Below, one piece after another: positions 1-64,000 of a stretch of DNA of 64,000 nucleotides (the stretch's first letter is position 1; each line of letters begins with the position of its first letter). The DNA is from Luminiphilus syltensis NOR5-1B (GTDB lineage Bacteria; Pseudomonadota; Gammaproteobacteria; Pseudomonadales; Halieaceae), in NCBI RefSeq assembly GCF_000158175.1, contig NZ_DS999411.1, positions 840,596 to 904,595 of the forward strand, written 5' to 3'. A model generated the notes under the pieces. The model was given only the letters and a program-made list of their open reading frames with translations, had not been told where the DNA came from and made no database searches. The translations under genes and the position numbers were made by a program.

Positions 1-39
1 ACCGGCCGCAAATTCGGCAAGGGTTCCCGTGCTATTCAT
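1..39 (-). CDS. Probable MmgE/PrpD family protein, N-terminal fragment (cut by window edge)
   Basis: Only the first 13 codons are inside the window (MNSTGTLAEFAAG). The ATG ends at 39 and is preceded by a good ribosome-binding site (GAGGTGA). It lies 58 bases downstream of the NCS1 permease on the same strand, so the two probably share a transcript. The peptide resembles the start of the complete MmgE/PrpD protein at 3448-4821 (TSDLAKFAVD), and 'LAEF' a few residues in is a common beginning for this family. That resemblance is the whole basis of the call, so the product is tentative; that a gene starts here is more certain. Confidence 0.45.
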   Translation of the reverse strand, partial: MNSTGTLAEFAAG

Positions 40-97
40 AGTCACCTCTTATCGTGTGTTATGTCGGTGCTGAGTACACTTGTGAGTTATCTCGATC

Positions 98-1411
98 TCA
101 CAGAACGCTCGATTCCTGGGCTGCCTGTTTCGGCGTTGTGAACTGAGCCAGCAACCAATAGACAAACATCGCCACCAGCAAGCCTGTGAGCGAAGGCATC
201 ATGAAATCGGGGGATACCAGGGTTGACCCTGCACCGAGAAAATAAGCCAGCACCGCGACCCAGCCGGGTGCTGCGGCAGTCGGATCAGAGAAGCGCGACA
301 CATCCATGCGTTGGCATAAATAGAACTTCGCCAGCACGGGCCCGACCAGTGGTGGCACGATATTGGCCAGCAAGCTAATAAACGATTCGAAGTAGGCGTA
401 TACCCCGAAGGCCAGCAGCGTTCCAAAGAGACCCAGCACCAGCGTCATAACCCGTGGCGATCGCTGCGAAACCACTGCGGACTGTATTACCGGGAAGTAC
501 AGATTGGCGTTTCCAGAGGTCCAGAGCGCCAGGGTCATGGCGATAATACCCATTGCACCAAACAATGCGCCTTGCTGCTTGAGAAACACGGTGAAGTCAT
601 AACTTTGCATGACGATGGTGCTTACCGCTCCGAGAATCTGCATAAACCATTGCGCAAGCATGAGAGCGACAAAGGGGAAGGCCAATGCCACCCAGGTGCG
701 CTTGGCGAAACGCGTGTATTCGGACATCACCACGGCACCCACGATCCAGGAGCCAACGACCAGACTGAGCCCTTCGAGGTTGGTAATCGAGCCATCCGAC
801 GCGGCATCTGCGGCAGCGGAAAATTCACCCCAGCCACCGGCATCAGCGATCTGGCCGAAAAGGCTGTAAACACCCGTGACCAACAGCGCGACGGCCGCTG
901 GCACGCTAATCTTTTCGATCCCCTTAATACCAAAATAAGTGCTGAAGGTGATCAGCAGGCCCGCAGCGGATGCCGCCAGTAGATACAGTGTCCCCGCGTT
1001 CTCATTCGTCCAGGTATAACCGATCGCACCGGCAACAACGGCGTGCCATCCGGAAGCCATCAAAACAATCATAACCACCGGCAGCCAGGCGCCAAGCCGA
1101 CCATAGGTCAACTGGAACATCAGGCCACTATTTAGCGCCGTTTTATAGCCGACATAACCCACGCCACAACCGATAGCGAGGCTGGTTAAATTGCCGAAAA
1201 AGGTAATCCAAAGAAACGAGGCGGTATCGGTTTTCGTGATCAGGTTGCCACCAACAATCATTCCCGTGGCGAGAAAGCCCCAACAAAAGGCCGTAATCAG
1301 CAGCGGTAACGCGTTTTGCTTGTGCTCTGGCGAAACCGGTGACAGCGGATCATCAGGGTCTGAAACCGCCGCCTGGGCCTGATTGAGTACCTGTACCTGA
1401 TCTTCACTCAT
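98..1411 (-). CDS. NCS1-family cytosine/purine-type permease
   Basis: A 437-residue inner-membrane protein with about twelve hydrophobic segments after a soluble N-terminus of about 35 residues. The overall pattern and the early glycine-rich segment (GMIVGGNLI) match the nucleobase:cation symporter-1 family (CodB-like), which imports cytosine, purines, allantoin, hydantoins or thiamine-like compounds with a cation. The substrate cannot be read from the sequence. The start is supported by AGAGGA eight bases upstream of the ATG. A probable MmgE/PrpD gene follows 58 bases downstream, suggesting uptake and catabolism of a small nitrogenous or organic-acid substrate. CodB is about 419 residues, so the length is normal. 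Confidence 0.85.
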   Translation of the reverse strand: MSEDQVQVLNQAQAAVSDPDDPLSPVSPEHKQNALPLLITAFCWGFLATGMIVGGNLITKTDTASFLWITFFGNLTSLAIGCGVGYVGYKTALNSGLMFQLTYGRLGAWLPVVMIVLMASGWHAVVAGAIGYTWTNENAGTLYLLAASAAGLLITFSTYFGIKGIEKISVPAAVALLVTGVYSLFGQIADAGGWGEFSAAADAASDGSITNLEGLSLVVGSWIVGAVVMSEYTRFAKRTWVALAFPFVALMLAQWFMQILGAVSTIVMQSYDFTVFLKQQGALFGAMGIIAMTLALWTSGNANLYFPVIQSAVVSQRSPRVMTLVLGLFGTLLAFGVYAYFESFISLLANIVPPLVGPVLAKFYLCQRMDVSRFSDPTAAAPGWVAVLAYFLGAGSTLVSPDFMMPSLTGLLVAMFVYWLLAQFTTPKQAAQESSVL

Positions 1412-1785
1412 CGTGATTACATCCTCTCAGAATTCGCGCCATAAGCTTGATGATTCGCCAAGCGACCTTTTGATCGCAGAACCTGTCAATCGTAAAACGT
1501 TTCCCAAAGTAAAACCTGCGCGCCGGATAAGAATTCGGCTTCACGGCACCGCGGGCATCCACGATCCCGAAGCGTCAACGGTCTCAACCTTGAGCCTGCA
1601 CCACACCATGCTTCATAGCCTTTTTCAAGACAGGCGTAACAAAAGCGTTAGCCCAGGCCACTGGCAACATACTGGCTCAGTGCATAAAAAAACCAATCAC
1701 CATCCTGGTATCAGAAATCATGCATCGAGTCCGAAAGGGCATCGAGAGCCCGACATAGGCTCATGACACTAGCCACAATAAATCC
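1412..1785. other. Intergenic region upstream of the NCS1 permease gene
   Basis: About 370 bases without a convincing gene. It separates the minus-strand SDR gene (3' end at 1786) from the permease start and probably carries the permease promoter. A perfect TTGACA hexamer occurs on the minus strand near 1485-1490, but I see no good -10 box at the right distance. A short palindrome (AAACGTTT) lies next to it near 1496-1503. A 117-codon plus-strand reading frame here has no recognisable domain and no good start, and I treat it as chance. Confidence 0.5.
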
Positions 1786-2541
1786 CTATTGCGCGGAAAA
1801 CCCACCATCGATGACGTATTCGGCACCGGTCACGTAACCCGCCTCGTCCGACGCCAAAAAGACGGCCAGAGCTGCGATTTCTTCGGGCATGCCGAACCGG
1901 CCAACCGGCGTTAATGCTGTCCATTGGCGCTTGGCCTCGGGATCGGAGAAAAGACCTGCGACCATAGGCGTTTCCGTCACACCGGGAACAATGGTATTCG
2001 CCCTGATGTTGTCGCCGCCACATTGGGTGGCGACGTTCTTCATCAGGCTGATAACCCCGGCTTTTGCAGCGCCATAAGCCGTATTACCCAAACCCAGGAT
2101 CCCACCCGTGGAAGACGTACTGATAATCGAGCCGCCACCGCTTTCCCTCATCGCCCGCACCGCATATTTAGTGCAGAGAAAAGTACCGGTGAGATCGATG
2201 GCGATCACCTCGTCCCAGATGGCTTCATCCAAATCAGCGAGGGCGCCATCCTCTGCCGGCCAGAATACCGCCGCGTTGTTGTAGAGCACATCCAGCTTGC
2301 CATGCTTTGCAACCGTCGAATCAATAAGCGCCCGAACATCGGCAGCGACGGTGATATCGGTCCTGAAAAAGCTGATCTCTGCGTCACTGCTGGCAAGTTG
2401 CCCGACAACGCGGTCTCCTTTTTCCTGGTCTCGCGCCGCGATGACCACTTTGGCACCTTCCTCGAGGAACCGACGGGTTGACGCCAAGCCAATACCTTCC
2501 GTACCTCCGGTAATAATCGCTACTTTATTTTTAAGTCGCAT
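1786..2541 (-). CDS. Short-chain dehydrogenase/reductase (classical SDR)
   Basis: A cytoplasmic 251-residue NAD(P)-dependent oxidoreductase with all classical SDR landmarks: the nucleotide-binding TGGTEGIG motif near residue 12, NNAA near 90, a catalytic Ser around 140 followed by YxxxK (YGAAK), and a C-terminal YVTGAEYVIDGGF substrate-loop ending. Length is typical of 3-oxoacyl-ACP-reductase-like SDRs. The start is supported by GAGGTGA just upstream. Neighbours are a nitroreductase and an MmgE/PrpD protein on the same strand, so a catabolic role is likely. The substrate cannot be inferred from sequence, and FabG-like activity in fatty-acid synthesis is less likely given the setting. Confidence 0.9.
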   Translation of the reverse strand: MRLKNKVAIITGGTEGIGLASTRRFLEEGAKVVIAARDQEKGDRVVGQLASSDAEISFFRTDITVAADVRALIDSTVAKHGKLDVLYNNAAVFWPAEDGALADLDEAIWDEVIAIDLTGTFLCTKYAVRAMRESGGGSIISTSSTGGILGLGNTAYGAAKAGVISLMKNVATQCGGDNIRANTIVPGVTETPMVAGLFSDPEAKRQWTALTPVGRFGMPEEIAALAVFLASDEAGYVTGAEYVIDGGFSAQ

Positions 2542-2699
2542 CGCTCACCTCGGTTAACTACGGATCAGTGAAAAGTCATCAGCGCAAATGACTAACTTCT
2601 GCTAGCGTCAGCTCCCGCATCAGCTGATTGGTGGAAACTCCTGAAGGAGCTTTGATACCGAGGATAGTCGCGCCAGACTATCAACCGTCAAAATCCTGA

Positions 2700-3368
2700 T
2701 TACTTGAGGAAGGTGCAGAAATCGTCGATTTCAGCGCGACCCATATTGATGTCGTACGCTGAAGACTCCTCATCCGAGTAACCAATCGACATACCAAATA
2801 ACAATTTCAGGTTGTCACCCACGCCGGTCTTCTCGCGAATCAACTGTGAGTGGAAACCCAGCGCGGTTTGCGGGCAGGAGCCAACGCCAAGACTTTCCAG
2901 CGCCAGCATGAAGGTTTGGGCAAACATACCTACATCGATCGCCTCGCGCAGCGAGTACTTGGGGTCGATAAAAAACAAGGCAACATTCGGTGCATCAAAA
3001 AACCGAAAATTTCTCATATAAATCTCGTTACGGCCTTCATCGTCGAGCCGGTCGATACCGAAACACTCTTGAAGTTTCTGCAGATGGTCGGCCTGGCGAG
3101 CCTCGTAAACACCGGAATAATCGCCTTCAAACGGAAAATCCAGGGTGAAGTCTGCTCGCGCACCCGCCTCACTGACGGCCTGGCGTAAGTCTTCACAGGC
3201 GTCCCCCTCGCAAAGCACCACATGCCATGGCTGGATGTTGTAATTGGAGGGTGCCTTACCCGCCAGGGCCAGCGCCTCCCTCAACACCTCCAGCGGTACC
3301 GCCTGCTTTTTAAACGCACGCACGCAATGGCGCGACTGCACAACATCTTCGAAATACTGTTTACCCAT
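2700..3368 (-). CDS. Nitroreductase-family flavoprotein
   Basis: A 222-residue cytoplasmic FMN-dependent oxidoreductase of the nitroreductase superfamily. Visible family marks are the N-terminal RHCVRAFKKQ segment (the 'RRSxRxF' region that contacts the FMN phosphate), the APSNYNIQPWHVVL segment near residues 39-52, and the C-terminal 'GMSIGY' core strand. The family uses NAD(P)H to reduce nitroaromatics, quinones or enoate-like compounds; the natural substrate here is unknown. It lies between an SDR gene (158 bases downstream) and an MmgE/PrpD gene (79 bases upstream), all on the minus strand, and may be co-transcribed. No strong ribosome-binding site is seen before the ATG. Confidence 0.88.
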   Translation of the reverse strand: MGKQYFEDVVQSRHCVRAFKKQAVPLEVLREALALAGKAPSNYNIQPWHVVLCEGDACEDLRQAVSEAGARADFTLDFPFEGDYSGVYEARQADHLQKLQECFGIDRLDDEGRNEIYMRNFRFFDAPNVALFFIDPKYSLREAIDVGMFAQTFMLALESLGVGSCPQTALGFHSQLIREKTGVGDNLKLLFGMSIGYSDEESSAYDINMGRAEIDDFCTFLK

Positions 3369-3447
3369 AGTTCAACAACACCTGATTAACCAGAAAATTT
3401 AATGCCAAACCTATGGCATTGCCTGACACCTCACCGAAGTTCGACCT

Positions 3448-4821
3448 TTATCCGCTGGTCAACTTGATCAGCTCGGCCACATCGCTCTCCAACTCCAGTT
3501 CCAATACTCTCTTCTCTGCCTCGGAAATAACAGCCTCACTCAACCGCGTTGAGGCGAGCAATCTGAACTTTCCGATAATCTCGTTTCTTCCGTACTCGGG
3601 TTTGTCGTCGGGAAAGATGATCACCCGCTCATGGCAGTCACCGTTATTCATCGTGATCGCAACACGTTGCTTAAGCCGCTGCTCGTCGGAAAATAAAACA
3701 TCGGCCTCGGGATCCGACTGGACCTCGGTAACACTGAGCAGTCGCCTTAACTCAGGATTATTGATGGTGTCTTCCGAGTAAAGGTCTGGAGTTAGCGGCA
3801 GACGCATAATCGTCGAGCAGACGGTGTAGGGAATAGAAAACATGGCGTCTACTTCGCGCCTTGGGTCGGTATCACCGATCGACGCGGACCAGAAGGTTTG
3901 AATCTCTACCGAGGCAACATCCTCGGGCGTTATCGAGTGCCCATCAACCAGCTCCACCGTCGCCCAGTAGGCGGGATGATTAAAGCCAATCGATGGATGA
4001 ATCTTGTACTCGGTATCGGGTGTCATCCAGTGCGACCCGAGTCCTTCCACCATCCGGTCGAAATCGCAGCGATCGCTGCCCGCCATCACCCAGAAACCCT
4101 GTTCACCGTCCAGGATACCTTTACCCCCGGCAAACCCTTTTTTGGCAGAAAGCGCGGCCATAACACCCGCCATACACATCCAACCCCAACCCATTTTGAC
4201 TTCCCGCATGGGCCGGGTCTCGGAAACCATGCCAAAATATTTATGTACCGAAGGTACGGTGCTGTAGGTGCCGGCAATACCCATTGCGACTTCCATTTCT
4301 TCAGCGCTTAGGCCCAGAATTTTTCCGGCGGTCACCGCCGCACCGATCGGCGTGTACTGTTCTCCCCAGACCTCAGCAGATCGCTCTGCCGACGGCTGCA
4401 TCGCGATACCAATACGGCCACCCACCTCATAGCCCACGGCCATTGCCGTAATAAAATCCTTGCCCGTAATATTTTTGGGTTCGCCAACGGCGCAGGCGGC
4501 CGCAAAACAGATGTAGCCCGGGTGGTAGATGTAATAAAGCATATCTTCGTAATCGAGGGCGAATCCCAGACTGCCGTTCGCGTAGGCTGCAAAAGGTACC
4601 GACACCTTCGTACCGTCACCGATGATTGAGGAAGACTCGGGCGCAACACCCAGTTCCTTGGCAAGCTCTACGTGCAGGCCACCGTTACGCGTCTCAAGAC
4701 CACCAAGACAGGTACCGAGAATATTGAGCGTGCCGCACTTAATGGTTTCGACAACATCATCCGGCAGGCTTTCGTAAGTTATGTCCACCGCAAATTTCGC
4801 CAAATCGCTTGTCACACCCAT
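3448..4821 (-). CDS. MmgE/PrpD family protein (2-methylcitrate dehydratase-like)
   Basis: A 457-residue cytoplasmic protein with the MmgE/PrpD fold. It has an all-helical N-terminal part (LAKFAVDITYESLPDDVV), the family sequence AAYANGSLGFALDYED near residue 80, VGYEVGGRIG near 130, and a C-terminal alpha/beta part. The family contains 2-methylcitrate dehydratase, cis-aconitate decarboxylase and many uncharacterised dehydratase or isomerase-like members. Nothing nearby (no prpB or prpC) points to the methylcitrate cycle. Together with the nitroreductase, the SDR and the NCS1 permease plus a second probable MmgE/PrpD gene at the left edge, it suggests breakdown of an unidentified small molecule. 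Length is normal. Confidence 0.85.
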   Translation of the reverse strand: MGVTSDLAKFAVDITYESLPDDVVETIKCGTLNILGTCLGGLETRNGGLHVELAKELGVAPESSSIIGDGTKVSVPFAAYANGSLGFALDYEDMLYYIYHPGYICFAAACAVGEPKNITGKDFITAMAVGYEVGGRIGIAMQPSAERSAEVWGEQYTPIGAAVTAGKILGLSAEEMEVAMGIAGTYSTVPSVHKYFGMVSETRPMREVKMGWGWMCMAGVMAALSAKKGFAGGKGILDGEQGFWVMAGSDRCDFDRMVEGLGSHWMTPDTEYKIHPSIGFNHPAYWATVELVDGHSITPEDVASVEIQTFWSASIGDTDPRREVDAMFSIPYTVCSTIMRLPLTPDLYSEDTINNPELRRLLSVTEVQSDPEADVLFSDEQRLKQRVAITMNNGDCHERVIIFPDDKPEYGRNEIIGKFRLLASTRLSEAVISEAEKRVLELELESDVAELIKLTSG

Positions 4822-5041
4822 GGTCTGGACCGCCTTTCAAAAAATAAGAGTGTTGTTATGCCTGTCTGCGGCCCTGGACGCAAATCCAGATAGCATCTTG
4901 ACGGTGTTTTGGTCGTTATAGCGGCCTGACACGAAAACTATTTTCAAAGTAGTAGACGAGCAGCGGCCACGGCGGATTACCGCGAAAGGTCGGGCCTACA
5001 AACACTAGGGATTCGGATAGTCTTATCGATCGCAGCGACGA

Positions 5042-5617
5042 TCACCGATTTTTCGGCATACCCAGCATCGCCGCGTCGCGAATCTTGACGACCGTGATCG
5101 CGACATCGGATACATCCTCGATCAACTCACCAAACCTCACCACGCAGGTCTCGTAGTTGAGCACCGCAGGAAGAACCGGCACCCGTGCCGATTGCGCAAT
5201 TCTGGCAAAACCCAACTTGAAGTCAGAGACGGCTCCGCGCGTACCCTCAGGGGTAATACCCAAAATCAGCTGCGAACGACGGGCAAACTCGGTACTCATG
5301 TGTTGTACGAGCCCATTGGCGGCGCTTCTATCGACAGGCATGCCACCCAGGGCTGAAAGGACACGACCCAGCGGAAACCAGAACAATGACCGTTTCATCA
5401 TGAACGCGGATTGCAATCCCAGACCCCAGAGCACCGCAATGGTGACGATAAAATCCATGTTGGAGGTATGGGGTACGAGCGCGACGACCATTTTCGAGCG
5501 GTTGGGAACCTCGCCCTCTATCCGCCAACCCAACAACCGGAAAACCCCGCGTCCGATAAACCGGGTCAGCGGATTACGGGTTCGAGGCAGCGCCTCACCC
5601 AGCGTCTGCCATTTCAC
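5042..5617 (-). CDS. PlsC-like 1-acyl-glycerol-3-phosphate acyltransferase domain protein
   Basis: A compact 191-residue acyltransferase. The HxxxxD catalytic motif is present as HTSNMD near residue 51, and the second substrate-binding motif as PEGTRG near 123. The segment LPAVLNYET matches the later conserved block. There is one hydrophobic stretch near 62-75 that could rest on the membrane. Short stand-alone proteins of this type are usually annotated as lysophospholipid or glycerol-phosphate acyltransferases, but specificity is not predictable; a dedicated PlsC-like fusion also exists at 22499-24505. It stands alone on the minus strand, downstream of the amidohydrolase gene by 87 bases. 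Confidence 0.8.
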   Translation of the reverse strand: MKWQTLGEALPRTRNPLTRFIGRGVFRLLGWRIEGEVPNRSKMVVALVPHTSNMDFIVTIAVLWGLGLQSAFMMKRSLFWFPLGRVLSALGGMPVDRSAANGLVQHMSTEFARRSQLILGITPEGTRGAVSDFKLGFARIAQSARVPVLPAVLNYETCVVRFGELIEDVSDVAITVVKIRDAAMLGMPKNR

Positions 5618-5704
5618 GATGTGTCATACCTCTATGAAGTCACGGGCATTAAAGCACGAAACGGGGTCGCCGATGCCGCATGGGCAGATAGGCGCTACGC
5701 AAGG

Positions 5705-7147
5705 TTAATTGGCTTCTCGCAGGGCGCGTAACTTCAGCTCCCAGGCAGCGTGGTCATCGGGACCCGCGGGGCCAATGCTGTCCTCCGCGGAGTCGAGCAA
5801 CTCGCTGGGATCGTAAACCGTTCCGGATTTGATCACCCAGCGGATATCCCGCGCACGTTTGATGTCCGCGAGCGGGTCTCCTTTCGCCACAAAAAGATCG
5901 GCGAGCTTGCCCACCTCGATCGACCCCACCCGGTCGTCTATGCCCAGCGCACGTGCACCGTTAATCGTGGCGGCTTTTAGAATGGCGGCATTCGGGATGC
6001 CGGCATAAGACATGGCCAGCAGCTCGCGATGGTAGGCAAACCCGGGTAGCAGACTGGTATAAACCGGCTCATCAGTACCAATAATAAGCAGGTCCTCGCC
6101 GCCAGCATCGTAGAGCGCTTTTACCTCCCGAACGCGCTGTGCGTATTCTTCAGCGTCGGATTCGGGTGGCGGTTCGCCACGCTTTTCAAGTAGCTCGCGC
6201 GCATAAGGCGTGAAATACCTCGCCTCATCCGCCCAGATCATTTCCGGGTACTTTCTGCGCTCCAGAATACCGCCATACATTTGTAGATTGGCATCGTAAT
6301 AAACCTGATGAGTGAGCATCATCTCAATCATTTGCGGCATTTCCGCACTGCGCTCGCCACCACTACCCAACGTCAACTGGTGTTCAACACGATCAAGCCC
6401 CATCAGGATTGCATCGCGCAACTCGACGTCGTACTCCACCTCATAATTGGCGAGGTGGGCCGCCGTGGTCATGCGGTGTCGTTTCGCCTGATCAATCAAC
6501 ACCGCCATCTCTCCCGGAGACGCCTGTTTGATCTTGATACTGATGACGCCCTGCTCGGCCCAATAATCGACCTCGCTACGGATTTCAGCGTCGGTGATGT
6601 CGTTGGGCCAGCCGATGCATTCGTCCTCATGGACACCCACATTGTATTCACACCGAAAAGAGCCAAAATACGGTCCGGAGGCGAACAGGCGCGGCCCGAT
6701 GGCCTCCCCCGCATCAATACGATCACGCTGCGCAATAACGCGCTCTGGATAGTATTCACCGGCCGACCATGTCGCGGTCACGCCGTTGGCCAACAACACC
6801 GTAGCGTTGTTCGCGACCTCTTCTACGCGTCCTTTATCGACGAGGTCGAGGTTGTAGTGGGCATGCAAATCGATCATGCCCGGAATCAGCGTGTCATCGT
6901 CTTCCAGTTCAAGGACCATGGCATTACTGACCGAGCCACCGACGCTATTCACCGATACAAATCTGCCGTCCCGAATCGAGATTCCCGGGTTCGCGCGGCG
7001 TGCGCCTAATTGGCTGTCAAATAGCCAGCCACCGCGGATAACGAGATCGGCGCGATTACTCGCCTCCCATTGGGCCCACGCAGGTAGCGATACACCCGCC
7101 AGTGTGGCGAGCAAAATACACATGACTCTGGTGACTATTTTATTCAC
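5705..7147 (-). CDS. Secreted amidohydrolase-superfamily metal-dependent hydrolase
   Basis: A 480-residue protein with a clear Sec signal peptide (LLATLAGVSLPAWAQ, cleavage near residue 25), so probably periplasmic. The amidohydrolase core shows the metal-binding HxH after strand 1 (GMIDLHAHYN), a later His in TTAAHLANYEV, DRVEHQLTL, and GTDEP as the strand-8 Asp. The C-terminal segment (LGIDDRVGSIEVGKLADLFV) is the usual beta-sandwich closing sequence of imidazolonepropionase- or prolidase-like members. Family members hydrolyse cyclic amides, dipeptides or esters; the substrate is unknown. It is divergent from the arylsulfatase gene across a gap of about 170 bases. Confidence 0.85.
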   Translation of the reverse strand: MNKIVTRVMCILLATLAGVSLPAWAQWEASNRADLVIRGGWLFDSQLGARRANPGISIRDGRFVSVNSVGGSVSNAMVLELEDDDTLIPGMIDLHAHYNLDLVDKGRVEEVANNATVLLANGVTATWSAGEYYPERVIAQRDRIDAGEAIGPRLFASGPYFGSFRCEYNVGVHEDECIGWPNDITDAEIRSEVDYWAEQGVISIKIKQASPGEMAVLIDQAKRHRMTTAAHLANYEVEYDVELRDAILMGLDRVEHQLTLGSGGERSAEMPQMIEMMLTHQVYYDANLQMYGGILERRKYPEMIWADEARYFTPYARELLEKRGEPPPESDAEEYAQRVREVKALYDAGGEDLLIIGTDEPVYTSLLPGFAYHRELLAMSYAGIPNAAILKAATINGARALGIDDRVGSIEVGKLADLFVAKGDPLADIKRARDIRWVIKSGTVYDPSELLDSAEDSIGPAGPDDHAAWELKLRALREAN

Positions 7148-7316
7148 TGACTGATCCTATCTGCTGAAAACACCACGCCCAGACGCAGAGACATCCCGGC
7201 GAAGGCAGCTATGAGTTTGCCACAGCGTGAAGGTTTCGTCGGCAGGTCGTCGCCTTGATTTCATGGGTACACAGCGTAACCTTATCATCAATATCCCTTG
7301 TGCAGAGACGACTGGA

Positions 7317-8738
7317 ATGATGTGGACGCCGCAAGCGCTTCGAGGCCTGGCACTGGGCTGTTTTACTATTTTCCCAGCAGCCGTCGCCGTCCCATCGGCG
7401 GCCGCGAGCCAACATCCGAACATCGTACTGGTGCTCATGGACAACTTTGGCTGGGGTGAGGTTGGCGCCTATGGCGGTGGTGCGCTGCGGGGTGCACCGA
7501 CACCCCATATCTACAGCCTTGCAGAAGAAGGGCTCAGGCTCACCAATTTCAACGTCGAGCCGGAATGCACCCCCTCGCGCTCATCATTAATGACGGGGCG
7601 TTATGCCGCACGAACCCGCCTGCGCACCGATGGGACCTATCGCAGTGTCTGGTACGGCATCACCAAATGGGAAGTCACAATCGCGGAAATGCTCACCGAA
7701 ACCGAGTATGCAACGGGCTGGTTTGGCAAGTGGCATCTGGGTGATACCGAGGGTCGCTACCCTACCGGCCAGGGGTTCGACGAATGGTATGGCATTCCTC
7801 GTTCGTCGGATCGTGCCTTCTGGCCAGATAGCACGCAGTATGACGGTGAAGGCTTTCCAGGGGCACGCTTCAACTATGTCATGGAGTCGACCCGGGGCGA
7901 GAAACCCAAAGAGCTCGCAGTTTATGATCGGGCCAAGCGCCGCCTGATTGATCGCGAGATAACCGACAAAACCATCGATTTTATCCAACGCAAGGCCGCC
8001 GCCAAGAAACCTTTTTTTACCCTGGTTTCCTACACCCAAACCCACGAACCGGTGGAGCCACATCCGGATTATCGCGGCCGTACGGGGCATGGCGACTTTG
8101 CAGATGTCCTGGCGCAAACCGATGATTATGTCGGCGACCTGCTCGACACCATTGATGCGCTCGATATCGCGGAAGATACGCTGTTTATATTTACGGCTGA
8201 CAACGGTCGCGAGGGGATACCCGGCTCCTGGGGGTTCACCGGGCCCTGGCGGGGCGGCATGTTTTCCCCCTGGGAAGGCTCACTGCGGGTTCCCTTTCTG
8301 ATTCGCTGGCCTGGAAAGATACCGTCTGGAACCGTATCCAATGATATCGTGCATCTGGTCGACTTGATGCCAACCTTCGCCGCCGCCACCCACAGCGAAC
8401 TCCCTGATGATCGAATCCTGGATGGTTTAGACCAGCTGCCCTTTTTTCTTGGCGAGACCGAAAACTCTCCGAGGGAATCGGTGATGGTCTACGTGGGCAA
8501 CGAACTCTTTGGCGCCAAATGGCGTAACTGGAAAATTCTTTTCAAGGACATGGACACTGATAGCTACGCGATTCGTGATCTCGCGTACCCATCCATTTAC
8601 AATCTGATCGTCGACCCCAAGGAGGAAGTCCCCGAGGGCAATTACCTACCGGATACCTGGGTTGATGCACCGCTGTATCAAGTGGTGGAAGACTTTGAGG
8701 CCTCACTGGAGGCCGATACCGGCGCTCCCGACGACTGA
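7317..8738 (+). CDS. Arylsulfatase (type I, formylglycine-dependent), secreted
   Basis: A sulfatase-family hydrolase of about 473 residues. The maturation motif CTPSR (Cys at 7566-7568) is where Cys becomes formylglycine, and the downstream SSLMTGRYAARTR completes the signature. The metal-binding DNFGWG motif follows the signal peptide, and TADNGREG and GKWHLGD are further active-site blocks. The reading frame is open from a GTG at 7227, but the ATG pair at 7317/7320 starts a normal signal sequence (ALRGLALGCFTIFPAA...), so I chose it; no clear ribosome-binding site settles the point. It would cleave sulfate esters, for instance from algal polysaccharides or aryl sulfates. No anaerobic or FGE-type maturase gene is in the window. 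Confidence 0.87.
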   Translation: MMWTPQALRGLALGCFTIFPAAVAVPSAAASQHPNIVLVLMDNFGWGEVGAYGGGALRGAPTPHIYSLAEEGLRLTNFNVEPECTPSRSSLMTGRYAARTRLRTDGTYRSVWYGITKWEVTIAEMLTETEYATGWFGKWHLGDTEGRYPTGQGFDEWYGIPRSSDRAFWPDSTQYDGEGFPGARFNYVMESTRGEKPKELAVYDRAKRRLIDREITDKTIDFIQRKAAAKKPFFTLVSYTQTHEPVEPHPDYRGRTGHGDFADVLAQTDDYVGDLLDTIDALDIAEDTLFIFTADNGREGIPGSWGFTGPWRGGMFSPWEGSLRVPFLIRWPGKIPSGTVSNDIVHLVDLMPTFAAATHSELPDDRILDGLDQLPFFLGETENSPRESVMVYVGNELFGAKWRNWKILFKDMDTDSYAIRDLAYPSIYNLIVDPKEEVPEGNYLPDTWVDAPLYQVVEDFEASLEADTGAPDD

Positions 8739-8880
8739 CTCACCGCGCTCTACGCTGTCTTGCAAACGGCATACCAGCACCTCGGACTCCCCATCACCCC
8801 ATTCACATGCTGCGCTGTGCCAAGGCGCCGCTAAAAGACACCACACCGTGGTGAGGCGGAGCATAATAGGTCTCAGCTCG

Positions 8881-11800
8881 CTACTGCAATGCGTCCAAAG
8901 TGCCGTAATCGGCACTCCTGACCACCAGCGTTCGGGTAATGGCTCGCGATTCCCCGCCGAACAACTCTTCCACCTCTCCCTCGGTGGGTACGATTCCAAT
9001 ATAGGGCTCCCGGAAGTCGATCTGCGGCCATAGAGCCAGCGGTGAATCCCCGAAGAGGCTATCAAGATCGGTCTCCGCGCAGAGGGCACTGTCATGCGCC
9101 AGTATCGCGAACGTCTCAAAGTCCCCAGCGCGCTCGGCCATCGCTTTGGCGAAAGACTCATCGAGTGCAACGGTGTCGGTCATCCTGTAATTACAGGAGT
9201 CGATGTAGGCCACTTTTTCAAGCGTCCCGGCTATGGAGAAACCGATCAACGTCAGGCCGCGCTTAAGATAGGTAGGCTCTGCGCCCCCATTCGGCTGTGC
9301 GTAGGATCGTCCCATCTCGTAACCCGCAGAACGGAGCTCGAAGGTGACCCATTCCTTCTCGATGGCCCAATCCGTAAATACCGAAGCCACGCCAGCGGCC
9401 TGACGCCGCTCAATCGCCTTGCGTTTATTTACCGTGCGGACCCAGGACAACACCCCTGCGTCCTCACGCGCTCTTGTAGCCAGATTTTTACCACCGCGGT
9501 CAGACGGAATCGCCAGTCCGTAAAGATTCATGCCTTTGATATGGCCCAGCACATGCCGGTTAGCGTACTCGTAACTCGATAGCGTCCATATCACCTGGTC
9601 AAAGCCCATGCCGGTCGCCTGATGGTATTCCAGGGGCGTATGGACCATTGGAATCACCTGCGGCAGCCAGTGGGCATGCTGCTCGGATACCTGCTCCAGA
9701 ATCGCGACCCGATCTTCAGGGACATCAAGCACCAATTTCTTATCGGGATGCGCTGCAAGCCAACTCTCAAGTAGTGATAGAGAGCAACGGGAAGCGACAA
9801 CCGATTCGGGTTCGGCGACAACGTCAGCCAGCGCCCCGCTGCCAGCCTCATGTCCAAAAACGCGGTGATAACTGGTCGCAGGGTCAGCAACGCAGGCCAG
9901 CGCACCGGAGTCGTCCCGGGACAGCGTGATCTCAAACAACTCATGCTCATCGCTGAAATGAGTCAAGGTGTCGCTCGGGGCACGATAGGTCTGATCTTCA
10001 AACCAGCCATCGGCATGTAACACCATGGGGAGATATTGGTGATCTTGCTGCCGGTGCAGGGGTACCGGCCGAACAAAATCCTCGATTTCCACAACCATTC
10101 CCTGCTCCAGCGTCTCGACGTACTCGGTGATCGCACCGTTGCCAGAGATAATGCCGATATAGGGCTCCCGCCAACCAATTTCATTCCACCGGCTCAAACC
10201 CGTACGTTGGAACAGAAACTCAAAATCGAAAGGGGAGCACAGCGCGCTGTCGTGGGCGATTACGACGAACGCACCAAACAGGCCACCCATCTCACTCATC
10301 ACCGAACCAAAGTCACCACGACCACCCCATTGGGTGGTCGTGGCGCCCGAGCAGGTATCCACATTGGCGAGCAACACAGGCTCGCCAGGGCTGTTGATCC
10401 CGAGCAGTGAAACGCCCCGAGGCACCAGGGTTTTCAGCTTCGACGCCGTATTCTGCAGATAGGAGCTTCCCGCCCGATGTCCGCCCGCCGACTTGATGAT
10501 GTAACTACCGAGGAGGTTGGTGTCGGGTACCGCGGTATTGAACTTGGTCGTTGAGTACTCTCTCAAGTGCTCCAGCTCAACGCGCCGTGCATCAGAGAGC
10601 CCACCGGTCATAGAGGTGCGATCGAAAAAGGTCTCGAAGGTATCAAAGGGGATGGTCTCCCCATCGGCGAGAATCGAGAAGCCTTTCTTGCGGCTGCCAA
10701 GACTGCCGTAAACCGCGCAAATCTGGCCTCGGGAGCCAAATTCACCATCGGCGAACCAGGCATTGATATGGCAGTCATCCACCCATACCAACGGCTGGTC
10801 GTATTCGAGCAGTGATACCGACTGCTGCAGCGACTGGCGGCCATTGAAATCGAAGAGAATCTGGGAAACGCTCAGATCTTCGTTTAACAGGAATAGCGCC
10901 GGATAGCGGACCTCGCGGTCGCCCAGCACCAGCATTTCGCTCGCTGAATCAAGCGTTACGCCATCGCTTACCCCGGGGAACGACCACAAGGAGAGGAAGT
11001 ATCCGCGAGCTCTGCTGAGGAAGTTATTGAAGCGGGATTTTTTTTGAAAAAGCTTCGGGCCTGAGCGAAGCAAATCACGACCAAATCCCAGCGCCTCCAC
11101 ATCGTAGCCCGCAAGCGTGAGCATGGTGGGGCCCACATCGATGGTTGAACCGCGGGTGTTTACACTGGCGGGCGTTAGGTCGTTGCCAAAAAACATCAGC
11201 AGATTCTTGCGATCACCGGTCTCCAGCAGCTCGGTCGCGCTGTTGGTCATCGCCAGATGATCGGAGCTGACCACGAGTAATGTGTTGTCAAAGATGTCGC
11301 TGCCACGAATCCGTTCGATAAACTCGGCTGCCATCTGGTCGGCACAATGTACGGCGTTGAGGATAGGGTTGCTGCCATCGCCATATACGACCTCCTCACA
11401 CCGCTCTGAGACGTGGCCGATAGGGTTATGCGTGTCGAGCGTCAGCATAAAAAAGACAAAGGGAGCATCGGCAGCGGCGAGCGCATCAAATTTCTCTTCC
11501 GCAATGGCGAACAGGCTGTCGTCGTAAAGGCCCCAGGATGACAGGTATTCCGGGTCGTCTAGTGTGCCGACGAGCTCCTCTCGCCCCTGGACATCATCAA
11601 ACTGGTGCGATGTATAAAAATTGCCCTTACCCGCAAAATCCAGCGCAGCACCGCCGAGATAGTTGAGGTGATAGCCCTGCTCGTGAAGCATGTCACCCAT
11701 ACAGTTCGCCCCCGGTAAAAACTGATCCGCGCCCGACATGGTATTGCCACCGGCGAGCAGGGGTATCCCGCACTGCGCAGCGGTCATGCCAGCAATCGTC

Positions 11801-12441
11801 CACTCGGTGCCAATGACCTGATCGATCGCGGTAAAGCTGATGGCCTCCTTTTCCAGTCTTTTTAAATTAGGCACCAGACCCGGAAAAATGGTTTCGTCAA
11901 AGTAGGTGCGCTCCACCGACTCGAGATAAATATGGACAATGTTTTTCTGCGGACCTGCGCTCCCTAACTTCACCTCCTGAACGAACTCAGGCGGGACAAC
12001 CGCCGTCGCTACGATATTCCGCGATTCATAAAGGCGGTAGAGATCAGCGCTGGCAGGATTCAGGTAAAAGGACAGGCCGACCAGACCAAACGCCGCAGCG
12101 ACCTGAAACTTGTGTCGGCCCAAGGTAGCGTCAGTCCGCATCAGGCGATAACTGAGGAGGCTTAGCAGAACAATCGTGACCATCGCGACCAGAGCAATGG
12201 CCATCGGGCCGATAAATGCACCGAGACCTGCTGAGAGGATATCGACGTCGAGATGGTAGATAACCGCTTCGTTGATGCCATCGCCCGAGAGCTGATCCGC
12301 CGCCAGATAAACGAGCACCAGCAACAACGATGAAAATACCGTTCCTGCCAGTAGGGCGGCGAGCCAGCGACTACCGAGTGCCCGGTAACACAACGCAACG
12401 GCAGCTAAGGCTAGGGTGGCAACGGTAAGAATAAGTGACAT
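8881..12441 (-). CDS. OpgB-like phosphoglycerol transferase with C-terminal ILEI-like / GDPD-like / ILEI-like modules
   Basis: An 1186-residue inner-membrane protein with a large periplasmic part. Residues 1-130 hold about four membrane segments. Residues about 165-455 form the alkaline-phosphatase/sulfatase-fold domain of OpgB/LtaS enzymes: metal ligand Glu in IYLESVER, probable nucleophile Thr in GTEWTIAGM (same context as in E. coli OpgB), DTHNP, and SSDHLAM. OpgB moves phosphoglycerol from phosphatidylglycerol to periplasmic glucans, releasing diacylglycerol; dgkA next door fits this. E. coli OpgB is about 760 residues. Here roughly 550 extra residues follow: an ILEI/FAM3-like domain (about 640-785), a degenerate GDPD-like barrel (about 795-1028) and a second ILEI-like domain (about 1033-1175). 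The catalytic call is solid; the accessory domains rest on pattern recognition. Confidence 0.85.
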   Translation of the reverse strand: MSLILTVATLALAAVALCYRALGSRWLAALLAGTVFSSLLLVLVYLAADQLSGDGINEAVIYHLDVDILSAGLGAFIGPMAIALVAMVTIVLLSLLSYRLMRTDATLGRHKFQVAAAFGLVGLSFYLNPASADLYRLYESRNIVATAVVPPEFVQEVKLGSAGPQKNIVHIYLESVERTYFDETIFPGLVPNLKRLEKEAISFTAIDQVIGTEWTIAGMTAAQCGIPLLAGGNTMSGADQFLPGANCMGDMLHEQGYHLNYLGGAALDFAGKGNFYTSHQFDDVQGREELVGTLDDPEYLSSWGLYDDSLFAIAEEKFDALAAADAPFVFFMLTLDTHNPIGHVSERCEEVVYGDGSNPILNAVHCADQMAAEFIERIRGSDIFDNTLLVVSSDHLAMTNSATELLETGDRKNLLMFFGNDLTPASVNTRGSTIDVGPTMLTLAGYDVEALGFGRDLLRSGPKLFQKKSRFNNFLSRARGYFLSLWSFPGVSDGVTLDSASEMLVLGDREVRYPALFLLNEDLSVSQILFDFNGRQSLQQSVSLLEYDQPLVWVDDCHINAWFADGEFGSRGQICAVYGSLGSRKKGFSILADGETIPFDTFETFFDRTSMTGGLSDARRVELEHLREYSTTKFNTAVPDTNLLGSYIIKSAGGHRAGSSYLQNTASKLKTLVPRGVSLLGINSPGEPVLLANVDTCSGATTTQWGGRGDFGSVMSEMGGLFGAFVVIAHDSALCSPFDFEFLFQRTGLSRWNEIGWREPYIGIISGNGAITEYVETLEQGMVVEIEDFVRPVPLHRQQDHQYLPMVLHADGWFEDQTYRAPSDTLTHFSDEHELFEITLSRDDSGALACVADPATSYHRVFGHEAGSGALADVVAEPESVVASRCSLSLLESWLAAHPDKKLVLDVPEDRVAILEQVSEQHAHWLPQVIPMVHTPLEYHQATGMGFDQVIWTLSSYEYANRHVLGHIKGMNLYGLAIPSDRGGKNLATRAREDAGVLSWVRTVNKRKAIERRQAAGVASVFTDWAIEKEWVTFELRSAGYEMGRSYAQPNGGAEPTYLKRGLTLIGFSIAGTLEKVAYIDSCNYRMTDTVALDESFAKAMAERAGDFETFAILAHDSALCAETDLDSLFGDSPLALWPQIDFREPYIGIVPTEGEVEELFGGESRAITRTLVVRSADYGTLDALQ

Positions 12442-12523
12442 AAATTTGTGATTCGACGATTCAGGTGGCTCGCGGGACCGATGACGGCAGTGAGCAGGTT
12501 TTAAAACCAGTGTAGCTAAGGGT

Positions 12524-12910
12524 TCACAGCAAAATTACCGACCAGACGACAACGATGATCAAGAGACCAATCATCTGCGCCGCGCTGCCAACGTCCTTGG
12601 CCGCCTTCGACAGCGGGTGCAGTTCCATGGAAATACGATCAACGGTATTTTCAATGGCGGTATTCAGAAGCTCTATGACCAGTGACAGCAACGGGGCCAA
12701 CATCAATAAAGCGCGCTCCGCACGGCTCACATCCAGCCAGAGCGCCAGCGGCTGAAGAAGCATGTTGATAAATACGACCTGGCGAAAAGCATCCTCGTTG
12801 ACAAATGCCGTTCGCAATCCCATTAGCGAATAACGACTGGCGTTGATCAGGCGTGAAAGGCCCCGCTTGCCCTTTAAAGACCCCGCGCCGCTTTCTGAAT
12901 CCTGCTCCAT
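12524..12910 (-). CDS. dgkA: Diacylglycerol kinase
   Basis: A 128-residue inner-membrane kinase with three hydrophobic helices. The hallmark block is complete: ELLNTAIENTVDRI followed by KAAKDVGSAAQ, which forms the ATP/metal site and active site of DgkA. The enzyme rephosphorylates diacylglycerol to phosphatidic acid. It lies 82 bases upstream of the OpgB-like gene on the same strand. In E. coli, OpgB is the main source of diacylglycerol that DgkA recycles, so the adjacency is functionally sensible. Start codon context is weak (no strong Shine-Dalgarno). Confidence 0.95.
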   Translation of the reverse strand: MEQDSESGAGSLKGKRGLSRLINASRYSLMGLRTAFVNEDAFRQVVFINMLLQPLALWLDVSRAERALLMLAPLLSLVIELLNTAIENTVDRISMELHPLSKAAKDVGSAAQMIGLLIIVVVWSVILL

Positions 12911-13087
12911 CTTTGAAGATTAACATCATTATCAATCGATAGAAGCTGCGAAGGCGGCGATCCGGCAACAAACGCGATTTATCAGAACGCCACGGTTTGC
13001 AACGACACAGGGCCAAAAGGAGGCTCTTATTCATCGCCAAAAAGGTCTATTCTCAACGACTACTTATCAAAATGCGGAGAATCAACA

Positions 13088-13492
13088 ATGGATGCAGTCC
13101 GAATCAAAACCACGCCCGATCCCATGGAGCCTTTCTGCCTGTCCCAGGCGTTTCGTATTGGCGATATGGTCATGGTCTCCGGTCAAGCTGCCATCACCAA
13201 AGAAGGCGAGCTCGCCGGTGTGGGAGATTTCCACCGCCAGGCCGAGCAGACCTTTGCCAACCTGGAGGAGGTACTTGAAGCCGCGGGGTCGAGTCTCGAC
13301 CAGGTCGTCAAGGTCACCATCTACCTCACCGACATGTCGCATTTTGAGGACATCATCGCCCTCAGGCAAAAGTATTTTTCGGCACCCTATCCGGCGGATA
13401 CGATTGTCGAGGTGTCTTCGCTGGCACTACCAGAGCTGGAGATTGAGATAGAGGCAACGGCGCTTGTTGACGGAAAGACCGTAAATAGTTAG
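13088..13492 (+). CDS. RidA/YjgF family protein
   Basis: A 134-residue small protein of the RidA (YjgF/YER057c/UK114) family, which hydrolyses reactive enamine/imine intermediates such as 2-aminoacrylate. Seen here: MVMVSGQAA near residue 27, EQTFANLEEVLEAAGSSLDQVVKVTIYLTDM at the centre, and the C-terminal EIEIEATALV strand. In true RidA an Arg near residue 105 binds the substrate carboxylate (consensus RxxV); the corresponding segment here reads ADTIVEVSSL, with no Arg. It may therefore belong to one of the Rid subfamilies without imine deaminase activity. The start is fixed by GGAG eight bases upstream. Confidence 0.88.
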   Translation: MDAVRIKTTPDPMEPFCLSQAFRIGDMVMVSGQAAITKEGELAGVGDFHRQAEQTFANLEEVLEAAGSSLDQVVKVTIYLTDMSHFEDIIALRQKYFSAPYPADTIVEVSSLALPELEIEIEATALVDGKTVNS

Positions 13493-13499
13493 TACGCGA

Positions 13500-13856
13500 C
13501 TAACCATCGGCGGTGAAGAAGTCACCTCTCGGGTTGCCATCCTCGTCATATACCGGCTCTTCAAGATCAACGCGGTATTTTTTGACCACGGCACCGGGCT
13601 TCATGGAGTAGCTGGCCAAATGCCCGGCCATATCGGTATACCAATGGCTTTTCAGGTGTGCCGATAAAGTTTCGGAAGAAGACCATTCCTCGTACACCCA
13701 AATTCTGCCGCGAGTCAGGTGATCTTCGGTCCAGGAATAAGCGATGCAGCCCTCTTCACTCAGAGCGCCTTCGATATGGGGTCGCGCGCTTGCAATTAAC
13801 TTGGGAACATCCTCGGGGTTTTCAAAATCGAGGTATCCCGAGATTATGACGGTCAT
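13500..13856 (-). CDS. Antibiotic biosynthesis monooxygenase (ABM)-domain protein
   Basis: A 118-residue protein with the ferredoxin-like ABM fold: MTVIISGYLDFE as first strand, RPHIEGALSEEGCIAYSWTEDHLTRGRIWVYEEWSSSETLSAHL as the core. Proteins of this family are cofactor-free monooxygenases, quinone or heme-related enzymes, or simple stress proteins. The frame is open further upstream to 13967, but a GGAGAG ribosome-binding site lies seven bases before the ATG at 13856 and family similarity begins exactly there, so I use this start. It ends seven bases from the stop of the RidA-family gene (convergent). Substrate unknown. Confidence 0.78.
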   Translation of the reverse strand: MTVIISGYLDFENPEDVPKLIASARPHIEGALSEEGCIAYSWTEDHLTRGRIWVYEEWSSSETLSAHLKSHWYTDMAGHLASYSMKPGAVVKKYRVDLEEPVYDEDGNPRGDFFTADG

Positions 13857-14263
13857 CGCTACTCTCCATCGAAAGGACTCAGGCCAGAGAATATCCCCGA
13901 CGTTGTGCATCGTATCACCGCCTGAGCGGAGTGAATTCAAATACGATCGCTGGCCACGGGCCCACATTTATCAGAACCCATTACAGCAGCAGGCTGGATA
14001 GCGGCGACGCACTCCTCCAGGGTCTGAACTAACAGCATTAACCAATTCACTGCAAGACAACTTGCGCGCCGGCCAATCGCCGGTAAGTTAATCAACGACT
14101 AAAAAGACACACGTGATGACGAGTTTATTAGCCACGGATTCCGGCGGCAATGAACTCGTTGAACAGGCCGATATCCTGGTGCATTATGAGTTTATTGTGG
14201 CAAAAGGTTCGATTATTTCAGAGGGATTGCTAGCCGTATGCACGTCACAGATGAGGCAGCAAC
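13857..14263. other. Divergent intergenic region between ABM-domain gene and GGDEF gene
   Basis: About 400 bases. It should hold promoters in both directions, but none with two good hexamers is visible. Near 14059-14089 there is an imperfect hairpin: inner arms CCGGC/GCCGG around a five-base loop, and outer arms AACTT/AAGTT. It lacks a T-run, so it is either a structural repeat or a weak terminator. A 62-codon open frame at 14113-14301 overlaps the GGDEF gene start in another frame and shows no recognisable feature, so I do not call it. Confidence 0.4.
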
Positions 14264-15187
14264 ATGAAAAACATTGTATCCATAGAGGGCAGTCCCGATA
14301 GCGTCGGTTGCGGTATAGCGGTAGAAGATCTGGGTGCCAAAGCGATGGCGCAATTGCTTGACCTCCATGAGAATACAGCGACCGCCGATAATAGAAACCA
14401 GTTGCTGAACCAGTTCTACTCCTGGGCACATCAGCTCAAGCTGGCCGATGGCGCGCACTATAGTGGTCCTGGCGAAAAACCCCACTGGACGGCGGGAACA
14501 CAGTGCCAGCACAGCAGCAGCCACCAATTGGTAGTGCAGGGCGTTATGCTGGGAACCGTGACGCTGTCACGTCAAGAGCACTACGGCGCTTCGGAACTGG
14601 CCATTCTTGAGCGCGCGGCTTTATGCGTCTCCAAGGGACTCAGGTTGTTCGATCGACTGGATAAGCTTGAAGCCAGCAGTAGTCACGATCCCCTGACCGG
14701 GCTACTGAACCGGACGGCGCTCGATGAACACCTCGACCGAGAAATTGCTCGCGCGCTACGGCACGGCTCTCGCTTGTCGCTTATGCTACTCGACGCTGAT
14801 AACTTTAAGGAAATCAATGATCAGCTCGGCCATTTGGTGGGCGATCACGTTCTCCGTACGCTGGCCGACCTGATGCGGGCAGAGTGCCGGGAGACGGACG
14901 CAGTTTATCGTCTGGGTGGCGATGAATTCGTTATTTTGCTGCCCGAAACGGGTCGGGATCAGGCGATTTTCGCCGCACGGCGTCTCCGCAATCGGCTTGC
15001 GCATCAGCCGGCGAGTAGCTATTTCCTCGATGCCGAGGATGAAGGTTTTATTGTCAGGCAACCGCCGCGATTCAGCATTGGTGTGGCAGAACTCGACCCT
15101 GCACATCCCTCTAAAGAATCCTTGATCAATGAGGCCGATGCGCAGATGTACCGCGCCAAAGCCAAGGGAACAGGACGGGTGGAATAA
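14264..15187 (+). CDS. Diguanylate cyclase (GGDEF) with N-terminal GAF-like sensory region
   Basis: A 307-residue soluble signalling protein. Residues 1-135 have no membrane segment and resemble a divergent GAF-type sensory domain (LAILERAALCVSKGL near its end). The GGDEF domain starts at HDPLTGLLNRTAL near residue 145, with the intact signature GGDEF at 218-222. An RxxD inhibition site (RETD) lies exactly five residues upstream of it, so both c-di-GMP synthesis and product inhibition are predicted. No EAL domain is present. It is monocistronic; a GAGG site precedes the ATG. The signal sensed cannot be deduced. Confidence 0.92.
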   Translation: MKNIVSIEGSPDSVGCGIAVEDLGAKAMAQLLDLHENTATADNRNQLLNQFYSWAHQLKLADGAHYSGPGEKPHWTAGTQCQHSSSHQLVVQGVMLGTVTLSRQEHYGASELAILERAALCVSKGLRLFDRLDKLEASSSHDPLTGLLNRTALDEHLDREIARALRHGSRLSLMLLDADNFKEINDQLGHLVGDHVLRTLADLMRAECRETDAVYRLGGDEFVILLPETGRDQAIFAARRLRNRLAHQPASSYFLDAEDEGFIVRQPPRFSIGVAELDPAHPSKESLINEADAQMYRAKAKGTGRVE

Positions 15188-15311
15188 AAATCATACGCGG
15201 GTCCCAGCGCCACTAATCCTGCCTGTCGTTATATCGGTACAGGCCGTCTTAACCGCCTCATCGCGGGTAAGACGCTCAAAGCGAAGGGCTTTTCTGTGCT
15301 AGCGTTCCCCA

Positions 15312-16097
15312 ATGTGTCTGATCGCTATCGCCTACCGCGCAAATCCTGATTTCCCGTTGGTGCTGCTCGCCAATCGGGACGAATTTTACGACCGACCGAC
15401 AGCACCCTTGCATTTTTGGGACGATCACCCGGGAATCGCAGCCGGCCGCGACCTCGATGCCGGGGGGACCTGGTTGGGAGTGACCCGGGGAGGGCGCTTC
15501 GCCGCCCTGACCAATGTTCGCGAACCCCCGCCCCGGGTATCCGGACCACGCTCCCGCGGCGACATTGTCACCGACTTTTTGACGAGCGCGCAGAGCCCCG
15601 CAGTCTGGCTGGCGTCATACCGCGATCAATTTGATCAGTTTCAGGGTTTTAATCTGCTGTTTGGCAGTCTAGACGAGGGACTTTATTTCACCAGCAATCG
15701 ACTGGGTACGCTCGAAACCGTATCCCCCGGGGTTCATGGCCTATCCAATGGCAGCCTGAACGATGACTGGCCCAAGGTTCGCGGGCTGTGTGAGGGGCTG
15801 ACTCGGATCCTGGCGACTGAGACCACACTGGAAGCACCACGTTTGCAGCCGCTGCTGGTAGATCGCACCCAACCCGAAGACGGCAACCTACCCGACACCG
15901 GGGTCGGCCTCGATCTTGAGCGACTACTGGCGCCTCGATTTATCGTCTCAGAGGGGTATGGCACGCGCTCGAGTAGCATCGTGATTGTCAACCGCGGGCG
16001 CGAGATCCGGTTCAGTGAATATCGCTACCCGCAAAGTGGAGAATGCTCGCCGCCCGAGACTTCAGCGCTGGACTGGCAGGTTCCAAACGACATCTAG
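15312..16097 (+). CDS. NRDE-family protein (TANGO2-like)
   Basis: A 261-residue protein that starts directly with the family hallmark: MCLIAIAY, with Cys2 as a possible N-terminal nucleophile, then LLANRDEFYDRPTAP, which contains the NRDE motif. Further family blocks are FWDDHPGIAAGRDLDAGGTWLG and FAALTNVREP. The fold is that of Ntn-hydrolase-like TANGO2 proteins, whose eukaryotic members are implicated in heme or lipid handling; the bacterial role is not established. It is a single gene, convergent with the phosphorylase gene at 16129 with only 31 bases between the stops. Confidence 0.88.
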   Translation: MCLIAIAYRANPDFPLVLLANRDEFYDRPTAPLHFWDDHPGIAAGRDLDAGGTWLGVTRGGRFAALTNVREPPPRVSGPRSRGDIVTDFLTSAQSPAVWLASYRDQFDQFQGFNLLFGSLDEGLYFTSNRLGTLETVSPGVHGLSNGSLNDDWPKVRGLCEGLTRILATETTLEAPRLQPLLVDRTQPEDGNLPDTGVGLDLERLLAPRFIVSEGYGTRSSSIVIVNRGREIRFSEYRYPQSGECSPPETSALDWQVPNDI

Positions 16098-16128
16098 GCT
16101 TATCTGCCAAGCAATTTCCAAATTAAAA

Positions 16129-17865
16129 TTACCGGTTGGTAATCCACACCGCCTGATAGGGCGTCAGTGTCCACTCCGGCTCCGACTCCTCAACCACACG
16201 TCCGGAAATAAGGTCCCGCCAGCTATCCCCGACCACCATATTAAGGTCGGTCATAAACAGCGGCTGCGGCTGATTCGAGATGTTGTAAATGCAGAAGATA
16301 CTTTGACGCCGATCATTGCTGTGGCGCCAGAAGCCAAACAGGGCGCCGCCAAGCTGCAGCGTGTATTGGGTGGCGTTGGGGTGAAACGCCGACTGCTGGG
16401 TGCGCAGCCTGATTAACTCCTGGAGGCGATCGAAGACCCGCCGGGTTTCGGTGTCCTCATTATCCAGCAGGACTTCCAGTTCCTCGAGATGCCACTGATG
16501 CCGATTGATTGCCCGGTTGTAGCCCAGTTGCTCGAGTCGCTTGTGGTCGTTGCGCGTGCCCAACAGACTATGAATGTAAAACGCGGGAATGCCCTCGAGG
16601 CCAAGCATCACCGCGTGGGCACAGATAAACCGCTCAAAGCCGAGCTCATCACGGCCTTCCAGGGTACCCTGCAGCGCATCAAACAGTGCAATATTGATTT
16701 CATACGCCTTGCGCATGCCACCGCCACCGGCGCGCCAGGACACCACACCGCCAAAGGATTGCATGGCGTGGATAAAGCCATCGAGTTCATCGTCGTTGAG
16801 CAGCCCCTCGGCGGGCCGCAGGCCGATACCATCGTGGGAGGCGATGAAGTTGAAATAGGTGGTACCAAACTGCGCCGGTGGCAATGTCATCAACCACTGG
16901 GAGAGGTAACGACTGTTGCCGCTGAGCAGGGTATAAACCAGAAGCGGCGGCAGCGAGAAGTTGTAAATCGCGTGGGCCTCGTTGGCGTTACCGAAATAGG
17001 AGAGATTTTCACGATTGGGGATGTTGGTCTCGGTAATTACCATCGAATTGGGCGACGCATGTTCAATCAAGGTGCGTAACAGGCGGATGATTTCGTGGGT
17101 TTCCTCGAGGTTAATCGACGTTGTACCCGCAACTTTCCACAAAAAAGCGACCGCATCGAGCCTGAAAATTTCGACGTTTTTGTCGAGATGCAAGCGGATG
17201 ATACGAACGAACTCCTGAAGCACCTTGGGGTTACGAAAATCAAAATCGACCTGATCGTGACTGAAAGTACACCACACCCATTGCTTTCCCTTGACCGTAT
17301 CGACCGGGCGAAGCAGCGGTGAGGTCCGCGGCCTGACCACCTCACTCAGGTCGTCATTGGGGGACGCGGTAAAATAATAATCCCGACCGGGATCCTTATC
17401 GTTGATGAAATTATCGAACCATTCGCTCTCGCCGGAACCGTGGTTGATCACCAGGTCGCCCATCAGGCGAAAATCCTGGCCGATCAGGCGCACGTTGTCC
17501 CAATTACCCAGTTTTTTATTGACCTCGGTGTAATCCTTGACCGCGAAGCCATCGTCAGAAGTCCAGGGGAAGAAGGGCAGTATGTGCACCACGTTCACCG
17601 CGCCCTCGAGGTGCTGCTTGAGGAATCGATGCAGGGTTTTCAGTGGTGCCTCATGCTTTGATACAAAGGTATCGCCATAAGTGATGGTGGCGATATCGGT
17701 CTGATTCCACAGGTTACGGTGCGCCTCCGGTGCCTCCGATCCGGGATCGAGGCGCATCTCAGCAATCAGGTCGAGGGCAATCGACGGCAAACTGGCTTCG
17801 AGCGATACCGTCTCATAGATCTTCTCGAGGTGTCGCAGTACGCGTTGTTGCAAATTCGGTAACAT
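16129..17865 (-). CDS. GH13_18 phosphorylase, probable glucosylglycerate phosphorylase
   Basis: A 578-residue alpha-amylase-fold enzyme of the sucrose-phosphorylase subfamily. [15 protein letters not shown] and GDLVINHGS are early GH13 blocks. The catalytic nucleophile Asp is in [11 protein letters not shown], the acid/base Glu in ITETNIP, and the third carboxylate in [10 protein letters not shown]. Characterised GH13_18 members phosphorolyse sucrose, sucrose-6-phosphate, glucosylglycerol or glucosylglycerate. Position decides here: it lies 18 bases after gpgS in an operon with gpgP and a glycerate kinase, so phosphorolysis of 2-O-alpha-glucosylglycerate to glucose-1-phosphate and D-glycerate is the best prediction. 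Sucrose phosphorylase remains possible on sequence alone. Confidence 0.82.
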
Positions 17866-17883
17866 CAGCCGGCTCCTGGAAGG

Positions 17884-19104
17884 CTATGAAAATTCGCGGA
17901 CATCGGCTTCTACGGCCTTGACCAGACGATCATAGATATCGGGAATGGCGCTGCGCACTCGCCCCCAGCTGGGAATAAACGGGCGCTCCATGGGTCGTTC
18001 CAGAAATACCTGCCCCGCTTCCATAATATTGTTGGCGAACAGTTCCACGGCCTTCTCTTCGTTATGGATGTCGTAGGACAGTCCATTCATGATCGCATCG
18101 TTGCGATAGGTCTCAACAAAATCCAGGGCAATTCGCAGGTAAGTCGCCTTGATGGTACGGAAGGCCTCCTGCTCAAAGACGTGACCCTGGGTCGCCAGCT
18201 TGCGGAACATGGCTTTGGTGATATCGGTAGACATCCGCGACAGCCCTGCAGCCTTATCATCGACGGACAGATTCTGGTGTTTATGATCGTAATTATCGGC
18301 GATGTCGACCTGACACAGACGATTGTTGTTGTAGTTACGATAAACCTCTGACAGCACACCAATCTCCAATCCCCAGTCACTGGGAATACGCAGATCGTTC
18401 ATGGCATCACGACGGAAAGCGAACTCTCCGGCGAGAATGTAGCGAAAGCTATCGAGATAATCGAGGTAAGCGGTATTGCCGATCACGCGCTTAAAGGCGC
18501 GAATCAGCGGAGTGACCAACAAACGGGAGACACGACCGTTGAGTTTATTGTCCGAAACACGCGCGTAAAAGCCTTTACAAAACTCGTAGTTAAACATCGG
18601 ATTGGCAACGGGATAGAGGAGCCGCGCGAGCATGGCGCGATCGTAGGTGATAATGTCGCAGTCATGCAGCGCGATCGATTCAGCGCGACCGGTGGCCAGG
18701 GCGTAGCCCATGCAGTACCAGACGTTGCGGCCTTTCCCGGCCTCCCTCGGTGCCAGCCCCAATTCCTTCAGTTCCCCATCGATTTCCCGCAGTCGCGGCC
18801 CGTCGTTCCACAACACGCGATGGTGTTGTGGGAGAACCGAAAAGAACTCGAGGGCATGGCGGTACTCGTCTTCGTTCGCGCGGTCGAGGCCGATAACCAC
18901 CTGGGACAGATAGGGCACGTCGCTGAGCTGCTGCACAATATTCGGGAGTGCCTCGGTTTGCAGCTCCGAGTAAAGCGACGGCAGGATAAGCCCCAATGGC
19001 CTGCGAATACTGAACTGGGTCATTTCACGTTCCATCTCGTGCAACGGGCGTGTATTCAGATTGTGCAGCGTGGTGATCGTGCCGTTCTGATGGAAATCAG
19101 CCAT
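17884..19104 (-). CDS. gpgS: Glucosyl-3-phosphoglycerate synthase (GT81)
   Basis: A 406-residue retaining glycosyltransferase that transfers glucose from an NDP-glucose donor to 3-phosphoglycerate, the committed step of glucosylglycerate synthesis. Diagnostic segments are LPSLYSELQTEALPNIVQQL near residue 40, the substrate-loop GKGRNVWYCMGYALATG near 120, the metal-binding HDCDIITYDR (DxD-type) near 145, and WGLEIGVLSEVYRN near 240. The N-terminus carries about 27 extra residues before MTQFSIRRP; either Met could be the start. It overlaps the stop of gpgP by eight bases, so translation is coupled. Length and motifs match proteobacterial GpgS rather than mannosyl-phosphoglycerate synthase. Confidence 0.9.
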   Translation of the reverse strand: MADFHQNGTITTLHNLNTRPLHEMEREMTQFSIRRPLGLILPSLYSELQTEALPNIVQQLSDVPYLSQVVIGLDRANEDEYRHALEFFSVLPQHHRVLWNDGPRLREIDGELKELGLAPREAGKGRNVWYCMGYALATGRAESIALHDCDIITYDRAMLARLLYPVANPMFNYEFCKGFYARVSDNKLNGRVSRLLVTPLIRAFKRVIGNTAYLDYLDSFRYILAGEFAFRRDAMNDLRIPSDWGLEIGVLSEVYRNYNNNRLCQVDIADNYDHKHQNLSVDDKAAGLSRMSTDITKAMFRKLATQGHVFEQEAFRTIKATYLRIALDFVETYRNDAIMNGLSYDIHNEEKAVELFANNIMEAGQVFLERPMERPFIPSWGRVRSAIPDIYDRLVKAVEADVREFS

Positions 19105-19942
19105 CGACTATGCCTCCAAGGCTAAAATTGATGTGCGCAAAAATATCGCGCAGTCCCTGCTGCCAACCGGCAGGCCCGGGTTCCTGACTGACAAAGAGAC
19201 CCGAGTCCCGGTCTACCGCGGGCAATGGATTGACCGGCGAGCGAATCAGCAATGCGTAGTCGGCGACCTCGAGCATGGGCACATCGTTGTTACCATCGCC
19301 AATGGCAATACTGATTGGCGCCGATCCACCCGGATCATTGTAATGATCATTCAGCCATTGCAGGGCCCTACCCTTGTCGGAAGGACCCATGACGTGAATG
19401 AATCGCCCCCCGCGATGCACGGCGGCACCGTGCTCACGGAGCGCCTTCGAAAACGCCTGCAACTGTTCATCACTACCCCGCCAGTGTACCGCCTCACCGA
19501 ACTCGCGCTGCATGGCCGCCGCCGCCTCTTCAGCGGAAAGACCGGTCAACTCGACCACATCGGCGACCTGCATCGCGCTAAAGGGTGTAAAGCAACCATC
19601 GAGGTCACGACCGAGCTGTTCCAGTATCGGCCGCCAGTGCTCCCGAGCCGGTACAAAGCGGTGGCGATACAGGGTATCGATGCGTTCAGAATCGGCAGCA
19701 GTACGCGAGCCATCGGCTGCCTCCCAATAGACGGCAGAGCCATTTTCAATGATGAAAGGGTAGGCATTGCCAAGTCGGTGTCTGAAAACCGATAACTCGG
19801 CACGTGTTTTGCTGGTGCAGGGTACAACGGGAATCGATGATGCCGCGAGTTCGCCAAGCAAGGGTTCCGCAGCGGCGAACGAATAGGTGTGATGATCGAG
19901 CAATGAACCATCGAGATCGGTATAGATCACCAGTGGCGTCAT
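19097..19942 (-). CDS. gpgP: Glucosyl/mannosyl-3-phosphoglycerate phosphatase (HAD type IIB)
   Basis: A 281-residue HAD-superfamily phosphatase. Motif I is YTDLDGSLLDH (nucleophile and acid/base Asp at residues 8 and 10), motif II/III lies in VPCTSKTRAEL and SDKGRALQWL, and motif IV is AIGDGNNDVPML. The sequence belongs to the mannosyl-3-phosphoglycerate phosphatase group, whose members also remove phosphate from glucosyl-3-phosphoglycerate. Beside gpgS, the expected product is glucosylglycerate. The gene overlaps the glycerate kinase gene by four bases (ATGA) upstream and gpgS by eight bases downstream. Confidence 0.9.
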   Translation of the reverse strand: MTPLVIYTDLDGSLLDHHTYSFAAAEPLLGELAASSIPVVPCTSKTRAELSVFRHRLGNAYPFIIENGSAVYWEAADGSRTAADSERIDTLYRHRFVPAREHWRPILEQLGRDLDGCFTPFSAMQVADVVELTGLSAEEAAAAMQREFGEAVHWRGSDEQLQAFSKALREHGAAVHRGGRFIHVMGPSDKGRALQWLNDHYNDPGGSAPISIAIGDGNNDVPMLEVADYALLIRSPVNPLPAVDRDSGLFVSQEPGPAGWQQGLRDIFAHINFSLGGIVDG

Positions 19943-20874
19943 CCGGGTGTCCGCTCGCGGAAGTGGCGGGCATCCATAATCTCGCGCTCTTCATCCAGCC
20001 TGAACAGAACATTGACCCGATCCGGCAAGGTTCGTAGCCCGTGCTCGGTGAGACGCTGATAGTGCTGAATAAAACGGGCGATGGCAGCCTCGGACATAAT
20101 GTGGGGGCTGCCCGCCTGCTTACCGAGACGGTCCCGCAGCTTGTTTTCCTGCTCCAGCCGCCATCGATGGATACAGTCAAATCCCGGGGCTTGCAGCATC
20201 ACCCAAAAGTCGAAGCGCCCATACAGGGGTTCGTACTGTGCCAGGAGTTGTTCGTTGACCCAGTGTCGCCACACCGCATCGCCGTCGTCATCGGCTTCCA
20301 GTGCATTGACCGGCGTCGCCAGCTCCACAGGCGACTGATGCGTGATACCCATGCACCAGCCTTCAACAAGCACCACATCGAGCGGCGCCGTAAAAAGCGA
20401 CCAGTGGTCGGGCGCAACGCGATCGTCGGTGGCCTTGTCAAAACGGGGAACACGTACAGGACCCTCGTGTGATATCAGTTGCTCGAGCACGGTGGTGAGC
20501 AAGTCGACATCGTGTGTTCCCGGCACCCCGCGGGTCGCCAGTAACGGGTGAATGTCCCTGGCGAGGGTTTGACGCTCTGCGTGGGTCAAATAGAAATCAT
20601 CGATCGACAAATCTGCGACGGAAAGCCCGTATTGGGACTGAAGCACCTCGCGAAGCAGCGCACACAGGGTGCTCTTGCCTGACCCCTGACTGCCATTGAC
20701 ACCGACCAGCAGTGTTTTACCCGCCTTGAGTTGCGCGGCGGCGATCTGACTTGCCAGCGGAAGAAACCATTGCCGCGCCGTGGCGGCATAACGTTCGGGC
20801 AAGTCTTCCTTCTGCAAAAACTGCTCGAAGATCAATTCGAGATTGCCGTCCTGCTTCTCACCGACCGCTGTCAT
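19939..20874 (-). CDS. P-loop D-glycerate kinase (GLYK-like)
   Basis: A 311-residue kinase with a Walker A motif GSQGSGKST near residue 61 and the distinctive block FYLTHAERQTLARDIHPLLATRGVPGTHD near 98-125, shared by plant glycerate kinases and yeast Tda10-like proteins. Plant GLYK makes 3-phosphoglycerate from D-glycerate. In this operon it would rephosphorylate the glycerate released by the phosphorylase, closing a cycle back to the GpgS acceptor. It is the first gene of the four-gene unit, 95 bases after the NhaC gene. Whether the product is 2- or 3-phosphoglycerate cannot be read from the sequence; 3-phosphoglycerate is expected from the family. Confidence 0.82.
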   Translation of the reverse strand: MTAVGEKQDGNLELIFEQFLQKEDLPERYAATARQWFLPLASQIAAAQLKAGKTLLVGVNGSQGSGKSTLCALLREVLQSQYGLSVADLSIDDFYLTHAERQTLARDIHPLLATRGVPGTHDVDLLTTVLEQLISHEGPVRVPRFDKATDDRVAPDHWSLFTAPLDVVLVEGWCMGITHQSPVELATPVNALEADDDGDAVWRHWVNEQLLAQYEPLYGRFDFWVMLQAPGFDCIHRWRLEQENKLRDRLGKQAGSPHIMSEAAIARFIQHYQRLTEHGLRTLPDRVNVLFRLDEEREIMDARHFRERTPG

Positions 20875-20969
20875 GGCACTCGCTACGTATCACGTTGAAC
20901 CATGCTATTACGGTAACCGCGGTCACGCCAATCCACTGCAAGCCGATGCGCACTGATACGGGCCATCAC

Positions 20970-22310
20970 TCAGACGAGAGGGGCTATCAGATAAAACACG
21001 GCGGCAATACCGGCGGCGAGTAGCGCGTAAGGCAGCTGGGTGATGGCGTGGTCATAGGTTCTACAGCCCGCCCCCTGTGCCGAAAGCACCGTGGAATCGG
21101 AATAAAAACAGGCGTGACTGCCAAAGCCGCTGGCGGACAACAAGGCACCGATGACCAGGGCCATGTTGACGTCCAGAGCATGCGCCAGCGGAAACGCAAT
21201 CGGCATGGCAATCGCAATAACGCCCCAGTTGGAACCGGTGGTGTAGGACACCACCGACATGGTGATAAAAATCAGCACCGGTAACAGCTCGGCGGTCAGG
21301 TAGGGACGCACGCCATTGATCACATACTCGGTCATGCCGATGGCCATATTGGCCTCCACAAACACAAACAGTGCAATCAGCATGCTCAGTACGGGAATCA
21401 TCGACTTGAGCCCGTCCATACAGGTATCCAGCAGCTCTCCCAGCGGCATAATCCGCATTACCGTGTACTGCACCAGCGTCACCAGAATTCCGATAATCAC
21501 CCCGCGGAGAAGATCGACTTCGGGGACTACGGTAAAAAACAGCAGGGCAAAAATCGGGACGAAAAACACACTCACGCCACCGCGCTCGGAGGGCTCAACA
21601 GTCAACGCTACATCCTCCACAATGCCGAGATCCCCCGTCTCTTCGGCCCGCAACTCCACGGTCCGCATACGGCCGAGCAGGGGAATCACGCGAGTGACCG
21701 CCAGCGGCACAACAATAATCGCCACTATCGGGTAAAACATGTAGGGGATGGCGGCGACAAACTGGGCAATACCCTCACCCGGAGCGGCAACCTCGTTTTT
21801 TTCAAGCAAGCCCGCAAAATAAACACCCCAGCTCGAGATGGGCACCAGAAGGCACATCGGCGCCGCCGTGGAGTCGACCACATAGGCCAGCATTTCCCGT
21901 GAGACCCGAAAACGGTCGGTCACCGACTTCATGGTGGCACCCACGGTGAGGGAATTGAGGTAATCATCGAGAAAAATGGAAAGACCCAATACCCAGGTGG
22001 TAAGCAGGCTGGCTTTTTTACTGTGAATCCGGCGGGTGAGCATTTGGCCAAAGGCATAAGAACCGCCGCCCTTTACCAGCAGCGCAATAAAGGGTCCGTA
22101 AAGTCCACACACCAGTACGATCCAGACGGTCACCTCGTCTCCAACCACCGTCATGATCGTGCTCGACAGCGATTCAATAAAGTTGATGCCGTCCATGATC
22201 AGAAACGCCAGAAGCGATCCCGCAATAACCGATTCCAGGGTGCGATGGCTCCAAATCGCCAGAAACAACACCAGTGCTGTGGGCACCAGGCTGATTATCC
22301 CGTAATCCAT
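20970..22310 (-). CDS. NhaC-family Na+/H+ antiporter
   Basis: A polytopic membrane protein of about 446 residues with roughly eleven hydrophobic segments. Characteristic segments are LGLSIFLDDYLNSLTVG near residue 135, CLLVPISSWGVYFAG near 180, and GFGSHACFYSDSTVLSAQGAGC near the C-terminus. The frame can start at a TTG (22325), but ATG 22310 has GGGGA nine bases upstream and begins a more typical N-terminus (MDYGIISLVP). It precedes the glucosylglycerate operon on the same strand by 95 bases, linking ion homeostasis and compatible-solute synthesis. Related NhaC-like proteins exchange other solutes (malate/lactate), so the ion specificity is by family. Confidence 0.85.
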   Translation of the reverse strand: MDYGIISLVPTALVLFLAIWSHRTLESVIAGSLLAFLIMDGINFIESLSSTIMTVVGDEVTVWIVLVCGLYGPFIALLVKGGGSYAFGQMLTRRIHSKKASLLTTWVLGLSIFLDDYLNSLTVGATMKSVTDRFRVSREMLAYVVDSTAAPMCLLVPISSWGVYFAGLLEKNEVAAPGEGIAQFVAAIPYMFYPIVAIIVVPLAVTRVIPLLGRMRTVELRAEETGDLGIVEDVALTVEPSERGGVSVFFVPIFALLFFTVVPEVDLLRGVIIGILVTLVQYTVMRIMPLGELLDTCMDGLKSMIPVLSMLIALFVFVEANMAIGMTEYVINGVRPYLTAELLPVLIFITMSVVSYTTGSNWGVIAIAMPIAFPLAHALDVNMALVIGALLSASGFGSHACFYSDSTVLSAQGAGCRTYDHAITQLPYALLAAGIAAVFYLIAPLV

Positions 22311-22498
22311 TTTGACAGTCCCCAATAGAGCGCCGCGTTAACCAGTGCCGGGATTCGACACGCCAGTGGCTATAACACTGGGATTGGCGGCTCGGTGCAA
22401 GGATTATTTGCCGCCACCAAGCCCGCGGTGTATTTTCAAAGGCCGTCTGCGCGGATACCAACCCGCTGTCGGCTGATCAGTAACAGGAGCTTAGGGTT

Positions 22499-24505
22499 TT
22501 GAGTGTTGAAGAACTGCTGGAGGAGATAGATGCCGTTGGCTCGGGACCCGAGGTAGGGGCAATTTTTGATTTCGACGGCACCATTATCGCGGGCTACTCG
22601 GCCATGGTTTTTCTTCGCGATCAATTATCCAACGGCCATCTCAGCTATCGCGAGTTCGTCGAACTCTCCCGCGCCCTGGTCAGCTTTGGGATGGGTAATA
22701 TGGGCTTTTCTGCAATGATGGCCGTCCATGCCCAGTTCATGGTGGGAAGCACGGAAGATGACTATCGTGCAACCGGAGAACGCCTGTTCGAGAAAGGCAT
22801 CGCACGATTGATCTACCCCGAGTCCCGCCGCCTGATCGATGCGCATCGGCGCAAAGGCCACTCGATTGCCATCGTCAGCTCTGCGACCCCGTATCAGGTC
22901 GAGGCCTCAGCACGGGATCTCGATATAGAGCATCTTTATGCCACCCGCCTCGAAGTGGAAGACGGCAAATTCACCGGCAGGGTGATTCGACCGACGTGTT
23001 TTGGCGAGGGCAAGGTCATCGCCGCTGAGGACTTTGCCGCCAAGACGGGCGCGGACCTCGACCGCAGTTTCTTTTATTCCGACAGTACCGATGATATTCA
23101 GCTGCTCGAGCGCGTCGGCCGACCCGTCGCGCTCAACCCAAAATCAAAACTGGAGCGGGTTGCGCGGGAGCGAGGCTGGCCACTGGCGACTTTTGATAGC
23201 CGGGGAGGAGTAAAACCCGGTCAGGTCGTGCGCTCGATGGCAGCCACCGGATCGTTGATTTCCAGTGTGGTCGCCGGGTTACCCATTGCCGCGCTTTCCG
23301 GTAAAAAGCGTGATGGTTTCAACTTTTCCGCCTCACTGTTTGCCGATACCGCCAGTGCGATTATCGGGCTTGAACTCGATGTCTCGGGCGAGGAAAACCT
23401 GTGGACCCATCGACCGGCGGTTTTCATGTTCAATCATCAAAGCAAGACCGATGTCATCATCATGGCGAGTCTCTTGCGCCGGGATTTTTCTGGAATCGGC
23501 AAGAAAGAAATCAAGGATATGCCCCTGATTGGCGCCGCTATGCAGTACAGCGGCCTTGTCTTTATCGACCGCAGCGACGCTGCGGGTGCCATCGAAGCGA
23601 TGAAACCGCTAATTACGGCGCTACACGATGAAGGGCGCTCCGTCGTCATAGCCCCCGAGGGCACGAGAACACCCACCCCAAAATTAGCACCTTTCAAAAA
23701 AGGTGGGTTTCATATGGCAATGCAGGCCGGTGTACCCGTGGTTCCGGTCGTCATCCATAATGCAGGCGACATCGCGCCCAAAGGCGACTTCCTATTCCAC
23801 CCCGGGAAAGTAAAAGTAGAGATACTGCCAGCCATCCCCACCGCTGACTGGAAGCCGGGGTCGATCAACCGACACCTGACCGAGGTTCGCAATCAATTCC
23901 TGCACGCTCTGGGACAACCCGAACTGTCGGTCGTCGAAACCATTGCTGAAATGAAGGCCAGCAAACGCCGGACCGATCAAAAACCTGAAAAGCCGGCGCG
24001 TAAGCCTAGATTGAGCGGGGCAGTTGGCCTGATAAAAAGTGCGGGAACTGCACTTAAACGCAGTCGCGGTACTCCCGCAGACACCGACGAGAACGCACTG
24101 ATGGAAGAGGTGCCAGCAGCGAGCAATAAAGCGGCGCCTAAATCCCGGAAGACCGTTTCACCAGAAAAACGCAAAGCCAGTTCAAAAGCGGCAACCCGAA
24201 AAAAGACTGCCAAGAAAGCGACTGTTAATAAAAAATCGGCACAAAAAGTAAAAAAGGCTCCCGTTAAACGCAAGACAAAAGCAAAGGCAAAGTCCTCGAG
24301 TGCTGCCGCATCGCCTGTGAAAAAGAAGGCGGCTGCCAAAAAGTCACCGGCGCAGAAAACCAGCGTCAAAAAGCCGGCGAAAGCAAAAGCAGGTAACACC
24401 CGAAGCCGTTCAGCTGTAAAATCGAAGTCCAGCGCGCGAAAATCGACGCCGGCTAAGGCGCCGCGGAAAAAAACAGCCGCGAAGGTGAAACCCAAGAATC
24501 GCTAG
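22499..24505 (+). CDS. HAD-IB hydrolase / PlsC-type acyltransferase fusion with Lys/Ala-rich histone-like tail
   Basis: A 668-residue three-part protein. Residues about 15-215 are a HAD subfamily IB hydrolase (IFDFDGTIIAGYS nucleophile block, SSATPYQ motif II, FYSDSTDDIQLL motif IV). Residues about 290-470 are an acyl-glycerol-phosphate acyltransferase (FNHQSKTD as HxxxxD, PEGTRTPTP). From about 485 to the end is a tail very rich in Lys, Ala, Ser and Pro with repeated KKxAAKK-like clusters, resembling histone H1 or AlgP C-termini. HAD-PlsC fusions are known (mycobacterial Rv2483c). The start is a TTG with AGGAG about ten bases upstream. It precedes plsB by 15 bases, so it probably supplies the second acylation of glycerol-3-phosphate; the HAD role is unknown. 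Confidence 0.87.
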   Translation: MSVEELLEEIDAVGSGPEVGAIFDFDGTIIAGYSAMVFLRDQLSNGHLSYREFVELSRALVSFGMGNMGFSAMMAVHAQFMVGSTEDDYRATGERLFEKGIARLIYPESRRLIDAHRRKGHSIAIVSSATPYQVEASARDLDIEHLYATRLEVEDGKFTGRVIRPTCFGEGKVIAAEDFAAKTGADLDRSFFYSDSTDDIQLLERVGRPVALNPKSKLERVARERGWPLATFDSRGGVKPGQVVRSMAATGSLISSVVAGLPIAALSGKKRDGFNFSASLFADTASAIIGLELDVSGEENLWTHRPAVFMFNHQSKTDVIIMASLLRRDFSGIGKKEIKDMPLIGAAMQYSGLVFIDRSDAAGAIEAMKPLITALHDEGRSVVIAPEGTRTPTPKLAPFKKGGFHMAMQAGVPVVPVVIHNAGDIAPKGDFLFHPGKVKVEILPAIPTADWKPGSINRHLTEVRNQFLHALGQPELSVVETIAEMKASKRRTDQKPEKPARKPRLSGAVGLIKSAGTALKRSRGTPADTDENALMEEVPAASNKAAPKSRKTVSPEKRKASSKAATRKKTAKKATVNKKSAQKVKKAPVKRKTKAKAKSSSAAASPVKKKAAAKKSPAQKTSVKKPAKAKAGNTRSRSAVKSKSSARKSTPAKAPRKKTAAKVKPKNR

Positions 24506-24520
24506 GAGTTCTAGCAGATA

Positions 24521-26887
24521 ATGCCGAAGTTCCCCGAAGCAAAACTGGCTGAATCGCCGTGGCCAAAGGGGGCCGAAGCCGTCATTTTCATCATCGATGC
24601 CCGGTCCAGCTTCGAACGAAGCATTCTCGAAGATTGGATCAGCCGTCATGATAAGTCCGGCGTCCCGAGCAAAGTCATACCCCTTGAGCTCGGCGATGAT
24701 CGTAAGCCGCTCAATGTGGGCGCGCTGGACCGAGCCATCGTGCGACTGCCCAATGCGGTCGTGGCCCCGCTGCGTATTGCCTGGGTACACAGTAGGCGCT
24801 CGATCCAGTCCGGACCGCGACTGGTCGACTTTCTTCGCGGCAGTGACTACCGACCCTCGCTATGGCGGCAAAAATACCTCGCCGAAAAGCGTCCAGAGCG
24901 AATGCGTCTCGTGCTGGGTGAGCCTGGATCGCTCGATGATCTGAGTGCGCGATTTAAAAATAAATATCAGCAAGAGCCCGCCGCGAGGCCCGCCGATTTT
25001 TCGATTTTCGTTGCCCGTCAGGCGGCGATTGTGCTCGATATGGGCGAGCGAAAGCTACGCGGTGGCCGCTATAAGGTTCCACGTTATGTGGTTCATAGCC
25101 TTCGCAACAACCCCGATTTTCAGGAAAAACTACGCGCCATTGCCGATGAGCGGCAGGTGCCGCTCGCGGAGGTGCAGCGGGAGGTCAATGACTATTTTGG
25201 CGAGATGATTTCCGTGCCCAATCATTTTTGGCTCGATGTTTTTGCCAAGATTAGCAATCTCTGCCTGAGCCTCGGTTACGAACCCGAACTGCGCTACGAC
25301 AAAAGCGACCTCGAGCGAATACGGGCCATGGTGCGCGAATATCCCTCGGCGCTGCTGTGGACCCACAAAACCTATCTCGATGGGTTTGCGGTCCCAAAAA
25401 TCATGTTTGAAAATGACTTTCCCATGCCGCACATGTTCGGCGGTGCCAACCTTAATTTTCCCGGCCTCGGTTTCCTGCTTCGCCGATCTGGGGGCATTTT
25501 TATAAAACGCAGTTTCGCCGACAACGAGGTTTATAAAGCCACCCTGCGTCAATACATCGGCTACCTGATGGAGAAGCGATTCCCGCTGACCTGGTCCTTT
25601 GAAGGCACGCGTTCGCGTCTGGGCAAGCTGATGCCACCGAAATTTGGCATTCTCAAATACGTACTCGAGGGCTGTAGCCATTCGGGGGCGCGCAATATCC
25701 ATATTATTCCGGTTGCGGTGACCTACGATCTGCTGCGCGATGCGGAGGAATATGCCCGCGAACAGAGTGGGGTACCCAAGGCGCCTGAATCACTTAGCTG
25801 GATGGTGGGTTATATCCGCAGTCTTGCGAAGCCCATGGGCAAAATCTACGTTGATTTCGGCGAACCAGTGATATTACCGGAGGCGCCAGACCCCGACGAC
25901 AAACTGGCGCTATCCAAAGTCGCCTTCCAGGTCGCGGTAGAAGTCAACCGGGTGACACCCATCACCCTGCCGGCGCTCATCAGCATGAGTCTACTCGCTG
26001 TATTTCCCCGCGCATTGACCGAGGAAGAGGTCATCGCAGACGTCGACCAGCTGGTGTCCTGGTGTGCAGCGCGCGAACTCAGACACTCGCCTGATTTTGA
26101 TAAACAGTACGCGGAAAACATGGAGACCCAGCTGCAACTCATGATCGACGAGGGCATCATCAGCCGGTTCGATGGGGGGCGCCAGGTGGTCTACGGCATT
26201 GTCGACGGTCAGGCACCGGTGGCCAGTTATTACCGCAATACCATTGTTCATTATTTCGTCAATCAGGCGATTACCGAGCTGGCCTTGCAGGCCGCGATTG
26301 ATGCCGCCAACGACGGTGCCAATCTTGAAGCGGTATTCTGGGCGGAAGTGGATAACTTGCGCGATCTGTTCAAGTTTGAGTTCTTTTACCCACCCAGCGA
26401 TGTCTTCCGCCGGGAAATTGCAGGGGAACTTGAGCGTATCGCACCCGACTGGCAGTCATTGTTCGAGCAGGGAAAAACCGGTTTACGGGAATTGCTTGGA
26501 CGCTTTACCCCATTGGTGGCCCATCGCTCACTACAGATGTTCATCGAGGCCTATGCCATTGCGGCAACCGTACTGGCGGAGTGGCCGAAAGATGAATTTT
26601 CGGAGCAGGATTGTGTCGAACACTGTATGAGTTTTGGTAAACAGGCTTTTCTTCAACGCCGCATCAGTAGCGACGCCTCGGTGGGTAAGCTATTGTTCAG
26701 CACCGCCTTTAAGGTACTCCAGTCTCGGGAGTTGGTGAATGCCAGTCGACCCGACGTTATCGAGGCGAGAAAACAACACGCGGCACGACTCGATGAGCTG
26801 ATGCGTCGTATCGAGTACATTCGCGCCTCCAGTATTGCCAGCCGAGGTGCGCTCACCCTAAGGGATTCTGTCCATGAAAGACTGTAA
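24521..26887 (+). CDS. plsB: Glycerol-3-phosphate 1-O-acyltransferase
   Basis: A 788-residue PlsB-type acyltransferase, close to the roughly 807 residues of E. coli PlsB. It transfers the first acyl chain from acyl-ACP or acyl-CoA to sn-glycerol-3-phosphate at the inner membrane. Conserved blocks are LLWTHKTYLDGF (HxxxxD near residue 285), GGIFIKRSF, TWSFEGTRSRLGKL near 365, and IHIIPVAVTYD. The N-terminal about 270 and C-terminal about 330 residues are the PlsB-specific extensions absent from PlsC. It sits between the HAD-acyltransferase fusion (15 bases) and gpsA (14-base overlap), in an order that matches the pathway from glycerol-3-phosphate to phosphatidate. Confidence 0.93.
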   Translation: MPKFPEAKLAESPWPKGAEAVIFIIDARSSFERSILEDWISRHDKSGVPSKVIPLELGDDRKPLNVGALDRAIVRLPNAVVAPLRIAWVHSRRSIQSGPRLVDFLRGSDYRPSLWRQKYLAEKRPERMRLVLGEPGSLDDLSARFKNKYQQEPAARPADFSIFVARQAAIVLDMGERKLRGGRYKVPRYVVHSLRNNPDFQEKLRAIADERQVPLAEVQREVNDYFGEMISVPNHFWLDVFAKISNLCLSLGYEPELRYDKSDLERIRAMVREYPSALLWTHKTYLDGFAVPKIMFENDFPMPHMFGGANLNFPGLGFLLRRSGGIFIKRSFADNEVYKATLRQYIGYLMEKRFPLTWSFEGTRSRLGKLMPPKFGILKYVLEGCSHSGARNIHIIPVAVTYDLLRDAEEYAREQSGVPKAPESLSWMVGYIRSLAKPMGKIYVDFGEPVILPEAPDPDDKLALSKVAFQVAVEVNRVTPITLPALISMSLLAVFPRALTEEEVIADVDQLVSWCAARELRHSPDFDKQYAENMETQLQLMIDEGIISRFDGGRQVVYGIVDGQAPVASYYRNTIVHYFVNQAITELALQAAIDAANDGANLEAVFWAEVDNLRDLFKFEFFYPPSDVFRREIAGELERIAPDWQSLFEQGKTGLRELLGRFTPLVAHRSLQMFIEAYAIAATVLAEWPKDEFSEQDCVEHCMSFGKQAFLQRRISSDASVGKLLFSTAFKVLQSRELVNASRPDVIEARKQHAARLDELMRRIEYIRASSIASRGALTLRDSVHERL

Positions 26888-27878
26888 TGTTGCCGTTATC
26901 GGGGGCGGGTCCTGGGGGACCACCGTCGCATCGCTGGTCAGTCGCAATACCAAAACAGTGATCTGGGCGCGGGATAGCCAAACCGTCGATGAGATCAATC
27001 GCGAGCACCGAAACTCGCGCTATCTGGGCGAGCTGCCCCTCAACCCCAAGCTGTCCGCCACCGCAGATCTTGAGGAGGCGGTTGCCAATGCCGACGTTGT
27101 GGTCATGGGCGTGCCGTCCAACAGCTTCCGCAGTGTCCTGGAATCGATCAGCGGCTACCTGAAACCGGAGGTACCGCTGGTCAGTCTGACCAAGGGGCTG
27201 GAAAAGGGAACGCGACTGCGGATGACCGAGATCTGCAAACTGGTCGCGCCAGGGCACACCGCCGGGGTACTAACCGGACCCAATCTCGCAAAGGAAATTC
27301 TCGCCGGACAAGCCGCGGCCAGTGTGATTTCTACCGACAATAGCGACGTCACGGAGTACCTGCGTGAACTCTTCAATGGCGGTCTTTTCCGGGTTTACAG
27401 CAACCGGGATGTCATCGGCTGCGAGCTCGGTGGTGTTCTCAAAAATCTCATTGCCATTGCCGTGGGAATGGGGGACGGGCTTGGGGCCGGAGACAATACT
27501 CGCGCCGCGCTGATAACCCGGGGCCTCGCTGAGATGGGACGACTGGGCACGGCGCTGGGCGGAGAGCCGCTTACCTTCGCCGGTCTCGCGGGAATGGGTG
27601 ATATGATTGCAACCTGCACAAGTGCCCAGAGCCGGAATCGGCACGTTGGGGTCGAGCTGGCCAAAGGCCGCGCCATCGACGACATTATCGACTCCATGCA
27701 TATGGTTGCCGAAGGCGTGAAAAGCGCGCCAACGGTGATTGAGATTGCCCGCGAGCGCAACATTTCCATGCCCATCAGTGAAGACGTCTACAAAGTCATT
27801 ATCGGGGAGTCCAACGCCAAGTCCGCTTACCGGGGACTGCTCAGGACCACCGCCGGCGCCGAGCATGCACCCGGTTAG
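26874..27878 (+). CDS. gpsA: NAD(P)H-dependent glycerol-3-phosphate dehydrogenase
   Basis: A 334-residue cytosolic enzyme that reduces dihydroxyacetone phosphate to sn-glycerol-3-phosphate for phospholipid synthesis. The dinucleotide-binding motif GGGSWGTT is at residues 9-16. SLTKGLEKG, TGPNLAKEI, the catalytic Lys region in GGVLKNLIAIAVGMGDGLG, and GLAGMGDMIATCTS are the standard GpsA blocks. Length is normal. The ATG lies within the end of plsB (14-base overlap), so expression is translationally coupled and substrate supply is tied to PlsB. Confidence 0.95.
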   Translation: MKDCNVAVIGGGSWGTTVASLVSRNTKTVIWARDSQTVDEINREHRNSRYLGELPLNPKLSATADLEEAVANADVVVMGVPSNSFRSVLESISGYLKPEVPLVSLTKGLEKGTRLRMTEICKLVAPGHTAGVLTGPNLAKEILAGQAAASVISTDNSDVTEYLRELFNGGLFRVYSNRDVIGCELGGVLKNLIAIAVGMGDGLGAGDNTRAALITRGLAEMGRLGTALGGEPLTFAGLAGMGDMIATCTSAQSRNRHVGVELAKGRAIDDIIDSMHMVAEGVKSAPTVIEIARERNISMPISEDVYKVIIGESNAKSAYRGLLRTTAGAEHAPG

Positions 27879-27945
27879 ATCCCTGGGCACCACCATTGGC
27901 CAAAGCGTTAGACTAACAAGAGCTTTAAACAAGGAGAGCACTGGA

Positions 27946-28779
27946 ATGCGTTACAGGCAACGGATTATTGCGCTGGCACTCTTTATCGCCACCCTAATGG
28001 GGTGCAGCACCAGTCCCACCGGGCGCAGCCAGCTGATGCTGATATCGCCAGAGGCGGCCATTGTGCAGTCAGAAGCCGCCTATTTGTCGACGGTAGGGGA
28101 GCTGGCCAAAGACGCCAAGCTGGTAGACGACCCCGCGATGGTCGATCGGGTGGCCCGGATTACCGGGCGGGTGGTGACGACGGCGATCGAAGCGTTTCCC
28201 CACAGCGCCGACTGGAAGTGGAGTGTCGCCATAATCGACGATCCGGAGACCGTCAACGCCTGGTGCATGGCGGGTGGACGAATGGCCGCCTACACAGGGC
28301 TGTTTGAAAAGCTCAAGCTAACCGACGATGAATTCGCGCAAATCATGGGGCATGAGATAGCCCACGCCCTCGCCAACCACACCGCCGAGCGCATGTCTCG
28401 AGCAATGGCCACAAGCCTTGGCGTGGTCGCCGTGGGGGTCAGCTCCGACAATGGCGGTCTGGCGATGACAGGGGCGGCGCTGGCGGCCAAATACGCGCTC
28501 GAATTACCCAACAGCCGCACCGCCGAGTCAGAAGCTGACACGATCGGTATGCGTCTCGCTACTGAAGCAGGCTATGACCCCGAGGCAGCAGTCACCCTGT
28601 GGCAAAAAATGGGCGATCTCAGTGAAGAGCGCCCGCCCGAGTTCCTGAGTACCCACCCAGCCCCGGAGAACCGCCAGGCGGCCCTTGACGGGATGATTCC
28701 CGAGATGCGGGCGCTAAATACGACTCGCACCAAGGCTGCGGTACATCCGGTGGATATTGTTCGGCAAACCGCCAATTAG
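27946..28779 (+). CDS. M48-family metallopeptidase lipoprotein
   Basis: A lipoprotein of about 277 residues. The signal peptide ends in a lipobox (TLMGC, Cys near residue 21), so the mature protein is attached to the periplasmic face of the outer or inner membrane. The zinc protease motif HEIAHALANH is near residue 140, with a third ligand Glu in TAESEADTIGM. The ATG at 27946 has AAGGAGAG upstream. The frame is open further upstream into gpsA, but those codons precede a complete signal peptide and are not likely translated. It resembles LoiP/BepA-type outer-membrane quality-control proteases. It is followed by a strong hairpin. Confidence 0.9.
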   Translation: MRYRQRIIALALFIATLMGCSTSPTGRSQLMLISPEAAIVQSEAAYLSTVGELAKDAKLVDDPAMVDRVARITGRVVTTAIEAFPHSADWKWSVAIIDDPETVNAWCMAGGRMAAYTGLFEKLKLTDDEFAQIMGHEIAHALANHTAERMSRAMATSLGVVAVGVSSDNGGLAMTGAALAAKYALELPNSRTAESEADTIGMRLATEAGYDPEAAVTLWQKMGDLSEERPPEFLSTHPAPENRQAALDGMIPEMRALNTTRTKAAVHPVDIVRQTAN

Positions 28780-28787
28780 TGGTTCAC

Positions 28788-28812
28788 GCTGAGGCGGCCT
28801 CTCCGCCTCAGC
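28788..28812 (+). terminator. Strong hairpin after the M48 gene
   Basis: Ten-base perfect inverted repeat (GCTGAGGCGG and its complement) around the five-base loop CCTCT, starting nine bases after the M48 stop codon. The position is right for a transcription terminator, but a C-rich stretch follows in place of a T-run, so it may instead stabilise the mRNA 3' end or act with Rho. Confidence 0.5.
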
Positions 28813-29003
28813 CCCCCGCCAATAAAACCTGAAGTGGCCGCAAACCCAACAGCATCGGGGCTTTGCGCGTTATAGATCCGTTGATCCAGAACCCTGGCCT
28901 GCCCTATCGATAGTCGACTTAAACCGGAAAAGTCATTCGCCCCGAAATAGCTCCAATGGCTATGAAAAACGCCCATAGTAATTAGTGCCAAAACTATTCC
29001 AGG

Positions 29004-29034
29004 TTGATCTAACCGCCATCAACCCCTGTATAAT
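29004..29034 (+). promoter_or_regulatory. Possible sigma-70 promoter for the TonB-dependent receptor
   Basis: A perfect -10 hexamer TATAAT at 29029-29034. The best upstream hexamer is TTGATC at 29004-29009, which gives a long 19-base spacer, so the -35 assignment is weak. Transcription would start near 29041, leaving a leader of about 80 bases that includes the hairpin at 29059-29083. Confidence 0.5.
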
Positions 29035-29058
29035 CCGGCAAATTACTCTTTTCGCTGG

Positions 29059-29083
29059 AAATTTGCCGTTTGCATGCAAATTT
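29059..29083 (+). promoter_or_regulatory. Hairpin in the 5' leader of the TonB receptor mRNA
   Basis: Arms AAATTTGC (29059-29066) and GCAAATTT (29076-29083) are exactly complementary around a nine-base loop. A 12-base perfect palindrome, TTTGCATGCAAA at 29069-29080, overlaps it. It could be a transcription-factor site or a leader RNA structure. It lies some 40 bases before the chosen ATG. Confidence 0.4.
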
Positions 29084-29121
29084 TTGGTGCTAACCGTATT
29101 CTGACCAAGGACCCGCTAACC

Positions 29122-31743
29122 ATGCTCTCTTTCCCCTCTCGCCCACGTCGACTCGCCTCAGCACTGAGCGCGGTTCTTGCCCCCGCATTGATTACCAATG
29201 AAGCGGTCGCGCAGCAACTTGAAGAAGTGGTAGTGACTGCCACCAAGCGCTCCGCCAGCACCCAGGACATCGCCGTTACCGTCTCGGCCGTCTCCGGCGA
29301 GAAGCTCGAACAGCTCGGCGTACAGAATTTTGAGGATTACCTGATCCAGCTCCCAGGCGTCACCGCCGGCGGCAGCGGCCCCGGCCAGAACACCATCTAT
29401 ATCCGGGGTGTCGCCTCCACTACGCCGAACCTTAGTACCGCGGGTGTCGCGGGCCTCGCACCCAACGTCGCCTTCTACCTCGACGAACAGCCTCTGGCAC
29501 AGCCCGGTCGCAACCTCGATATCTACGCCGCCGACCTGCAGCGAGTGGAGGTATTGGCCGGACCGCAGGGCACGCTTTTCGGCGCCAGCTCCCAATCCGG
29601 CACCGTGCGGATGATCACCAACAAGCCGGATTTCACCGAGACCTACGGCAAGATCAAGGCTGAGGCGTCGACCATGAAAGACGGCGAAGCCAGCTACAAC
29701 GGTGAGGCCGTGTTCAACTGGGCGGTTAATGAGCGTTTCGCCATGCGCGCGGTGGTATACCGCGACGATATGGGCGGTTACATCGACAACGTCCCGGGTA
29801 CGATTGATCAACGCGAGTCCGCTCGGTTCCGCCCGGCTGGCACGGTGCGTTCCAATGGTGTGCCCGTCAGTGACGCCAGAGGCGGATTCCAGGCGGGCGC
29901 AGATCTCAGCAATGTTGATTTCCGGGCTGCTGACAACAGCGACCTGGTTGAGGACGATTTCAACGACGCCACCTACACCGGCGGGCGCATCAGCGCATCC
30001 TTTGACATCACCCCGACCTGGAATCTGCTGGTTGCCCACACACAACAGGAACTGGAAACCGAAGGTGTGTTTTACGCCGACCCCAGTCTTGGTGAGATGG
30101 AAATTCGTAGTTATGAAGAGTCGTTTCTCGAGGACGACCTCCAGAATACCGCCTGGACACTAACCGGCGCCATTAATGAGCTCGAGCTGGTCTATACCGG
30201 AGCGTTCACCAAGCGGGAAGTCTCCAGCCGAATCGATTACACCGACTACCTTTACGTGAGCCAGTACATCCCCTACTACCTTTGCGATACCGAGGTGAGT
30301 TATCCCGCTTACAACCCGACACCCACCGGTACCTGCTACGCGCCAAACCTGTTCACGACCATGGACTCCGAGCTCGAAATCCAGACCCACGAATTCCGCG
30401 TGTCGACAGACGCCACCAAGCCGATTCGCGCAACCGTCGGCGTTTTTTACAGCGAGCTTGACCTGGAAGAGCGGGTAGATTTTTCGTACCCCAGCAATGT
30501 CTTCCCAACCCTCTATGGGAATCCCGGGGACGCCTTTCCGGAAAACTTCTCGTATCCCGACGGATTCTTGTCAACCAATGACCCGTTCCCCGAGGCGGCT
30601 GTTTTCCGTAATGACATCCTGAGAACCGATGAGCAGTTGGGCTTCTTTGGTGAAGTCACCTTCGATATCGGCAACGAATTTGCAGTCATTGTCGGTGCGC
30701 GACGTTATGAGGTAACCAGCGACCTGGACGGCAGCGCCAATGGCAGCTTTGGCAACCCGTTCTACCAGATCGACTGCCAGCGCGGGGGTACCAATATCTC
30801 AGATCTGTATGACGGCGATGGTGTATACCGTGACACCGCCGTTTTCCTGTGCCGTGACGACCAGCCGGTCTACACCCTCGCGGATCTCGATAACCCCGAT
30901 GTCGAGGTACCTGACTACGTGCGAGGCGCGCTGTTGGCGCCGGGCGAATCAGAAAACAACGGCACCATTTACAAACTGACCGGACAGTGGACGCCCAACG
31001 CGGATATGCTGTTTTACGCCACCTACTCCGAAGGCTTCCGTCCCGGCATACTCAACCGGCCCGGTGGTCAGACCAACCCCAGCGGCGAATACACCGTGCC
31101 CTATGGCGTTGGCTCCGATGAGCTGAAAAACTACGAGCTGGGTTGGAAAACCGATTTGATGGGCGGCACGCTGCGCTTTAATGGGGCGCTGTTCCAGTCA
31201 GAGATTTCCGGTCTGCAAACGACTATTTTCGATACCAGTATTGTCAACCTGTTCTTCTCCGACAATGCGGCAGATTCCGAGGTTCGCGGTCTCGAAGGCG
31301 ATATTACCTGGCTGCCGAAGGTTGCGGGGTTGACGATCTCGGGGGCGTTCTCCTTCCTTGATACCGAGATCACCGAAGTGCTCGTGCCAACCGATGACGT
31401 CAGAGCCGGAGATACCATGGCGTTCGCCCCGGAATTTCAGGGCACGCTGACCGCGCGTTACGAGTGGCCAATGGGCGACTACACCGCTCACGTGATGGGC
31501 AATGTGTCTTATTCGGACGAGTCTTACAGTGACATCATTCGCATCAACCGCGACAAGATTGACAGCTGGACGATGATGGGGGTCACCGCGGGTTTGCGCG
31601 CCGACGATTGGAGCGCAACAGCGTTTGTCGATAACCTCACCGATGAACGTGCGGAACTGTCGCGCAACTATGTCAACGACAGAGGCCGGGCAACGTACGC
31701 TCGACCACGCACCATGGGTCTACGCGTGTCGTACAACTTCTAA
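29122..31743 (+). CDS. TonB-dependent receptor (outer membrane)
   Basis: An outer-membrane active transporter of about 873 residues. It has a signal peptide (LASALSAVLAPALITNEAVAQ), then the start of the plug, LEEVVVTATKR (family-typical, near the TonB box), the plug core (YIRGVAS, RVEVLAGPQGTLFGASSQSGTVRMITNKP), and a 22-strand barrel ending in Phe (GLRVSYNF). The frame starts upstream at 29074, but ATG 29122 gives a normal signal peptide and has AAGGA ten bases upstream. The class resembles the large receptor families of marine and sphingomonad genomes that take up siderophores, vitamins or oligosaccharides; ligand unknown. A rho-independent terminator follows, then a TPR-sulfotransferase gene. 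Confidence 0.92.
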   Translation: MLSFPSRPRRLASALSAVLAPALITNEAVAQQLEEVVVTATKRSASTQDIAVTVSAVSGEKLEQLGVQNFEDYLIQLPGVTAGGSGPGQNTIYIRGVASTTPNLSTAGVAGLAPNVAFYLDEQPLAQPGRNLDIYAADLQRVEVLAGPQGTLFGASSQSGTVRMITNKPDFTETYGKIKAEASTMKDGEASYNGEAVFNWAVNERFAMRAVVYRDDMGGYIDNVPGTIDQRESARFRPAGTVRSNGVPVSDARGGFQAGADLSNVDFRAADNSDLVEDDFNDATYTGGRISASFDITPTWNLLVAHTQQELETEGVFYADPSLGEMEIRSYEESFLEDDLQNTAWTLTGAINELELVYTGAFTKREVSSRIDYTDYLYVSQYIPYYLCDTEVSYPAYNPTPTGTCYAPNLFTTMDSELEIQTHEFRVSTDATKPIRATVGVFYSELDLEERVDFSYPSNVFPTLYGNPGDAFPENFSYPDGFLSTNDPFPEAAVFRNDILRTDEQLGFFGEVTFDIGNEFAVIVGARRYEVTSDLDGSANGSFGNPFYQIDCQRGGTNISDLYDGDGVYRDTAVFLCRDDQPVYTLADLDNPDVEVPDYVRGALLAPGESENNGTIYKLTGQWTPNADMLFYATYSEGFRPGILNRPGGQTNPSGEYTVPYGVGSDELKNYELGWKTDLMGGTLRFNGALFQSEISGLQTTIFDTSIVNLFFSDNAADSEVRGLEGDITWLPKVAGLTISGAFSFLDTEITEVLVPTDDVRAGDTMAFAPEFQGTLTARYEWPMGDYTAHVMGNVSYSDESYSDIIRINRDKIDSWTMMGVTAGLRADDWSATAFVDNLTDERAELSRNYVNDRGRATYARPRTMGLRVSYNF

Positions 31744-31769
31744 CTGCGACGACACATAGTGCAATGATC

Positions 31770-31796
31770 AATGCCCCCGCGCGGGGCATTTTTTTT
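31770..31796 (+). terminator. Rho-independent terminator after the TonB receptor
   Basis: A GC-rich stem with arms AATGCCCC and GGGGCATT around a short CG-rich loop, followed by eight T residues. It lies 26 bases past the receptor stop codon and is the clearest intrinsic terminator in the window. Confidence 0.9.
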
Positions 31797-31812
31797 GCAT
31801 CGGAGAACAATC

Positions 31813-33819
31813 ATGACCACAGATCCCATTGCCGCCATGGATTCTGAAAGCGAACGTCTTGCGGCGATCCAAAACCTGCTGCGGGCCGGGGATCGGGACA
31901 AGGCGCGGAATGCGGTCAAGGCCTGGCTTTCCGATCAGCCCAAGCATCCGGAGGCACTGTATTTCTACGCCGTGATTCAACGGACCGACGGCCAACCTGA
32001 CTCCGCTATGCAAACCCTTGCCGAGCTACTGAAAATCCAGCCCGAACACAGCCGAGCGGTTCAAGAACTCGGGCACTGCCAACGGCAAATGGGAGCTACA
32101 GCACTCTCGCTTAAGTACTATCAACGTGCCACCAGAATGAACGCCTCATTGATCGCAAGCTGGCAAGGACAGCTCCATGCGCTTCAAAAACTGGGCCAAC
32201 GCAATGGCCTAAACCAAATAGCCGAACAAATCGACTATTTGAGGGCGCTGCCACCCCCGCTGCTGGCAGTGATGGATCTGCAAGCACGCGGCAAGCGATT
32301 GCAAGCCGAAGAACTTTGCAAACGTTTCATGCAGAAGAACCCGCGGCATATCGAGGGCATGCGTTTGCTCGCCGGGATCGCGCTTGAAATGGGAGCACTC
32401 GATGAGGCGGCGCTGCTGTTGACTACCGCGGAAAAAATCGCGCCCGCGAACCAGCGTGTACAGTTGGATTGCGTTCAGCTTGCAAGGCGTCAAAACAATC
32501 ACGATGAAGCGCGTCGCAGGGCCAACAAGCTCGCTAACAGCGATCCGGAAAATCTTCAGTTTCAATCTCTGGCTGCCATAGAAGCGTTACAGGTGAGTGA
32601 TTTTGAGGCTGCATTGGCGGGGTTTGAGCGGATTCTTGAGAAACAGCCCAACGACCCGGCGACATTGACCTCGCTCGGTCACACGCTAAAAACGATTGGA
32701 CGTGCCGAGGAGGCCATCAACCGGTATCGAAAGGCAACCGCCGTCCGCAGCGGTCATGGCGAGGGGTGGTACGCCCTGTCCAATCTCAAGACCTACCGCT
32801 TTGACGACGCAGACATCAATGCGATGGAAGCTTTATGTCGCGGCGATGAACTCGATCCAGGCCACATACCCTTTGTGCGCTTTGCACTGGGTAAAGCCTA
32901 TGAGGACCGGAGTGAATACGCCGAGTCTTTTACCCAGTATGCCGCGGGCAATGCGGCCAAACGGCAACAATCCTATTACGACGCCGACGATATGCACGCT
33001 GATATGCAGTCAATGGCCACGTTTTTTGACAGGGCTCTATTTGAACAAAAAGCAGGCAGCGGCGACGCCGATCCGGCCCCGATTTTTATTGTTGGCCTGC
33101 CCCGCGCAGGCTCCACACTTCTCGAACAGATCCTATCGTCACACAGCCAGGTCGACGGCACCCAGGAATTACCCAATATCCTTTCGATGGCGCAGCAGTT
33201 GCGTCGTCGCTCAGAGGACACCACATACCCGGAAATTCTGGCGGACATCGATGCCGACGAACTGCGCGCTATGGGAACACGCTTCATCGCCGACACCCGT
33301 ATCCACCGCGGCAACGCACCGTTCTTTATTGACAAAATGCCCAATAACTTCCGGCACATCGGTCTGATCAAGCTGATTCTGCCCAACGCCAAGATTATTG
33401 ACGCCCGCCGGCATCCCATGGCGTGCTGCTTCAGCGGCTTTAAGCAGCTATTCGCGGAGGGGCAGGAATTCAGCTACCAGCTTGCTGATATTGGGCGCTA
33501 TTATCGCGACTACGTTGAATTGATGTCGCACTGGCAGTCAGTGCTGCCCGGGCAGATTCTCCAGGTGAACAACGAAGACGTTATTGAGGATTTACCGGGG
33601 CAGGTCGCGCGATTACTGGAGTTTTGCGGCCTGCCTTTCGAAGAGCAGTGCCTGCACTATTGGGAAACCGAGCGCGCAGTAAAAACACCGAGTTCAGAGC
33701 AGGTTCGCCAACCGGTCTCGGATAAAGGCCAGCACCAGTGGCGAAACTACTCACCCTGGCTGGATCCTTTGCGTGAGGCGCTGGGATCCCATCTGGTTCG
33801 ATTATCCGAAGAGAGTTAA
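31813..33819 (+). CDS. TPR-repeat sulfotransferase
   Basis: A 668-residue protein with two halves. Residues about 10-400 are tetratricopeptide-type helical repeats (for example HPEALYFYAVIQRTDGQPDSA and DPATLTSLGHTLKTIGRAEEA). Residues about 425-660 are a PAPS-dependent sulfotransferase: PIFIVGLPRAGSTLLEQIL is the 5'-phosphosulfate-binding loop, and ARRHPMACCFSGFK is the 3'-phosphate-binding region. ATG 31813 has GGAGA upstream; the longer frame would begin inside the terminator hairpin, so it is rejected. Proteins of this type often lie beside TonB receptors in marine gammaproteobacteria and sphingomonads. The acceptor is unknown. Confidence 0.87.
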   Translation: MTTDPIAAMDSESERLAAIQNLLRAGDRDKARNAVKAWLSDQPKHPEALYFYAVIQRTDGQPDSAMQTLAELLKIQPEHSRAVQELGHCQRQMGATALSLKYYQRATRMNASLIASWQGQLHALQKLGQRNGLNQIAEQIDYLRALPPPLLAVMDLQARGKRLQAEELCKRFMQKNPRHIEGMRLLAGIALEMGALDEAALLLTTAEKIAPANQRVQLDCVQLARRQNNHDEARRRANKLANSDPENLQFQSLAAIEALQVSDFEAALAGFERILEKQPNDPATLTSLGHTLKTIGRAEEAINRYRKATAVRSGHGEGWYALSNLKTYRFDDADINAMEALCRGDELDPGHIPFVRFALGKAYEDRSEYAESFTQYAAGNAAKRQQSYYDADDMHADMQSMATFFDRALFEQKAGSGDADPAPIFIVGLPRAGSTLLEQILSSHSQVDGTQELPNILSMAQQLRRRSEDTTYPEILADIDADELRAMGTRFIADTRIHRGNAPFFIDKMPNNFRHIGLIKLILPNAKIIDARRHPMACCFSGFKQLFAEGQEFSYQLADIGRYYRDYVELMSHWQSVLPGQILQVNNEDVIEDLPGQVARLLEFCGLPFEEQCLHYWETERAVKTPSSEQVRQPVSDKGQHQWRNYSPWLDPLREALGSHLVRLSEES

Positions 33820-33824
33820 ACACC

Positions 33825-34304
33825 ATGACGGAAATGGACTTACAGGATCAGGTTTTGATTTTGTTGCGACGGATTATTCGCGCGACTTATTTGCACTCCA
33901 GAAAACTGGAGAAAAAAACCGGACTGACCACCCCCCAGTTAATGGCCCTGCGGACTATCGACGACCTCAAGGAGCCGACGGTCTCGGATATCGCCAAATC
34001 GGTCAGCCTGAGCCTGGCGACCGTCACCACGCTGCTCAATCGTCTGGAAAAGCAGGGAATGGTGCATCGCGAGCGCAGCACCATAGATCGGCGCCGGGTC
34101 ATTGTCACCCTCACCGAGGTGGGACAGAAAAAGCTGGATGCTGCACCCAAGCCGTTGCAGGACAGCTTTAACGATCGCTTTTCCGACATTGAGGCCTGGG
34201 AACAGCACCTGATTATGGCCGCACTTGAGCGCATCGCCACCATGATGGATGCCGAGGATCTGGACGCTTCACCGCTACTCACCGAAGGTGATGAGGTTCT
34301 CTGA
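33825..34304 (+). CDS. MarR-family transcriptional regulator
   Basis: A 159-residue winged-helix DNA-binding protein. The recognition region is clear: LTTPQLMALRTIDDL, VSDIAKSVSLSLATVTTLLNRLEKQGMVHRERS, then the wing DRRRVIVTLTEVGQK. It begins six bases after the sulfotransferase stop, so it is probably the last gene of that transcript or is read through from it. MarR proteins usually repress adjacent genes and respond to small phenolic or lipid ligands; candidate targets are the receptor/sulfotransferase pair or the acyltransferase downstream. Confidence 0.9.
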   Translation: MTEMDLQDQVLILLRRIIRATYLHSRKLEKKTGLTTPQLMALRTIDDLKEPTVSDIAKSVSLSLATVTTLLNRLEKQGMVHRERSTIDRRRVIVTLTEVGQKKLDAAPKPLQDSFNDRFSDIEAWEQHLIMAALERIATMMDAEDLDASPLLTEGDEVL

Positions 34305-34335
34305 CTCGCAAAAAAGCTGAAAGGACCTGAGCGAA

Positions 34336-36291
34336 TTGGTTAAACCCCGTACCAACCTGACCGACATCGACGGGCTGCGGGCTATTGCTGTCCTCGGTGT
34401 GGTGTTGTTTCATTTGCAGGTATCAGGCTTCGCCGGTGGCTATGTTGGCGTCGATATCTTTTTTGTTATCTCCGGATTTTTGATCACCGGGATTCTCAAA
34501 GACCAACTCATCAGCGGCGAGTTCAGTTTCGGTGCCTTTTATGGCCGCCGGGTTCGACGACTCTTTCCCGCGATACTGGCGACGGTGTTCGCAACCACAT
34601 TGGCCGCGCTGTTTGTGCTTCAGCCACTCGAGCTGGAGGCCTTTGCAAAATCCGGCGTGGCGGCGATCGCCAGTGGCGCGAATATTCTGTTTTATCTCGA
34701 GGCGGGCTACTGGGACGCCGATTCCGCACTGAAGCCCTTGCTTCATCTGTGGTCGCTGGGTGTCGAAGAGCAATTCTATCTGTTGTGGCCTGCGCTGCTC
34801 TGGCTGCTGTTCAGAAGTTGTAGACCGTCATCAAATGCCTACATAACCACCCTGGTCGCCTTGTTGTTGCTGAGCTTTGGACTCAGTGTTTATTTTACCG
34901 ACCGCGATCAGCCCGCCGCGTTTTACCTGCTGCCCTTCCGCGCCTGGCAGTTCTGCCTTGGCGCCGTGGCACTGGAACTCTGGCAACGGCTGCACATCAG
35001 CCTGTTTTCTCAGCAGCTGGTGCGCTCCGCGGGTCTGGCGCTGTGTTGCATTGGCTTTGTGGTCCTGGAGGATGGCAGCAGTTTTCCCGGTTGGCAGGCA
35101 CTGATCCCCAGCATCGGCGCCGCCCTGGTTCTGGTCGCAGCCAATGCCGACGAGCCCAGCCCGCTGCTATCCAATCGACCGGCACGCTGGGTGGGGCAAA
35201 TTTCGTTCTCGCTGTACCTCGCCCACTGGCCGCCGATAGCCCTGTTAAGCAGCTGGTATCTGACGCCTCTCACCACGCCCAGCCGACTGGCGCTTGCCGC
35301 TATCATTACGCTCGCTACCCTGGTGCTGTACTACGGTGTCGAGCGACGCTTTTATCAGCGCCACTCGTACCAATCCGATAACGGCCGGTTGACGGTTTAC
35401 GGCAGTATTGTCATCGCGGTGTTACTGGCCGCCTGCCTCACCTTCATCGCATTCCAACCCGCGCGCTTCGGCTATCAGGAGGTGCAGCTGGATGCGGCAG
35501 CGATCAAACACTATAAACGCGAGCGCGACAGCCTCATCGATGCCGGATGCCGCATCGATCAGCTCGATGATCCCAGCCGCTGCCCGGCTTCACTTGTCGA
35601 ACCCATCCTGGTGTTTGGTAATTCCCATGAGAAGGATGCTTTCAACTTCCTGACCACGGCGCTACCTGCGAGTCGATCGCCGAGCATCGTCTATTTCGGT
35701 GGCGTCGGCGGGTGCGGCAAGATGACGCCGGAGGGCGTGTTCACCCGGGAGGAAGATTGGGTGGTGGCCGCGAGCGATAGCTGCCAGAAACGCATAGATG
35801 CGCTTTGGGAATCGCTGGAATCTGTGGAGTGGTCGATGGTGCTCTACAGCTCCAAATCCCCATTTGCGAGGAATAAGACCGACATCCTGCACATCTTGCA
35901 GACCATTAAGACGCGGCAACCCTCGGTAAAGATTGCGCTCATGGGCGGCCTGATCAGCACCACGCGGGAATGCGCCTTCTTTATTAACCGGTTCGGTAAT
36001 AGTCGTGCCTGCATCAGACCCGGAGCGTTATCAAAATATTACGCTGACCCGAAGAATGATGGCGGCGCCGTGTACTACGAAGACTTCATGGCGCTTGGCG
36101 ACTTGTATATCGATAAGGCGGGGCTGGTGTGCACCTCTCCAGTCGACGTACAGTCCTGTGAAACAGAAACGCCGGAGGGCCACCCGATGTTTGTCGACCG
36201 GCATCACCTGACGCTCCCTTACGCGCAACTGCTGGGCCGGCGCTATCTCGAACGCTATCCCGATTGGTATCGCGATTTAACCGCGAAGTAA
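34336..36291 (+). CDS. Acyltransferase-3 / SGNH two-domain membrane protein (OafA-like)
   Basis: A 651-residue protein. Residues 1-365 contain about ten membrane segments of the acyltransferase-3 family (DGLRAIAVLGVVLFH, GGYVGVDIFFVISGFLITG, FYGRRVRRLFPA, SLGVEEQFYLLWP). Residues about 400-650 form a periplasmic SGNH hydrolase-like domain: FGNSHEKD holds the catalytic Ser block and DRHHLT the closing Asp-His pair. Such fusions O-acetylate lipopolysaccharide O-antigen or other surface glycans. The start is a TTG with AAAGGA about ten bases upstream, 31 bases after the MarR gene. Substrate unknown; no O-antigen genes are nearby. Confidence 0.88.
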   Translation: MVKPRTNLTDIDGLRAIAVLGVVLFHLQVSGFAGGYVGVDIFFVISGFLITGILKDQLISGEFSFGAFYGRRVRRLFPAILATVFATTLAALFVLQPLELEAFAKSGVAAIASGANILFYLEAGYWDADSALKPLLHLWSLGVEEQFYLLWPALLWLLFRSCRPSSNAYITTLVALLLLSFGLSVYFTDRDQPAAFYLLPFRAWQFCLGAVALELWQRLHISLFSQQLVRSAGLALCCIGFVVLEDGSSFPGWQALIPSIGAALVLVAANADEPSPLLSNRPARWVGQISFSLYLAHWPPIALLSSWYLTPLTTPSRLALAAIITLATLVLYYGVERRFYQRHSYQSDNGRLTVYGSIVIAVLLAACLTFIAFQPARFGYQEVQLDAAAIKHYKRERDSLIDAGCRIDQLDDPSRCPASLVEPILVFGNSHEKDAFNFLTTALPASRSPSIVYFGGVGGCGKMTPEGVFTREEDWVVAASDSCQKRIDALWESLESVEWSMVLYSSKSPFARNKTDILHILQTIKTRQPSVKIALMGGLISTTRECAFFINRFGNSRACIRPGALSKYYADPKNDGGAVYYEDFMALGDLYIDKAGLVCTSPVDVQSCETETPEGHPMFVDRHHLTLPYAQLLGRRYLERYPDWYRDLTAK

Positions 36292-36294
36292 CTG

Positions 36295-36315
36295 CCCCGG
36301 ACCGAGTGGTCGGGG
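36295..36315. terminator. Hairpin between convergent acyltransferase and gcdH genes
   Basis: Arms CCCCG-ACC and GGTCGGGG pair with one bulged G around the loop GAGT, four bases past the acyltransferase stop. There is no T-run on either strand, so it is only a weak candidate for a shared terminator. Confidence 0.35.
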
Positions 36316-36360
36316 AGGAATATGCGTTGCTACCAGGACCGCTCTAAGCGGCAACATCCA

Positions 36361-37548
36361 TCAAAAGGCGGGAATGTCGGTCTGCGTACGACCCAGAATC
36401 AACGCGTGGATATCATGGGTTCCCTCATAGGTATTCACCACCTCGAGGTTCATCATGTGCCGCATGACCGGGTATTCGTCCGAAATACCATTACCACCGA
36501 GCATGTCTCGGGCTTTGCGCGCCACGTCCAGCGACTTGCCGCAGGAGTTGCGCTTGATCAGCGAGATCAGCTCCGGGGCAATCTGACCGGCATCCATCAA
36601 CACACCGGCCCGATGACAGCCCTGCAACGCCAGCGAAATCTCGGTCTGCATATCCGCGAGCTTCAATTGCACCAGCTGATTCGCCGCCAGCGGCCGATTG
36701 AACTGCTTGCGCTCCATGGTGTAATCACGCGCCGCATGCCAGCAGGTTTCCGCAGCACCGAGTGCGCCCCAGGCAATGCCGTAGCGGGCGTTGTTCAGGC
36801 AGCTAAACGGCCCTTTTAGGCCCTCAACATCCGGTAAGAGGGCGTCCTCTCCGACCACGACGTCCTCCATCACGATTTCACCGGTAATGGAGGCGCGCAG
36901 CGACAATTTGCCTTCAATTTTGGGCGCGGACAGACCGGGCATGCCCTTTTCAAGCACAAAACCGCGGATAACACCGTCATCGGTCTTGGCCCAGACGACG
37001 AAAACGTCGGCGATCGGGCTGTTGCTAATCCACATTTTGGCGCCGCTCAAGGAGTAGCCGCCATCGACCGTTCGAGCCCGGGTAACCATGCCGCCGGGGT
37101 CTGAGCCGTAATCGGGCTCAGTCAGACCGAAACAGCCGATCCACTCCCCGGTCGCCAGCTTGGGTAGGTACTTTTCGCGCTGGGCCTCGGTACCGAAGGC
37201 GTAAATCGGGTACATCACCAGCGAGGACTGCACACTCAACATCGAGCGGTACCCGGAATCGACGCGCTCCACTTCCCGGGCCACAAGACCGTAGGAAATA
37301 TAATCGACACCCGGACAGCCATAACCGTCGATAGTGCTGCCCAACAGGCCCATTTCGCCCATCTCGCGAAAGATCTCAGGGTCGGTAAGCTCCTTCTGGA
37401 AGGCATCTTTTACCCGGGGCAATAACTTGCTCTGGGCATACTGATGCGCGGAATCCCGGACCATGCGTTGCTCATCGGTGAGCTGTGCTTCGAGCAGAAA
37501 CGGGTCCTGCCAGTCTAATTTCTGCCAAACACGCTTGCCTGCGCCCAT
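36361..37548 (-). CDS. gcdH: Glutaryl-CoA dehydrogenase (acyl-CoA dehydrogenase family)
   Basis: A 395-residue FAD enzyme that oxidises and decarboxylates glutaryl-CoA to crotonyl-CoA in lysine and tryptophan breakdown. It opens with [22 protein letters not shown], as GcdH proteins do. [16 protein letters not shown] is the flavin/substrate block, [18 protein letters not shown] is GcdH-like, and the catalytic Glu is in [14 protein letters not shown] near the C-terminus. The ATG has AGGAG six bases upstream. A 10-base perfect inverted repeat lies about 45 bases upstream. The divergent neighbour is a LuxR-type regulator. Confidence 0.93.
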
Positions 37549-37591
37549 TGCCCGCTCCTGTCATTGATGCTGATCAAAAAAAACAATATTA

Positions 37592-37619
37592 GCAGATATT
37601 TTAATCCTGAAATATCTGC
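37592..37619. promoter_or_regulatory. Operator-like inverted repeat between gcdH and luxR-type gene
   Basis: GCAGATATTT and AAATATCTGC form a perfect 10-base inverted repeat with an eight-base spacer. It lies 44 bases upstream of the gcdH start. An AT-rich stretch on the gcdH side includes TAATAT, a possible -10 element, which would let a bound protein block or activate gcdH. The regulator is not known; the divergent LuxR-type gene is the nearest candidate. Confidence 0.5.
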
Positions 37620-37739
37620 CCCGTCCCATCCTGCAAAAGCGCCGTCTCTCGCACAAAAACCGAATGCGGGGAATTGCCATGGCGTTAGCCGGCCCATGTC
37701 GTACACTAGAGCTACGAATCGATAGTCATTGCGTGTTCT

Positions 37740-38576
37740 ATGTCGACATTAGCGAAATTCGCCGAGCAAATTGCCCAGGTTGTGCCCACATTGGGCCACG
37801 AGCCCTTCTCTGCAGCATTGGTTGGCATGCTCAAGCAGTTGTCGGGCGCGGATGACGGATCCTTGCTGTTTTATCGCGAGGGGCAGTTACCGATCGTCGA
37901 ATTCGCCCAGCCCGTAGAGGCGCTGGGCAAGACCACGCTGGACACGTATATCCGTGGGCCGTTCCTGCTCGACCCCTTTTATCGGGTGACGGCCATCGAA
38001 GGTCATTTTGGTGTTTTTCGCCTGGGCGAGCTCGCGCCTCGGGGCTTTAAAGACAGCGAATACTATAAGACCTGGTACCGCAATTGCGGCTACCAGGACG
38101 AGTGCGGCCTGAACGTACCATTGCTGGGTAGCGGCTTTGTCAGTATTGCCCTGGGCATGACCTCTAAAGCGAGGCGTTTTCGAAAGCGCGACGCCGACCT
38201 CCTGACGGCTATTTACCCGGCGGTAACTGCCCTGTGCCAACAGCATTGGGCTACTGACAGCGGCCCCGGGCGCGCGCGCGACCTGCGCCAGCATCTGCAT
38301 GATTCTCTGGCTGCATTCGGCTCCAGCGTCCTGACCCGCCGGGAACAGCAGGTCACCGAGCTTGTGCTTTTGGGTAACAGCACCCGTGTGATTGCCGAGA
38401 AACTGGGCATTTCGTCGGAAACGGTCAAGCTGCATCGCAAGCACGCCTACGCCAAGCTCGACGTGGGATCCCAGGCGGAGCTGTTCTATTTATTCATGGA
38501 TGCACTGGCCAATAATCCGGAAGGGGGCGACCCCGACCCTCTGGTGGCTTATCACGCCAAACCCAGCAAGCCATGA
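37740..38576 (+). CDS. LuxR-family transcriptional regulator
   Basis: A 278-residue regulator. The C-terminal HTH is canonical for LuxR/FixJ: LTRREQQVTELVLLGNSTRVIAEKLGISSETVKLHRKHAYAKL near residues 200-245. The N-terminal about 180 residues are not a response-regulator receiver and do not show the usual acyl-homoserine-lactone-binding Trp/Tyr pattern, so the effector is unknown. Part of this region (YKTWYRNCGYQDECGLNVPL) resembles the sensory domain of solo LuxR regulators that sit beside amine or amino-acid catabolism genes. It lies divergent from gcdH and just upstream of a class III aminotransferase, which it may regulate. Confidence 0.87.
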   Translation: MSTLAKFAEQIAQVVPTLGHEPFSAALVGMLKQLSGADDGSLLFYREGQLPIVEFAQPVEALGKTTLDTYIRGPFLLDPFYRVTAIEGHFGVFRLGELAPRGFKDSEYYKTWYRNCGYQDECGLNVPLLGSGFVSIALGMTSKARRFRKRDADLLTAIYPAVTALCQQHWATDSGPGRARDLRQHLHDSLAAFGSSVLTRREQQVTELVLLGNSTRVIAEKLGISSETVKLHRKHAYAKLDVGSQAELFYLFMDALANNPEGGDPDPLVAYHAKPSKP

Positions 38577-38707
38577 TCGCTCCCTCAGCCTGTCACTGAC
38601 CGCCGATACCTGGAATGTTACCCGCCCGCCACCCCTGATGGGTAAGTGGCGATGCCGAGCATCTATGAAACCATGCGCTTTTAGCGTGATGAAGTGAGGA
38701 GAAAACC

Positions 38708-40075
38708 GTGACTGCAAAGCTTGATACCCAGACCCTGCGAAACCTTGACCAGGCTCACCACCTGCATCCATTCACGGACTTCAAGGACTATGCGGCCCAC
38801 GGTGGCAAAATCATCAGTCGTGCGGAGCATATTTACCTTTACGATTCTGATGGCAACAAGATTCAGGATGCCATGTCGGGGTTGTGGTGCTGCAATCTCG
38901 GTTATGACCAGGACTCAATCAAGCAGGCCGTATTCGATCAGTTGCAGGAGCTCCCCTACTACAACAACTTCTTTCGGTGCTCCAACCAGCCCGCGGTAGA
39001 ACTGGCATCAAAGCTGTGTGAACTGACACCCGAGCGTTTCCAGCACGTGTTTTTCACCAATTCAGGTTCTGAAGCCAACGATACTCAAATCAAGCTGGTC
39101 CATCGCTACTTCGACCTTTTGGGCAAACCCAACAAAAAACACATTATCAGCCGCAATAACGCCTACCACGGCAGCACTATCGCCGCGAGCTCGCTGGGCG
39201 GTATGAAGTCTATGCACGAGCAGACCATGGGCCTCAATTATGTCCATCACATCGAGCAGCCCCACTGGTACGAGTGCGGTGGGGATATGTCCGAAGCGGA
39301 ATTTGGTCTCCACGCTGCCCAGGCGCTGGCCGACAAGATCGACGAGCTCGGTGAGGAGAATATCGCCGCGTTTATCGCCGAACCTGTTCAGGGTGCGGGC
39401 GGCGTCATTATCCCCCCCGACAGCTACTGGCCGGCGGTGAAAAAGATTCTTGAAGAACGCGATATCCTGTTTATCGCCGACGAAGTCATTTGCGGTTTTG
39501 GGCGCACGGGTAACTGGTTTGGCTTTGAGACCTACGATATCGAGCCCGATCTGGTTACCTTTGCCAAGGCCGTGACCAACGGATTCATGCCACTCGGCGG
39601 CTGTCTGGTTGCCGACAAGGTGAGCAACGTCCTGCTCAACGGTGCCGGCGACTTTGCCCACGGCCTGACCTATTCCGGGCACCCGGCGTCCTGCGCCGCG
39701 GGGCTGGCGACGATGGCCGTTTATGAGGACACGGGTATTATTGAGTCTTCCGCCCGGGATCTGGCACCACACTTCAATGCGCAATTGCAATCGCTGGTCG
39801 ATCACCCGATTGTCGGACAGGTCCGCAGCAAGGGGCTGTTCGCCGCCGTAGAGCTCACCGACGATAAAGCGGCACGCACCCGAATCGCGCCGGACTCTGC
39901 CGCCGCGGTGTACTGTCGCGACGTCGCCATCGAAGATGGGCTGATGGTACGCCAGACCGGCGACGCGATGATTATGGCGCCACCGTTTGTCACCGAGCGC
40001 CACGAAATCGACAACCTGGTGGCAAAGCTGACGGTAGCACTGGATAAGACCGCCAGGCAGTTCGGAATCAGCTGA
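38708..40075 (+). CDS. Class III PLP aminotransferase (omega-amino acid/polyamine type)
   Basis: A 455-residue cytoplasmic aminotransferase. The PLP site includes FIADEVICGFGRTGNWFG (Asp near residue 260) and the Schiff-base Lys in LVTFAKAVTNGFMPLGG near 290. HHLHPFTDFK at the start, the NSGSEAND block near 120 and NAYHGSTIAASSLGG near 155 place it with omega-amino acid:pyruvate/putrescine-type transaminases. Substrate could be putrescine, beta-alanine, taurine or a similar omega-amine. A LuxR-type regulator precedes it by 131 bases. With gcdH nearby, lysine- or cadaverine-derived metabolites are possible substrates, but this is inference. Confidence 0.88.
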   Translation: MTAKLDTQTLRNLDQAHHLHPFTDFKDYAAHGGKIISRAEHIYLYDSDGNKIQDAMSGLWCCNLGYDQDSIKQAVFDQLQELPYYNNFFRCSNQPAVELASKLCELTPERFQHVFFTNSGSEANDTQIKLVHRYFDLLGKPNKKHIISRNNAYHGSTIAASSLGGMKSMHEQTMGLNYVHHIEQPHWYECGGDMSEAEFGLHAAQALADKIDELGEENIAAFIAEPVQGAGGVIIPPDSYWPAVKKILEERDILFIADEVICGFGRTGNWFGFETYDIEPDLVTFAKAVTNGFMPLGGCLVADKVSNVLLNGAGDFAHGLTYSGHPASCAAGLATMAVYEDTGIIESSARDLAPHFNAQLQSLVDHPIVGQVRSKGLFAAVELTDDKAARTRIAPDSAAAVYCRDVAIEDGLMVRQTGDAMIMAPPFVTERHEIDNLVAKLTVALDKTARQFGIS

Positions 40076-40152
40076 GCGATAGCCCTGCCAGTCACGACGG
40101 GACCCAGCGGCAAGGGTGGATCCGCCCGGGACGCCGCTGCGTAAACTGCGTC

Positions 40153-40692
40153 GTGAATGAATTCATTTCTGTAATACGAAACAGGGACCTGACCGACCGC
40201 GTGGTGTTCAATGCGGTCTGGTTTCAGACGCTCTGGTTTGCCTGTGTTCTGGGCCGCGACGTGTGGTTGCCGCTGGCATTGCTGCTCGTCGCCCTGCACC
40301 TGCTACTTGTGAAAAGTACCGTCAGGGAACTGCGGCGCCTGGCACCGGTCATATTGATAGGTGTCACGGTCGATACCGCGCTCAGTGTTAGCGGCGTCTT
40401 TGATTTCGGCGATGGTGTGGTGCTGCCGTTGTGGCTGATGCTCGTCTGGTTCGCTTTTGCCACCACGTTGAGCCGCAGCCTCGCCTACCTTGGCAAACAC
40501 CTCTGGCTGGCAGCGGTGGCCGGGGCAGCGGCCGTCCCCTTCAATTACTGGGTGGGTAGCCAGGCAGGGGCCGTTGCGTTACCACTGGGCACGGCCACGA
40601 CCCTGTGGATTCTGGTCCCGGTGTGGGCGGCGCTTCTGCCGCTGTTGTTTTGGATTAGTCGACGAAGCGCGTTAACAGGAGATTATCTGTGA
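40153..40692 (+). CDS. DUF2878-family membrane protein
   Basis: A 179-residue integral membrane protein with about five hydrophobic segments. The first helix (FNAVWFQTLWFACVLGRD) and GVTVDTALSVSGVFDFGDG match the uncharacterised DUF2878 family. The start is a GTG. Its stop overlaps the start of the next gene by four bases, so the two are translationally coupled. Family members often appear with cyclopropane-fatty-acid or photolyase genes in singlet-oxygen-response clusters, but no such genes are here. No enzymatic motif is visible. Confidence 0.72.
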   Translation: MNEFISVIRNRDLTDRVVFNAVWFQTLWFACVLGRDVWLPLALLLVALHLLLVKSTVRELRRLAPVILIGVTVDTALSVSGVFDFGDGVVLPLWLMLVWFAFATTLSRSLAYLGKHLWLAAVAGAAAVPFNYWVGSQAGAVALPLGTATTLWILVPVWAALLPLLFWISRRSALTGDYL

Positions 40693-41243
40693 ATATCCGC
40701 AAATACCTTGGACTTGTATTCAGCCTGGCAATCGCCGGTGTCGGAATGCAGGTATCGTTCGTCCTCGCCGCCGACACCAGCGAACCCAACGACGTGTCAG
40801 ATCCTGCCGCAGGTCTTACCCAGGTCGGCGAGGCCAGGCTTTCGGTCTTTCTGTTTGATGTCTACGACAGTCGTCTGTTTACTGCTGATGGCACGTATGA
40901 ACGCGGGACTCGCCCACTGGTCCTCGACATCGAATATCTCAGGAAGGTATCGGGCGCCGACCTGCTACAACGAACGCAGAAAGAGTGGGCCAGCCAGAAT
41001 CTGAGCCATCCCAAACAGCTCGACTGGATCGAGTCGCTGCGCACCTTCTTTCCCGACGTCACCGATGGTGATCGCCTGACGTTGAGGGTCAATGAAGATC
41101 AGGTGAGTGTGTTTTATCTCAACGAACAGCCGATAGGATCCATCGACGACCCACTATTTGCGGAGCATTTCACCGCCATATGGCTGTCGCCCGATACCTC
41201 TCGCCCTGAAATCCGGGCCGCCCTGTTAGGCAAAGCGTCCTGA
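40689..41243 (+). CDS. Chalcone-isomerase-like periplasmic protein
   Basis: A 184-residue exported protein with a signal peptide of about 28 residues ending SFVLAA. The mature part has the compact pattern of bacterial chalcone isomerase-like proteins: VGEARLSVFLFDVYDSRLFT, PLVLDIEYLRKVSGADLL, and the C-terminal IWLSPDTSRPEIRAALLG. These proteins share the chalcone isomerase or fatty-acid-binding fold but lack flavonoid activity, so lipid binding is the usual suggestion. It starts with GTG inside the DUF2878 stop. Its stop lies three bases from the aspartate kinase stop on the other strand. Confidence 0.72.
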   Translation: MNIRKYLGLVFSLAIAGVGMQVSFVLAADTSEPNDVSDPAAGLTQVGEARLSVFLFDVYDSRLFTADGTYERGTRPLVLDIEYLRKVSGADLLQRTQKEWASQNLSHPKQLDWIESLRTFFPDVTDGDRLTLRVNEDQVSVFYLNEQPIGSIDDPLFAEHFTAIWLSPDTSRPEIRAALLGKAS

Positions 41244-41246
41244 AGC

Positions 41247-42752
41247 CTACGACGCCAGGGCAATAGCCCGGCCGTGATCCTCAACCTCCACCAGCTTGGC
41301 GTGTAGCGCCGACACCGCAGCGTCGTAGTCCTTCTCGGCAACAACAAACTGCATATCAACCTGCCGTCGGGACTGGTGCACCGCACTCACCGTGACACCT
41401 GCCTCCGCCAGCGCCAGTGTAGTTCGCGCCAGAACGCCTTTGATCTTCATATCGCTGCCGATCGCAGACACAATAGCCACCTGCTGTTGATCAATTTCAG
41501 CGCCGGGCAATACCTCGTTGAGCTCAAGTACCACCCGTTTAAGCGTCTTCAGATTACAGGCGACAAAGTGGGTAATGGTGTTGGCATTGATGTCCTTGGA
41601 AACCACTCGGACGCGATAGCGCTCGAGTACCTTCAGGATGGCCTGATCGTACTTGGTAATGGCACCGACCATATCCTGGTCAAACACCTCCAGCGCATAG
41701 ACCCCACGCCTACCGGCCACGATTTCCACACGGGGCGTCGCGCTCACATAGTCAGCGGTAATCAGCGTGCCCGTATGTTCGGGTTCAAAGGTATTTTTGA
41801 TTCGCAGGGGAATATCCTGCTCCCTGAGGCCTCGCGCCGCCTGGGGGTGGATCGCTTCCATTCCCAAACTTGATAACTGGTCCGCCACGTCATAATTGGT
41901 GCGCCCAATCGGAACCACAACGTCGGCACCGACCACCTTCGGATCGGCACTGCTGAGATGATATTCCTTGTGGATAATCGCCTCCCGGGCACCGGTAAGC
42001 ACCGCGACCCGGCTAAACGTCATTTCACTGTAGCCGCGGTCGAAACGATCCATCAGCCCTTCGGCGCACTGGGCATAGCCGGTAATGATGGGGACACACT
42101 GGGTAATGTCGAGTGGCGCAAGTGCGTCCACAATCCGCTTATCGAGGTCGCAATCCCCTTCATCAGTCCAGCCGGACAAATCCACCAGCTCGGCGGGGAT
42201 ACCGTCGCGACGCAACAGCTGAACCGTGTTCCAGGCGCTGTGGGCCTCTCCCAGGCTCGCCAGCATCTCGCGCAACGCGTCGAGCTGGTTATCCAGCGAA
42301 AAGTGCCCGTGGCGACACAGGGTTTCTACATTTTCGAGGCAACCCCGCAGGGTTTCAATGCGCTTGTCGATAAACGCATTGGCATCGGCAAGGCCTGATG
42401 CGGTCTGAAACAACTCCCGATTGATCTGGTCCAGATAGACTTTGGCGGCGTCAAGCGACTGGCGCCATGTGCTGCCGTCACTGGCCTCGCGGAAGCTGGC
42501 GAAAACACCGGGCTCTTCGGTTTTCTTGTGTTCCAGCAGACGATCCGTCACTCCGCCATAGGCCGATACCACGAACATCCGACCAATGGCCTGCTCAGGA
42601 CCACCACCCGCGCAAATCACGTTGTCGCGGACGGACGCGTATTCACTCATCGAGGTGCCGCCGATTTTTTCGACCGTGTGAGCACCCCAGCCCTTTTCCG
42701 GTGAAAAACGGGTGCGATCGACCACAGCATCAACGCTGTCTTTACGTGTCAT
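41247..42752 (-). CDS. ask: Ectoine-cluster aspartate kinase
   Basis: A 501-residue aspartokinase, the first step from aspartate to the ectoine precursor. The kinase core has HTVEKIGGTSMSEY near residue 25 and FSRVAVLTGAREAIIHKEYHLSSADP near 245. Two ACT-type regulatory segments follow (AILKVLERYRVRVVSKDI and VAIVSAIGSDMKIKGVLARTTLALAEAGVTV). The long N-terminus and its position as fourth gene of ectABC-ask match the specialised Ask_Ect type, which is generally less feedback-inhibited than housekeeping aspartokinases. It follows ectC by 11 bases. Confidence 0.92.
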   Translation of the reverse strand: MTRKDSVDAVVDRTRFSPEKGWGAHTVEKIGGTSMSEYASVRDNVICAGGGPEQAIGRMFVVSAYGGVTDRLLEHKKTEEPGVFASFREASDGSTWRQSLDAAKVYLDQINRELFQTASGLADANAFIDKRIETLRGCLENVETLCRHGHFSLDNQLDALREMLASLGEAHSAWNTVQLLRRDGIPAELVDLSGWTDEGDCDLDKRIVDALAPLDITQCVPIITGYAQCAEGLMDRFDRGYSEMTFSRVAVLTGAREAIIHKEYHLSSADPKVVGADVVVPIGRTNYDVADQLSSLGMEAIHPQAARGLREQDIPLRIKNTFEPEHTGTLITADYVSATPRVEIVAGRRGVYALEVFDQDMVGAITKYDQAILKVLERYRVRVVSKDINANTITHFVACNLKTLKRVVLELNEVLPGAEIDQQQVAIVSAIGSDMKIKGVLARTTLALAEAGVTVSAVHQSRRQVDMQFVVAEKDYDAAVSALHAKLVEVEDHGRAIALAS

Positions 42753-42763
42753 AACGGTAACCT

Positions 42764-43153
42764 TTACTCCTCGAGCTCGTAAGCGCCATCGGCGTTATGA
42801 ACCTCTCGACCCGTCACCGGTGGATTGAAGACACAAGCCAGTTCCAGCTCGGTTTCGGCGGTAAGAATGTGTTCATCGTGCTTGTCGAGGGCATAGACGG
42901 TGCCCGGCGCAATCTCATAGACCACATTGTCATCCAGGGTTTTAATGTTGCCCTTGCCCCGGACGCAATAGACCGACTCCAGGTGATTCACATAGTGCAT
43001 GCGGAATGATTTACCCGCATAGATGGTGGTCATGTGAAACGAAAAGCCCATGCCGTCGTCCTTTAGCAGCAAGCGCGTGCTTTCCCAGTTGCCCTTGGGA
43101 TCAACCACGCGACGATCGGTGGCCTGTGCTTCCTTCAAATGTCGAACGATCAT
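42764..43153 (-). CDS. ectC: L-ectoine synthase
   Basis: A 129-residue cupin that cyclises N-gamma-acetyl-diaminobutyrate to ectoine. [16 protein letters not shown] at the start, [14 protein letters not shown], the metal-binding [10 protein letters not shown] region and [13 protein letters not shown] are diagnostic for EctC. Length matches the family (about 130). It lies 29 bases after ectB and 11 before ask. No ectoine hydroxylase (ectD) gene is in the window. Confidence 0.97.
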
Positions 43154-43182
43154 TGTTTTGCTCCTCCCTGCTGGCTACCCGG

Positions 43183-44484
43183 TTACGCCGCGTCGGCCTT
43201 GCTATCGCCGGCATCGGACTCGGTGATGGCCATATCGGCGCACGCCTCGGCAAACGAAGCCTCGAGGATGTCGAGGCCGCGACGCAAGTTGGCATCGCTG
43301 ATCGTCAACGGACACAAGGTTTTGACCACCTCGTCGTCGGCACCACTGGTCTCAATGATCAGACCGCGCTCGAAGGCGGCCTTACAGATCGCACCGGCGC
43401 GGTCGCCCGAATCGCAGGCCAAACCGCGCATCATGCCGCGGCCACGCAACTCAAATTGACCGCCGGCATACTTTTTGTTGATGGCGTCGAAGCGCTGGCG
43501 GATGTACTCGCCTTTTTTCTGGATCGACTGCTCGAACGCGTCGTCGGTCCAGTAGTGCTCGATAGCCGCACGCGCGGTGACAAAGGCAAGGTTATTGCCG
43601 CGGAAGGTCCCGTTATGTTCACCGGGCTTCCATTGGTCAAGCTCAGGCGCGAGCAAGGTGATCGCGAAAGGAAGGCCATAGCCCGAGAGGGACTTTGACA
43701 GCGTCACAATGTCGGGCTTGATGCCGGCGGCTTCAAAGCTGAAGAACTGACCGGTTCGACCGCATCCGGCCTGAATGTCGTCAAGAATGAGAAGTACCTC
43801 GTGGCGCTTGCAGACTTCGCTCAGGTTGCGCAGCCAGTCGAGGCTGGCCGCGTTAATGCCACCCTCGCCCTGTACCGCTTCGACCAGCACCGCCGCGGGG
43901 TAATCGATGCCACTGCTGCCATCGCTCAATACTTTGTCGAGGTACTCGGTGGTATCGATGCCCTCACCGAGGTAGCCATCAAACGGCATAAAGGTCACGC
44001 CACCGAGGGTGGTGCCTGCTGCACCACGATGATGGGAATTACCCGTAGTGGCGAGCGCCCCCATACTGACGCCGTGGAAACCATTGGTGAAGCTGATGAC
44101 ATTTTCACGGCCGGTCACTTTGCGGGCGATCTTCAGCGCTGCTTCAACACAGTTGGTGCCGGTGGGTCCGGTGAACTGGACCACGTAATCGAGGTCGCGC
44201 GGCTCAAGAATATGCTTCTGCAGGGCCTCGAGGAATTCCGCCTTGGCACGGGTATGCATATCGAGGCCATGGGTGATGCCATCGTCTTCGATATAGCGAA
44301 GCAGCGCGTCCTTGAAGCGGGGGTTGTTGTGCCCGTAGTTGAGGGTTCCGGCCCCGCCGAGGAAATCCAGATAGGTCTTGCCCTCGCGGTCGTATATCAA
44401 TTCACCCTGCGCGCGGTCAAAAATGACCGGAAACGCTCGTGAATAGCTGCGTACTTCTGATTCCATTTCCTTGAAAATACCCAT
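43183..44484 (-). CDS. ectB: Diaminobutyrate-2-oxoglutarate transaminase
   Basis: A 433-residue PLP enzyme converting aspartate semialdehyde to 2,4-diaminobutyrate. Typical features are [17 protein letters not shown] near residue 37, [15 protein letters not shown] near 103, [14 protein letters not shown] with the cofactor Asp near 226, and the Schiff-base Lys in [15 protein letters not shown] near 260. The C-terminus (about 15 residues after MAIT) is variable. It follows ectA by 59 bases. Confidence 0.97.
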
Positions 44485-44543
44485 AGTGACTCTCCTGTCT
44501 TGGGACTGATAAATAAGTGCTTGCGGGATGTGGTGAGACTGTT

Positions 44544-45062
44544 TTAGGGTGCGGTCGCCGTCAAAGGCCCTATACGCGCCAGGAACTCGGTGTCGTGAGC
44601 GCCCTCGAAATGCCGGTCGCGATCAAAGAACACGCTTCGGTGCAACTCGGCACCCGCATTGTCTGCCAGACGACCAAACATGGCCCACGACGCATGATTA
44701 TCGTCGGTGACCGTCGTCTCCATGTACTCGACGCCGTGGGGCTGCAGCCGCTTAACGAGCGCTTCCAACATGCGCACCCCCAGACCGTGACCGCGGGCGT
44801 CCGTATGCACCGCCACCTGCCACACGAACAGTGTGTTGGGGCGCTCGGGTATCAGATGCCCGGTTATCGCCCCCAGCAGGCGCCCATCGCCGCTCTGCGC
44901 CACCACGGACGAACCTGCGAAATGACTGCATTGAATCAGATTGCAGTACGTCGAATTCGTATCCAGGGGCGGGCAGGCCGCAATAAGCCTGTGAAGCGCC
45001 GCACCGTCTTCTGCGGTGGGCTGCCTAAATTCAATGTCTAGACTGGCGGTACCAGACGACAA
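44544..45062 (-). CDS. ectA: L-2,4-diaminobutyrate N-acetyltransferase
   Basis: A GNAT-fold acetyltransferase of about 172 residues. [38 protein letters not shown] is typical EctA, and the acetyl-CoA loop is [15 protein letters not shown]. The frame runs back to a TTG at 45122, but that codon falls inside the -35 box of a strong promoter. The TTG at 45062 has GGAG ten bases upstream, lies about 25 bases from the predicted transcription start, and gives the usual family length, so I chose it. It is first in ectABC-ask. No ectR regulator gene is adjacent. Confidence 0.92.
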
Positions 45063-45374
45063 AATAGTTTGTCTCCAAATTATTTCGGTTGCGCATAATA
45101 GCGAATTAACAAAAAAAATCAACTGTGCTTGTTACTTCAACGAGTCAATTTTGGTTCAAAAATACGCAATATTCGTGCTTATAGCAGCAAAATTTCGGAT
45201 GACGGTCTATAAACTACCTTCAAAGTGAATTATTCGCCCAAAAACTACTTTTATCGGTGATTTCGAGGTATCAGTAATCGCGGAAGGTCTGGTCGCAGGC
45301 GTGGATAGCGAACGGGAGCAGCGTCAACCCGGCCCTCGGATAAAAAACGTGGTTTTGCGGTGCTGGCCGAAGTA
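45063..45374. other. AT-rich upstream region of the ect operon
   Basis: About 310 bases between the ectA start and the glpD 3' end, clearly more AT-rich than its surroundings between about 45060 and 45260. It contains the ectA promoter (listed separately). The AT-rich block upstream of the -35 box could act as an UP element or as a binding region for H-NS-like or osmoregulatory proteins. No other gene is supported. Confidence 0.5.
45095..45122 (-). promoter_or_regulatory. Sigma-70-type promoter of ectABC-ask
   Basis: On the minus strand, TTGATT (45117-45122) and TATTAT (45095-45100) are separated by 16 bases, each one or two mismatches from consensus. Transcription would begin near 45088, leaving a leader of about 25 bases with a GGAG site before the TTG start of ectA. 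Confidence 0.7.
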
Positions 45375-46982
45375 TCAGCCCTCGAGGTACTCAGCAAGCT
45401 TCGCTGCAGCGCTATCGCCAAACAGCAATCGAGCCGCGCCCCGCAACGTGCTTTCCTTGCGCAGGGAACGGCCCGGGACCACCAGCGCGATCTTTGAGCG
45501 CCGGCGCAGAAAATCATCGAAATGCACGATCATTTCTCGACGGGACATGAGTTCCAATTCGGCATGGGTGTATTCGGCCTCGGGGATGACCAGTTTCGCC
45601 TTGTCAGGATGCTCACCAATGGTATCGAGCAGTTCATTGGCGTAATTCCCGTAGCGGCGCCAAAACCGGAGCGAAAGCGGCTCGGAAACCCCATCTTCCG
45701 TGAGTTCATCCAGCGCCAGGTGCTGCGCTCGCTCGAGGAATCGCCGCCGGTCGGTGGCGTCAGGCTCGCCGTACCAACGCTGCTCCGGCGACCGGGTGAT
45801 AACACCCAGCTGCGACACCGCGGCCACGAGCTCCTCACCCACATTCAGGCAGTCGGTCAGTTTGCCGCCAAATATACTGATAAAGTGGCGATCGTCGTCG
45901 ATCTCGAGCTGATGCTTCCGGGAAAGCTGAACCCAGTCACGGCTCGTGTCGGCACCCGCAATGGCCAGCGGCCTAACACCCACACGCTCGGCGATGATGT
46001 CGTCACGAGTCAGCGGCTCGGGCAGCTCCAGCAACGCGTTGGCATTGGCCAGGACAAAATCCCGATCCTCATTGCTTACCGATACCTCGGCCCGCGCCAC
46101 TTGGGTATCGGTAGTACCAATGCAGGTCTTGGGCCCCATCGGGATGACGAAAAACAATCGCCCATCACTGGCGAAGAAAGTCAGTACTTTTGCCAGCGGC
46201 GTCACTCGATCGACGATTAGATGAACGCCTTTTGACAATAAATGATGATGCTCGGTGTCGACCCCGACCGTTGCGTTGAGCCTATCCACATTGGGGCCCG
46301 TGGCATTGATGACCACTTTGGCGGTGAGCTGCAAATCCCGGTTCGCCTCGCAATCCCGAAGCGAGACTTGCCAGTGTTGCTGGTCACTGGAGAACTCCAG
46401 TGCGGTGACCTCGGTATAGTTGGCCGCAGTAGCACCGGCATCCATGGCCCTGCGAATGAAATTGAATACAAAGCGGGAATCATTGTCGAACAGATAGCAA
46501 TCCGAGTACTCCAGACCGCCGACGACCTCGCTCGCATTAATCACCGGGGCCTCAGCGATAATGGTTTTGCGCCGGAGAAATCGCGGGGCCGACATACGGC
46601 AATTGCCCATCAACCAGTAGAGCAGGGCGCCCAGCCAAACCAGCACCGACCACATCCTGAAACCGCGCTGGATGCTGGTGAAAAACCGGATTTCCCGTAC
46701 CGTAGAGGGAAACGCGTCCATCAGCCGGTTACGGGAGAGACAGAGCTTTCGCACCAGCCTCCATTCACCGGACTCAAGATACTTTATTCCCCCCCAGGCC
46801 AGATTACTGGAGTGGGAGCTGACGCCACTGGCAAAATCAGCGCGATCAACCAGCGCCACTTGGACACCGTGTCCCGCGAGGGCTGCAGCAGCCACCGCTC
46901 CGTTAATACCCCCGCCGACGACCAGTACGTCTACCGATCCACCTGCGAGGCGTGACAGCATGGCATCGCGTTCGCTTGTCAT
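45375..46982 (-). CDS. glpD: FAD-dependent glycerol-3-phosphate dehydrogenase
   Basis: A 535-residue membrane-associated flavoenzyme that oxidises glycerol-3-phosphate to dihydroxyacetone phosphate and passes electrons to quinone. It has the FAD-binding motif VLVVGGGINGAVAAAALAGHG near residue 20, SSHSSNLAWGGIKYLE near 55, NATGPNVDRL near 228, and IPMGPKTCIGTTDTQ near 290; the C-terminal all-helical domain is present. Length is slightly above E. coli GlpD (501). It is not next to other glycerol-use genes. It provides the opposite direction to gpsA at 26874-27878. Confidence 0.9.
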   Translation of the reverse strand: MTSERDAMLSRLAGGSVDVLVVGGGINGAVAAAALAGHGVQVALVDRADFASGVSSHSSNLAWGGIKYLESGEWRLVRKLCLSRNRLMDAFPSTVREIRFFTSIQRGFRMWSVLVWLGALLYWLMGNCRMSAPRFLRRKTIIAEAPVINASEVVGGLEYSDCYLFDNDSRFVFNFIRRAMDAGATAANYTEVTALEFSSDQQHWQVSLRDCEANRDLQLTAKVVINATGPNVDRLNATVGVDTEHHHLLSKGVHLIVDRVTPLAKVLTFFASDGRLFFVIPMGPKTCIGTTDTQVARAEVSVSNEDRDFVLANANALLELPEPLTRDDIIAERVGVRPLAIAGADTSRDWVQLSRKHQLEIDDDRHFISIFGGKLTDCLNVGEELVAAVSQLGVITRSPEQRWYGEPDATDRRRFLERAQHLALDELTEDGVSEPLSLRFWRRYGNYANELLDTIGEHPDKAKLVIPEAEYTHAELELMSRREMIVHFDDFLRRRSKIALVVPGRSLRKESTLRGAARLLFGDSAAAKLAEYLEG

Positions 46983-47058
46983 TACCCCCTCCTTCGGACC
47001 AACAGTTTAGCTTAACGAGATGGGCTCTAATCGCATCCGCGACGTGTAGAATAGCGCC

Positions 47059-48168
47059 ATGCTGACCATAACCAATGAAAAGTACCGCGGTCTCCAGTAC
47101 CCCTGGGGCTACAATCTGCATCCGGAAGAGGGCGCGCCTTTCGAGGTTGCCGATGGTATCTGGTGGGTTCGGCTACCCATGCCAATGGAGCTAGATCACA
47201 TCAATATCTGGCTGCTGGAGGACGAGGACGGCTGGACGGTGGTTGACACCTGTCTCGATACACCCGAAGCCCGGGAACACTGGGAGAATCTGTTTTCAGG
47301 TGTAATGGGGGGCAGGCCGATCAAGCGTGTGATCTGTACCCACATGCACCCGGACCATGTGGGCCTGGCGGGTTGGTTATGTGATCGGTTCGATTGCCCA
47401 CTGCTTATGACCCGGGAGGAATACCTGACCTGCTGGAATCTGATCAGCTACACTGGCCAGGAGGCTCCCGCAACCGCGGTCAACTTTTACCGCGGTGCCG
47501 GTTTCGACGATGCTGCCCTGAATGACTATCGGCGCCGTTTTGGCGGCTTCGGCAAAATGATTGGCTCGCTACCCCACAGCTATCAACGTATTGTTGACCG
47601 CGAAACACTGACGATTGGCGGTCGTTACTGGCAGGTGATCGTAGGCTCCGGCCACTCACCGGAACACGCCTGTCTCTACTGTCCCGCATTAAAGCTATTG
47701 ATCTCCGGCGACCAGATCCTGCCGCGTATCACCTCCAACGTATCGGTGTTTCCCACCGAGCCCGAGGGTAATCCCCTGAGCGAATGGATGGCCTCTTGTC
47801 GCCGGCTGACCGATTTACTGCCCGATGATCTGTTGGTGCTCCCCTCGCATCAGTCACCTTTTAAAGGTCTGCATATCCGGCTGAGTCAACTGATTGCTTT
47901 CCACCGCACGAGTTTGCAGTCACTGTACGAACTGCTCGAGGAACCCAGCCGGGCGGTTGACTGTTTCGAGTGCCTGTTCGGTCGGGCGTTGCCAGACAGC
48001 GTCAACGTCATGGCAGCGGGGGAGGCACTGGCCCACCTCAATCTGCTGCTGCATCGAGGCAACATCAGCAAGCACACCGACGAAGACGGTGTGCACTGGT
48101 ATCGACAAATTCCCGAGTCCCGGATCATAAGCAGCGAAACTGATGACAAAGCTCCTCAAGCGACTTGA
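47059..48168 (+). CDS. MBL-fold metallo-hydrolase
   Basis: A 369-residue metallo-beta-lactamase-fold hydrolase. The metal motif is CTHMHPDHVGLAG (HxHxDH near residue 97), with further ligands in GSGHSPEHACLYCP and ISGDQILPRI. It has no signal peptide. The C-terminal about 120 residues form a helical extension of the kind found in stand-alone glyoxalase-II-like or lactonase-like members. Its last 26 bases overlap the next gene, an alpha/beta hydrolase, and a quinone oxidoreductase follows, so the three form one unit. Substrate unknown. Confidence 0.85.
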   Translation: MLTITNEKYRGLQYPWGYNLHPEEGAPFEVADGIWWVRLPMPMELDHINIWLLEDEDGWTVVDTCLDTPEAREHWENLFSGVMGGRPIKRVICTHMHPDHVGLAGWLCDRFDCPLLMTREEYLTCWNLISYTGQEAPATAVNFYRGAGFDDAALNDYRRRFGGFGKMIGSLPHSYQRIVDRETLTIGGRYWQVIVGSGHSPEHACLYCPALKLLISGDQILPRITSNVSVFPTEPEGNPLSEWMASCRRLTDLLPDDLLVLPSHQSPFKGLHIRLSQLIAFHRTSLQSLYELLEEPSRAVDCFECLFGRALPDSVNVMAAGEALAHLNLLLHRGNISKHTDEDGVHWYRQIPESRIISSETDDKAPQAT

Positions 48169-49087
48169 AGCCAGGATTGTCAGGCTGTATTACCGGCACA
48201 CCAACGAAAGAGCGTGGCGTGGCCATATCAACCCTGCGATTAACACCAGCACGCTTGTAATACCGGCAGATCCAGCGCCGATCACCGCTCGCATGTACCA
48301 CGGCTCTGCGGACAAACCTCTGATTGTGTTCTTTCATGGCGGCGGTTGGGTAATCGGTGATCTGGATACTCACCACCCCTACTGCGCCCGGCTGAGCCAC
48401 ACTACCGGGTGCACGGTGATGTCCATCGACTACCGTCTTGCACCCGAACACCCCTGGCCCGCAGCACACGACGATTGCTACGCGGCGACCCGATGGATCA
48501 TCGACAACCTGAACAAGCTGGCACCCAATAACGGTCGCCTCGTTCTCGCCGGTGACAGCGCCGGCGGCAATCTTGCCGGAAGTACCGCCATTCGTATTGG
48601 AAGAGACCCCAGGCTCGCCGGTAACCTCCTGATTTATCCGGCCTGCGAGCACTACTCGGCGGGACTGCCTTCCTACAGGGAACACGCACGGAGCCGCCCA
48701 CTGACGGCGCCCGTAATGCGCTGGTTCGTCGATATGTACCTGGCGGGCACCGCACCCGCCGACCCGTCACTCGATACACTGTTCTTCGGCAAGCGCCGCG
48801 ACTGGCGAGGGTTTGCACCCACGCTGATTATTACAGCAGAGCGGGACCCCATCCGCGATGACGGTAAACGGCTGGCACAATCCCTACGCCAGTCCGGCGT
48901 GGCAATAAGCAGCCATCACTACAGCGATGAAGCCCATGGTTTTGCGGTTTCGGAGGGCCCAACCGAGGCTTTCCAACGCGCTCTTCAACAAGTCACTGAC
49001 TGGCTGGATACCCTGACCAACTCCAGCTCAGCATCATCTATTCAACGGACACCCTTGGATAATCAGCAATACGGAGTCAGCCCTTGA
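48143..49087 (+). CDS. Alpha/beta-hydrolase, hormone-sensitive-lipase-like esterase
   Basis: A 314-residue esterase of the HSL family. The oxyanion-hole motif HGGGWVIGD is near residue 65, the nucleophile elbow is GDSAGGN near 140, and the catalytic Asp and His lie in TAERDPIRDDG and DEAHGF. It has no clear signal peptide. The ATG lies inside the end of the MBL-fold gene (26-base overlap), and its stop overlaps the TTG start of the next gene by four bases. It may cleave short acyl esters or lactones produced or used by its neighbours. Confidence 0.88.
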   Translation: MTKLLKRLEARIVRLYYRHTNERAWRGHINPAINTSTLVIPADPAPITARMYHGSADKPLIVFFHGGGWVIGDLDTHHPYCARLSHTTGCTVMSIDYRLAPEHPWPAAHDDCYAATRWIIDNLNKLAPNNGRLVLAGDSAGGNLAGSTAIRIGRDPRLAGNLLIYPACEHYSAGLPSYREHARSRPLTAPVMRWFVDMYLAGTAPADPSLDTLFFGKRRDWRGFAPTLIITAERDPIRDDGKRLAQSLRQSGVAISSHHYSDEAHGFAVSEGPTEAFQRALQQVTDWLDTLTNSSSASSIQRTPLDNQQYGVSP

Positions 49088-50085
49088 ACACAGCAACACA
49101 ACGCACCTTTGCCCATATTGAGGATGACCAATCGGTGTCACTGCATACCGATGCGATTCCAACGCCCTCAAACGGCGAAGTACTCATCGAAGTCGCCTTC
49201 GCCGGTATCAATCGGGCCGACTTGTTGCAGCGCAAAGGACTTTATCCGGCACCCGCCGATGCCTCTCCCGTCATGGGCCTTGAAGTCTCGGGAATTGTGT
49301 TGGCAACAGGTGATGATGTCGACCCACTCAAAGTAGGCGATAAAGTCTGTGCACTCACCCACGGTGGTGGCTACGCCAGTCACTGTATAGCCCGTGCCGA
49401 TCATTGCATTTCAGTACCCGAAAATCTGAGCCTCGAGCAGGCCGCCGCACTACCAGAGGCCTTGCTTACTGTTTGGTCCAACGTGTTTGTCCGCGCCGGC
49501 TTTAGCGCGGGTGAACGACTGCTGATGAGCGGCGGCACCAGTGGCATTGGCACACTGGGTATTCAGATGGCCGTCGCCATGGGCGGCGAGGTGGTCAGCA
49601 TCGCCGGCAGCGATGAAAAATGCGAAATGCTGCGTCAGTTGGGCTGTAAAGCGGTGATCAATTACCGCGACCAGGACCTGCGAGAAGCCTTCGATGAGGC
49701 GGGCTACAGCGGCAAGATTGACGTGGTACTCGACATGGTCGGCGGTGACTTCACGTCAACCTGCTTTGACCTCGCCGCCGTGGACGGTCGCATTGTTTGT
49801 ATCGGCATCATGGGCGGTGTCAAAAGCCAGATCAATCTGGCGACACTGTTTATGAAGCGCTTGACACTGACGGGCAGCACGCTTCGTCGATTATCGACGG
49901 AGGACAAGACCCAGGCGTTCATCGATATTCGAACGCATATTGTGCCCTTGATTGCGGAGGGCCGGATCCAACCGGTCATCCACGCAACCTACCCACTCGC
50001 GGCGGCGCTGGAGGCACAGGAGGCGATGCAAACGGGTACGCACACCGGCAAGCTCCTGCTCGACTGTCAGATTGACCTGGCCTGA
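49084..50085 (+). CDS. NAD(P)H:quinone oxidoreductase, zinc-independent MDR (PIG3-like)
   Basis: A 333-residue medium-chain dehydrogenase/reductase. FAGINRADLLQRKGLYP near residue 41, VMGLEVSGIV near 60, and the NADPH-binding SGGTSGIGTLGIQMAVAMG near 145 are the PIG3/quinone-oxidoreductase marks; the zinc ligands of alcohol dehydrogenases are missing. The start is a TTG overlapping the previous stop (TTGA). It uses NAD(P)H to reduce quinones or alkenals. The three-gene unit with esterase and MBL-fold hydrolase suggests a degradation or detoxification pathway of unknown substrate. Confidence 0.9.
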   Translation: MNTATQRTFAHIEDDQSVSLHTDAIPTPSNGEVLIEVAFAGINRADLLQRKGLYPAPADASPVMGLEVSGIVLATGDDVDPLKVGDKVCALTHGGGYASHCIARADHCISVPENLSLEQAAALPEALLTVWSNVFVRAGFSAGERLLMSGGTSGIGTLGIQMAVAMGGEVVSIAGSDEKCEMLRQLGCKAVINYRDQDLREAFDEAGYSGKIDVVLDMVGGDFTSTCFDLAAVDGRIVCIGIMGGVKSQINLATLFMKRLTLTGSTLRRLSTEDKTQAFIDIRTHIVPLIAEGRIQPVIHATYPLAAALEAQEAMQTGTHTGKLLLDCQIDLA

Positions 50086-50102
50086 CGAGATGGTCATGGC
50101 CT

Positions 50103-53018
50103 ATGGGTATTGAGCGCGCAACTCCGGGCGGTTTAGTCACCCTGCTACTGACAGTGAGCCTGCTCTCCTGTGGTGGCGGTGGCGGTGGCGGTGGCGGTGG
50201 CGAAAATAACAGTGCCAGTCCCCCAGCCCCCAATCAGTGCCAACTCGTACTGCTCGCCGCCGAGGGCGTCGCCATCGAGTCGGAAAGTGCCCAATTCAAC
50301 TGCGCTGCCGGCCAACGTTGTGAGTTCACCATTACCGTGGACGGGTTCAGCGAGAATTTCAGCGCCACCACGGCGTCAGGCTACCAATTCGCCGGCTGGG
50401 GCACTGGTGATCGAAACCTGTGTCCCAACCAGACCGGCACCTGCAATGTCACCGCTGGCGACCTGGCCACGCCGCTTTGTGTTACCACTGCGGCAAGCGA
50501 CGGCGAGGCGACACTCGAAGCGCTCGCAACCCTCAACAAAAACGCCTTTAGTGTTTCGGGGCAGCTCTCGGTGCTCGCCGGATCGGTGATCGACGACGAC
50601 ACCAACAATCGCGACAATGGGCTGGGAGACAACAACACGCTGTCCGGTGCCCAGAGTCTCGGTAATCCAGCAACCATCGGTGGCTATCTCAACGCACCGG
50701 GAGAAGGACCCTCCGGGCAGTTGGCCGCTACGGGCGATCTCGATGATTTCTTTCGCATTGAGGCCTTCGCCGGCCAATCGGCCACCCTGATCATCGCTGA
50801 TTTCGACACCGCCGACATCGACCTGTACCTCTACAACGAGCAGGGCGAGATCATCGACTTCTCCGTCGACACGGGCGAGATCGAACAAGTGGCATTCCCG
50901 GCCAATGGCGTCTATTTTCTGAACCCTTTTCTGTTCGCCGGAGCGTCCAGTTATAACCTTGTGGTCGGTAATGCCAATATCGGATCGCGATCACGGGTGG
51001 TGCCGGGTGAAATCATCGCCCAATTCTCGGGTGAAGGCGTACTCAAGACTGATGAAGCCGCATCGCGCCGACGCTCAGCATTGCAACGTTTCGGGTTGCG
51101 CCAGCGCGGCGGTGGTCTGGGCCGCGAGCGCCTGCTGGCAGGCGATAAGGCATTCGGCCCAGGCTCTTCGCAGGATGTACGGGTAACTGAAATACACAAC
51201 GCCCTATCCCACGATAAGGCGCTGAAAGACCAATGGGGCACCTGGCTTTTGGCCAAACGACTCGGGGGATATCCCGGCGTTGCCGGCGCCACCCCCAATC
51301 GGGTGGTCAAGGCATTCAGCACCCCCAACGATGAGTTTTTAGGGCTGCAGTGGCACTACCCGTTGATCAAACTCGCCAGCGCCTGGGACATCACAGCGGG
51401 TGACCCGGGGGTGATTGTTGCGGTCCTGGACAGCGGTGTCATCGCTCACCCAGAACTCGACGGCAGGCTGGTGTCCGGTTACGACTTCATCAGCGATAGC
51501 ATAGCCGCGGGAGACGGTGACGGCATTGATCCCGATCCCACCGACGAGGGGCGGGTGATTGACGAGGAAACAGGAGCCCCCGTTGCTGACCCGGGTGGCG
51601 CCTCCTACCACGGCACTCACGTCGCGGGCACCGTAGTGGCGAGGGGCAACAATAGCCTGGGAATCGCGGGTGTTGCCTATAATGCGCGAGTCATGCCCCT
51701 GCGCGCCCTGAGCGATGATGGCGGTACCACTTACGATGTGCTGCAGGCCGTTCGTTTCGCTGCAGGTCTGGAAAATGATTCGGGAATATTACCGGCACAG
51801 CCGGCCGCGATCATCAACCTGAGCCTGGGCGGGAGCGGATTCTCCAACACGGAACAGGCTCTTTTTTCGAGGGTGGCCGAACAGGGTGTTCTGGTGGTCG
51901 CCGCCAGCGGTAATGACGGCAACTCGCAGGTGGATTTTCCCGCCGGCTACTATGATGTCATCGCAGTGGGTGCTGTGGATTTGCAGGGCCGTGCAACCGA
52001 CTACTCCAATCAGGGTCCCGCCCTTGATCTGACAGCCCCCGGCGGCGACCTGCAGTCCGACCTGAATGGTGACGGGTATCCCGATGGCGTCTTGAGCCTC
52101 GGCGTCAGCGAGGGCCAGCCCGCCTACGTGTTCGCCGCGGGTACTTCAATGGCGGCGCCCCACGTCGCGGGTGTATTGGCGCTGATGCGATCGGTCAATC
52201 CCGATCTTTCCGGCAGCGATATTGTCGCCCTGTTGAACCAGGGGCAACTCAGCGACGATACGGGGGAACCCGGTCGAGATGATACCTACGGCTGGGGGGT
52301 GATTAACGCGCAGAAGGCGGTAGACGCGGCCCTCGAAAGCCTCGGCAGCACCGTCGAGCGTACACCCCTATTGACGGTCTCAACCGGCTCGCTCAATTTC
52401 GGCGCTGTTCGGAGCGAACTGGAGCTGGTAGTCAGTAATGCGGGCGGCGGGTCGCTCGATGTCACTGAGGTCGTCGCTAACCAGCCGTGGGTGACTCCAC
52501 GCGGCGGAGCTACCGATGCCAATGGGCTGGGAGTGTGGCGCATTGGGGTCAACCGACAGTCCCTGGCCGATGGTACCTATCGCGCCACGGTGACTTTCCG
52601 GTCGAGCAGCGGCAATCGAAACGTCGATATCACCATGCAAGTCGACAGCGATTCGACCGGAGATATTGGTACGGTTTATGTGCTGGTTTATGATCCGCTT
52701 ACCAACGAGGCCGTTGCAGAAACGAGGGCGCGACCGGAGGTTGATTACCAGTACCAGCTTGCCGAGCTGCCCGAAGGCCTTTACGAAATCTGGGCGGGCA
52801 CCGACAACGACAACGATTTTGAGATTTGTGATGCTGGCGATACCTGTGGCGCCTTTCGAACCATCGATTCGCCAGTATTGCTCGAGGTCGATACCGATCG
52901 CGAGTCGATCGACTTTTCCAGCGACTTCATTATCGACCTGCGTTCCGTCACTGCGTCGAGTAGCAAGAGTAGCAAAGACAACTCTGAATTCAGGGTTAAA
53001 TCGAGGATAACACCGTGA
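50103..53018 (+). CDS. Lipoprotein S8 subtilisin-like serine protease, multidomain
   Basis: A 971-residue exported protease. The signal peptide ends in a lipobox (LLSC, Cys23) followed by ten Gly, so it is probably membrane-anchored through a flexible linker. Residues about 210-295 resemble a PPC pre-peptidase domain (DLDDFFRIEAFAGQSATLII). The S8 catalytic domain (about 405-745) has Asp443 (VLDSGV), His503 (HGTHVAGTV) and Ser682 (GTSMAAPHVAG). Then follow an immunoglobulin-like BACON-type domain (about 755-845) and a carboxypeptidase-regulatory-like domain (about 855-945). It overlaps the next gene by four bases. The role may be nutrient scavenging or envelope processing. Confidence 0.9.
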   Translation: MGIERATPGGLVTLLLTVSLLSCGGGGGGGGGGENNSASPPAPNQCQLVLLAAEGVAIESESAQFNCAAGQRCEFTITVDGFSENFSATTASGYQFAGWGTGDRNLCPNQTGTCNVTAGDLATPLCVTTAASDGEATLEALATLNKNAFSVSGQLSVLAGSVIDDDTNNRDNGLGDNNTLSGAQSLGNPATIGGYLNAPGEGPSGQLAATGDLDDFFRIEAFAGQSATLIIADFDTADIDLYLYNEQGEIIDFSVDTGEIEQVAFPANGVYFLNPFLFAGASSYNLVVGNANIGSRSRVVPGEIIAQFSGEGVLKTDEAASRRRSALQRFGLRQRGGGLGRERLLAGDKAFGPGSSQDVRVTEIHNALSHDKALKDQWGTWLLAKRLGGYPGVAGATPNRVVKAFSTPNDEFLGLQWHYPLIKLASAWDITAGDPGVIVAVLDSGVIAHPELDGRLVSGYDFISDSIAAGDGDGIDPDPTDEGRVIDEETGAPVADPGGASYHGTHVAGTVVARGNNSLGIAGVAYNARVMPLRALSDDGGTTYDVLQAVRFAAGLENDSGILPAQPAAIINLSLGGSGFSNTEQALFSRVAEQGVLVVAASGNDGNSQVDFPAGYYDVIAVGAVDLQGRATDYSNQGPALDLTAPGGDLQSDLNGDGYPDGVLSLGVSEGQPAYVFAAGTSMAAPHVAGVLALMRSVNPDLSGSDIVALLNQGQLSDDTGEPGRDDTYGWGVINAQKAVDAALESLGSTVERTPLLTVSTGSLNFGAVRSELELVVSNAGGGSLDVTEVVANQPWVTPRGGATDANGLGVWRIGVNRQSLADGTYRATVTFRSSSGNRNVDITMQVDSDSTGDIGTVYVLVYDPLTNEAVAETRARPEVDYQYQLAELPEGLYEIWAGTDNDNDFEICDAGDTCGAFRTIDSPVLLEVDTDRESIDFSSDFIIDLRSVTASSSKSSKDNSEFRVKSRITP
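50172..50201 (+). repeat. Hexanucleotide repeat GGTGGC x5
   Basis: Five perfect copies of GGTGGC directly after the lipobox Cys codon of the S8 protease, encoding the ten-Gly linker. Each copy is two codons, so changes in copy number alter linker length without shifting the frame. Confidence 0.9.
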
Positions 53019-54562
53019 AATCCAGTGCCATTGGTCTGATGTTCCTACTCTTGCTGTCCTGCGCTGATGACGGCGGCGCGCCGGCGATGGCGTCGGCGCC
53101 ACCCGCAACCGAGGAATCTGCGGTTGCCCTCGAAATCGAGAATCTTGAAGCCGAAGGCTTAACAGAAGTGGAGCCGAAACCCGCATCTTCTGGACAACCG
53201 ACGGCACTCGAACTGACCACCGTGCGCACCGGTGATATCGATACACTGGTAGAAGCGAGGGTAATCCGGGTCCTTACTGTATACGGGCCCGGGCGCTACT
53301 ACCTCGACGACGGCCCCCAGGGAACCGTCGTTGAAATTGCCAAGCGTCTGGAAAAGGTTGTCAACGAGGCCTATGACACCGGACTCCTCAAGGTCTACGT
53401 GGTGCCCATACCCGTCTCCCGAGCCCAGCTGTTCAGTGCGTTGATCGAGGGCAGGGGTGATATTGTGATTGCCGGTACAACCATTACCGAGGCGCGCAAT
53501 GCCAGGGTCGATTTCACGATTCCAGCGAGCAAGCCCATCAGCGAAATACTGGTTACTGGGCCGAGTGCGCCTATCATCGAAAAACTGGACGATCTCGCAG
53601 GTAAAACGCTCTTCCTGCGCCCGTCCTCGAGCTACCACAGCAGCGCCCTGCGATTGAGTCGTAAACTCGTCGAACGTGGACTCGAACCGATCGCTATAGA
53701 GCCCCTGTCAGAACTGCTGGAAGATGAAGACGTGATTGAAATGGTCAACGCCGGGCTGTTGCCATGGACCATTGTGGACGACTATAAGCCGTTGATGTGG
53801 AAGGGTGTTTTTGATGATATTGCCGTCCGCAACGATCTGGTCTTTCGCGAGGGCGCCCGCCTCGGGTGGGCACTGCGCCAGAACAGCCCCGAACTGCAGC
53901 GCTTTCTGAACACGTTCCTGGAGGACAATCGGCAGGGAACCCTGTTCGGCAATATTCTTTATAACCGCTATGTCCGGGATTTCGATTGGGCGGAAAACGC
54001 CCTTAGGGACGAAGAGCTCGCGCGCTATCTCGAACTCGCGGATCATTTTCAGCGTCACGGTGGACAATACGGTATCGACCCCAACCTGCTCGCTGCTCAG
54101 GGTTTTCAGGAGTCAAAGTTGCGACAGGAGGCCCGGAGTCATGCCGGTGCGATTGGCGTCATGCAACTGCTCAAAAGCACCGCCCGCGACAAAAACGTCA
54201 ATATTCCCAATATCGAACAGGTAGATCCCAATATTGAAGCCGGTGCCAAATATATGGCGTTCCTCAGGGAGCGCTACTTCAGTGGCGAGAAAATCGATCC
54301 GCTCGACAGCTCGTTGCTGGCACTGGCCGCCTATAACGCAGGTCCCGCTAAAGTCCGACGGATGCGTCGTATCGCGGAGGAGCGCGGCTATGATCCCAAT
54401 CGCTGGTTCGATAATGTCGAAGTCATTGCCGCCGAAATCATTGGTAGGGAAACCGTGCAGTATGTTGCCAATATCTACAAATACTACGTAGCCTACGTGA
54501 TGATCGAGCGCCAGAATGCGCTCAAGGAATCCGCCAGAGAATCGGCGGGGATCACGAATTGA
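53015..54562 (+). CDS. mltF: Membrane-bound lytic murein transglycosylase F-like lipoprotein
   Basis: A 515-residue protein with a lipobox (LLLLSC, Cys16). Residues about 80-310 form a solute-binding-protein family 3 domain (VRVLTVYGPGRYYLDD near the start), and residues about 340-490 an SLT lysozyme-like domain. The catalytic Glu is in AAQGFQESKLRQ, followed by HAGAIGVMQL and AAYNAGPAKVRR. This is MltF architecture: murein cleavage with a regulatory ligand-binding domain. It starts with GTG inside the protease stop (four-base overlap), so the two are translationally coupled. Confidence 0.88.
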   Translation: MKSSAIGLMFLLLLSCADDGGAPAMASAPPATEESAVALEIENLEAEGLTEVEPKPASSGQPTALELTTVRTGDIDTLVEARVIRVLTVYGPGRYYLDDGPQGTVVEIAKRLEKVVNEAYDTGLLKVYVVPIPVSRAQLFSALIEGRGDIVIAGTTITEARNARVDFTIPASKPISEILVTGPSAPIIEKLDDLAGKTLFLRPSSSYHSSALRLSRKLVERGLEPIAIEPLSELLEDEDVIEMVNAGLLPWTIVDDYKPLMWKGVFDDIAVRNDLVFREGARLGWALRQNSPELQRFLNTFLEDNRQGTLFGNILYNRYVRDFDWAENALRDEELARYLELADHFQRHGGQYGIDPNLLAAQGFQESKLRQEARSHAGAIGVMQLLKSTARDKNVNIPNIEQVDPNIEAGAKYMAFLRERYFSGEKIDPLDSSLLALAAYNAGPAKVRRMRRIAEERGYDPNRWFDNVEVIAAEIIGRETVQYVANIYKYYVAYVMIERQNALKESARESAGITN

Positions 54563-54585
54563 ATCCATCCGGCTGGACGACCCGC

Positions 54586-54639
54586 AGCGCGGCTTTTGTT
54601 CGTAGTGCGGCTTTTGTTCGTAGCTCGGCTTTGGCTCTT
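54586..54639 (+). repeat. Short tandem repeat, 18-base unit, about three copies
   Basis: Two nearly identical 18-base units at 54586-54603 and 54604-54621 (one difference), and a third diverged unit at 54622-54639. Core: GCGGCTTTTGTTCG. It lies between the mltF stop and the sugar dehydrogenase start, followed by a short hairpin (GGCTCT/AGAGCC). Confidence 0.7.
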
Positions 54640-54664
54640 AGAGAGCCCCGGGAGTAGAGGAATA

Positions 54665-55774
54665 ATGTTGAATTACAGGCCTGTACAGCAAGCACTCGGT
54701 GTCTCGGCGCTAATGGTGGCGCTCATGCTCCCTTGCCACGTGGGTGCGGCCGAGAAGGTGTCCGTTTCCCTGCTTGAATCCGGGCTCGATAAACCCTGGT
54801 CCATCGCGGAGCTACCCAATGGTGATCTGCTCATTACCGAAAAGCCGGGAAGGCTGCTGCGCCGGACCACCGAGGGCCTGTTAAGCCCGATCAAAGGCGT
54901 CCCCGAGGTGTACTTTGCCGCGCAAGGCGGATTATTCGAAGTGTTATTGCACCCGGATTTCGTGAATAACCGATGGCTGTACATGACCTACGCCGGCGGG
55001 GACGAAGACGCTAATCGAACCACGGTTATTCGCGCGCGACTGGGCGAGGATCGACTCGATAACATCGAGACCCTGCTGGAGGTCGACCGGGATAAGGAGG
55101 GCGCCTATCATTTCGGCGGAAAGCTGGCGTTTCTGCGCGATGGGTCTCTGCTGGTCACCGTCGGCGAAGGCTACGATTATCTCCAGGAGGCGCAGGCCCT
55201 CGATAGCGAATTGGGCAAGGTGCTGCGGATCAATGCCGACGGGAGCCTACCCGCGGATAATCCGTTTCCCGATCATGCACCGCGGGTTTACAGCTACGGT
55301 CACCGCAATCCCCAGGGTCTTCTGCGGGTCAAGGGTACCGACACCGTTTGGTTGATTGAGCACGGCCCCATGGGAGGCGACGAGCTGAACCTGCTGCAGC
55401 CCGGTATCAACTATGGCTGGCCAGCCATTACCTACGGGCTCGACTATTCCGGTGAAATCATAAGCCCCTACACCGAAGCCGAGGGAATGGAGCAACCTGT
55501 TGAGTATTGGGTGCCCAGTATTGCCCCTTCGGGACTCGCCCGGGTCGAAGGCCCGCTATTCCCGGAATGGACAGGGGATTTACTCACGGGGGCCCTGAAA
55601 GACCGGAAGCTGTACCGGCTTGATCTCGAGGAGGGCAAGGTGGTGGGCCAGAGCGAGCCGTTTCCCGAGATCGTTGGCCGGGTTCGCGATATTCGCATCG
55701 CCGGTGACGGATCGGTGCTGGTAATTACCGATGAGGGCGAACTCTACCGGATCGGACAGCAGACCTACCACTAA
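54665..55774 (+). CDS. PQQ-dependent aldose sugar dehydrogenase-like protein (secreted)
   Basis: A beta-propeller protein of about 369 residues with a signal peptide (LMVALMLPCHVGAAE). It matches the soluble sugar dehydrogenase/YliI family: GLDKPWSIAELPNGDLLITEKPGRL near residue 35, GLFEVLLHPDF, the catalytic-His segment YHFGGKLAFLRDG, YGHRNPQGL, and EHGPMGGDELN. The frame is open from 54596 through the tandem repeat, but ATG 54665 has GAGG nearby and gives a standard signal peptide. It would oxidise aldoses in the periplasm with PQQ; PQQ synthesis genes are not in the window. Confidence 0.88.
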   Translation: MLNYRPVQQALGVSALMVALMLPCHVGAAEKVSVSLLESGLDKPWSIAELPNGDLLITEKPGRLLRRTTEGLLSPIKGVPEVYFAAQGGLFEVLLHPDFVNNRWLYMTYAGGDEDANRTTVIRARLGEDRLDNIETLLEVDRDKEGAYHFGGKLAFLRDGSLLVTVGEGYDYLQEAQALDSELGKVLRINADGSLPADNPFPDHAPRVYSYGHRNPQGLLRVKGTDTVWLIEHGPMGGDELNLLQPGINYGWPAITYGLDYSGEIISPYTEAEGMEQPVEYWVPSIAPSGLARVEGPLFPEWTGDLLTGALKDRKLYRLDLEEGKVVGQSEPFPEIVGRVRDIRIAGDGSVLVITDEGELYRIGQQTYH

Positions 55775-55855
55775 TCGACGGGGTACCGAAGTGCCCCTGT
55801 ACGTGGGGGGCTAGCGGGTGAAAAATCTAATCCCCACCCAACGCCGGCGAATCGC

Positions 55856-57232
55856 TCAGGCCCCGGTCACCGGAATAAGCGAACGATTTTCCTCACACCA
55901 TTCCAGCCGGCCCACATCGGCTGCCTGACGTCGCACACCCGGGTTGGGGCTCAGGTAAAAAAGGTCGCCGTTAGCGCCGGTCAGTGCGAGCCGGGCCCCG
56001 GCAGCGCGGGCGATGCGAGCGTTCGCCACCATGTGCTCGCGCTCGCCGTGTACAGGCACCACCAAATGCGGTGACAGCAGTGTAAACAAATCCTTGAGTT
56101 CATCCTCGCACGGGTGCCCCGACGCGTGGAGTACGCGGGGCGCGGCATCGGCCTGGACGACGCTGATGCCACGAGCCGTTAAGCCCTCAACCAATCGGTT
56201 AACCGCCATCTCGTTACCGGGAATCGTGGTCGAACTCAGAATCACCGTGTCACCCGCAGCGAGCGAGAGATGGGGATGGGAATCCATCATCAGTCGATGC
56301 AGCGCGGCACCGACCTCACCCTGGCTTCCGGTGGCCAGGGCCAAAACCTCACGCTCGGGGAGATAGCCGAGGTGCTCAGCGGCGATAGGCTGCAGTCGTG
56401 GGTCGAGCAAGTGGCTGGCGCGGGCGCATCGGAACATCGTATGCAGCGACCGTCCGAGTAGGCCGACGCGCCGCTGGGTGGCGTGTGCCAGTCGCAATAC
56501 CGACTGCATACGCGCCACATTGCTGGCGAAGCAGGCGATAACGACCCGGCCCTGCAGCGGTGCGACCGTCTCCAGCAGCCCGTCTGCCACCGCGCGTTCC
56601 GTGGGGGAGCGCCCGGGCTTCAGGGCGTTGGTGGAATCGCAGATAACCGCATCGACGCCCCGTTCGGCAAAACACCTGAACGGAGCCTCTCGAAAGGGCG
56701 CGCCCACGACAGGGTCGGTATCGAGCTTCCAATCGGCCGTATGCAGGATACGGCACGTCGGGGTCGTAATGCCCAGTGCGCAGGTCTCGGGGGTCGAATG
56801 GGTAATCGGCATCCACTCGACGCTGAATGGGCCTATCTGATGCGTATCTCCAGGACGGACCTCGATCAGGGCCCCAGTGATGTCGGTATCGCCGCGACTG
56901 CGATTCTTTTCACGCAGGACCGAGGCTGTAAAGGGCGTTGCATAAATGGGACAGCGCAACTCTCGCCAGAGATAGGGCACAGCGCCCAGATGGTCCTCGT
57001 GGGCGTGAGTAAGCACCAGGCCGGCGAGGCGCTGGCGACGGCTGGCAATAAACCGCGGATCGGGCATTTGTATAGAAGGACGAAGCGCCGCAGATCCCTC
57101 GGGACGCTCGAAGGTAATGCCGCAATCCACCATCAGCCACGACCCGGCATGGCCAAACAGATTGAGGTTCATGCCAATCTCGCCGCACCCACCAAGGGGC
57201 ACAAACCAGTGATCACCCTCGCCCGGCGTCAT
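55856..57232 (-). CDS. Ribonuclease J-like MBL/beta-CASP protein
   Basis: A 458-residue protein of the RNase J group. FVPLGGCGEIGMNLNLFGH at the start is characteristic of RNase J. The metal-binding block is LTHAHEDHLGAVPYL (HxHxDH near residue 76), ITHSTPETCAL follows, and the beta-CASP region has DSTNALKPGRSPTE and ATGSQGEVGAALHR. VLHASGHPCEDELKDL and VPVHGEREHM end the catalytic core. It lacks the C-terminal domain of Firmicute RNase J (about 555 residues). Gammaproteobacteria usually rely on RNase E, so the role here is open: RNA processing or another nuclease or hydrolase task. Confidence 0.85.
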   Translation of the reverse strand: MTPGEGDHWFVPLGGCGEIGMNLNLFGHAGSWLMVDCGITFERPEGSAALRPSIQMPDPRFIASRRQRLAGLVLTHAHEDHLGAVPYLWRELRCPIYATPFTASVLREKNRSRGDTDITGALIEVRPGDTHQIGPFSVEWMPITHSTPETCALGITTPTCRILHTADWKLDTDPVVGAPFREAPFRCFAERGVDAVICDSTNALKPGRSPTERAVADGLLETVAPLQGRVVIACFASNVARMQSVLRLAHATQRRVGLLGRSLHTMFRCARASHLLDPRLQPIAAEHLGYLPEREVLALATGSQGEVGAALHRLMMDSHPHLSLAAGDTVILSSTTIPGNEMAVNRLVEGLTARGISVVQADAAPRVLHASGHPCEDELKDLFTLLSPHLVVPVHGEREHMVANARIARAAGARLALTGANGDLFYLSPNPGVRRQAADVGRLEWCEENRSLIPVTGA

Positions 57233-57247
57233 GACAAATTCAGCGCT

Positions 57248-58384
57248 TTACCAGGAGTAGCCCACCCGGAATTTATAGACCTGGTCCAGATTCTCAGCAC
57301 CATCGGCGGCGCCGCCATCGTAATCCAGTGTTATCTCGGCAGCACCCTCGAGTCCAAAAACCAACGGGAACGCCAGGCCCAATGTCGTATTGAGGATTAG
57401 CTGTTGTGCATCCTCAACATCGATAATACCGACGTGAGTCAGGTAAATACGCGACTCGCCACCCAGAATGTTGCTCTCTCCGGTCAGGTTCCAGTTGAAG
57501 CCGGTATACGCGTAATCTTCAGACTCCCCGTCGACCTCGATATCAAAATCGGTGTCGACGTACATCAAACCGATTTCACCATCGAGCTTAAGATTATCGC
57601 GCCGGAAGAGTTTGCGACCTATATAAGGACCTACATAGGTGCGCAGGTTGATGTTGGCGAGTGAGTCTGCCTCAACGTTCAGATTGGCACCGATGTAATT
57701 ATCGGGATCGGAAAGGAAATAGTCGTATTTGGTAGTAACGCGCCAGTTGTCCGCGGTATCCCGCCACTCTCCGGTCGCATTACCGTCGGCATCAGTGCCG
57801 GTTTGCACCCACGACTCATCCTGCTCAATTTTGCCGCGCAGTGTGTAGCGGTCGCGCAAGCTCTCCATGGTGGTATCAAACGCAATATCGATCTCATTAG
57901 TCTCGGTGTTACCGCGATTCGCCGCTAATGCCGCACTGGTGCTACCCAGCCAGTGGTAGCCATTGCCGGTCTCCCAGGCCTCGGGATTAAGCACGTCCAG
58001 ATCGGCAAGGGCCACCGACTCCTGTTCTGATAAGGTGAGTTCACCGTCGCGGACTTCGATACTCTCGAGGCTGATCACACGATCATCGTCGAGCAATAGC
58101 TCAGCCGATTGTGCACTCCAGAGGTTTTTGATCAGCGAGGTATCGATTTCAAGCGCATCATTAAAGCTGGTTTTGAGCACCACTACCCCTGCGTTGACGT
58201 CGGTCACCTGACCGTAAATCACCGACCCATCGACCAGCACCACCCGCTCAGGCCGGTCATCCCCTGCGACCAGATCCGATACCGACTGCCCCCAAACAAC
58301 GTTGGCCTGTCCAACACAAACCAACACCGCCAGAAAGGAAAGCACCCTGCAGCGCCAAAGCGCCGAAACCGCTATCATATTCAT
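57248..58384 (-). CDS. DUF481 outer-membrane beta-barrel protein (YdiY-like)
   Basis: A protein of about 378 residues with a signal peptide (FLAVLVCVGQANVVWGQ). An N-terminal region of about 110 residues (DRPERVVLVDGSVIYGQVTDV, SLIKNLWS) precedes a DUF481 barrel made of alternating strands (GNTETNEIDIAFDTTMESLRDRYTLRGKIEQ, KYDYFLSDPDNYIGANL) that ends in an aromatic residue (KFRVGYSW). The frame is open to 58477, but ATG 58384 has GGAG six bases upstream and begins the signal peptide. The function of DUF481 proteins is unsettled; some respond to acid or salt. It lies 15 bases after the RNase J-like gene's start. Confidence 0.85.
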   Translation of the reverse strand: MNMIAVSALWRCRVLSFLAVLVCVGQANVVWGQSVSDLVAGDDRPERVVLVDGSVIYGQVTDVNAGVVVLKTSFNDALEIDTSLIKNLWSAQSAELLLDDDRVISLESIEVRDGELTLSEQESVALADLDVLNPEAWETGNGYHWLGSTSAALAANRGNTETNEIDIAFDTTMESLRDRYTLRGKIEQDESWVQTGTDADGNATGEWRDTADNWRVTTKYDYFLSDPDNYIGANLNVEADSLANINLRTYVGPYIGRKLFRRDNLKLDGEIGLMYVDTDFDIEVDGESEDYAYTGFNWNLTGESNILGGESRIYLTHVGIIDVEDAQQLILNTTLGLAFPLVFGLEGAAEITLDYDGGAADGAENLDQVYKFRVGYSW

Positions 58385-58495
58385 CAAACACTCCGTCAAA
58401 AGCCAGAAATTTCGAGGCCGCGACTTTACGTGAATCGAGCCAGCAATTGAACGGCTGACTCCTTCTTTGTCTAACATTTACTTTTTGGAAATCGA

Positions 58496-59863
58496 ATGAC
58501 CACAGCGGCTAAGAACGACTTTGACTACGATCTTTTTGTCATCGGCGCCGGTTCAGGCGGGGTCAGGGCCGCGCGAATGTCCGCCTCGCTTGGCGCTCGC
58601 GTCGCCGTCGCCGAAGATCTCTACCTGGGAGGTACCTGTGTCAACGTAGGCTGCGTACCGAAGAAGCTGTACGTCTATGCCAGCGAGTTCGGCAAGGGCT
58701 TTAAAGACGCGCGCGGGTTCGGTTGGCAAAGTGAACGGCCCGCCTTCGACTGGCCCACCCTGAGAGACAACAAAGTCACAGAGATCTCACGACTCAACGC
58801 CATTTACGATAATTTGCTGACCTCTCCCGGGGTCAAGATCGTCCGTGGACGGGGAACAGTGATTGACCCGCACACGGTTGACGTTGACGGTAAGCGCTTT
58901 ACCGCCGAAAAGATTCTGCTGGCCACCGGGACCTGGCCGTACAAGCCCGAATTTCCCGGCGCTGACTTGTCGATCACGTCGAACGAAGTGTTCGATCTGG
59001 AGCAGTTCCCCGAACGAATGCTGATTATCGGTGGGGGCTACATTGCCACGGAATTTGCAGGCATTTTCAATGGCCTTGGAGCCGAAGTGATTCAGCTTTA
59101 CCGGAGCGCTCTCTTTATGCGCGGCTTCGATGACGACGTACGCGAATTTACCGCTTCGGAGGTGCGAAAAACGGGTGTCGATTTACGCTTCAATACCAAT
59201 GTGACCGCCATCGAAAAAACCGGTGACAAGTACACGGTCACCTTAACAGATGGCTCCTCAGAGGTCGTCGATACGGTCTTATGCGCGGTGGGGCGTCGTC
59301 CCAACATCGACGGGCTCGGGCTCGAGAACACAGCGGTAACCCTTAAAGACAATGGATTTATCAAGGTCGACGGGGATTTCCAAACCGATGAGCCGTCTAT
59401 CTACGCCCTCGGGGATATCACCGATGGGCCTCAGCTGACGCCGCTTGCGCTGGCCGAAGGCATGGCCTTTTCTTACAACCAGTTCGGGGGTGAAGCACGC
59501 TCTGTGGGGTATGAGTACATCCCCACTGCCGTTTTTTGCCAACCCAATATCGGCACTGTCGGCTATACCGAAACCGAAGCCCGGGACAAATTCGGTGAAC
59601 TCGATATTTATAAGTCCGAATTCAAACCGATGAAGCACACGCTGAGTGGTCGTGATGAACGGTCAATGATGAAATTGATCGTCGAAAAAGCCAGTGATCG
59701 CGTCGTCGGGCTGCATATGGTGGGACCCGATGCCGGCGAGATCGTCCAGGGTATGGCGATCGCAATAAAAATGGGGGCCACCAAGGCGGACTTTGACAGC
59801 ACCATCGGCATTCACCCCACAGCCGCTGAAGAATTTGTCACCATGCGCACGCCGGTGGGCTAA
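58496..59863 (+). CDS. gor: Glutathione-disulfide reductase
   Basis: A 455-residue FAD/NADPH oxidoreductase that regenerates glutathione. FVIGAGSGGVRAARM binds FAD, the redox-active disulfide is GGTCVNVGCVPKKLYVY (Cys pair near residues 48 and 53), IIGGGYIATEFAGIFNGLG with an Arg-rich follow-up binds NADPH, ALGDITDGPQLTPLA is the second FAD contact, and the C-terminal GIHPTAAEEF carries the catalytic His. Length and motifs match proteobacterial Gor rather than mercuric or dihydrolipoamide reductases. It precedes the TauE gene by five bases. Confidence 0.94.
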   Translation: MTTAAKNDFDYDLFVIGAGSGGVRAARMSASLGARVAVAEDLYLGGTCVNVGCVPKKLYVYASEFGKGFKDARGFGWQSERPAFDWPTLRDNKVTEISRLNAIYDNLLTSPGVKIVRGRGTVIDPHTVDVDGKRFTAEKILLATGTWPYKPEFPGADLSITSNEVFDLEQFPERMLIIGGGYIATEFAGIFNGLGAEVIQLYRSALFMRGFDDDVREFTASEVRKTGVDLRFNTNVTAIEKTGDKYTVTLTDGSSEVVDTVLCAVGRRPNIDGLGLENTAVTLKDNGFIKVDGDFQTDEPSIYALGDITDGPQLTPLALAEGMAFSYNQFGGEARSVGYEYIPTAVFCQPNIGTVGYTETEARDKFGELDIYKSEFKPMKHTLSGRDERSMMKLIVEKASDRVVGLHMVGPDAGEIVQGMAIAIKMGATKADFDSTIGIHPTAAEEFVTMRTPVG

Positions 59864-59868
59864 CCCCA

Positions 59869-60636
59869 TTGGATGCGGCGCCATTGGTGCTGGAAGCCTG
59901 GCATATCGCGGCACTTGTGGGTGCCGGATGTATTGGCGGCTTCATCAATGTGATGGCAGGCGGCGGTTCCATCATCACCGTGCCCGTGATGATTTTCCTC
60001 GGGGTGCCGGGCCCGATTGCCAATGGCACCAATCGGATTGCAATCCTGGCCCAGAACATCACCGCCGTAAGCACGTTTTTTCGCTCCGGGGTTTCCCACT
60101 TCCGACTGAGTCTGTCGCTCGCAGCGTGCGCAATCCCGGGGGCCGTTGCCGGGGCGCTCGTCGGTGCAACCCTTAACCCTGAGGTGTTTAACACGGTGCT
60201 GGCCGTGGTGATGGTTGCCGTATTGATATTGATGCAGACCGGCGGCGCAAAAGCCGTCACTGCGGAGAGCACCCCACCCAAAAACCTGCTCTATGGTCAT
60301 TTGCTTATGATCGCCGCCGGGTTCTGGGGTGGATTCATCCAGATTGGTATGGGTTTTATCCTGATGCCCATCCTGAACCGGGTGATGGGCCTGGATCTGG
60401 TCACTACCAATGTGCACAAAGTCTTCATCGTCGGGCTCTACACGCTGGCTGCATTGCTGGTATTTGCCACCACCAGCGAGATAATGTGGCTGGTGGGTGG
60501 CATACTGGCAGTGGGAAATTCGCTTGGCGGCTACCTCGGTGCGAAAATGACGCTCAAGCGCGGCGACGTATTGATCAAGCGGGTGTTGCTCGTTGCAATA
60601 ACGGCGATGATCATCAAATTATTGTTTTTCACGTAA
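59869..60636 (+). CDS. TauE/SafE family sulfite/sulfonate exporter-like membrane protein
   Basis: A 255-residue integral membrane protein with about eight segments. IAALVGAGCIGGFINVMAGGGSIITVPVMIFLGVPGPIANGTNR is the typical first repeat and GFWGGFIQIGMGFILMPIL the second. The family exports sulfite, sulfoacetate and other organic anions. The start is a TTG five bases after gor, so it is probably co-transcribed with it. A link with sulfur or thiol metabolism is plausible but not proven. Confidence 0.85.
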   Translation: MDAAPLVLEAWHIAALVGAGCIGGFINVMAGGGSIITVPVMIFLGVPGPIANGTNRIAILAQNITAVSTFFRSGVSHFRLSLSLAACAIPGAVAGALVGATLNPEVFNTVLAVVMVAVLILMQTGGAKAVTAESTPPKNLLYGHLLMIAAGFWGGFIQIGMGFILMPILNRVMGLDLVTTNVHKVFIVGLYTLAALLVFATTSEIMWLVGGILAVGNSLGGYLGAKMTLKRGDVLIKRVLLVAITAMIIKLLFFT

Positions 60637-60657
60637 ACGCATTGGAGACACAGGCCC

Positions 60658-61242
60658 ATGACTAGTGCACTTCGTTTCTTCACCCTGATCGTCGTGGGTT
60701 TCATCGTTACCGCCTGCAACAGCGTTCAGGTGGAGCGCGCCAACAACCAGGAATTCAGCGCTGCCGGTTACCAAACCTATGGCTGGAAGTTCAAGGCGAT
60801 TGAAAATACCTACGGCTCCGATGACCCGTTTTACGTCGTTGGCCCGCAGCTACAACGCTCCGTCGATGCGGTAATGGCGGACAAGGGTTACCGGCTGGTC
60901 AAAGAGAATCCGGACTTCATCATCAACTTTGATTTTCAGTCTTCGATGGCGGATGGCAAGCTCACTACAGGCACGAGTAATATCGATCCGGCACCGCAGG
61001 CCGTGATCAACCGCGGTGCCGATCAGGCGACCGTTGATAATTCCTATGCGCTCAGCCAGGCGCGAGAACTCAACACCCTCAATCTCCTGTTTGAAGATGG
61101 CAAAAACTTACATACGGTCTGGAGCGCATCAATGAGCCAAATCGTTGAAAACGTCAATCACCGCAATGTCGAAAAAATACGCAACACACTCGACAGCGCC
61201 GTGCAGCGGACTCTGCGACTGCTCCCGGATGCCCCGAAGTAA
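60658..61242 (+). CDS. DUF4136 lipoprotein
   Basis: A 194-residue lipoprotein with lipobox (FIVTAC near residue 20) and the DUF4136 pattern: ANNQEFSAAGYQTYGWK, VDAVMADKGYRLVKENPDFIINFDF, and a C-terminal VQRTLRLLPDAPK. It is likely attached to the outer membrane. Family function is unknown; members often accompany envelope stress or redox genes. GGAG upstream supports the ATG. It is 21 bases after the TauE-like gene and may be the last gene of the gor unit. Confidence 0.83.
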   Translation: MTSALRFFTLIVVGFIVTACNSVQVERANNQEFSAAGYQTYGWKFKAIENTYGSDDPFYVVGPQLQRSVDAVMADKGYRLVKENPDFIINFDFQSSMADGKLTTGTSNIDPAPQAVINRGADQATVDNSYALSQARELNTLNLLFEDGKNLHTVWSASMSQIVENVNHRNVEKIRNTLDSAVQRTLRLLPDAPK

Positions 61243-62199
61243 TCAGGCGTCGTAAGCCTCGGGGTTTACGCAATAGGGTAGAGGCTCCCCAGCCAGCCCC
61301 GCGCGCAAATTAATTACTGCTCGATCGAGCATTGCCTGGCGGGTTGCCGCGGTTGCACTGCCCAGGTGGGGCACCAACACCGTATTCGGCGTGGTTAACA
61401 GCGGGCTGTTCGCAGGAAGCGGCTCTTCCGCAAAGACATCGAGGCCCGCTTTCAGTCGACCGGCCTGCAGGACATCCACCAGCGCCGGCTCATCGATCAA
61501 GCCCCCTCGCGCTGTATTAATCAGGATCGCGCCGGGCTTCATAAGCGCCAGTTCCCGAGCGCCAATCAGGTTCCGGGTTTCGGGAACCAGCGCCGTGTGT
61601 AATGACGTGATATCGGCGCCAGACAACACCTCGTCCATGGACATCAGTTCAACTCCGGGGATTTCGCGGGGCGTCCGGGTCCAGCCAATAACCCGGGCAC
61701 CAAAGGCCAATGCCCGCTTCGCCACGGCCTGACCGATGGGTCCAAGACCAATCAATCCCACCGTTGAACGACTGAGATCGGTACCGAGAAAAAACCCGGT
61801 AGACCACGCATTGGTCCACTCGCCCTTGCGTACGAATTGATCCGCTTCAGGCAGCCGCCGGGTAACCGCGAGCATCAATCCCAGCGCCAGATCGGCGGTG
61901 CTGTCGACCAATACGCCAGGGGTATTACCCACGGGCACGGCCGCCGCCGTCGCGGCATCGAGATCGATATGATCCACACCGACAGAGACGCTCGAGACCA
62001 CCTTTAACTGGGGTGCACGGGAGAAGAGCCCGGCGGTCACGGGCGTATTCAGGGTGCAAAGCATGCCATCGGCGGACTGCAGCCATTCGTCCGGAATCAC
62101 ACCTGTCGCCGGATCGCAGGTCAGCAACTCACAAAAATCTGACAATTGGGAACTGACCGACTCCGGCGGAGCCATGGTGGCAATCACTTTCGGTAACAT
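61243..62199 (-). CDS. D-2-hydroxyacid dehydrogenase (glyoxylate/hydroxypyruvate reductase type)
   Basis: A 318-residue NAD(P)-dependent dehydrogenase. The nucleotide-binding GLGPIGQAVAKRALAFGARV is near residue 145, the catalytic Arg lies in INTARGGLIDEPAL, the Glu in GLDVFAEEPLP, and the His in VLVPHLGSATAATR. It is closest in pattern to glyoxylate/hydroxypyruvate reductases, which produce glycolate or D-glycerate. The start at 62199 has GGGAG six bases upstream; an upstream ATG at 62214 lacks this. Possible metabolic link: D-glycerate is also an intermediate of the glucosylglycerate cycle. It stops next to the DUF4136 gene with no gap (convergent). Confidence 0.88.
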   Translation of the reverse strand: MLPKVIATMAPPESVSSQLSDFCELLTCDPATGVIPDEWLQSADGMLCTLNTPVTAGLFSRAPQLKVVSSVSVGVDHIDLDAATAAAVPVGNTPGVLVDSTADLALGLMLAVTRRLPEADQFVRKGEWTNAWSTGFFLGTDLSRSTVGLIGLGPIGQAVAKRALAFGARVIGWTRTPREIPGVELMSMDEVLSGADITSLHTALVPETRNLIGARELALMKPGAILINTARGGLIDEPALVDVLQAGRLKAGLDVFAEEPLPANSPLLTTPNTVLVPHLGSATAATRQAMLDRAVINLRAGLAGEPLPYCVNPEAYDA

Positions 62200-62241
62200 A
62201 GGACGCTCCCGCATCTTATTTTGGGCAAGAGGACGACGGTA

Positions 62242-62913
62242 ATGTCCACGGAGTTACAACTCAATACCCGGCTTGATAAAGCCCTGCGCATAGACACCGC
62301 TGCGATGGAGTGGGAAGCCAGCCCCGCATCGGGGGTCTGGCGCAAACGCCTCTATCGCGCAGGCCCCCAGGAGTCGGGCCGCGTCACATCCGTAGTCCGT
62401 TATGACCCTGGCGCACGCTTTCATTCTCACCCCCATCCCGAGGGCGAGGAGATTCTCGTGCTTGAGGGTGTGTTCTCCGATGAACGCGGCGACTGGACAA
62501 AAGGTAGCTTTCTCCTCAATCCCGAAGGATTCGAGCATGCCCCCTTTAGCGAGGGAGGATGTGAGCTGCTGGTTCGGCTACGCCAGTACCCGGGGGAGTC
62601 ACGCCTGCAGTGCGGCATTACCCCTGAAGACTATCGCTGGCAGGGGTCGCCTGGCGACGTCCAGACCATGCCGCTCTATCATCAGGAGCCGTACCGGGAC
62701 ACCCAGCGTTTAGAACACTGGCCCGAAGGTTGGAGGGGCTCGCTGGTCTTTGCTGATGGCGCTGAAGTATTCGTAATTGAGGGTGCTATCGCCGTGGACG
62801 GCACTGAGCTGCGCGATCGCGGCTGGCTGCGGCTGCCGCCCGGCCGGTACCCGGCGACCGCGCTCAACAGCGCCCAGCTCTATATTAAGGAGGGGGGCCG
62901 GCTTTACCTCTGA
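62242..62913 (+). CDS. ChrR-like double-cupin domain protein
   Basis: A 223-residue soluble protein with two cupin-like halves. The first half carries a metal-binding pattern: FHSHPHPEGEEILVLEGVFSD (His residues and Glu) and, later, FEHAPFSEGGCELLVRLR. The second half (LVFADGAEVFVIEGAIAVDG, WLRLPPGRYPATA) is less metal-like. It resembles the cupin part of anti-sigma factor ChrR but has no zinc-binding N-terminal anti-sigma domain, so it is more likely an enzyme or sensor. ATG 62242 has AGAGGA about eight bases upstream. It is divergent from the hydroxyacid dehydrogenase. Confidence 0.75.
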   Translation: MSTELQLNTRLDKALRIDTAAMEWEASPASGVWRKRLYRAGPQESGRVTSVVRYDPGARFHSHPHPEGEEILVLEGVFSDERGDWTKGSFLLNPEGFEHAPFSEGGCELLVRLRQYPGESRLQCGITPEDYRWQGSPGDVQTMPLYHQEPYRDTQRLEHWPEGWRGSLVFADGAEVFVIEGAIAVDGTELRDRGWLRLPPGRYPATALNSAQLYIKEGGRLYL

Positions 62914-62922
62914 GCCAGTCTT

Positions 62923-64000
62923 TCAATCACCACTGCCGTCAGCGCTGCCAGGAGATGGCTTTTGCACCGGCTCACTATCGCGCATACCAAAGCGGGCAAA
63001 GCGCTTGGCGTCCGTCACTGCCCAGTAAAGAATCAGCAAAATGGGAACCAGAACCGCTAGCCAGCCAACGGGGAAACCACCCACACTCAGCACAAACCCG
63101 GTCACCAACGGTCCCAGAACTCGCCCAACGGCGGCGCCGGACGCCGTAATACCCATCATCTGACCCCGCTCCTCCGTGCTCACGAGCAAGCTGGTCACCG
63201 TGTTCAAAATCGGGACGCACACCGTCGAACCACTGAAGGCCAAAAAACCTGCGGTGACTATCAGCCACTCCTCATCAGCGAATACCGCCGCCAGCACAGA
63301 GCCTGCAAACACCACCATTCCGACTTTCAGTACCGGAAGCACGCCGAAGCGCGTGGTCAGTGGCCCGATCAGAACACCCTGCACGAGCACCATGGCAATA
63401 CCGACCACGCCGTAAAATACGCCCACCTCCCGGGGTCCCCAATCGAGCATCGCCGCTGACCACAGGGGATACAGGTAGAGAGCGCCAGTGACGGCAGCGG
63501 TGTGCAAAATATACTGGGCGACCAACAGCTGACTGCGATCGCGCGCCAGAAGTTGAACGCTCGAAAGTACCTTGATTGCTGGCGTGTCCTCACCGTCTCT
63601 CTTGCCCGAATCATTACGCGGCTCCCGCGGAATCAGAAAGCTGCCGAGAATAACTGCCAGAAGCGATGAAAATCCGGCAAACAGACAGGGAACCCTAAAA
63701 TCACCTTGCTCCCCCGCCAGTACCCCCCCCACAACCGGTCCCAGTATCAACCCCAGGCCAAAAGCGGTTCCAATCAGCCCCATGGCCCGCGCGCGCCGGT
63801 GCGGCGGGCTTAAGTCAGCCATCAATGCAGTCGCCACCGGCAAATTACCCGAACACACGCCGGCGAATGCCCGCGCTAAGTACACCATCCACAGTTCATC
63901 TGCGAATCCCAGCATGGCGTAGGCCAGGGCTCCGCCGGTCAGGCAGATCATCAGCACGGGCTTGCGACCGATCCGATCGGAGAGTCGCCCCCATAACGGA
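62923..64000 (-). CDS. MFS transporter, TetA-like (cut by window edge)
   Basis: The C-terminal about 358 residues of a major facilitator protein. The first in-window codons read GRLSDRIGRKPV, which is the loop 2-3 signature of the 12-TM drug/H+ antiporter group, so the true start lies beyond 64000. Nine or ten membrane segments follow, with the motif LGPVVGGVLAGEQGDF near the fifth. The closest pattern is TetA-like efflux pumps. The substrate is unknown. Its stop is nine bases from the cupin gene stop (convergent). Confidence 0.85.
   Translation of the reverse strand, partial: PLWGRLSDRIGRKPVLMICLTGGALAYAMLGFADELWMVYLARAFAGVCSGNLPVATALMADLSPPHRRARAMGLIGTAFGLGLILGPVVGGVLAGEQGDFRVPCLFAGFSSLLAVILGSFLIPREPRNDSGKRDGEDTPAIKVLSSVQLLARDRSQLLVAQYILHTAAVTGALYLYPLWSAAMLDWGPREVGVFYGVVGIAMVLVQGVLIGPLTTRFGVLPVLKVGMVVFAGSVLAAVFADEEWLIVTAGFLAFSGSTVCVPILNTVTSLLVSTEERGQMMGITASGAAVGRVLGPLVTGFVLSVGGFPVGWLAVLVPILLILYWAVTDAKRFARFGMRDSEPVQKPSPGSADGSGD

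Follow-up and report, generated by a model that had tools for sequence, protein, structure and literature searches.

The window analysed here is a stretch of 64,000 nucleotides from the genome of Luminiphilus syltensis NOR5-1B, which is probably a marine bacterium. A single ORF of 1186 codons occupies positions 8881-12441 on the minus strand. It encodes an OpgB-type phosphoglycerol transferase with three extra C-terminal domains, and the domain order is OpgB-type part, ILEI/FAM3-like domain 1, GDPD-type barrel, ILEI/FAM3-like domain 2. The dgkA gene lies 82 bp upstream, and the two genes likely form one operon. The features are as follows.

12524..12910 (-): dgkA, diacylglycerol kinase (PF01219, E 9e-32)
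11968..12441 (-), residues 1-158: N-terminal part aligning with the membrane part of OpgB (NF009027 match from residue 10, NF003000 from residue 1; hydrophobic by eye)
11062..11967 (-), residues 159-460: sulfatase/LtaS-type catalytic domain (PF00884 and PDB matches; E174, T215, H338, D394, H395)
10525..11061 (-), residues 461-639: OpgB-specific linker region (NCBIfam OpgB profiles to residue 566 or 586; aligned in five OpgB-ILEI relatives)
10051..10524 (-), residues 640-797: ILEI/FAM3-like domain 1 (duplicate of domain 2; AlphaFold2 and Foldseek BFVD; candidate sugar-binding trio R675, D731, R758)
9352..10050 (-), residues 798-1030: GDPD-type TIM barrel with a degenerate active site (homology to L011; alignment with L025 and L026; Foldseek PDB)
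8884..9351 (-), residues 1031-1186: ILEI/FAM3-like domain 2 (homology to domain 1; candidate trio R1061, D1117, R1144)

The preliminary description had called the same four domains in this order, and these calls are borne out by OpgB profiles, a BFVD fold match, homology to the GDPD of a relative (L011) and GDPD folds in the PDB.

Transferase part

The N-terminal half of the protein is readily recognized. NF009027 (OpgB) matches residues 10-566 (E 3e-117), positions 1-583 of NF003000 align to residues 1-586 (E 3e-110), and PF00884 covers residues 166-446 (E 3.4e-29). In the PDB the catalytic part matches 3lxq (E 4e-28) as well as 4uop (E 4e-8) and 4uoo (E 2e-7). The last two place it in the same catalytic superfamily as the lipoteichoic acid synthases LtaS and LtaP, which to our knowledge are Gram-positive polymerases that lack the C-terminal domains described here. 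The columns of E174, T215, H338, D394 and H395, which we take to be the LtaS/OpgB active-site residues (Glu, Thr nucleophile, His and Asp-His), are invariant in all 12 alignment rows, and the ORF thus has the full residue set of a sulfatase/LtaS-type catalytic domain.

The ORF resembles E. coli OpgB (MdoB, phosphoglycerol transferase I) throughout residues 1-586 and in these five presumed active-site columns. However, it scores below the equivalog cut-offs of both NCBIfam OpgB models (393 against 572 bits and 369 against 574 bits) and is therefore filed as an OpgB-type homologue, not an OpgB equivalog; E. coli OpgB itself scores 1595 bits on NF003000 and 363 bits on NF009027. The two proteins also part ways at the C-terminus, where the 763-aa E. 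coli enzyme has DUF7024 at 616-759 and the 1186-aa ORF has ILEI-GDPD-ILEI. We rejected the idea that the ORF simply has the E. coli tail; hhalign of the one E. coli sequence against the ILEI alignment gave a probability of 0.2%.

ILEI/FAM3-like domains

The two segments that flank the barrel (residues ~640-797 and ~1031-1186) are 35% identical over 122 residues (BLASTP, E 8e-26 in a one-sequence database) and are, judged from sequence, homologous duplicates. Their identity as ILEI domains comes from predicted fold. An AlphaFold2 model of domain 1 (pLDDT 87, pTM 0.87) has a viral ILEI-domain protein as its best Foldseek match in BFVD (E 3.8e-6, TMq 0.66), one of only two matches at E <= 0.001, and hinge connectors follow at E 1e-3 to 1e-2. 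The ILEI beta-fold proposed in the preliminary description is thus supported in BFVD, but the same model has no PDB match at E <= 0.001.

Sequence profiles did not recognize these domains. The preliminary description had pointed to Pfam PF15711 (ILEI) and PF03009 (GDPD), and neither profile matched the ORF segments. PF15711, presumably the GG domain that also occurs in T4 gp35, matched 0 of 8 family members at E <= 10, a range in which HMMER filters drop most matches above ~0.1; it likewise had no match in 249 genomes of the phylum, where none of 14 controls matched either. Direct scans of the ILEI domain against Pfam, NCBIfam and PHROGs returned at best one-member matches (E 0.22 and 0.33), and the best hit of our ILEI profiles among PDB sequences was norsolorinic acid synthase at E 0.04. 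The profile match to domain 2 (E 7.7e-59) comes from a profile that includes the domain 2 row itself. Compared with the known ILEI/FAM3/POMGnT1-stem family, the ORF domains share a predicted fold but differ by having no PF15711 sequence match, by their fusion to a transferase and by their occurrence as two copies around a GDPD.

Sugar binding by these domains may be proposed from their ILEI relatives. A passage of PMC9802357 lists FAM3C, FAM3A, Fam3L2 and the POMGnT1 stem as ILEI relatives that bind sugars and attributes binding by the stem to R129, D179 and R207. Both ORF copies have an R/D/R trio in the same order with spacings of 56/27, versus 50/28 in the POMGnT1 stem, as mapped by spacing and not by alignment. 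All 7 rows of an ILEI alignment agree at R675, D731 and R758; these rows do not include the first ILEI domain of the Rhodobacterales relative L025, where the D and second R are lost. These observations bear on an alternative that we consider unlikely, in which the ILEI and GDPD folds are a ligand-free stem that distances the catalytic domain from the membrane or mediates oligomerisation. The trio lost in L025, the degenerate GDPD of the ORF and the different C-terminal domain (DUF7024) of E. coli OpgB would all suit a stem, but the invariance of the three trio columns in that alignment, the trio kept in both ORF copies and the intact GDPD motifs of four relatives (L025, L026, L011 and L018) argue against it.

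GDPD-type barrel and relatives

Residues ~798-1030 match the GDPD of L011, a sulfatase-GDPD fusion protein of the same order, at E 4e-17 (calculated for one genome). The L011 domain in turn matches PF03009 at 5e-12. The ORF domain is 25% identical to that of L011 and 32% identical to that of L025. A moderate AlphaFold2 model of residues 575-1186 (pLDDT 71.6, pTM 0.50) gave ten Foldseek PDB matches at E <= 0.001, and all ten are GDPDs or putative GDPDs, the best being 2pz0 (E 8e-6); the barrel expected by the preliminary description was thus found again by structure prediction. By homology and predicted fold this segment is a GDPD barrel, homologous to the PF03009 members L011, L025 and L026, and the L011 match and PDB folds rule out a chance likeness. 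When PDB sequences were searched with a GDPD profile, 15 chains matched at E <= 0.01. Nine are GDPD or GP-PDE, and six, with the best-ranked among them, are SAKe chains, which we took as an artefact since the score of the one SAKe alignment displayed is the sum of six 5-6-bit pieces. A further candidate relative, L012 (E 3e-4, 53 residues), was dropped after visual inspection of its locus revealed no GDPD gene.

The motifs named in the preliminary description are present as H809-A-D-G, E837-I-T839 and A852-D853, and D906 is also kept. T839 stands at what we take to be the position of the metal-binding Asp, and A852 at that of the second catalytic His of known GDPDs, so that the set of two His and metal-binding Glu/Asp is incomplete, with H809 and E837 retained. 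Because the metal Asp and catalytic His are lost, the barrel is probably non-hydrolytic, a reading taken from its motifs. In contrast, L025, L026, L011 and L018 have HAGG or HGGG (HRG in known GDPDs), ExD and HD, and the active-site motifs are complete in L025, L026 and L011. The earlier suggestion that phosphoglycerol is recognized, if taken as recognition without cutting, is therefore a possible reading for the ORF copy only (T839, A852), and cutting is likelier for the relatives. We find it decidedly improbable that the ORF barrel is also active, using shifted residues to remove phosphoglycerol or move it between glycans. The retention of H809, E837 and D906 and the existence of relatives with intact motifs would allow this, and a passage of PMC3818809 describes a soluble form of E. 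coli OpgB that moves phosphoglycerol between glucans. However, the His-to-A852 and Asp-to-T839 changes remove residues that are presumably needed in known GDPDs.

The same domain order, OpgB-ILEI-GDPD-ILEI, is found in L025, a 1185-aa protein from a Rhodobacterales MAG, and L026 from another Rhodobacterales MAG has it without the last ILEI domain, so the combination is not due to chance. Simple OpgB-ILEI proteins are present in a few relatives, and GDPD-sulfatase fusions without ILEI occur in L011 and L018. A related-locus search with the C-terminal 569 aa gave no matches in genome contigs or viral contigs, and a search of plasmids gave none either. A search of open-licence literature listings found no OpgB of such a layout, in agreement with the preliminary description, although L025 and L026 mean that the ORF is not unique. 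The recurrence in another bacterial group suggests a genuine type of enzyme that has apparently not been described before. In a tree (10 of 12 rows kept; the very long L011 and L018 rows had spoiled a first tree), domain 2 of the ORF has the second ILEI domain of L025 as its partner with 82/82 support, on long branches and not starred, and one clade of GDPD bearers is neither shown nor rejected (p-AU 0.461).

Acceptor and proposed mechanism

The position of dgkA fits a link known from E. coli, where opgB and dgk are connected via diacylglycerol according to a passage of PMC3818809. The E. coli genes are far apart in the genome, whereas dgkA adjoins the ORF. It also lies near opgB-ILEI in L002, L003 and L006. 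Of the 10 distinct loci with opgB-ILEI, the window included, only 4 were seen to have dgkA nearby. PF04349 (OpgG) has no match in the genome of the ORF, unlike E. coli, which served as a positive control; 2 of the 58 genomes searched have it. The E. coli OpgG and OpgH proteins gave no match in the ORF genome either, in a search run with no positive control. The preliminary description had proposed that a glucan is recognized; since no OpgG was found, the acceptor is probably not the classical osmoregulated periplasmic (OpgGH) glucan.

The explanation to which we give about even chances as a whole is a membrane phosphoglycerol transferase whose ILEI arms hold the glycan and whose GDPD, active as a hydrolase in relatives, is a binding or structural domain here. 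By analogy with OpgB, the membrane-anchored transferase would take sn-1-phosphoglycerol from phosphatidylglycerol and place it on a periplasmic or surface glycan, and the diacylglycerol left over would pass to the neighbouring DgkA. The two ILEI domains, like their sugar-binding relatives, may act as arms that hold the acceptor chain, and ILEI-GDPD-ILEI may have been inherited as one cassette. The Rhodobacterales GDPDs probably still hydrolyse glycerophosphodiesters, for example to trim phosphoglycerol from the glycan that the transferase modifies, or to recycle it, while the ORF barrel most likely only binds or serves as a structural spacer. Several results count against this explanation: the absence of a PF15711 match and of a PDB fold match for ILEI domain 1 at E <= 0.001, the missing matches to OpgG and OpgH, the bit scores below the OpgB cut-offs, the mapping of the R/D/R trio by spacing, the low identity of the ORF GDPD to those of L011 and L025, from which loss of activity is read by motif, and the small share of loci with dgkA nearby. 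Furthermore, the specificity of GDPDs is usually for esters of sn-glycerol-3-phosphate whereas OpgB adds sn-glycerol-1-phosphate, and this argues against a GDPD acting on what OpgB makes.

It is quite unlikely that the GDPD has, or had, a role in phosphate scavenging that is independent of the transferase's glycan, with lipids or free glycerophosphodiesters close to the membrane as its substrates. Phosphate is often scarce at sea, the record title of one relative (L022) names the North Sea, and the GDPD-sulfatase fusions lack ILEI; yet in both L025 and the ORF the barrel has an ILEI domain on either side and is thereby tied to the presumed glycan-binding arms. A more specific version of our preferred explanation appears doubtful. 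Here a writer (OpgB), a reader (two ILEI lectin arms) and an eraser (GDPD) in one periplasmic chain would set the phosphoglycerol density of an OpgG-independent glycan, all being active in Rhodobacterales and the eraser having become a phosphoglycerol-sensing pseudoenzyme in the ORF lineage.

If the preferred explanation is right, a fold (FAM3/ILEI) that is familiar from secreted factors and from the stem of a human glycosyltransferase also serves a bacterial glycan-decorating enzyme, domains for adding and removing phosphoglycerol are held in one chain, and a new phosphoglycerol-bearing glycan would be expected in bacteria where no OpgG is found. The degenerate GDPD of the ORF and its motif-intact relatives form a natural pair for testing the role of the GDPD. 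A GT2/deacetylase gene adjoins the L026 gene, and a search for it in the genome of the ORF gave matches to the GT2 core only.

An OpgB-type enzyme with duplicated tail domains

The gene at 8881-12441 (minus strand) is a single open frame of 1186 codons. Residues 10-566 are covered by the OpgB model NF009027 (E 3e-117, 393 bits against a cut-off of 572) and residues 1-586 by NF003000 (E 3e-110, 369 bits against a cut-off of 574); for comparison, E. coli OpgB itself reaches 1595 bits with NF003000 and 363 with NF009027. The catalytic part also has matches to Pfam Sulfatase (E 3e-29) and, in the PDB, to chains 3lxq (4e-28), 4uop (4e-8), and 4uoo (2e-7). In the catalytic-domain alignment, the columns of E174, T215, H338, D394, and H395, which we take to be the active-site positions of the LtaS/OpgB group, are invariant in 12 of 12 rows. 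Because of these matches and invariant columns, the protein is, as judged from its sequence, an OpgB-type enzyme whose active site appears intact, although it scores under both OpgB equivalog cut-offs.

Beyond the OpgB part the protein extends for ~550 residues, within which residues ~640-797 (ILEI 1) and ~1031-1186 (ILEI 2) are duplicates: BLASTP against a one-sequence database aligns 122 residues of the two at 35% identity (E 8e-26). Pfam, NCBIfam, and PHROGs scans gave nothing significant for the ILEI domain, and PF15711 (ILEI) matched 0 of 249 genomes of the phylum and 0 of 14 controls either. An AlphaFold2 model of ILEI 1, computed from eight rows, is of good quality (mean pLDDT 87, pTM 0.87). 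It had no PDB fold match at E 0.001, the 50 listed resembling antibody chains (TMq ≤0.26). Against viral models, two matches reached E 0.001. The better one is a Fadolivirus protein annotated "Interleukin-like EMT inducer domain-containing protein" (TMq 0.66, probability 1.00, E 3.8e-6); the other, an Indivirus glycosyltransferase, has E 6e-5. Phage long-tail-fibre hinge connectors were among the next matches (ranks 5, 9, 12, and 15; E 1e-3 to 1e-2). A phage protein annotated as ILEI also appeared, at E 0.12. The preliminary description had called both flanking segments ILEI-like; the predicted fold matches a viral ILEI model, but PF15711 and the PDB fold search are silent. We take the modelled fold of ILEI 1 as ILEI, its sequence link to ILEI being unproven. 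A terminator scan placed a hairpin of 14 pairs with a 4-base loop at 10314-10345, within the ILEI 1 coding sequence; a terminator role is improbable.

The POMGnT1 stem binds beta-linked GlcNAc via R129, D179, and R207, residues conserved among FAM3 members, as described in portions of a C. elegans paper (PMC9802357). The same portions name FAM3C, FAM3A, and the FAMP-1 domain Fam3L2 as sugar binders, and Fam3L1, where neither the Asp nor the second Arg is conserved, as lacking sugar binding. Mapped by order and spacing only, the candidate trio is R675, D731, and R758 in ILEI 1 and R1061, D1117, and R1144 in ILEI 2, with spacings of 56/27 in both copies versus 50/28 in POMGnT1. In L025, a Rhodobacterales relative, the trio Asp and second Arg are missing from the first ILEI but retained in the second one, a pairing similar to Fam3L1/Fam3L2 as far as that source describes them.

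The GDPD segment

PF03009 (GDPD) found no match with the middle segment of the tail (residues ~798-1030) alone. The segment does match the C-terminal domain of the sulfatase-type protein L011, from a genome of the same taxonomic order (E 4e-17), and that L011 domain is itself a PF03009 GDPD (E 5e-12). Residues 575-1186 gave an AlphaFold2 model of moderate quality (pLDDT 71.6, pTM 0.50); the 10 PDB folds matching it at E ≤0.001 are without exception GDPDs or putative GDPDs, the best being 2pz0 (E 8e-6, TM 0.61 by target length). The L011 homology and these fold matches bear out the earlier reading of the segment as a GDPD barrel. Against PDB sequences, a two-row profile (window and L011) found 4 chains at E ≤1, all GDPD-type, and a five-row GDPD profile found 15 at E ≤0.01. 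Of these 15, 9 are GDPD-type; the other 6 are SAKe chains, taken as an artefact.

Hydrolysis by GDPDs depends on a metal Asp and a second His. The relatives L025 and L026 (both Rhodobacterales) and the sulfatase-GDPD fusions L011 and L018 carry HAGG or HGGG, ExD, and HD; the window carries HADG (H809), E837-I-T839, and A852-D853. Because the metal Asp and second His are replaced, hydrolysis should be abolished in the window GDPD. The reading frame of the segment is open throughout, and no close relative carrying this GDPD domain was found among the genomes searched.

Recurrence, rarity and descent of the layout

A scan of genome contigs, using an alignment of four ILEI rows and one 10-residue pattern, gave 31 fitting stretches, 5 of which encode a relative; query rows L006 and L003 had themselves been taken from L022 and L023, so that 3 of the 5 are new. 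L025 (MAG UBA3077, 1185 aa) has the same order, OpgB-ILEI-GDPD-ILEI, and L026 (Rhodobacteraceae MAG S139_41, 1042 aa) is OpgB-ILEI-GDPD, their taxonomy being the labels of the MAG records; both match PF03009 above cut-off. L024 (Marinobacter bryozoorum), L022 (K189A-clade MAG), and L023 have OpgB with one ILEI each. The order first noticed in the window thus recurs whole in L025 and without the last ILEI in L026, and is therefore shared, not window-only.

This OpgB variant is real and recurrent. It is apparently undescribed: among the open-licence papers listed on OpgB domains and on sulfatase/LtaS-GDPD fusions, none appears to describe this layout, in agreement with the preliminary description, and no paper was listed that joins a phosphoglycerol transferase with a GDPD or that treats DUF7024. 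How the enzyme works we can only infer. In the same-genus opgB-ILEI locus L002 (G016, 1-2010), two in-frame stops separate the catalytic part from the ILEI domain, reflecting either gene decay or assembly error.

Searches with an ILEI profile matched 5 of 390 genomes in the order, 1 of 369 in the class (the window's own), and 5 of 140 in the family, with two matches in the own genome alone in each search; these and the following GDPD counts are lower bounds, many genomes being incomplete and the 10-residue pattern of the contig scan strict. The window GDPD segment as query matched 3 of 390 genomes of the order (own, the L011 fusion, and L012, which was dropped). Window plus L011 matched 5 of 274 of the class: own, L018, whose GDPD is slightly under the PF03009 cut-off, and L019, L020, and L021, three ordinary HRG-type GDPDs by eye.

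L011 (G256, 1489-3666, minus strand) and L018 (G638, 1-2202, plus strand) join Sulfatase/OpgB-like and GDPD parts with no ILEI between, and so represent another way of fusing these two kinds of enzyme; L018 is adjoined by an ORF that looks, by eye, glycosyltransferase-like. L020 (G509, 1114-3276, minus strand) is an FGGY sugar/glycerol-kinase-like protein fused to its GDPD (both by eye), adjoined by a glycerol-3-phosphate dehydrogenase-like ORF.

Window ILEI 2 clusters with its counterpart in L025, the second ILEI there (82/82 support without a star, bootstrap unsettled, branches long), which would fit a cassette inherited as a unit without demonstrating it. A single clade of GDPD bearers in the catalytic-domain tree is neither shown nor rejected (p-AU 0.461).

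Donor and acceptor context

One gene lies close by:

82 bp upstream of the opgB-ILEI-GDPD-ILEI gene, same strand: dgkA

dgkA is also near opgB-ILEI in L002, L003, and L006, giving 4 of 10 distinct opgB-ILEI loci including the window; by eye, none was seen in the listed ORFs of L024, L025, and L026, or of L007, L008, and L034, where the count covers the downstream side alone (about 1.5 kb). In E. coli, opgB and dgkA are apart, whereas here only 82 bp separate dgkA from the opgB-type gene. Passages of one study state that E. coli OpgB draws on phosphatidylglycerol and that a dgk strain supplied with an artificial acceptor builds up diacylglycerol to a toxic level (PMC3818809).

PF04349 (OpgG) was found neither in the own genome nor in 36 genus relatives, several incomplete (2 of 58 genomes positive, E. 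coli control positive), and E. coli OpgG and OpgH as queries, run without a positive control, had no match in the own genome. Because none of these was found there, the acceptor is probably another glycan than the OpgG/OpgH-dependent one. The genus Luminiphilus is marine. GT2 genes lie directly upstream of the OpgB-ILEI-GDPD genes in L025 (3-1136) and L026 (3-2291, a frame that also encodes a polysaccharide deacetylase domain) and are candidate makers of the acceptor glycan.

Elsewhere in the window, adjacent lipid genes at 22499-26887 encode a HAD-acyltransferase fusion (22499-24505) and a glycerol-3-phosphate acyltransferase (24521-26887). A fusion of TPR repeats and sulfotransferase (PF13469) at 31771-33819 lies downstream of a TonB-dependent receptor plug protein (29074-31743).
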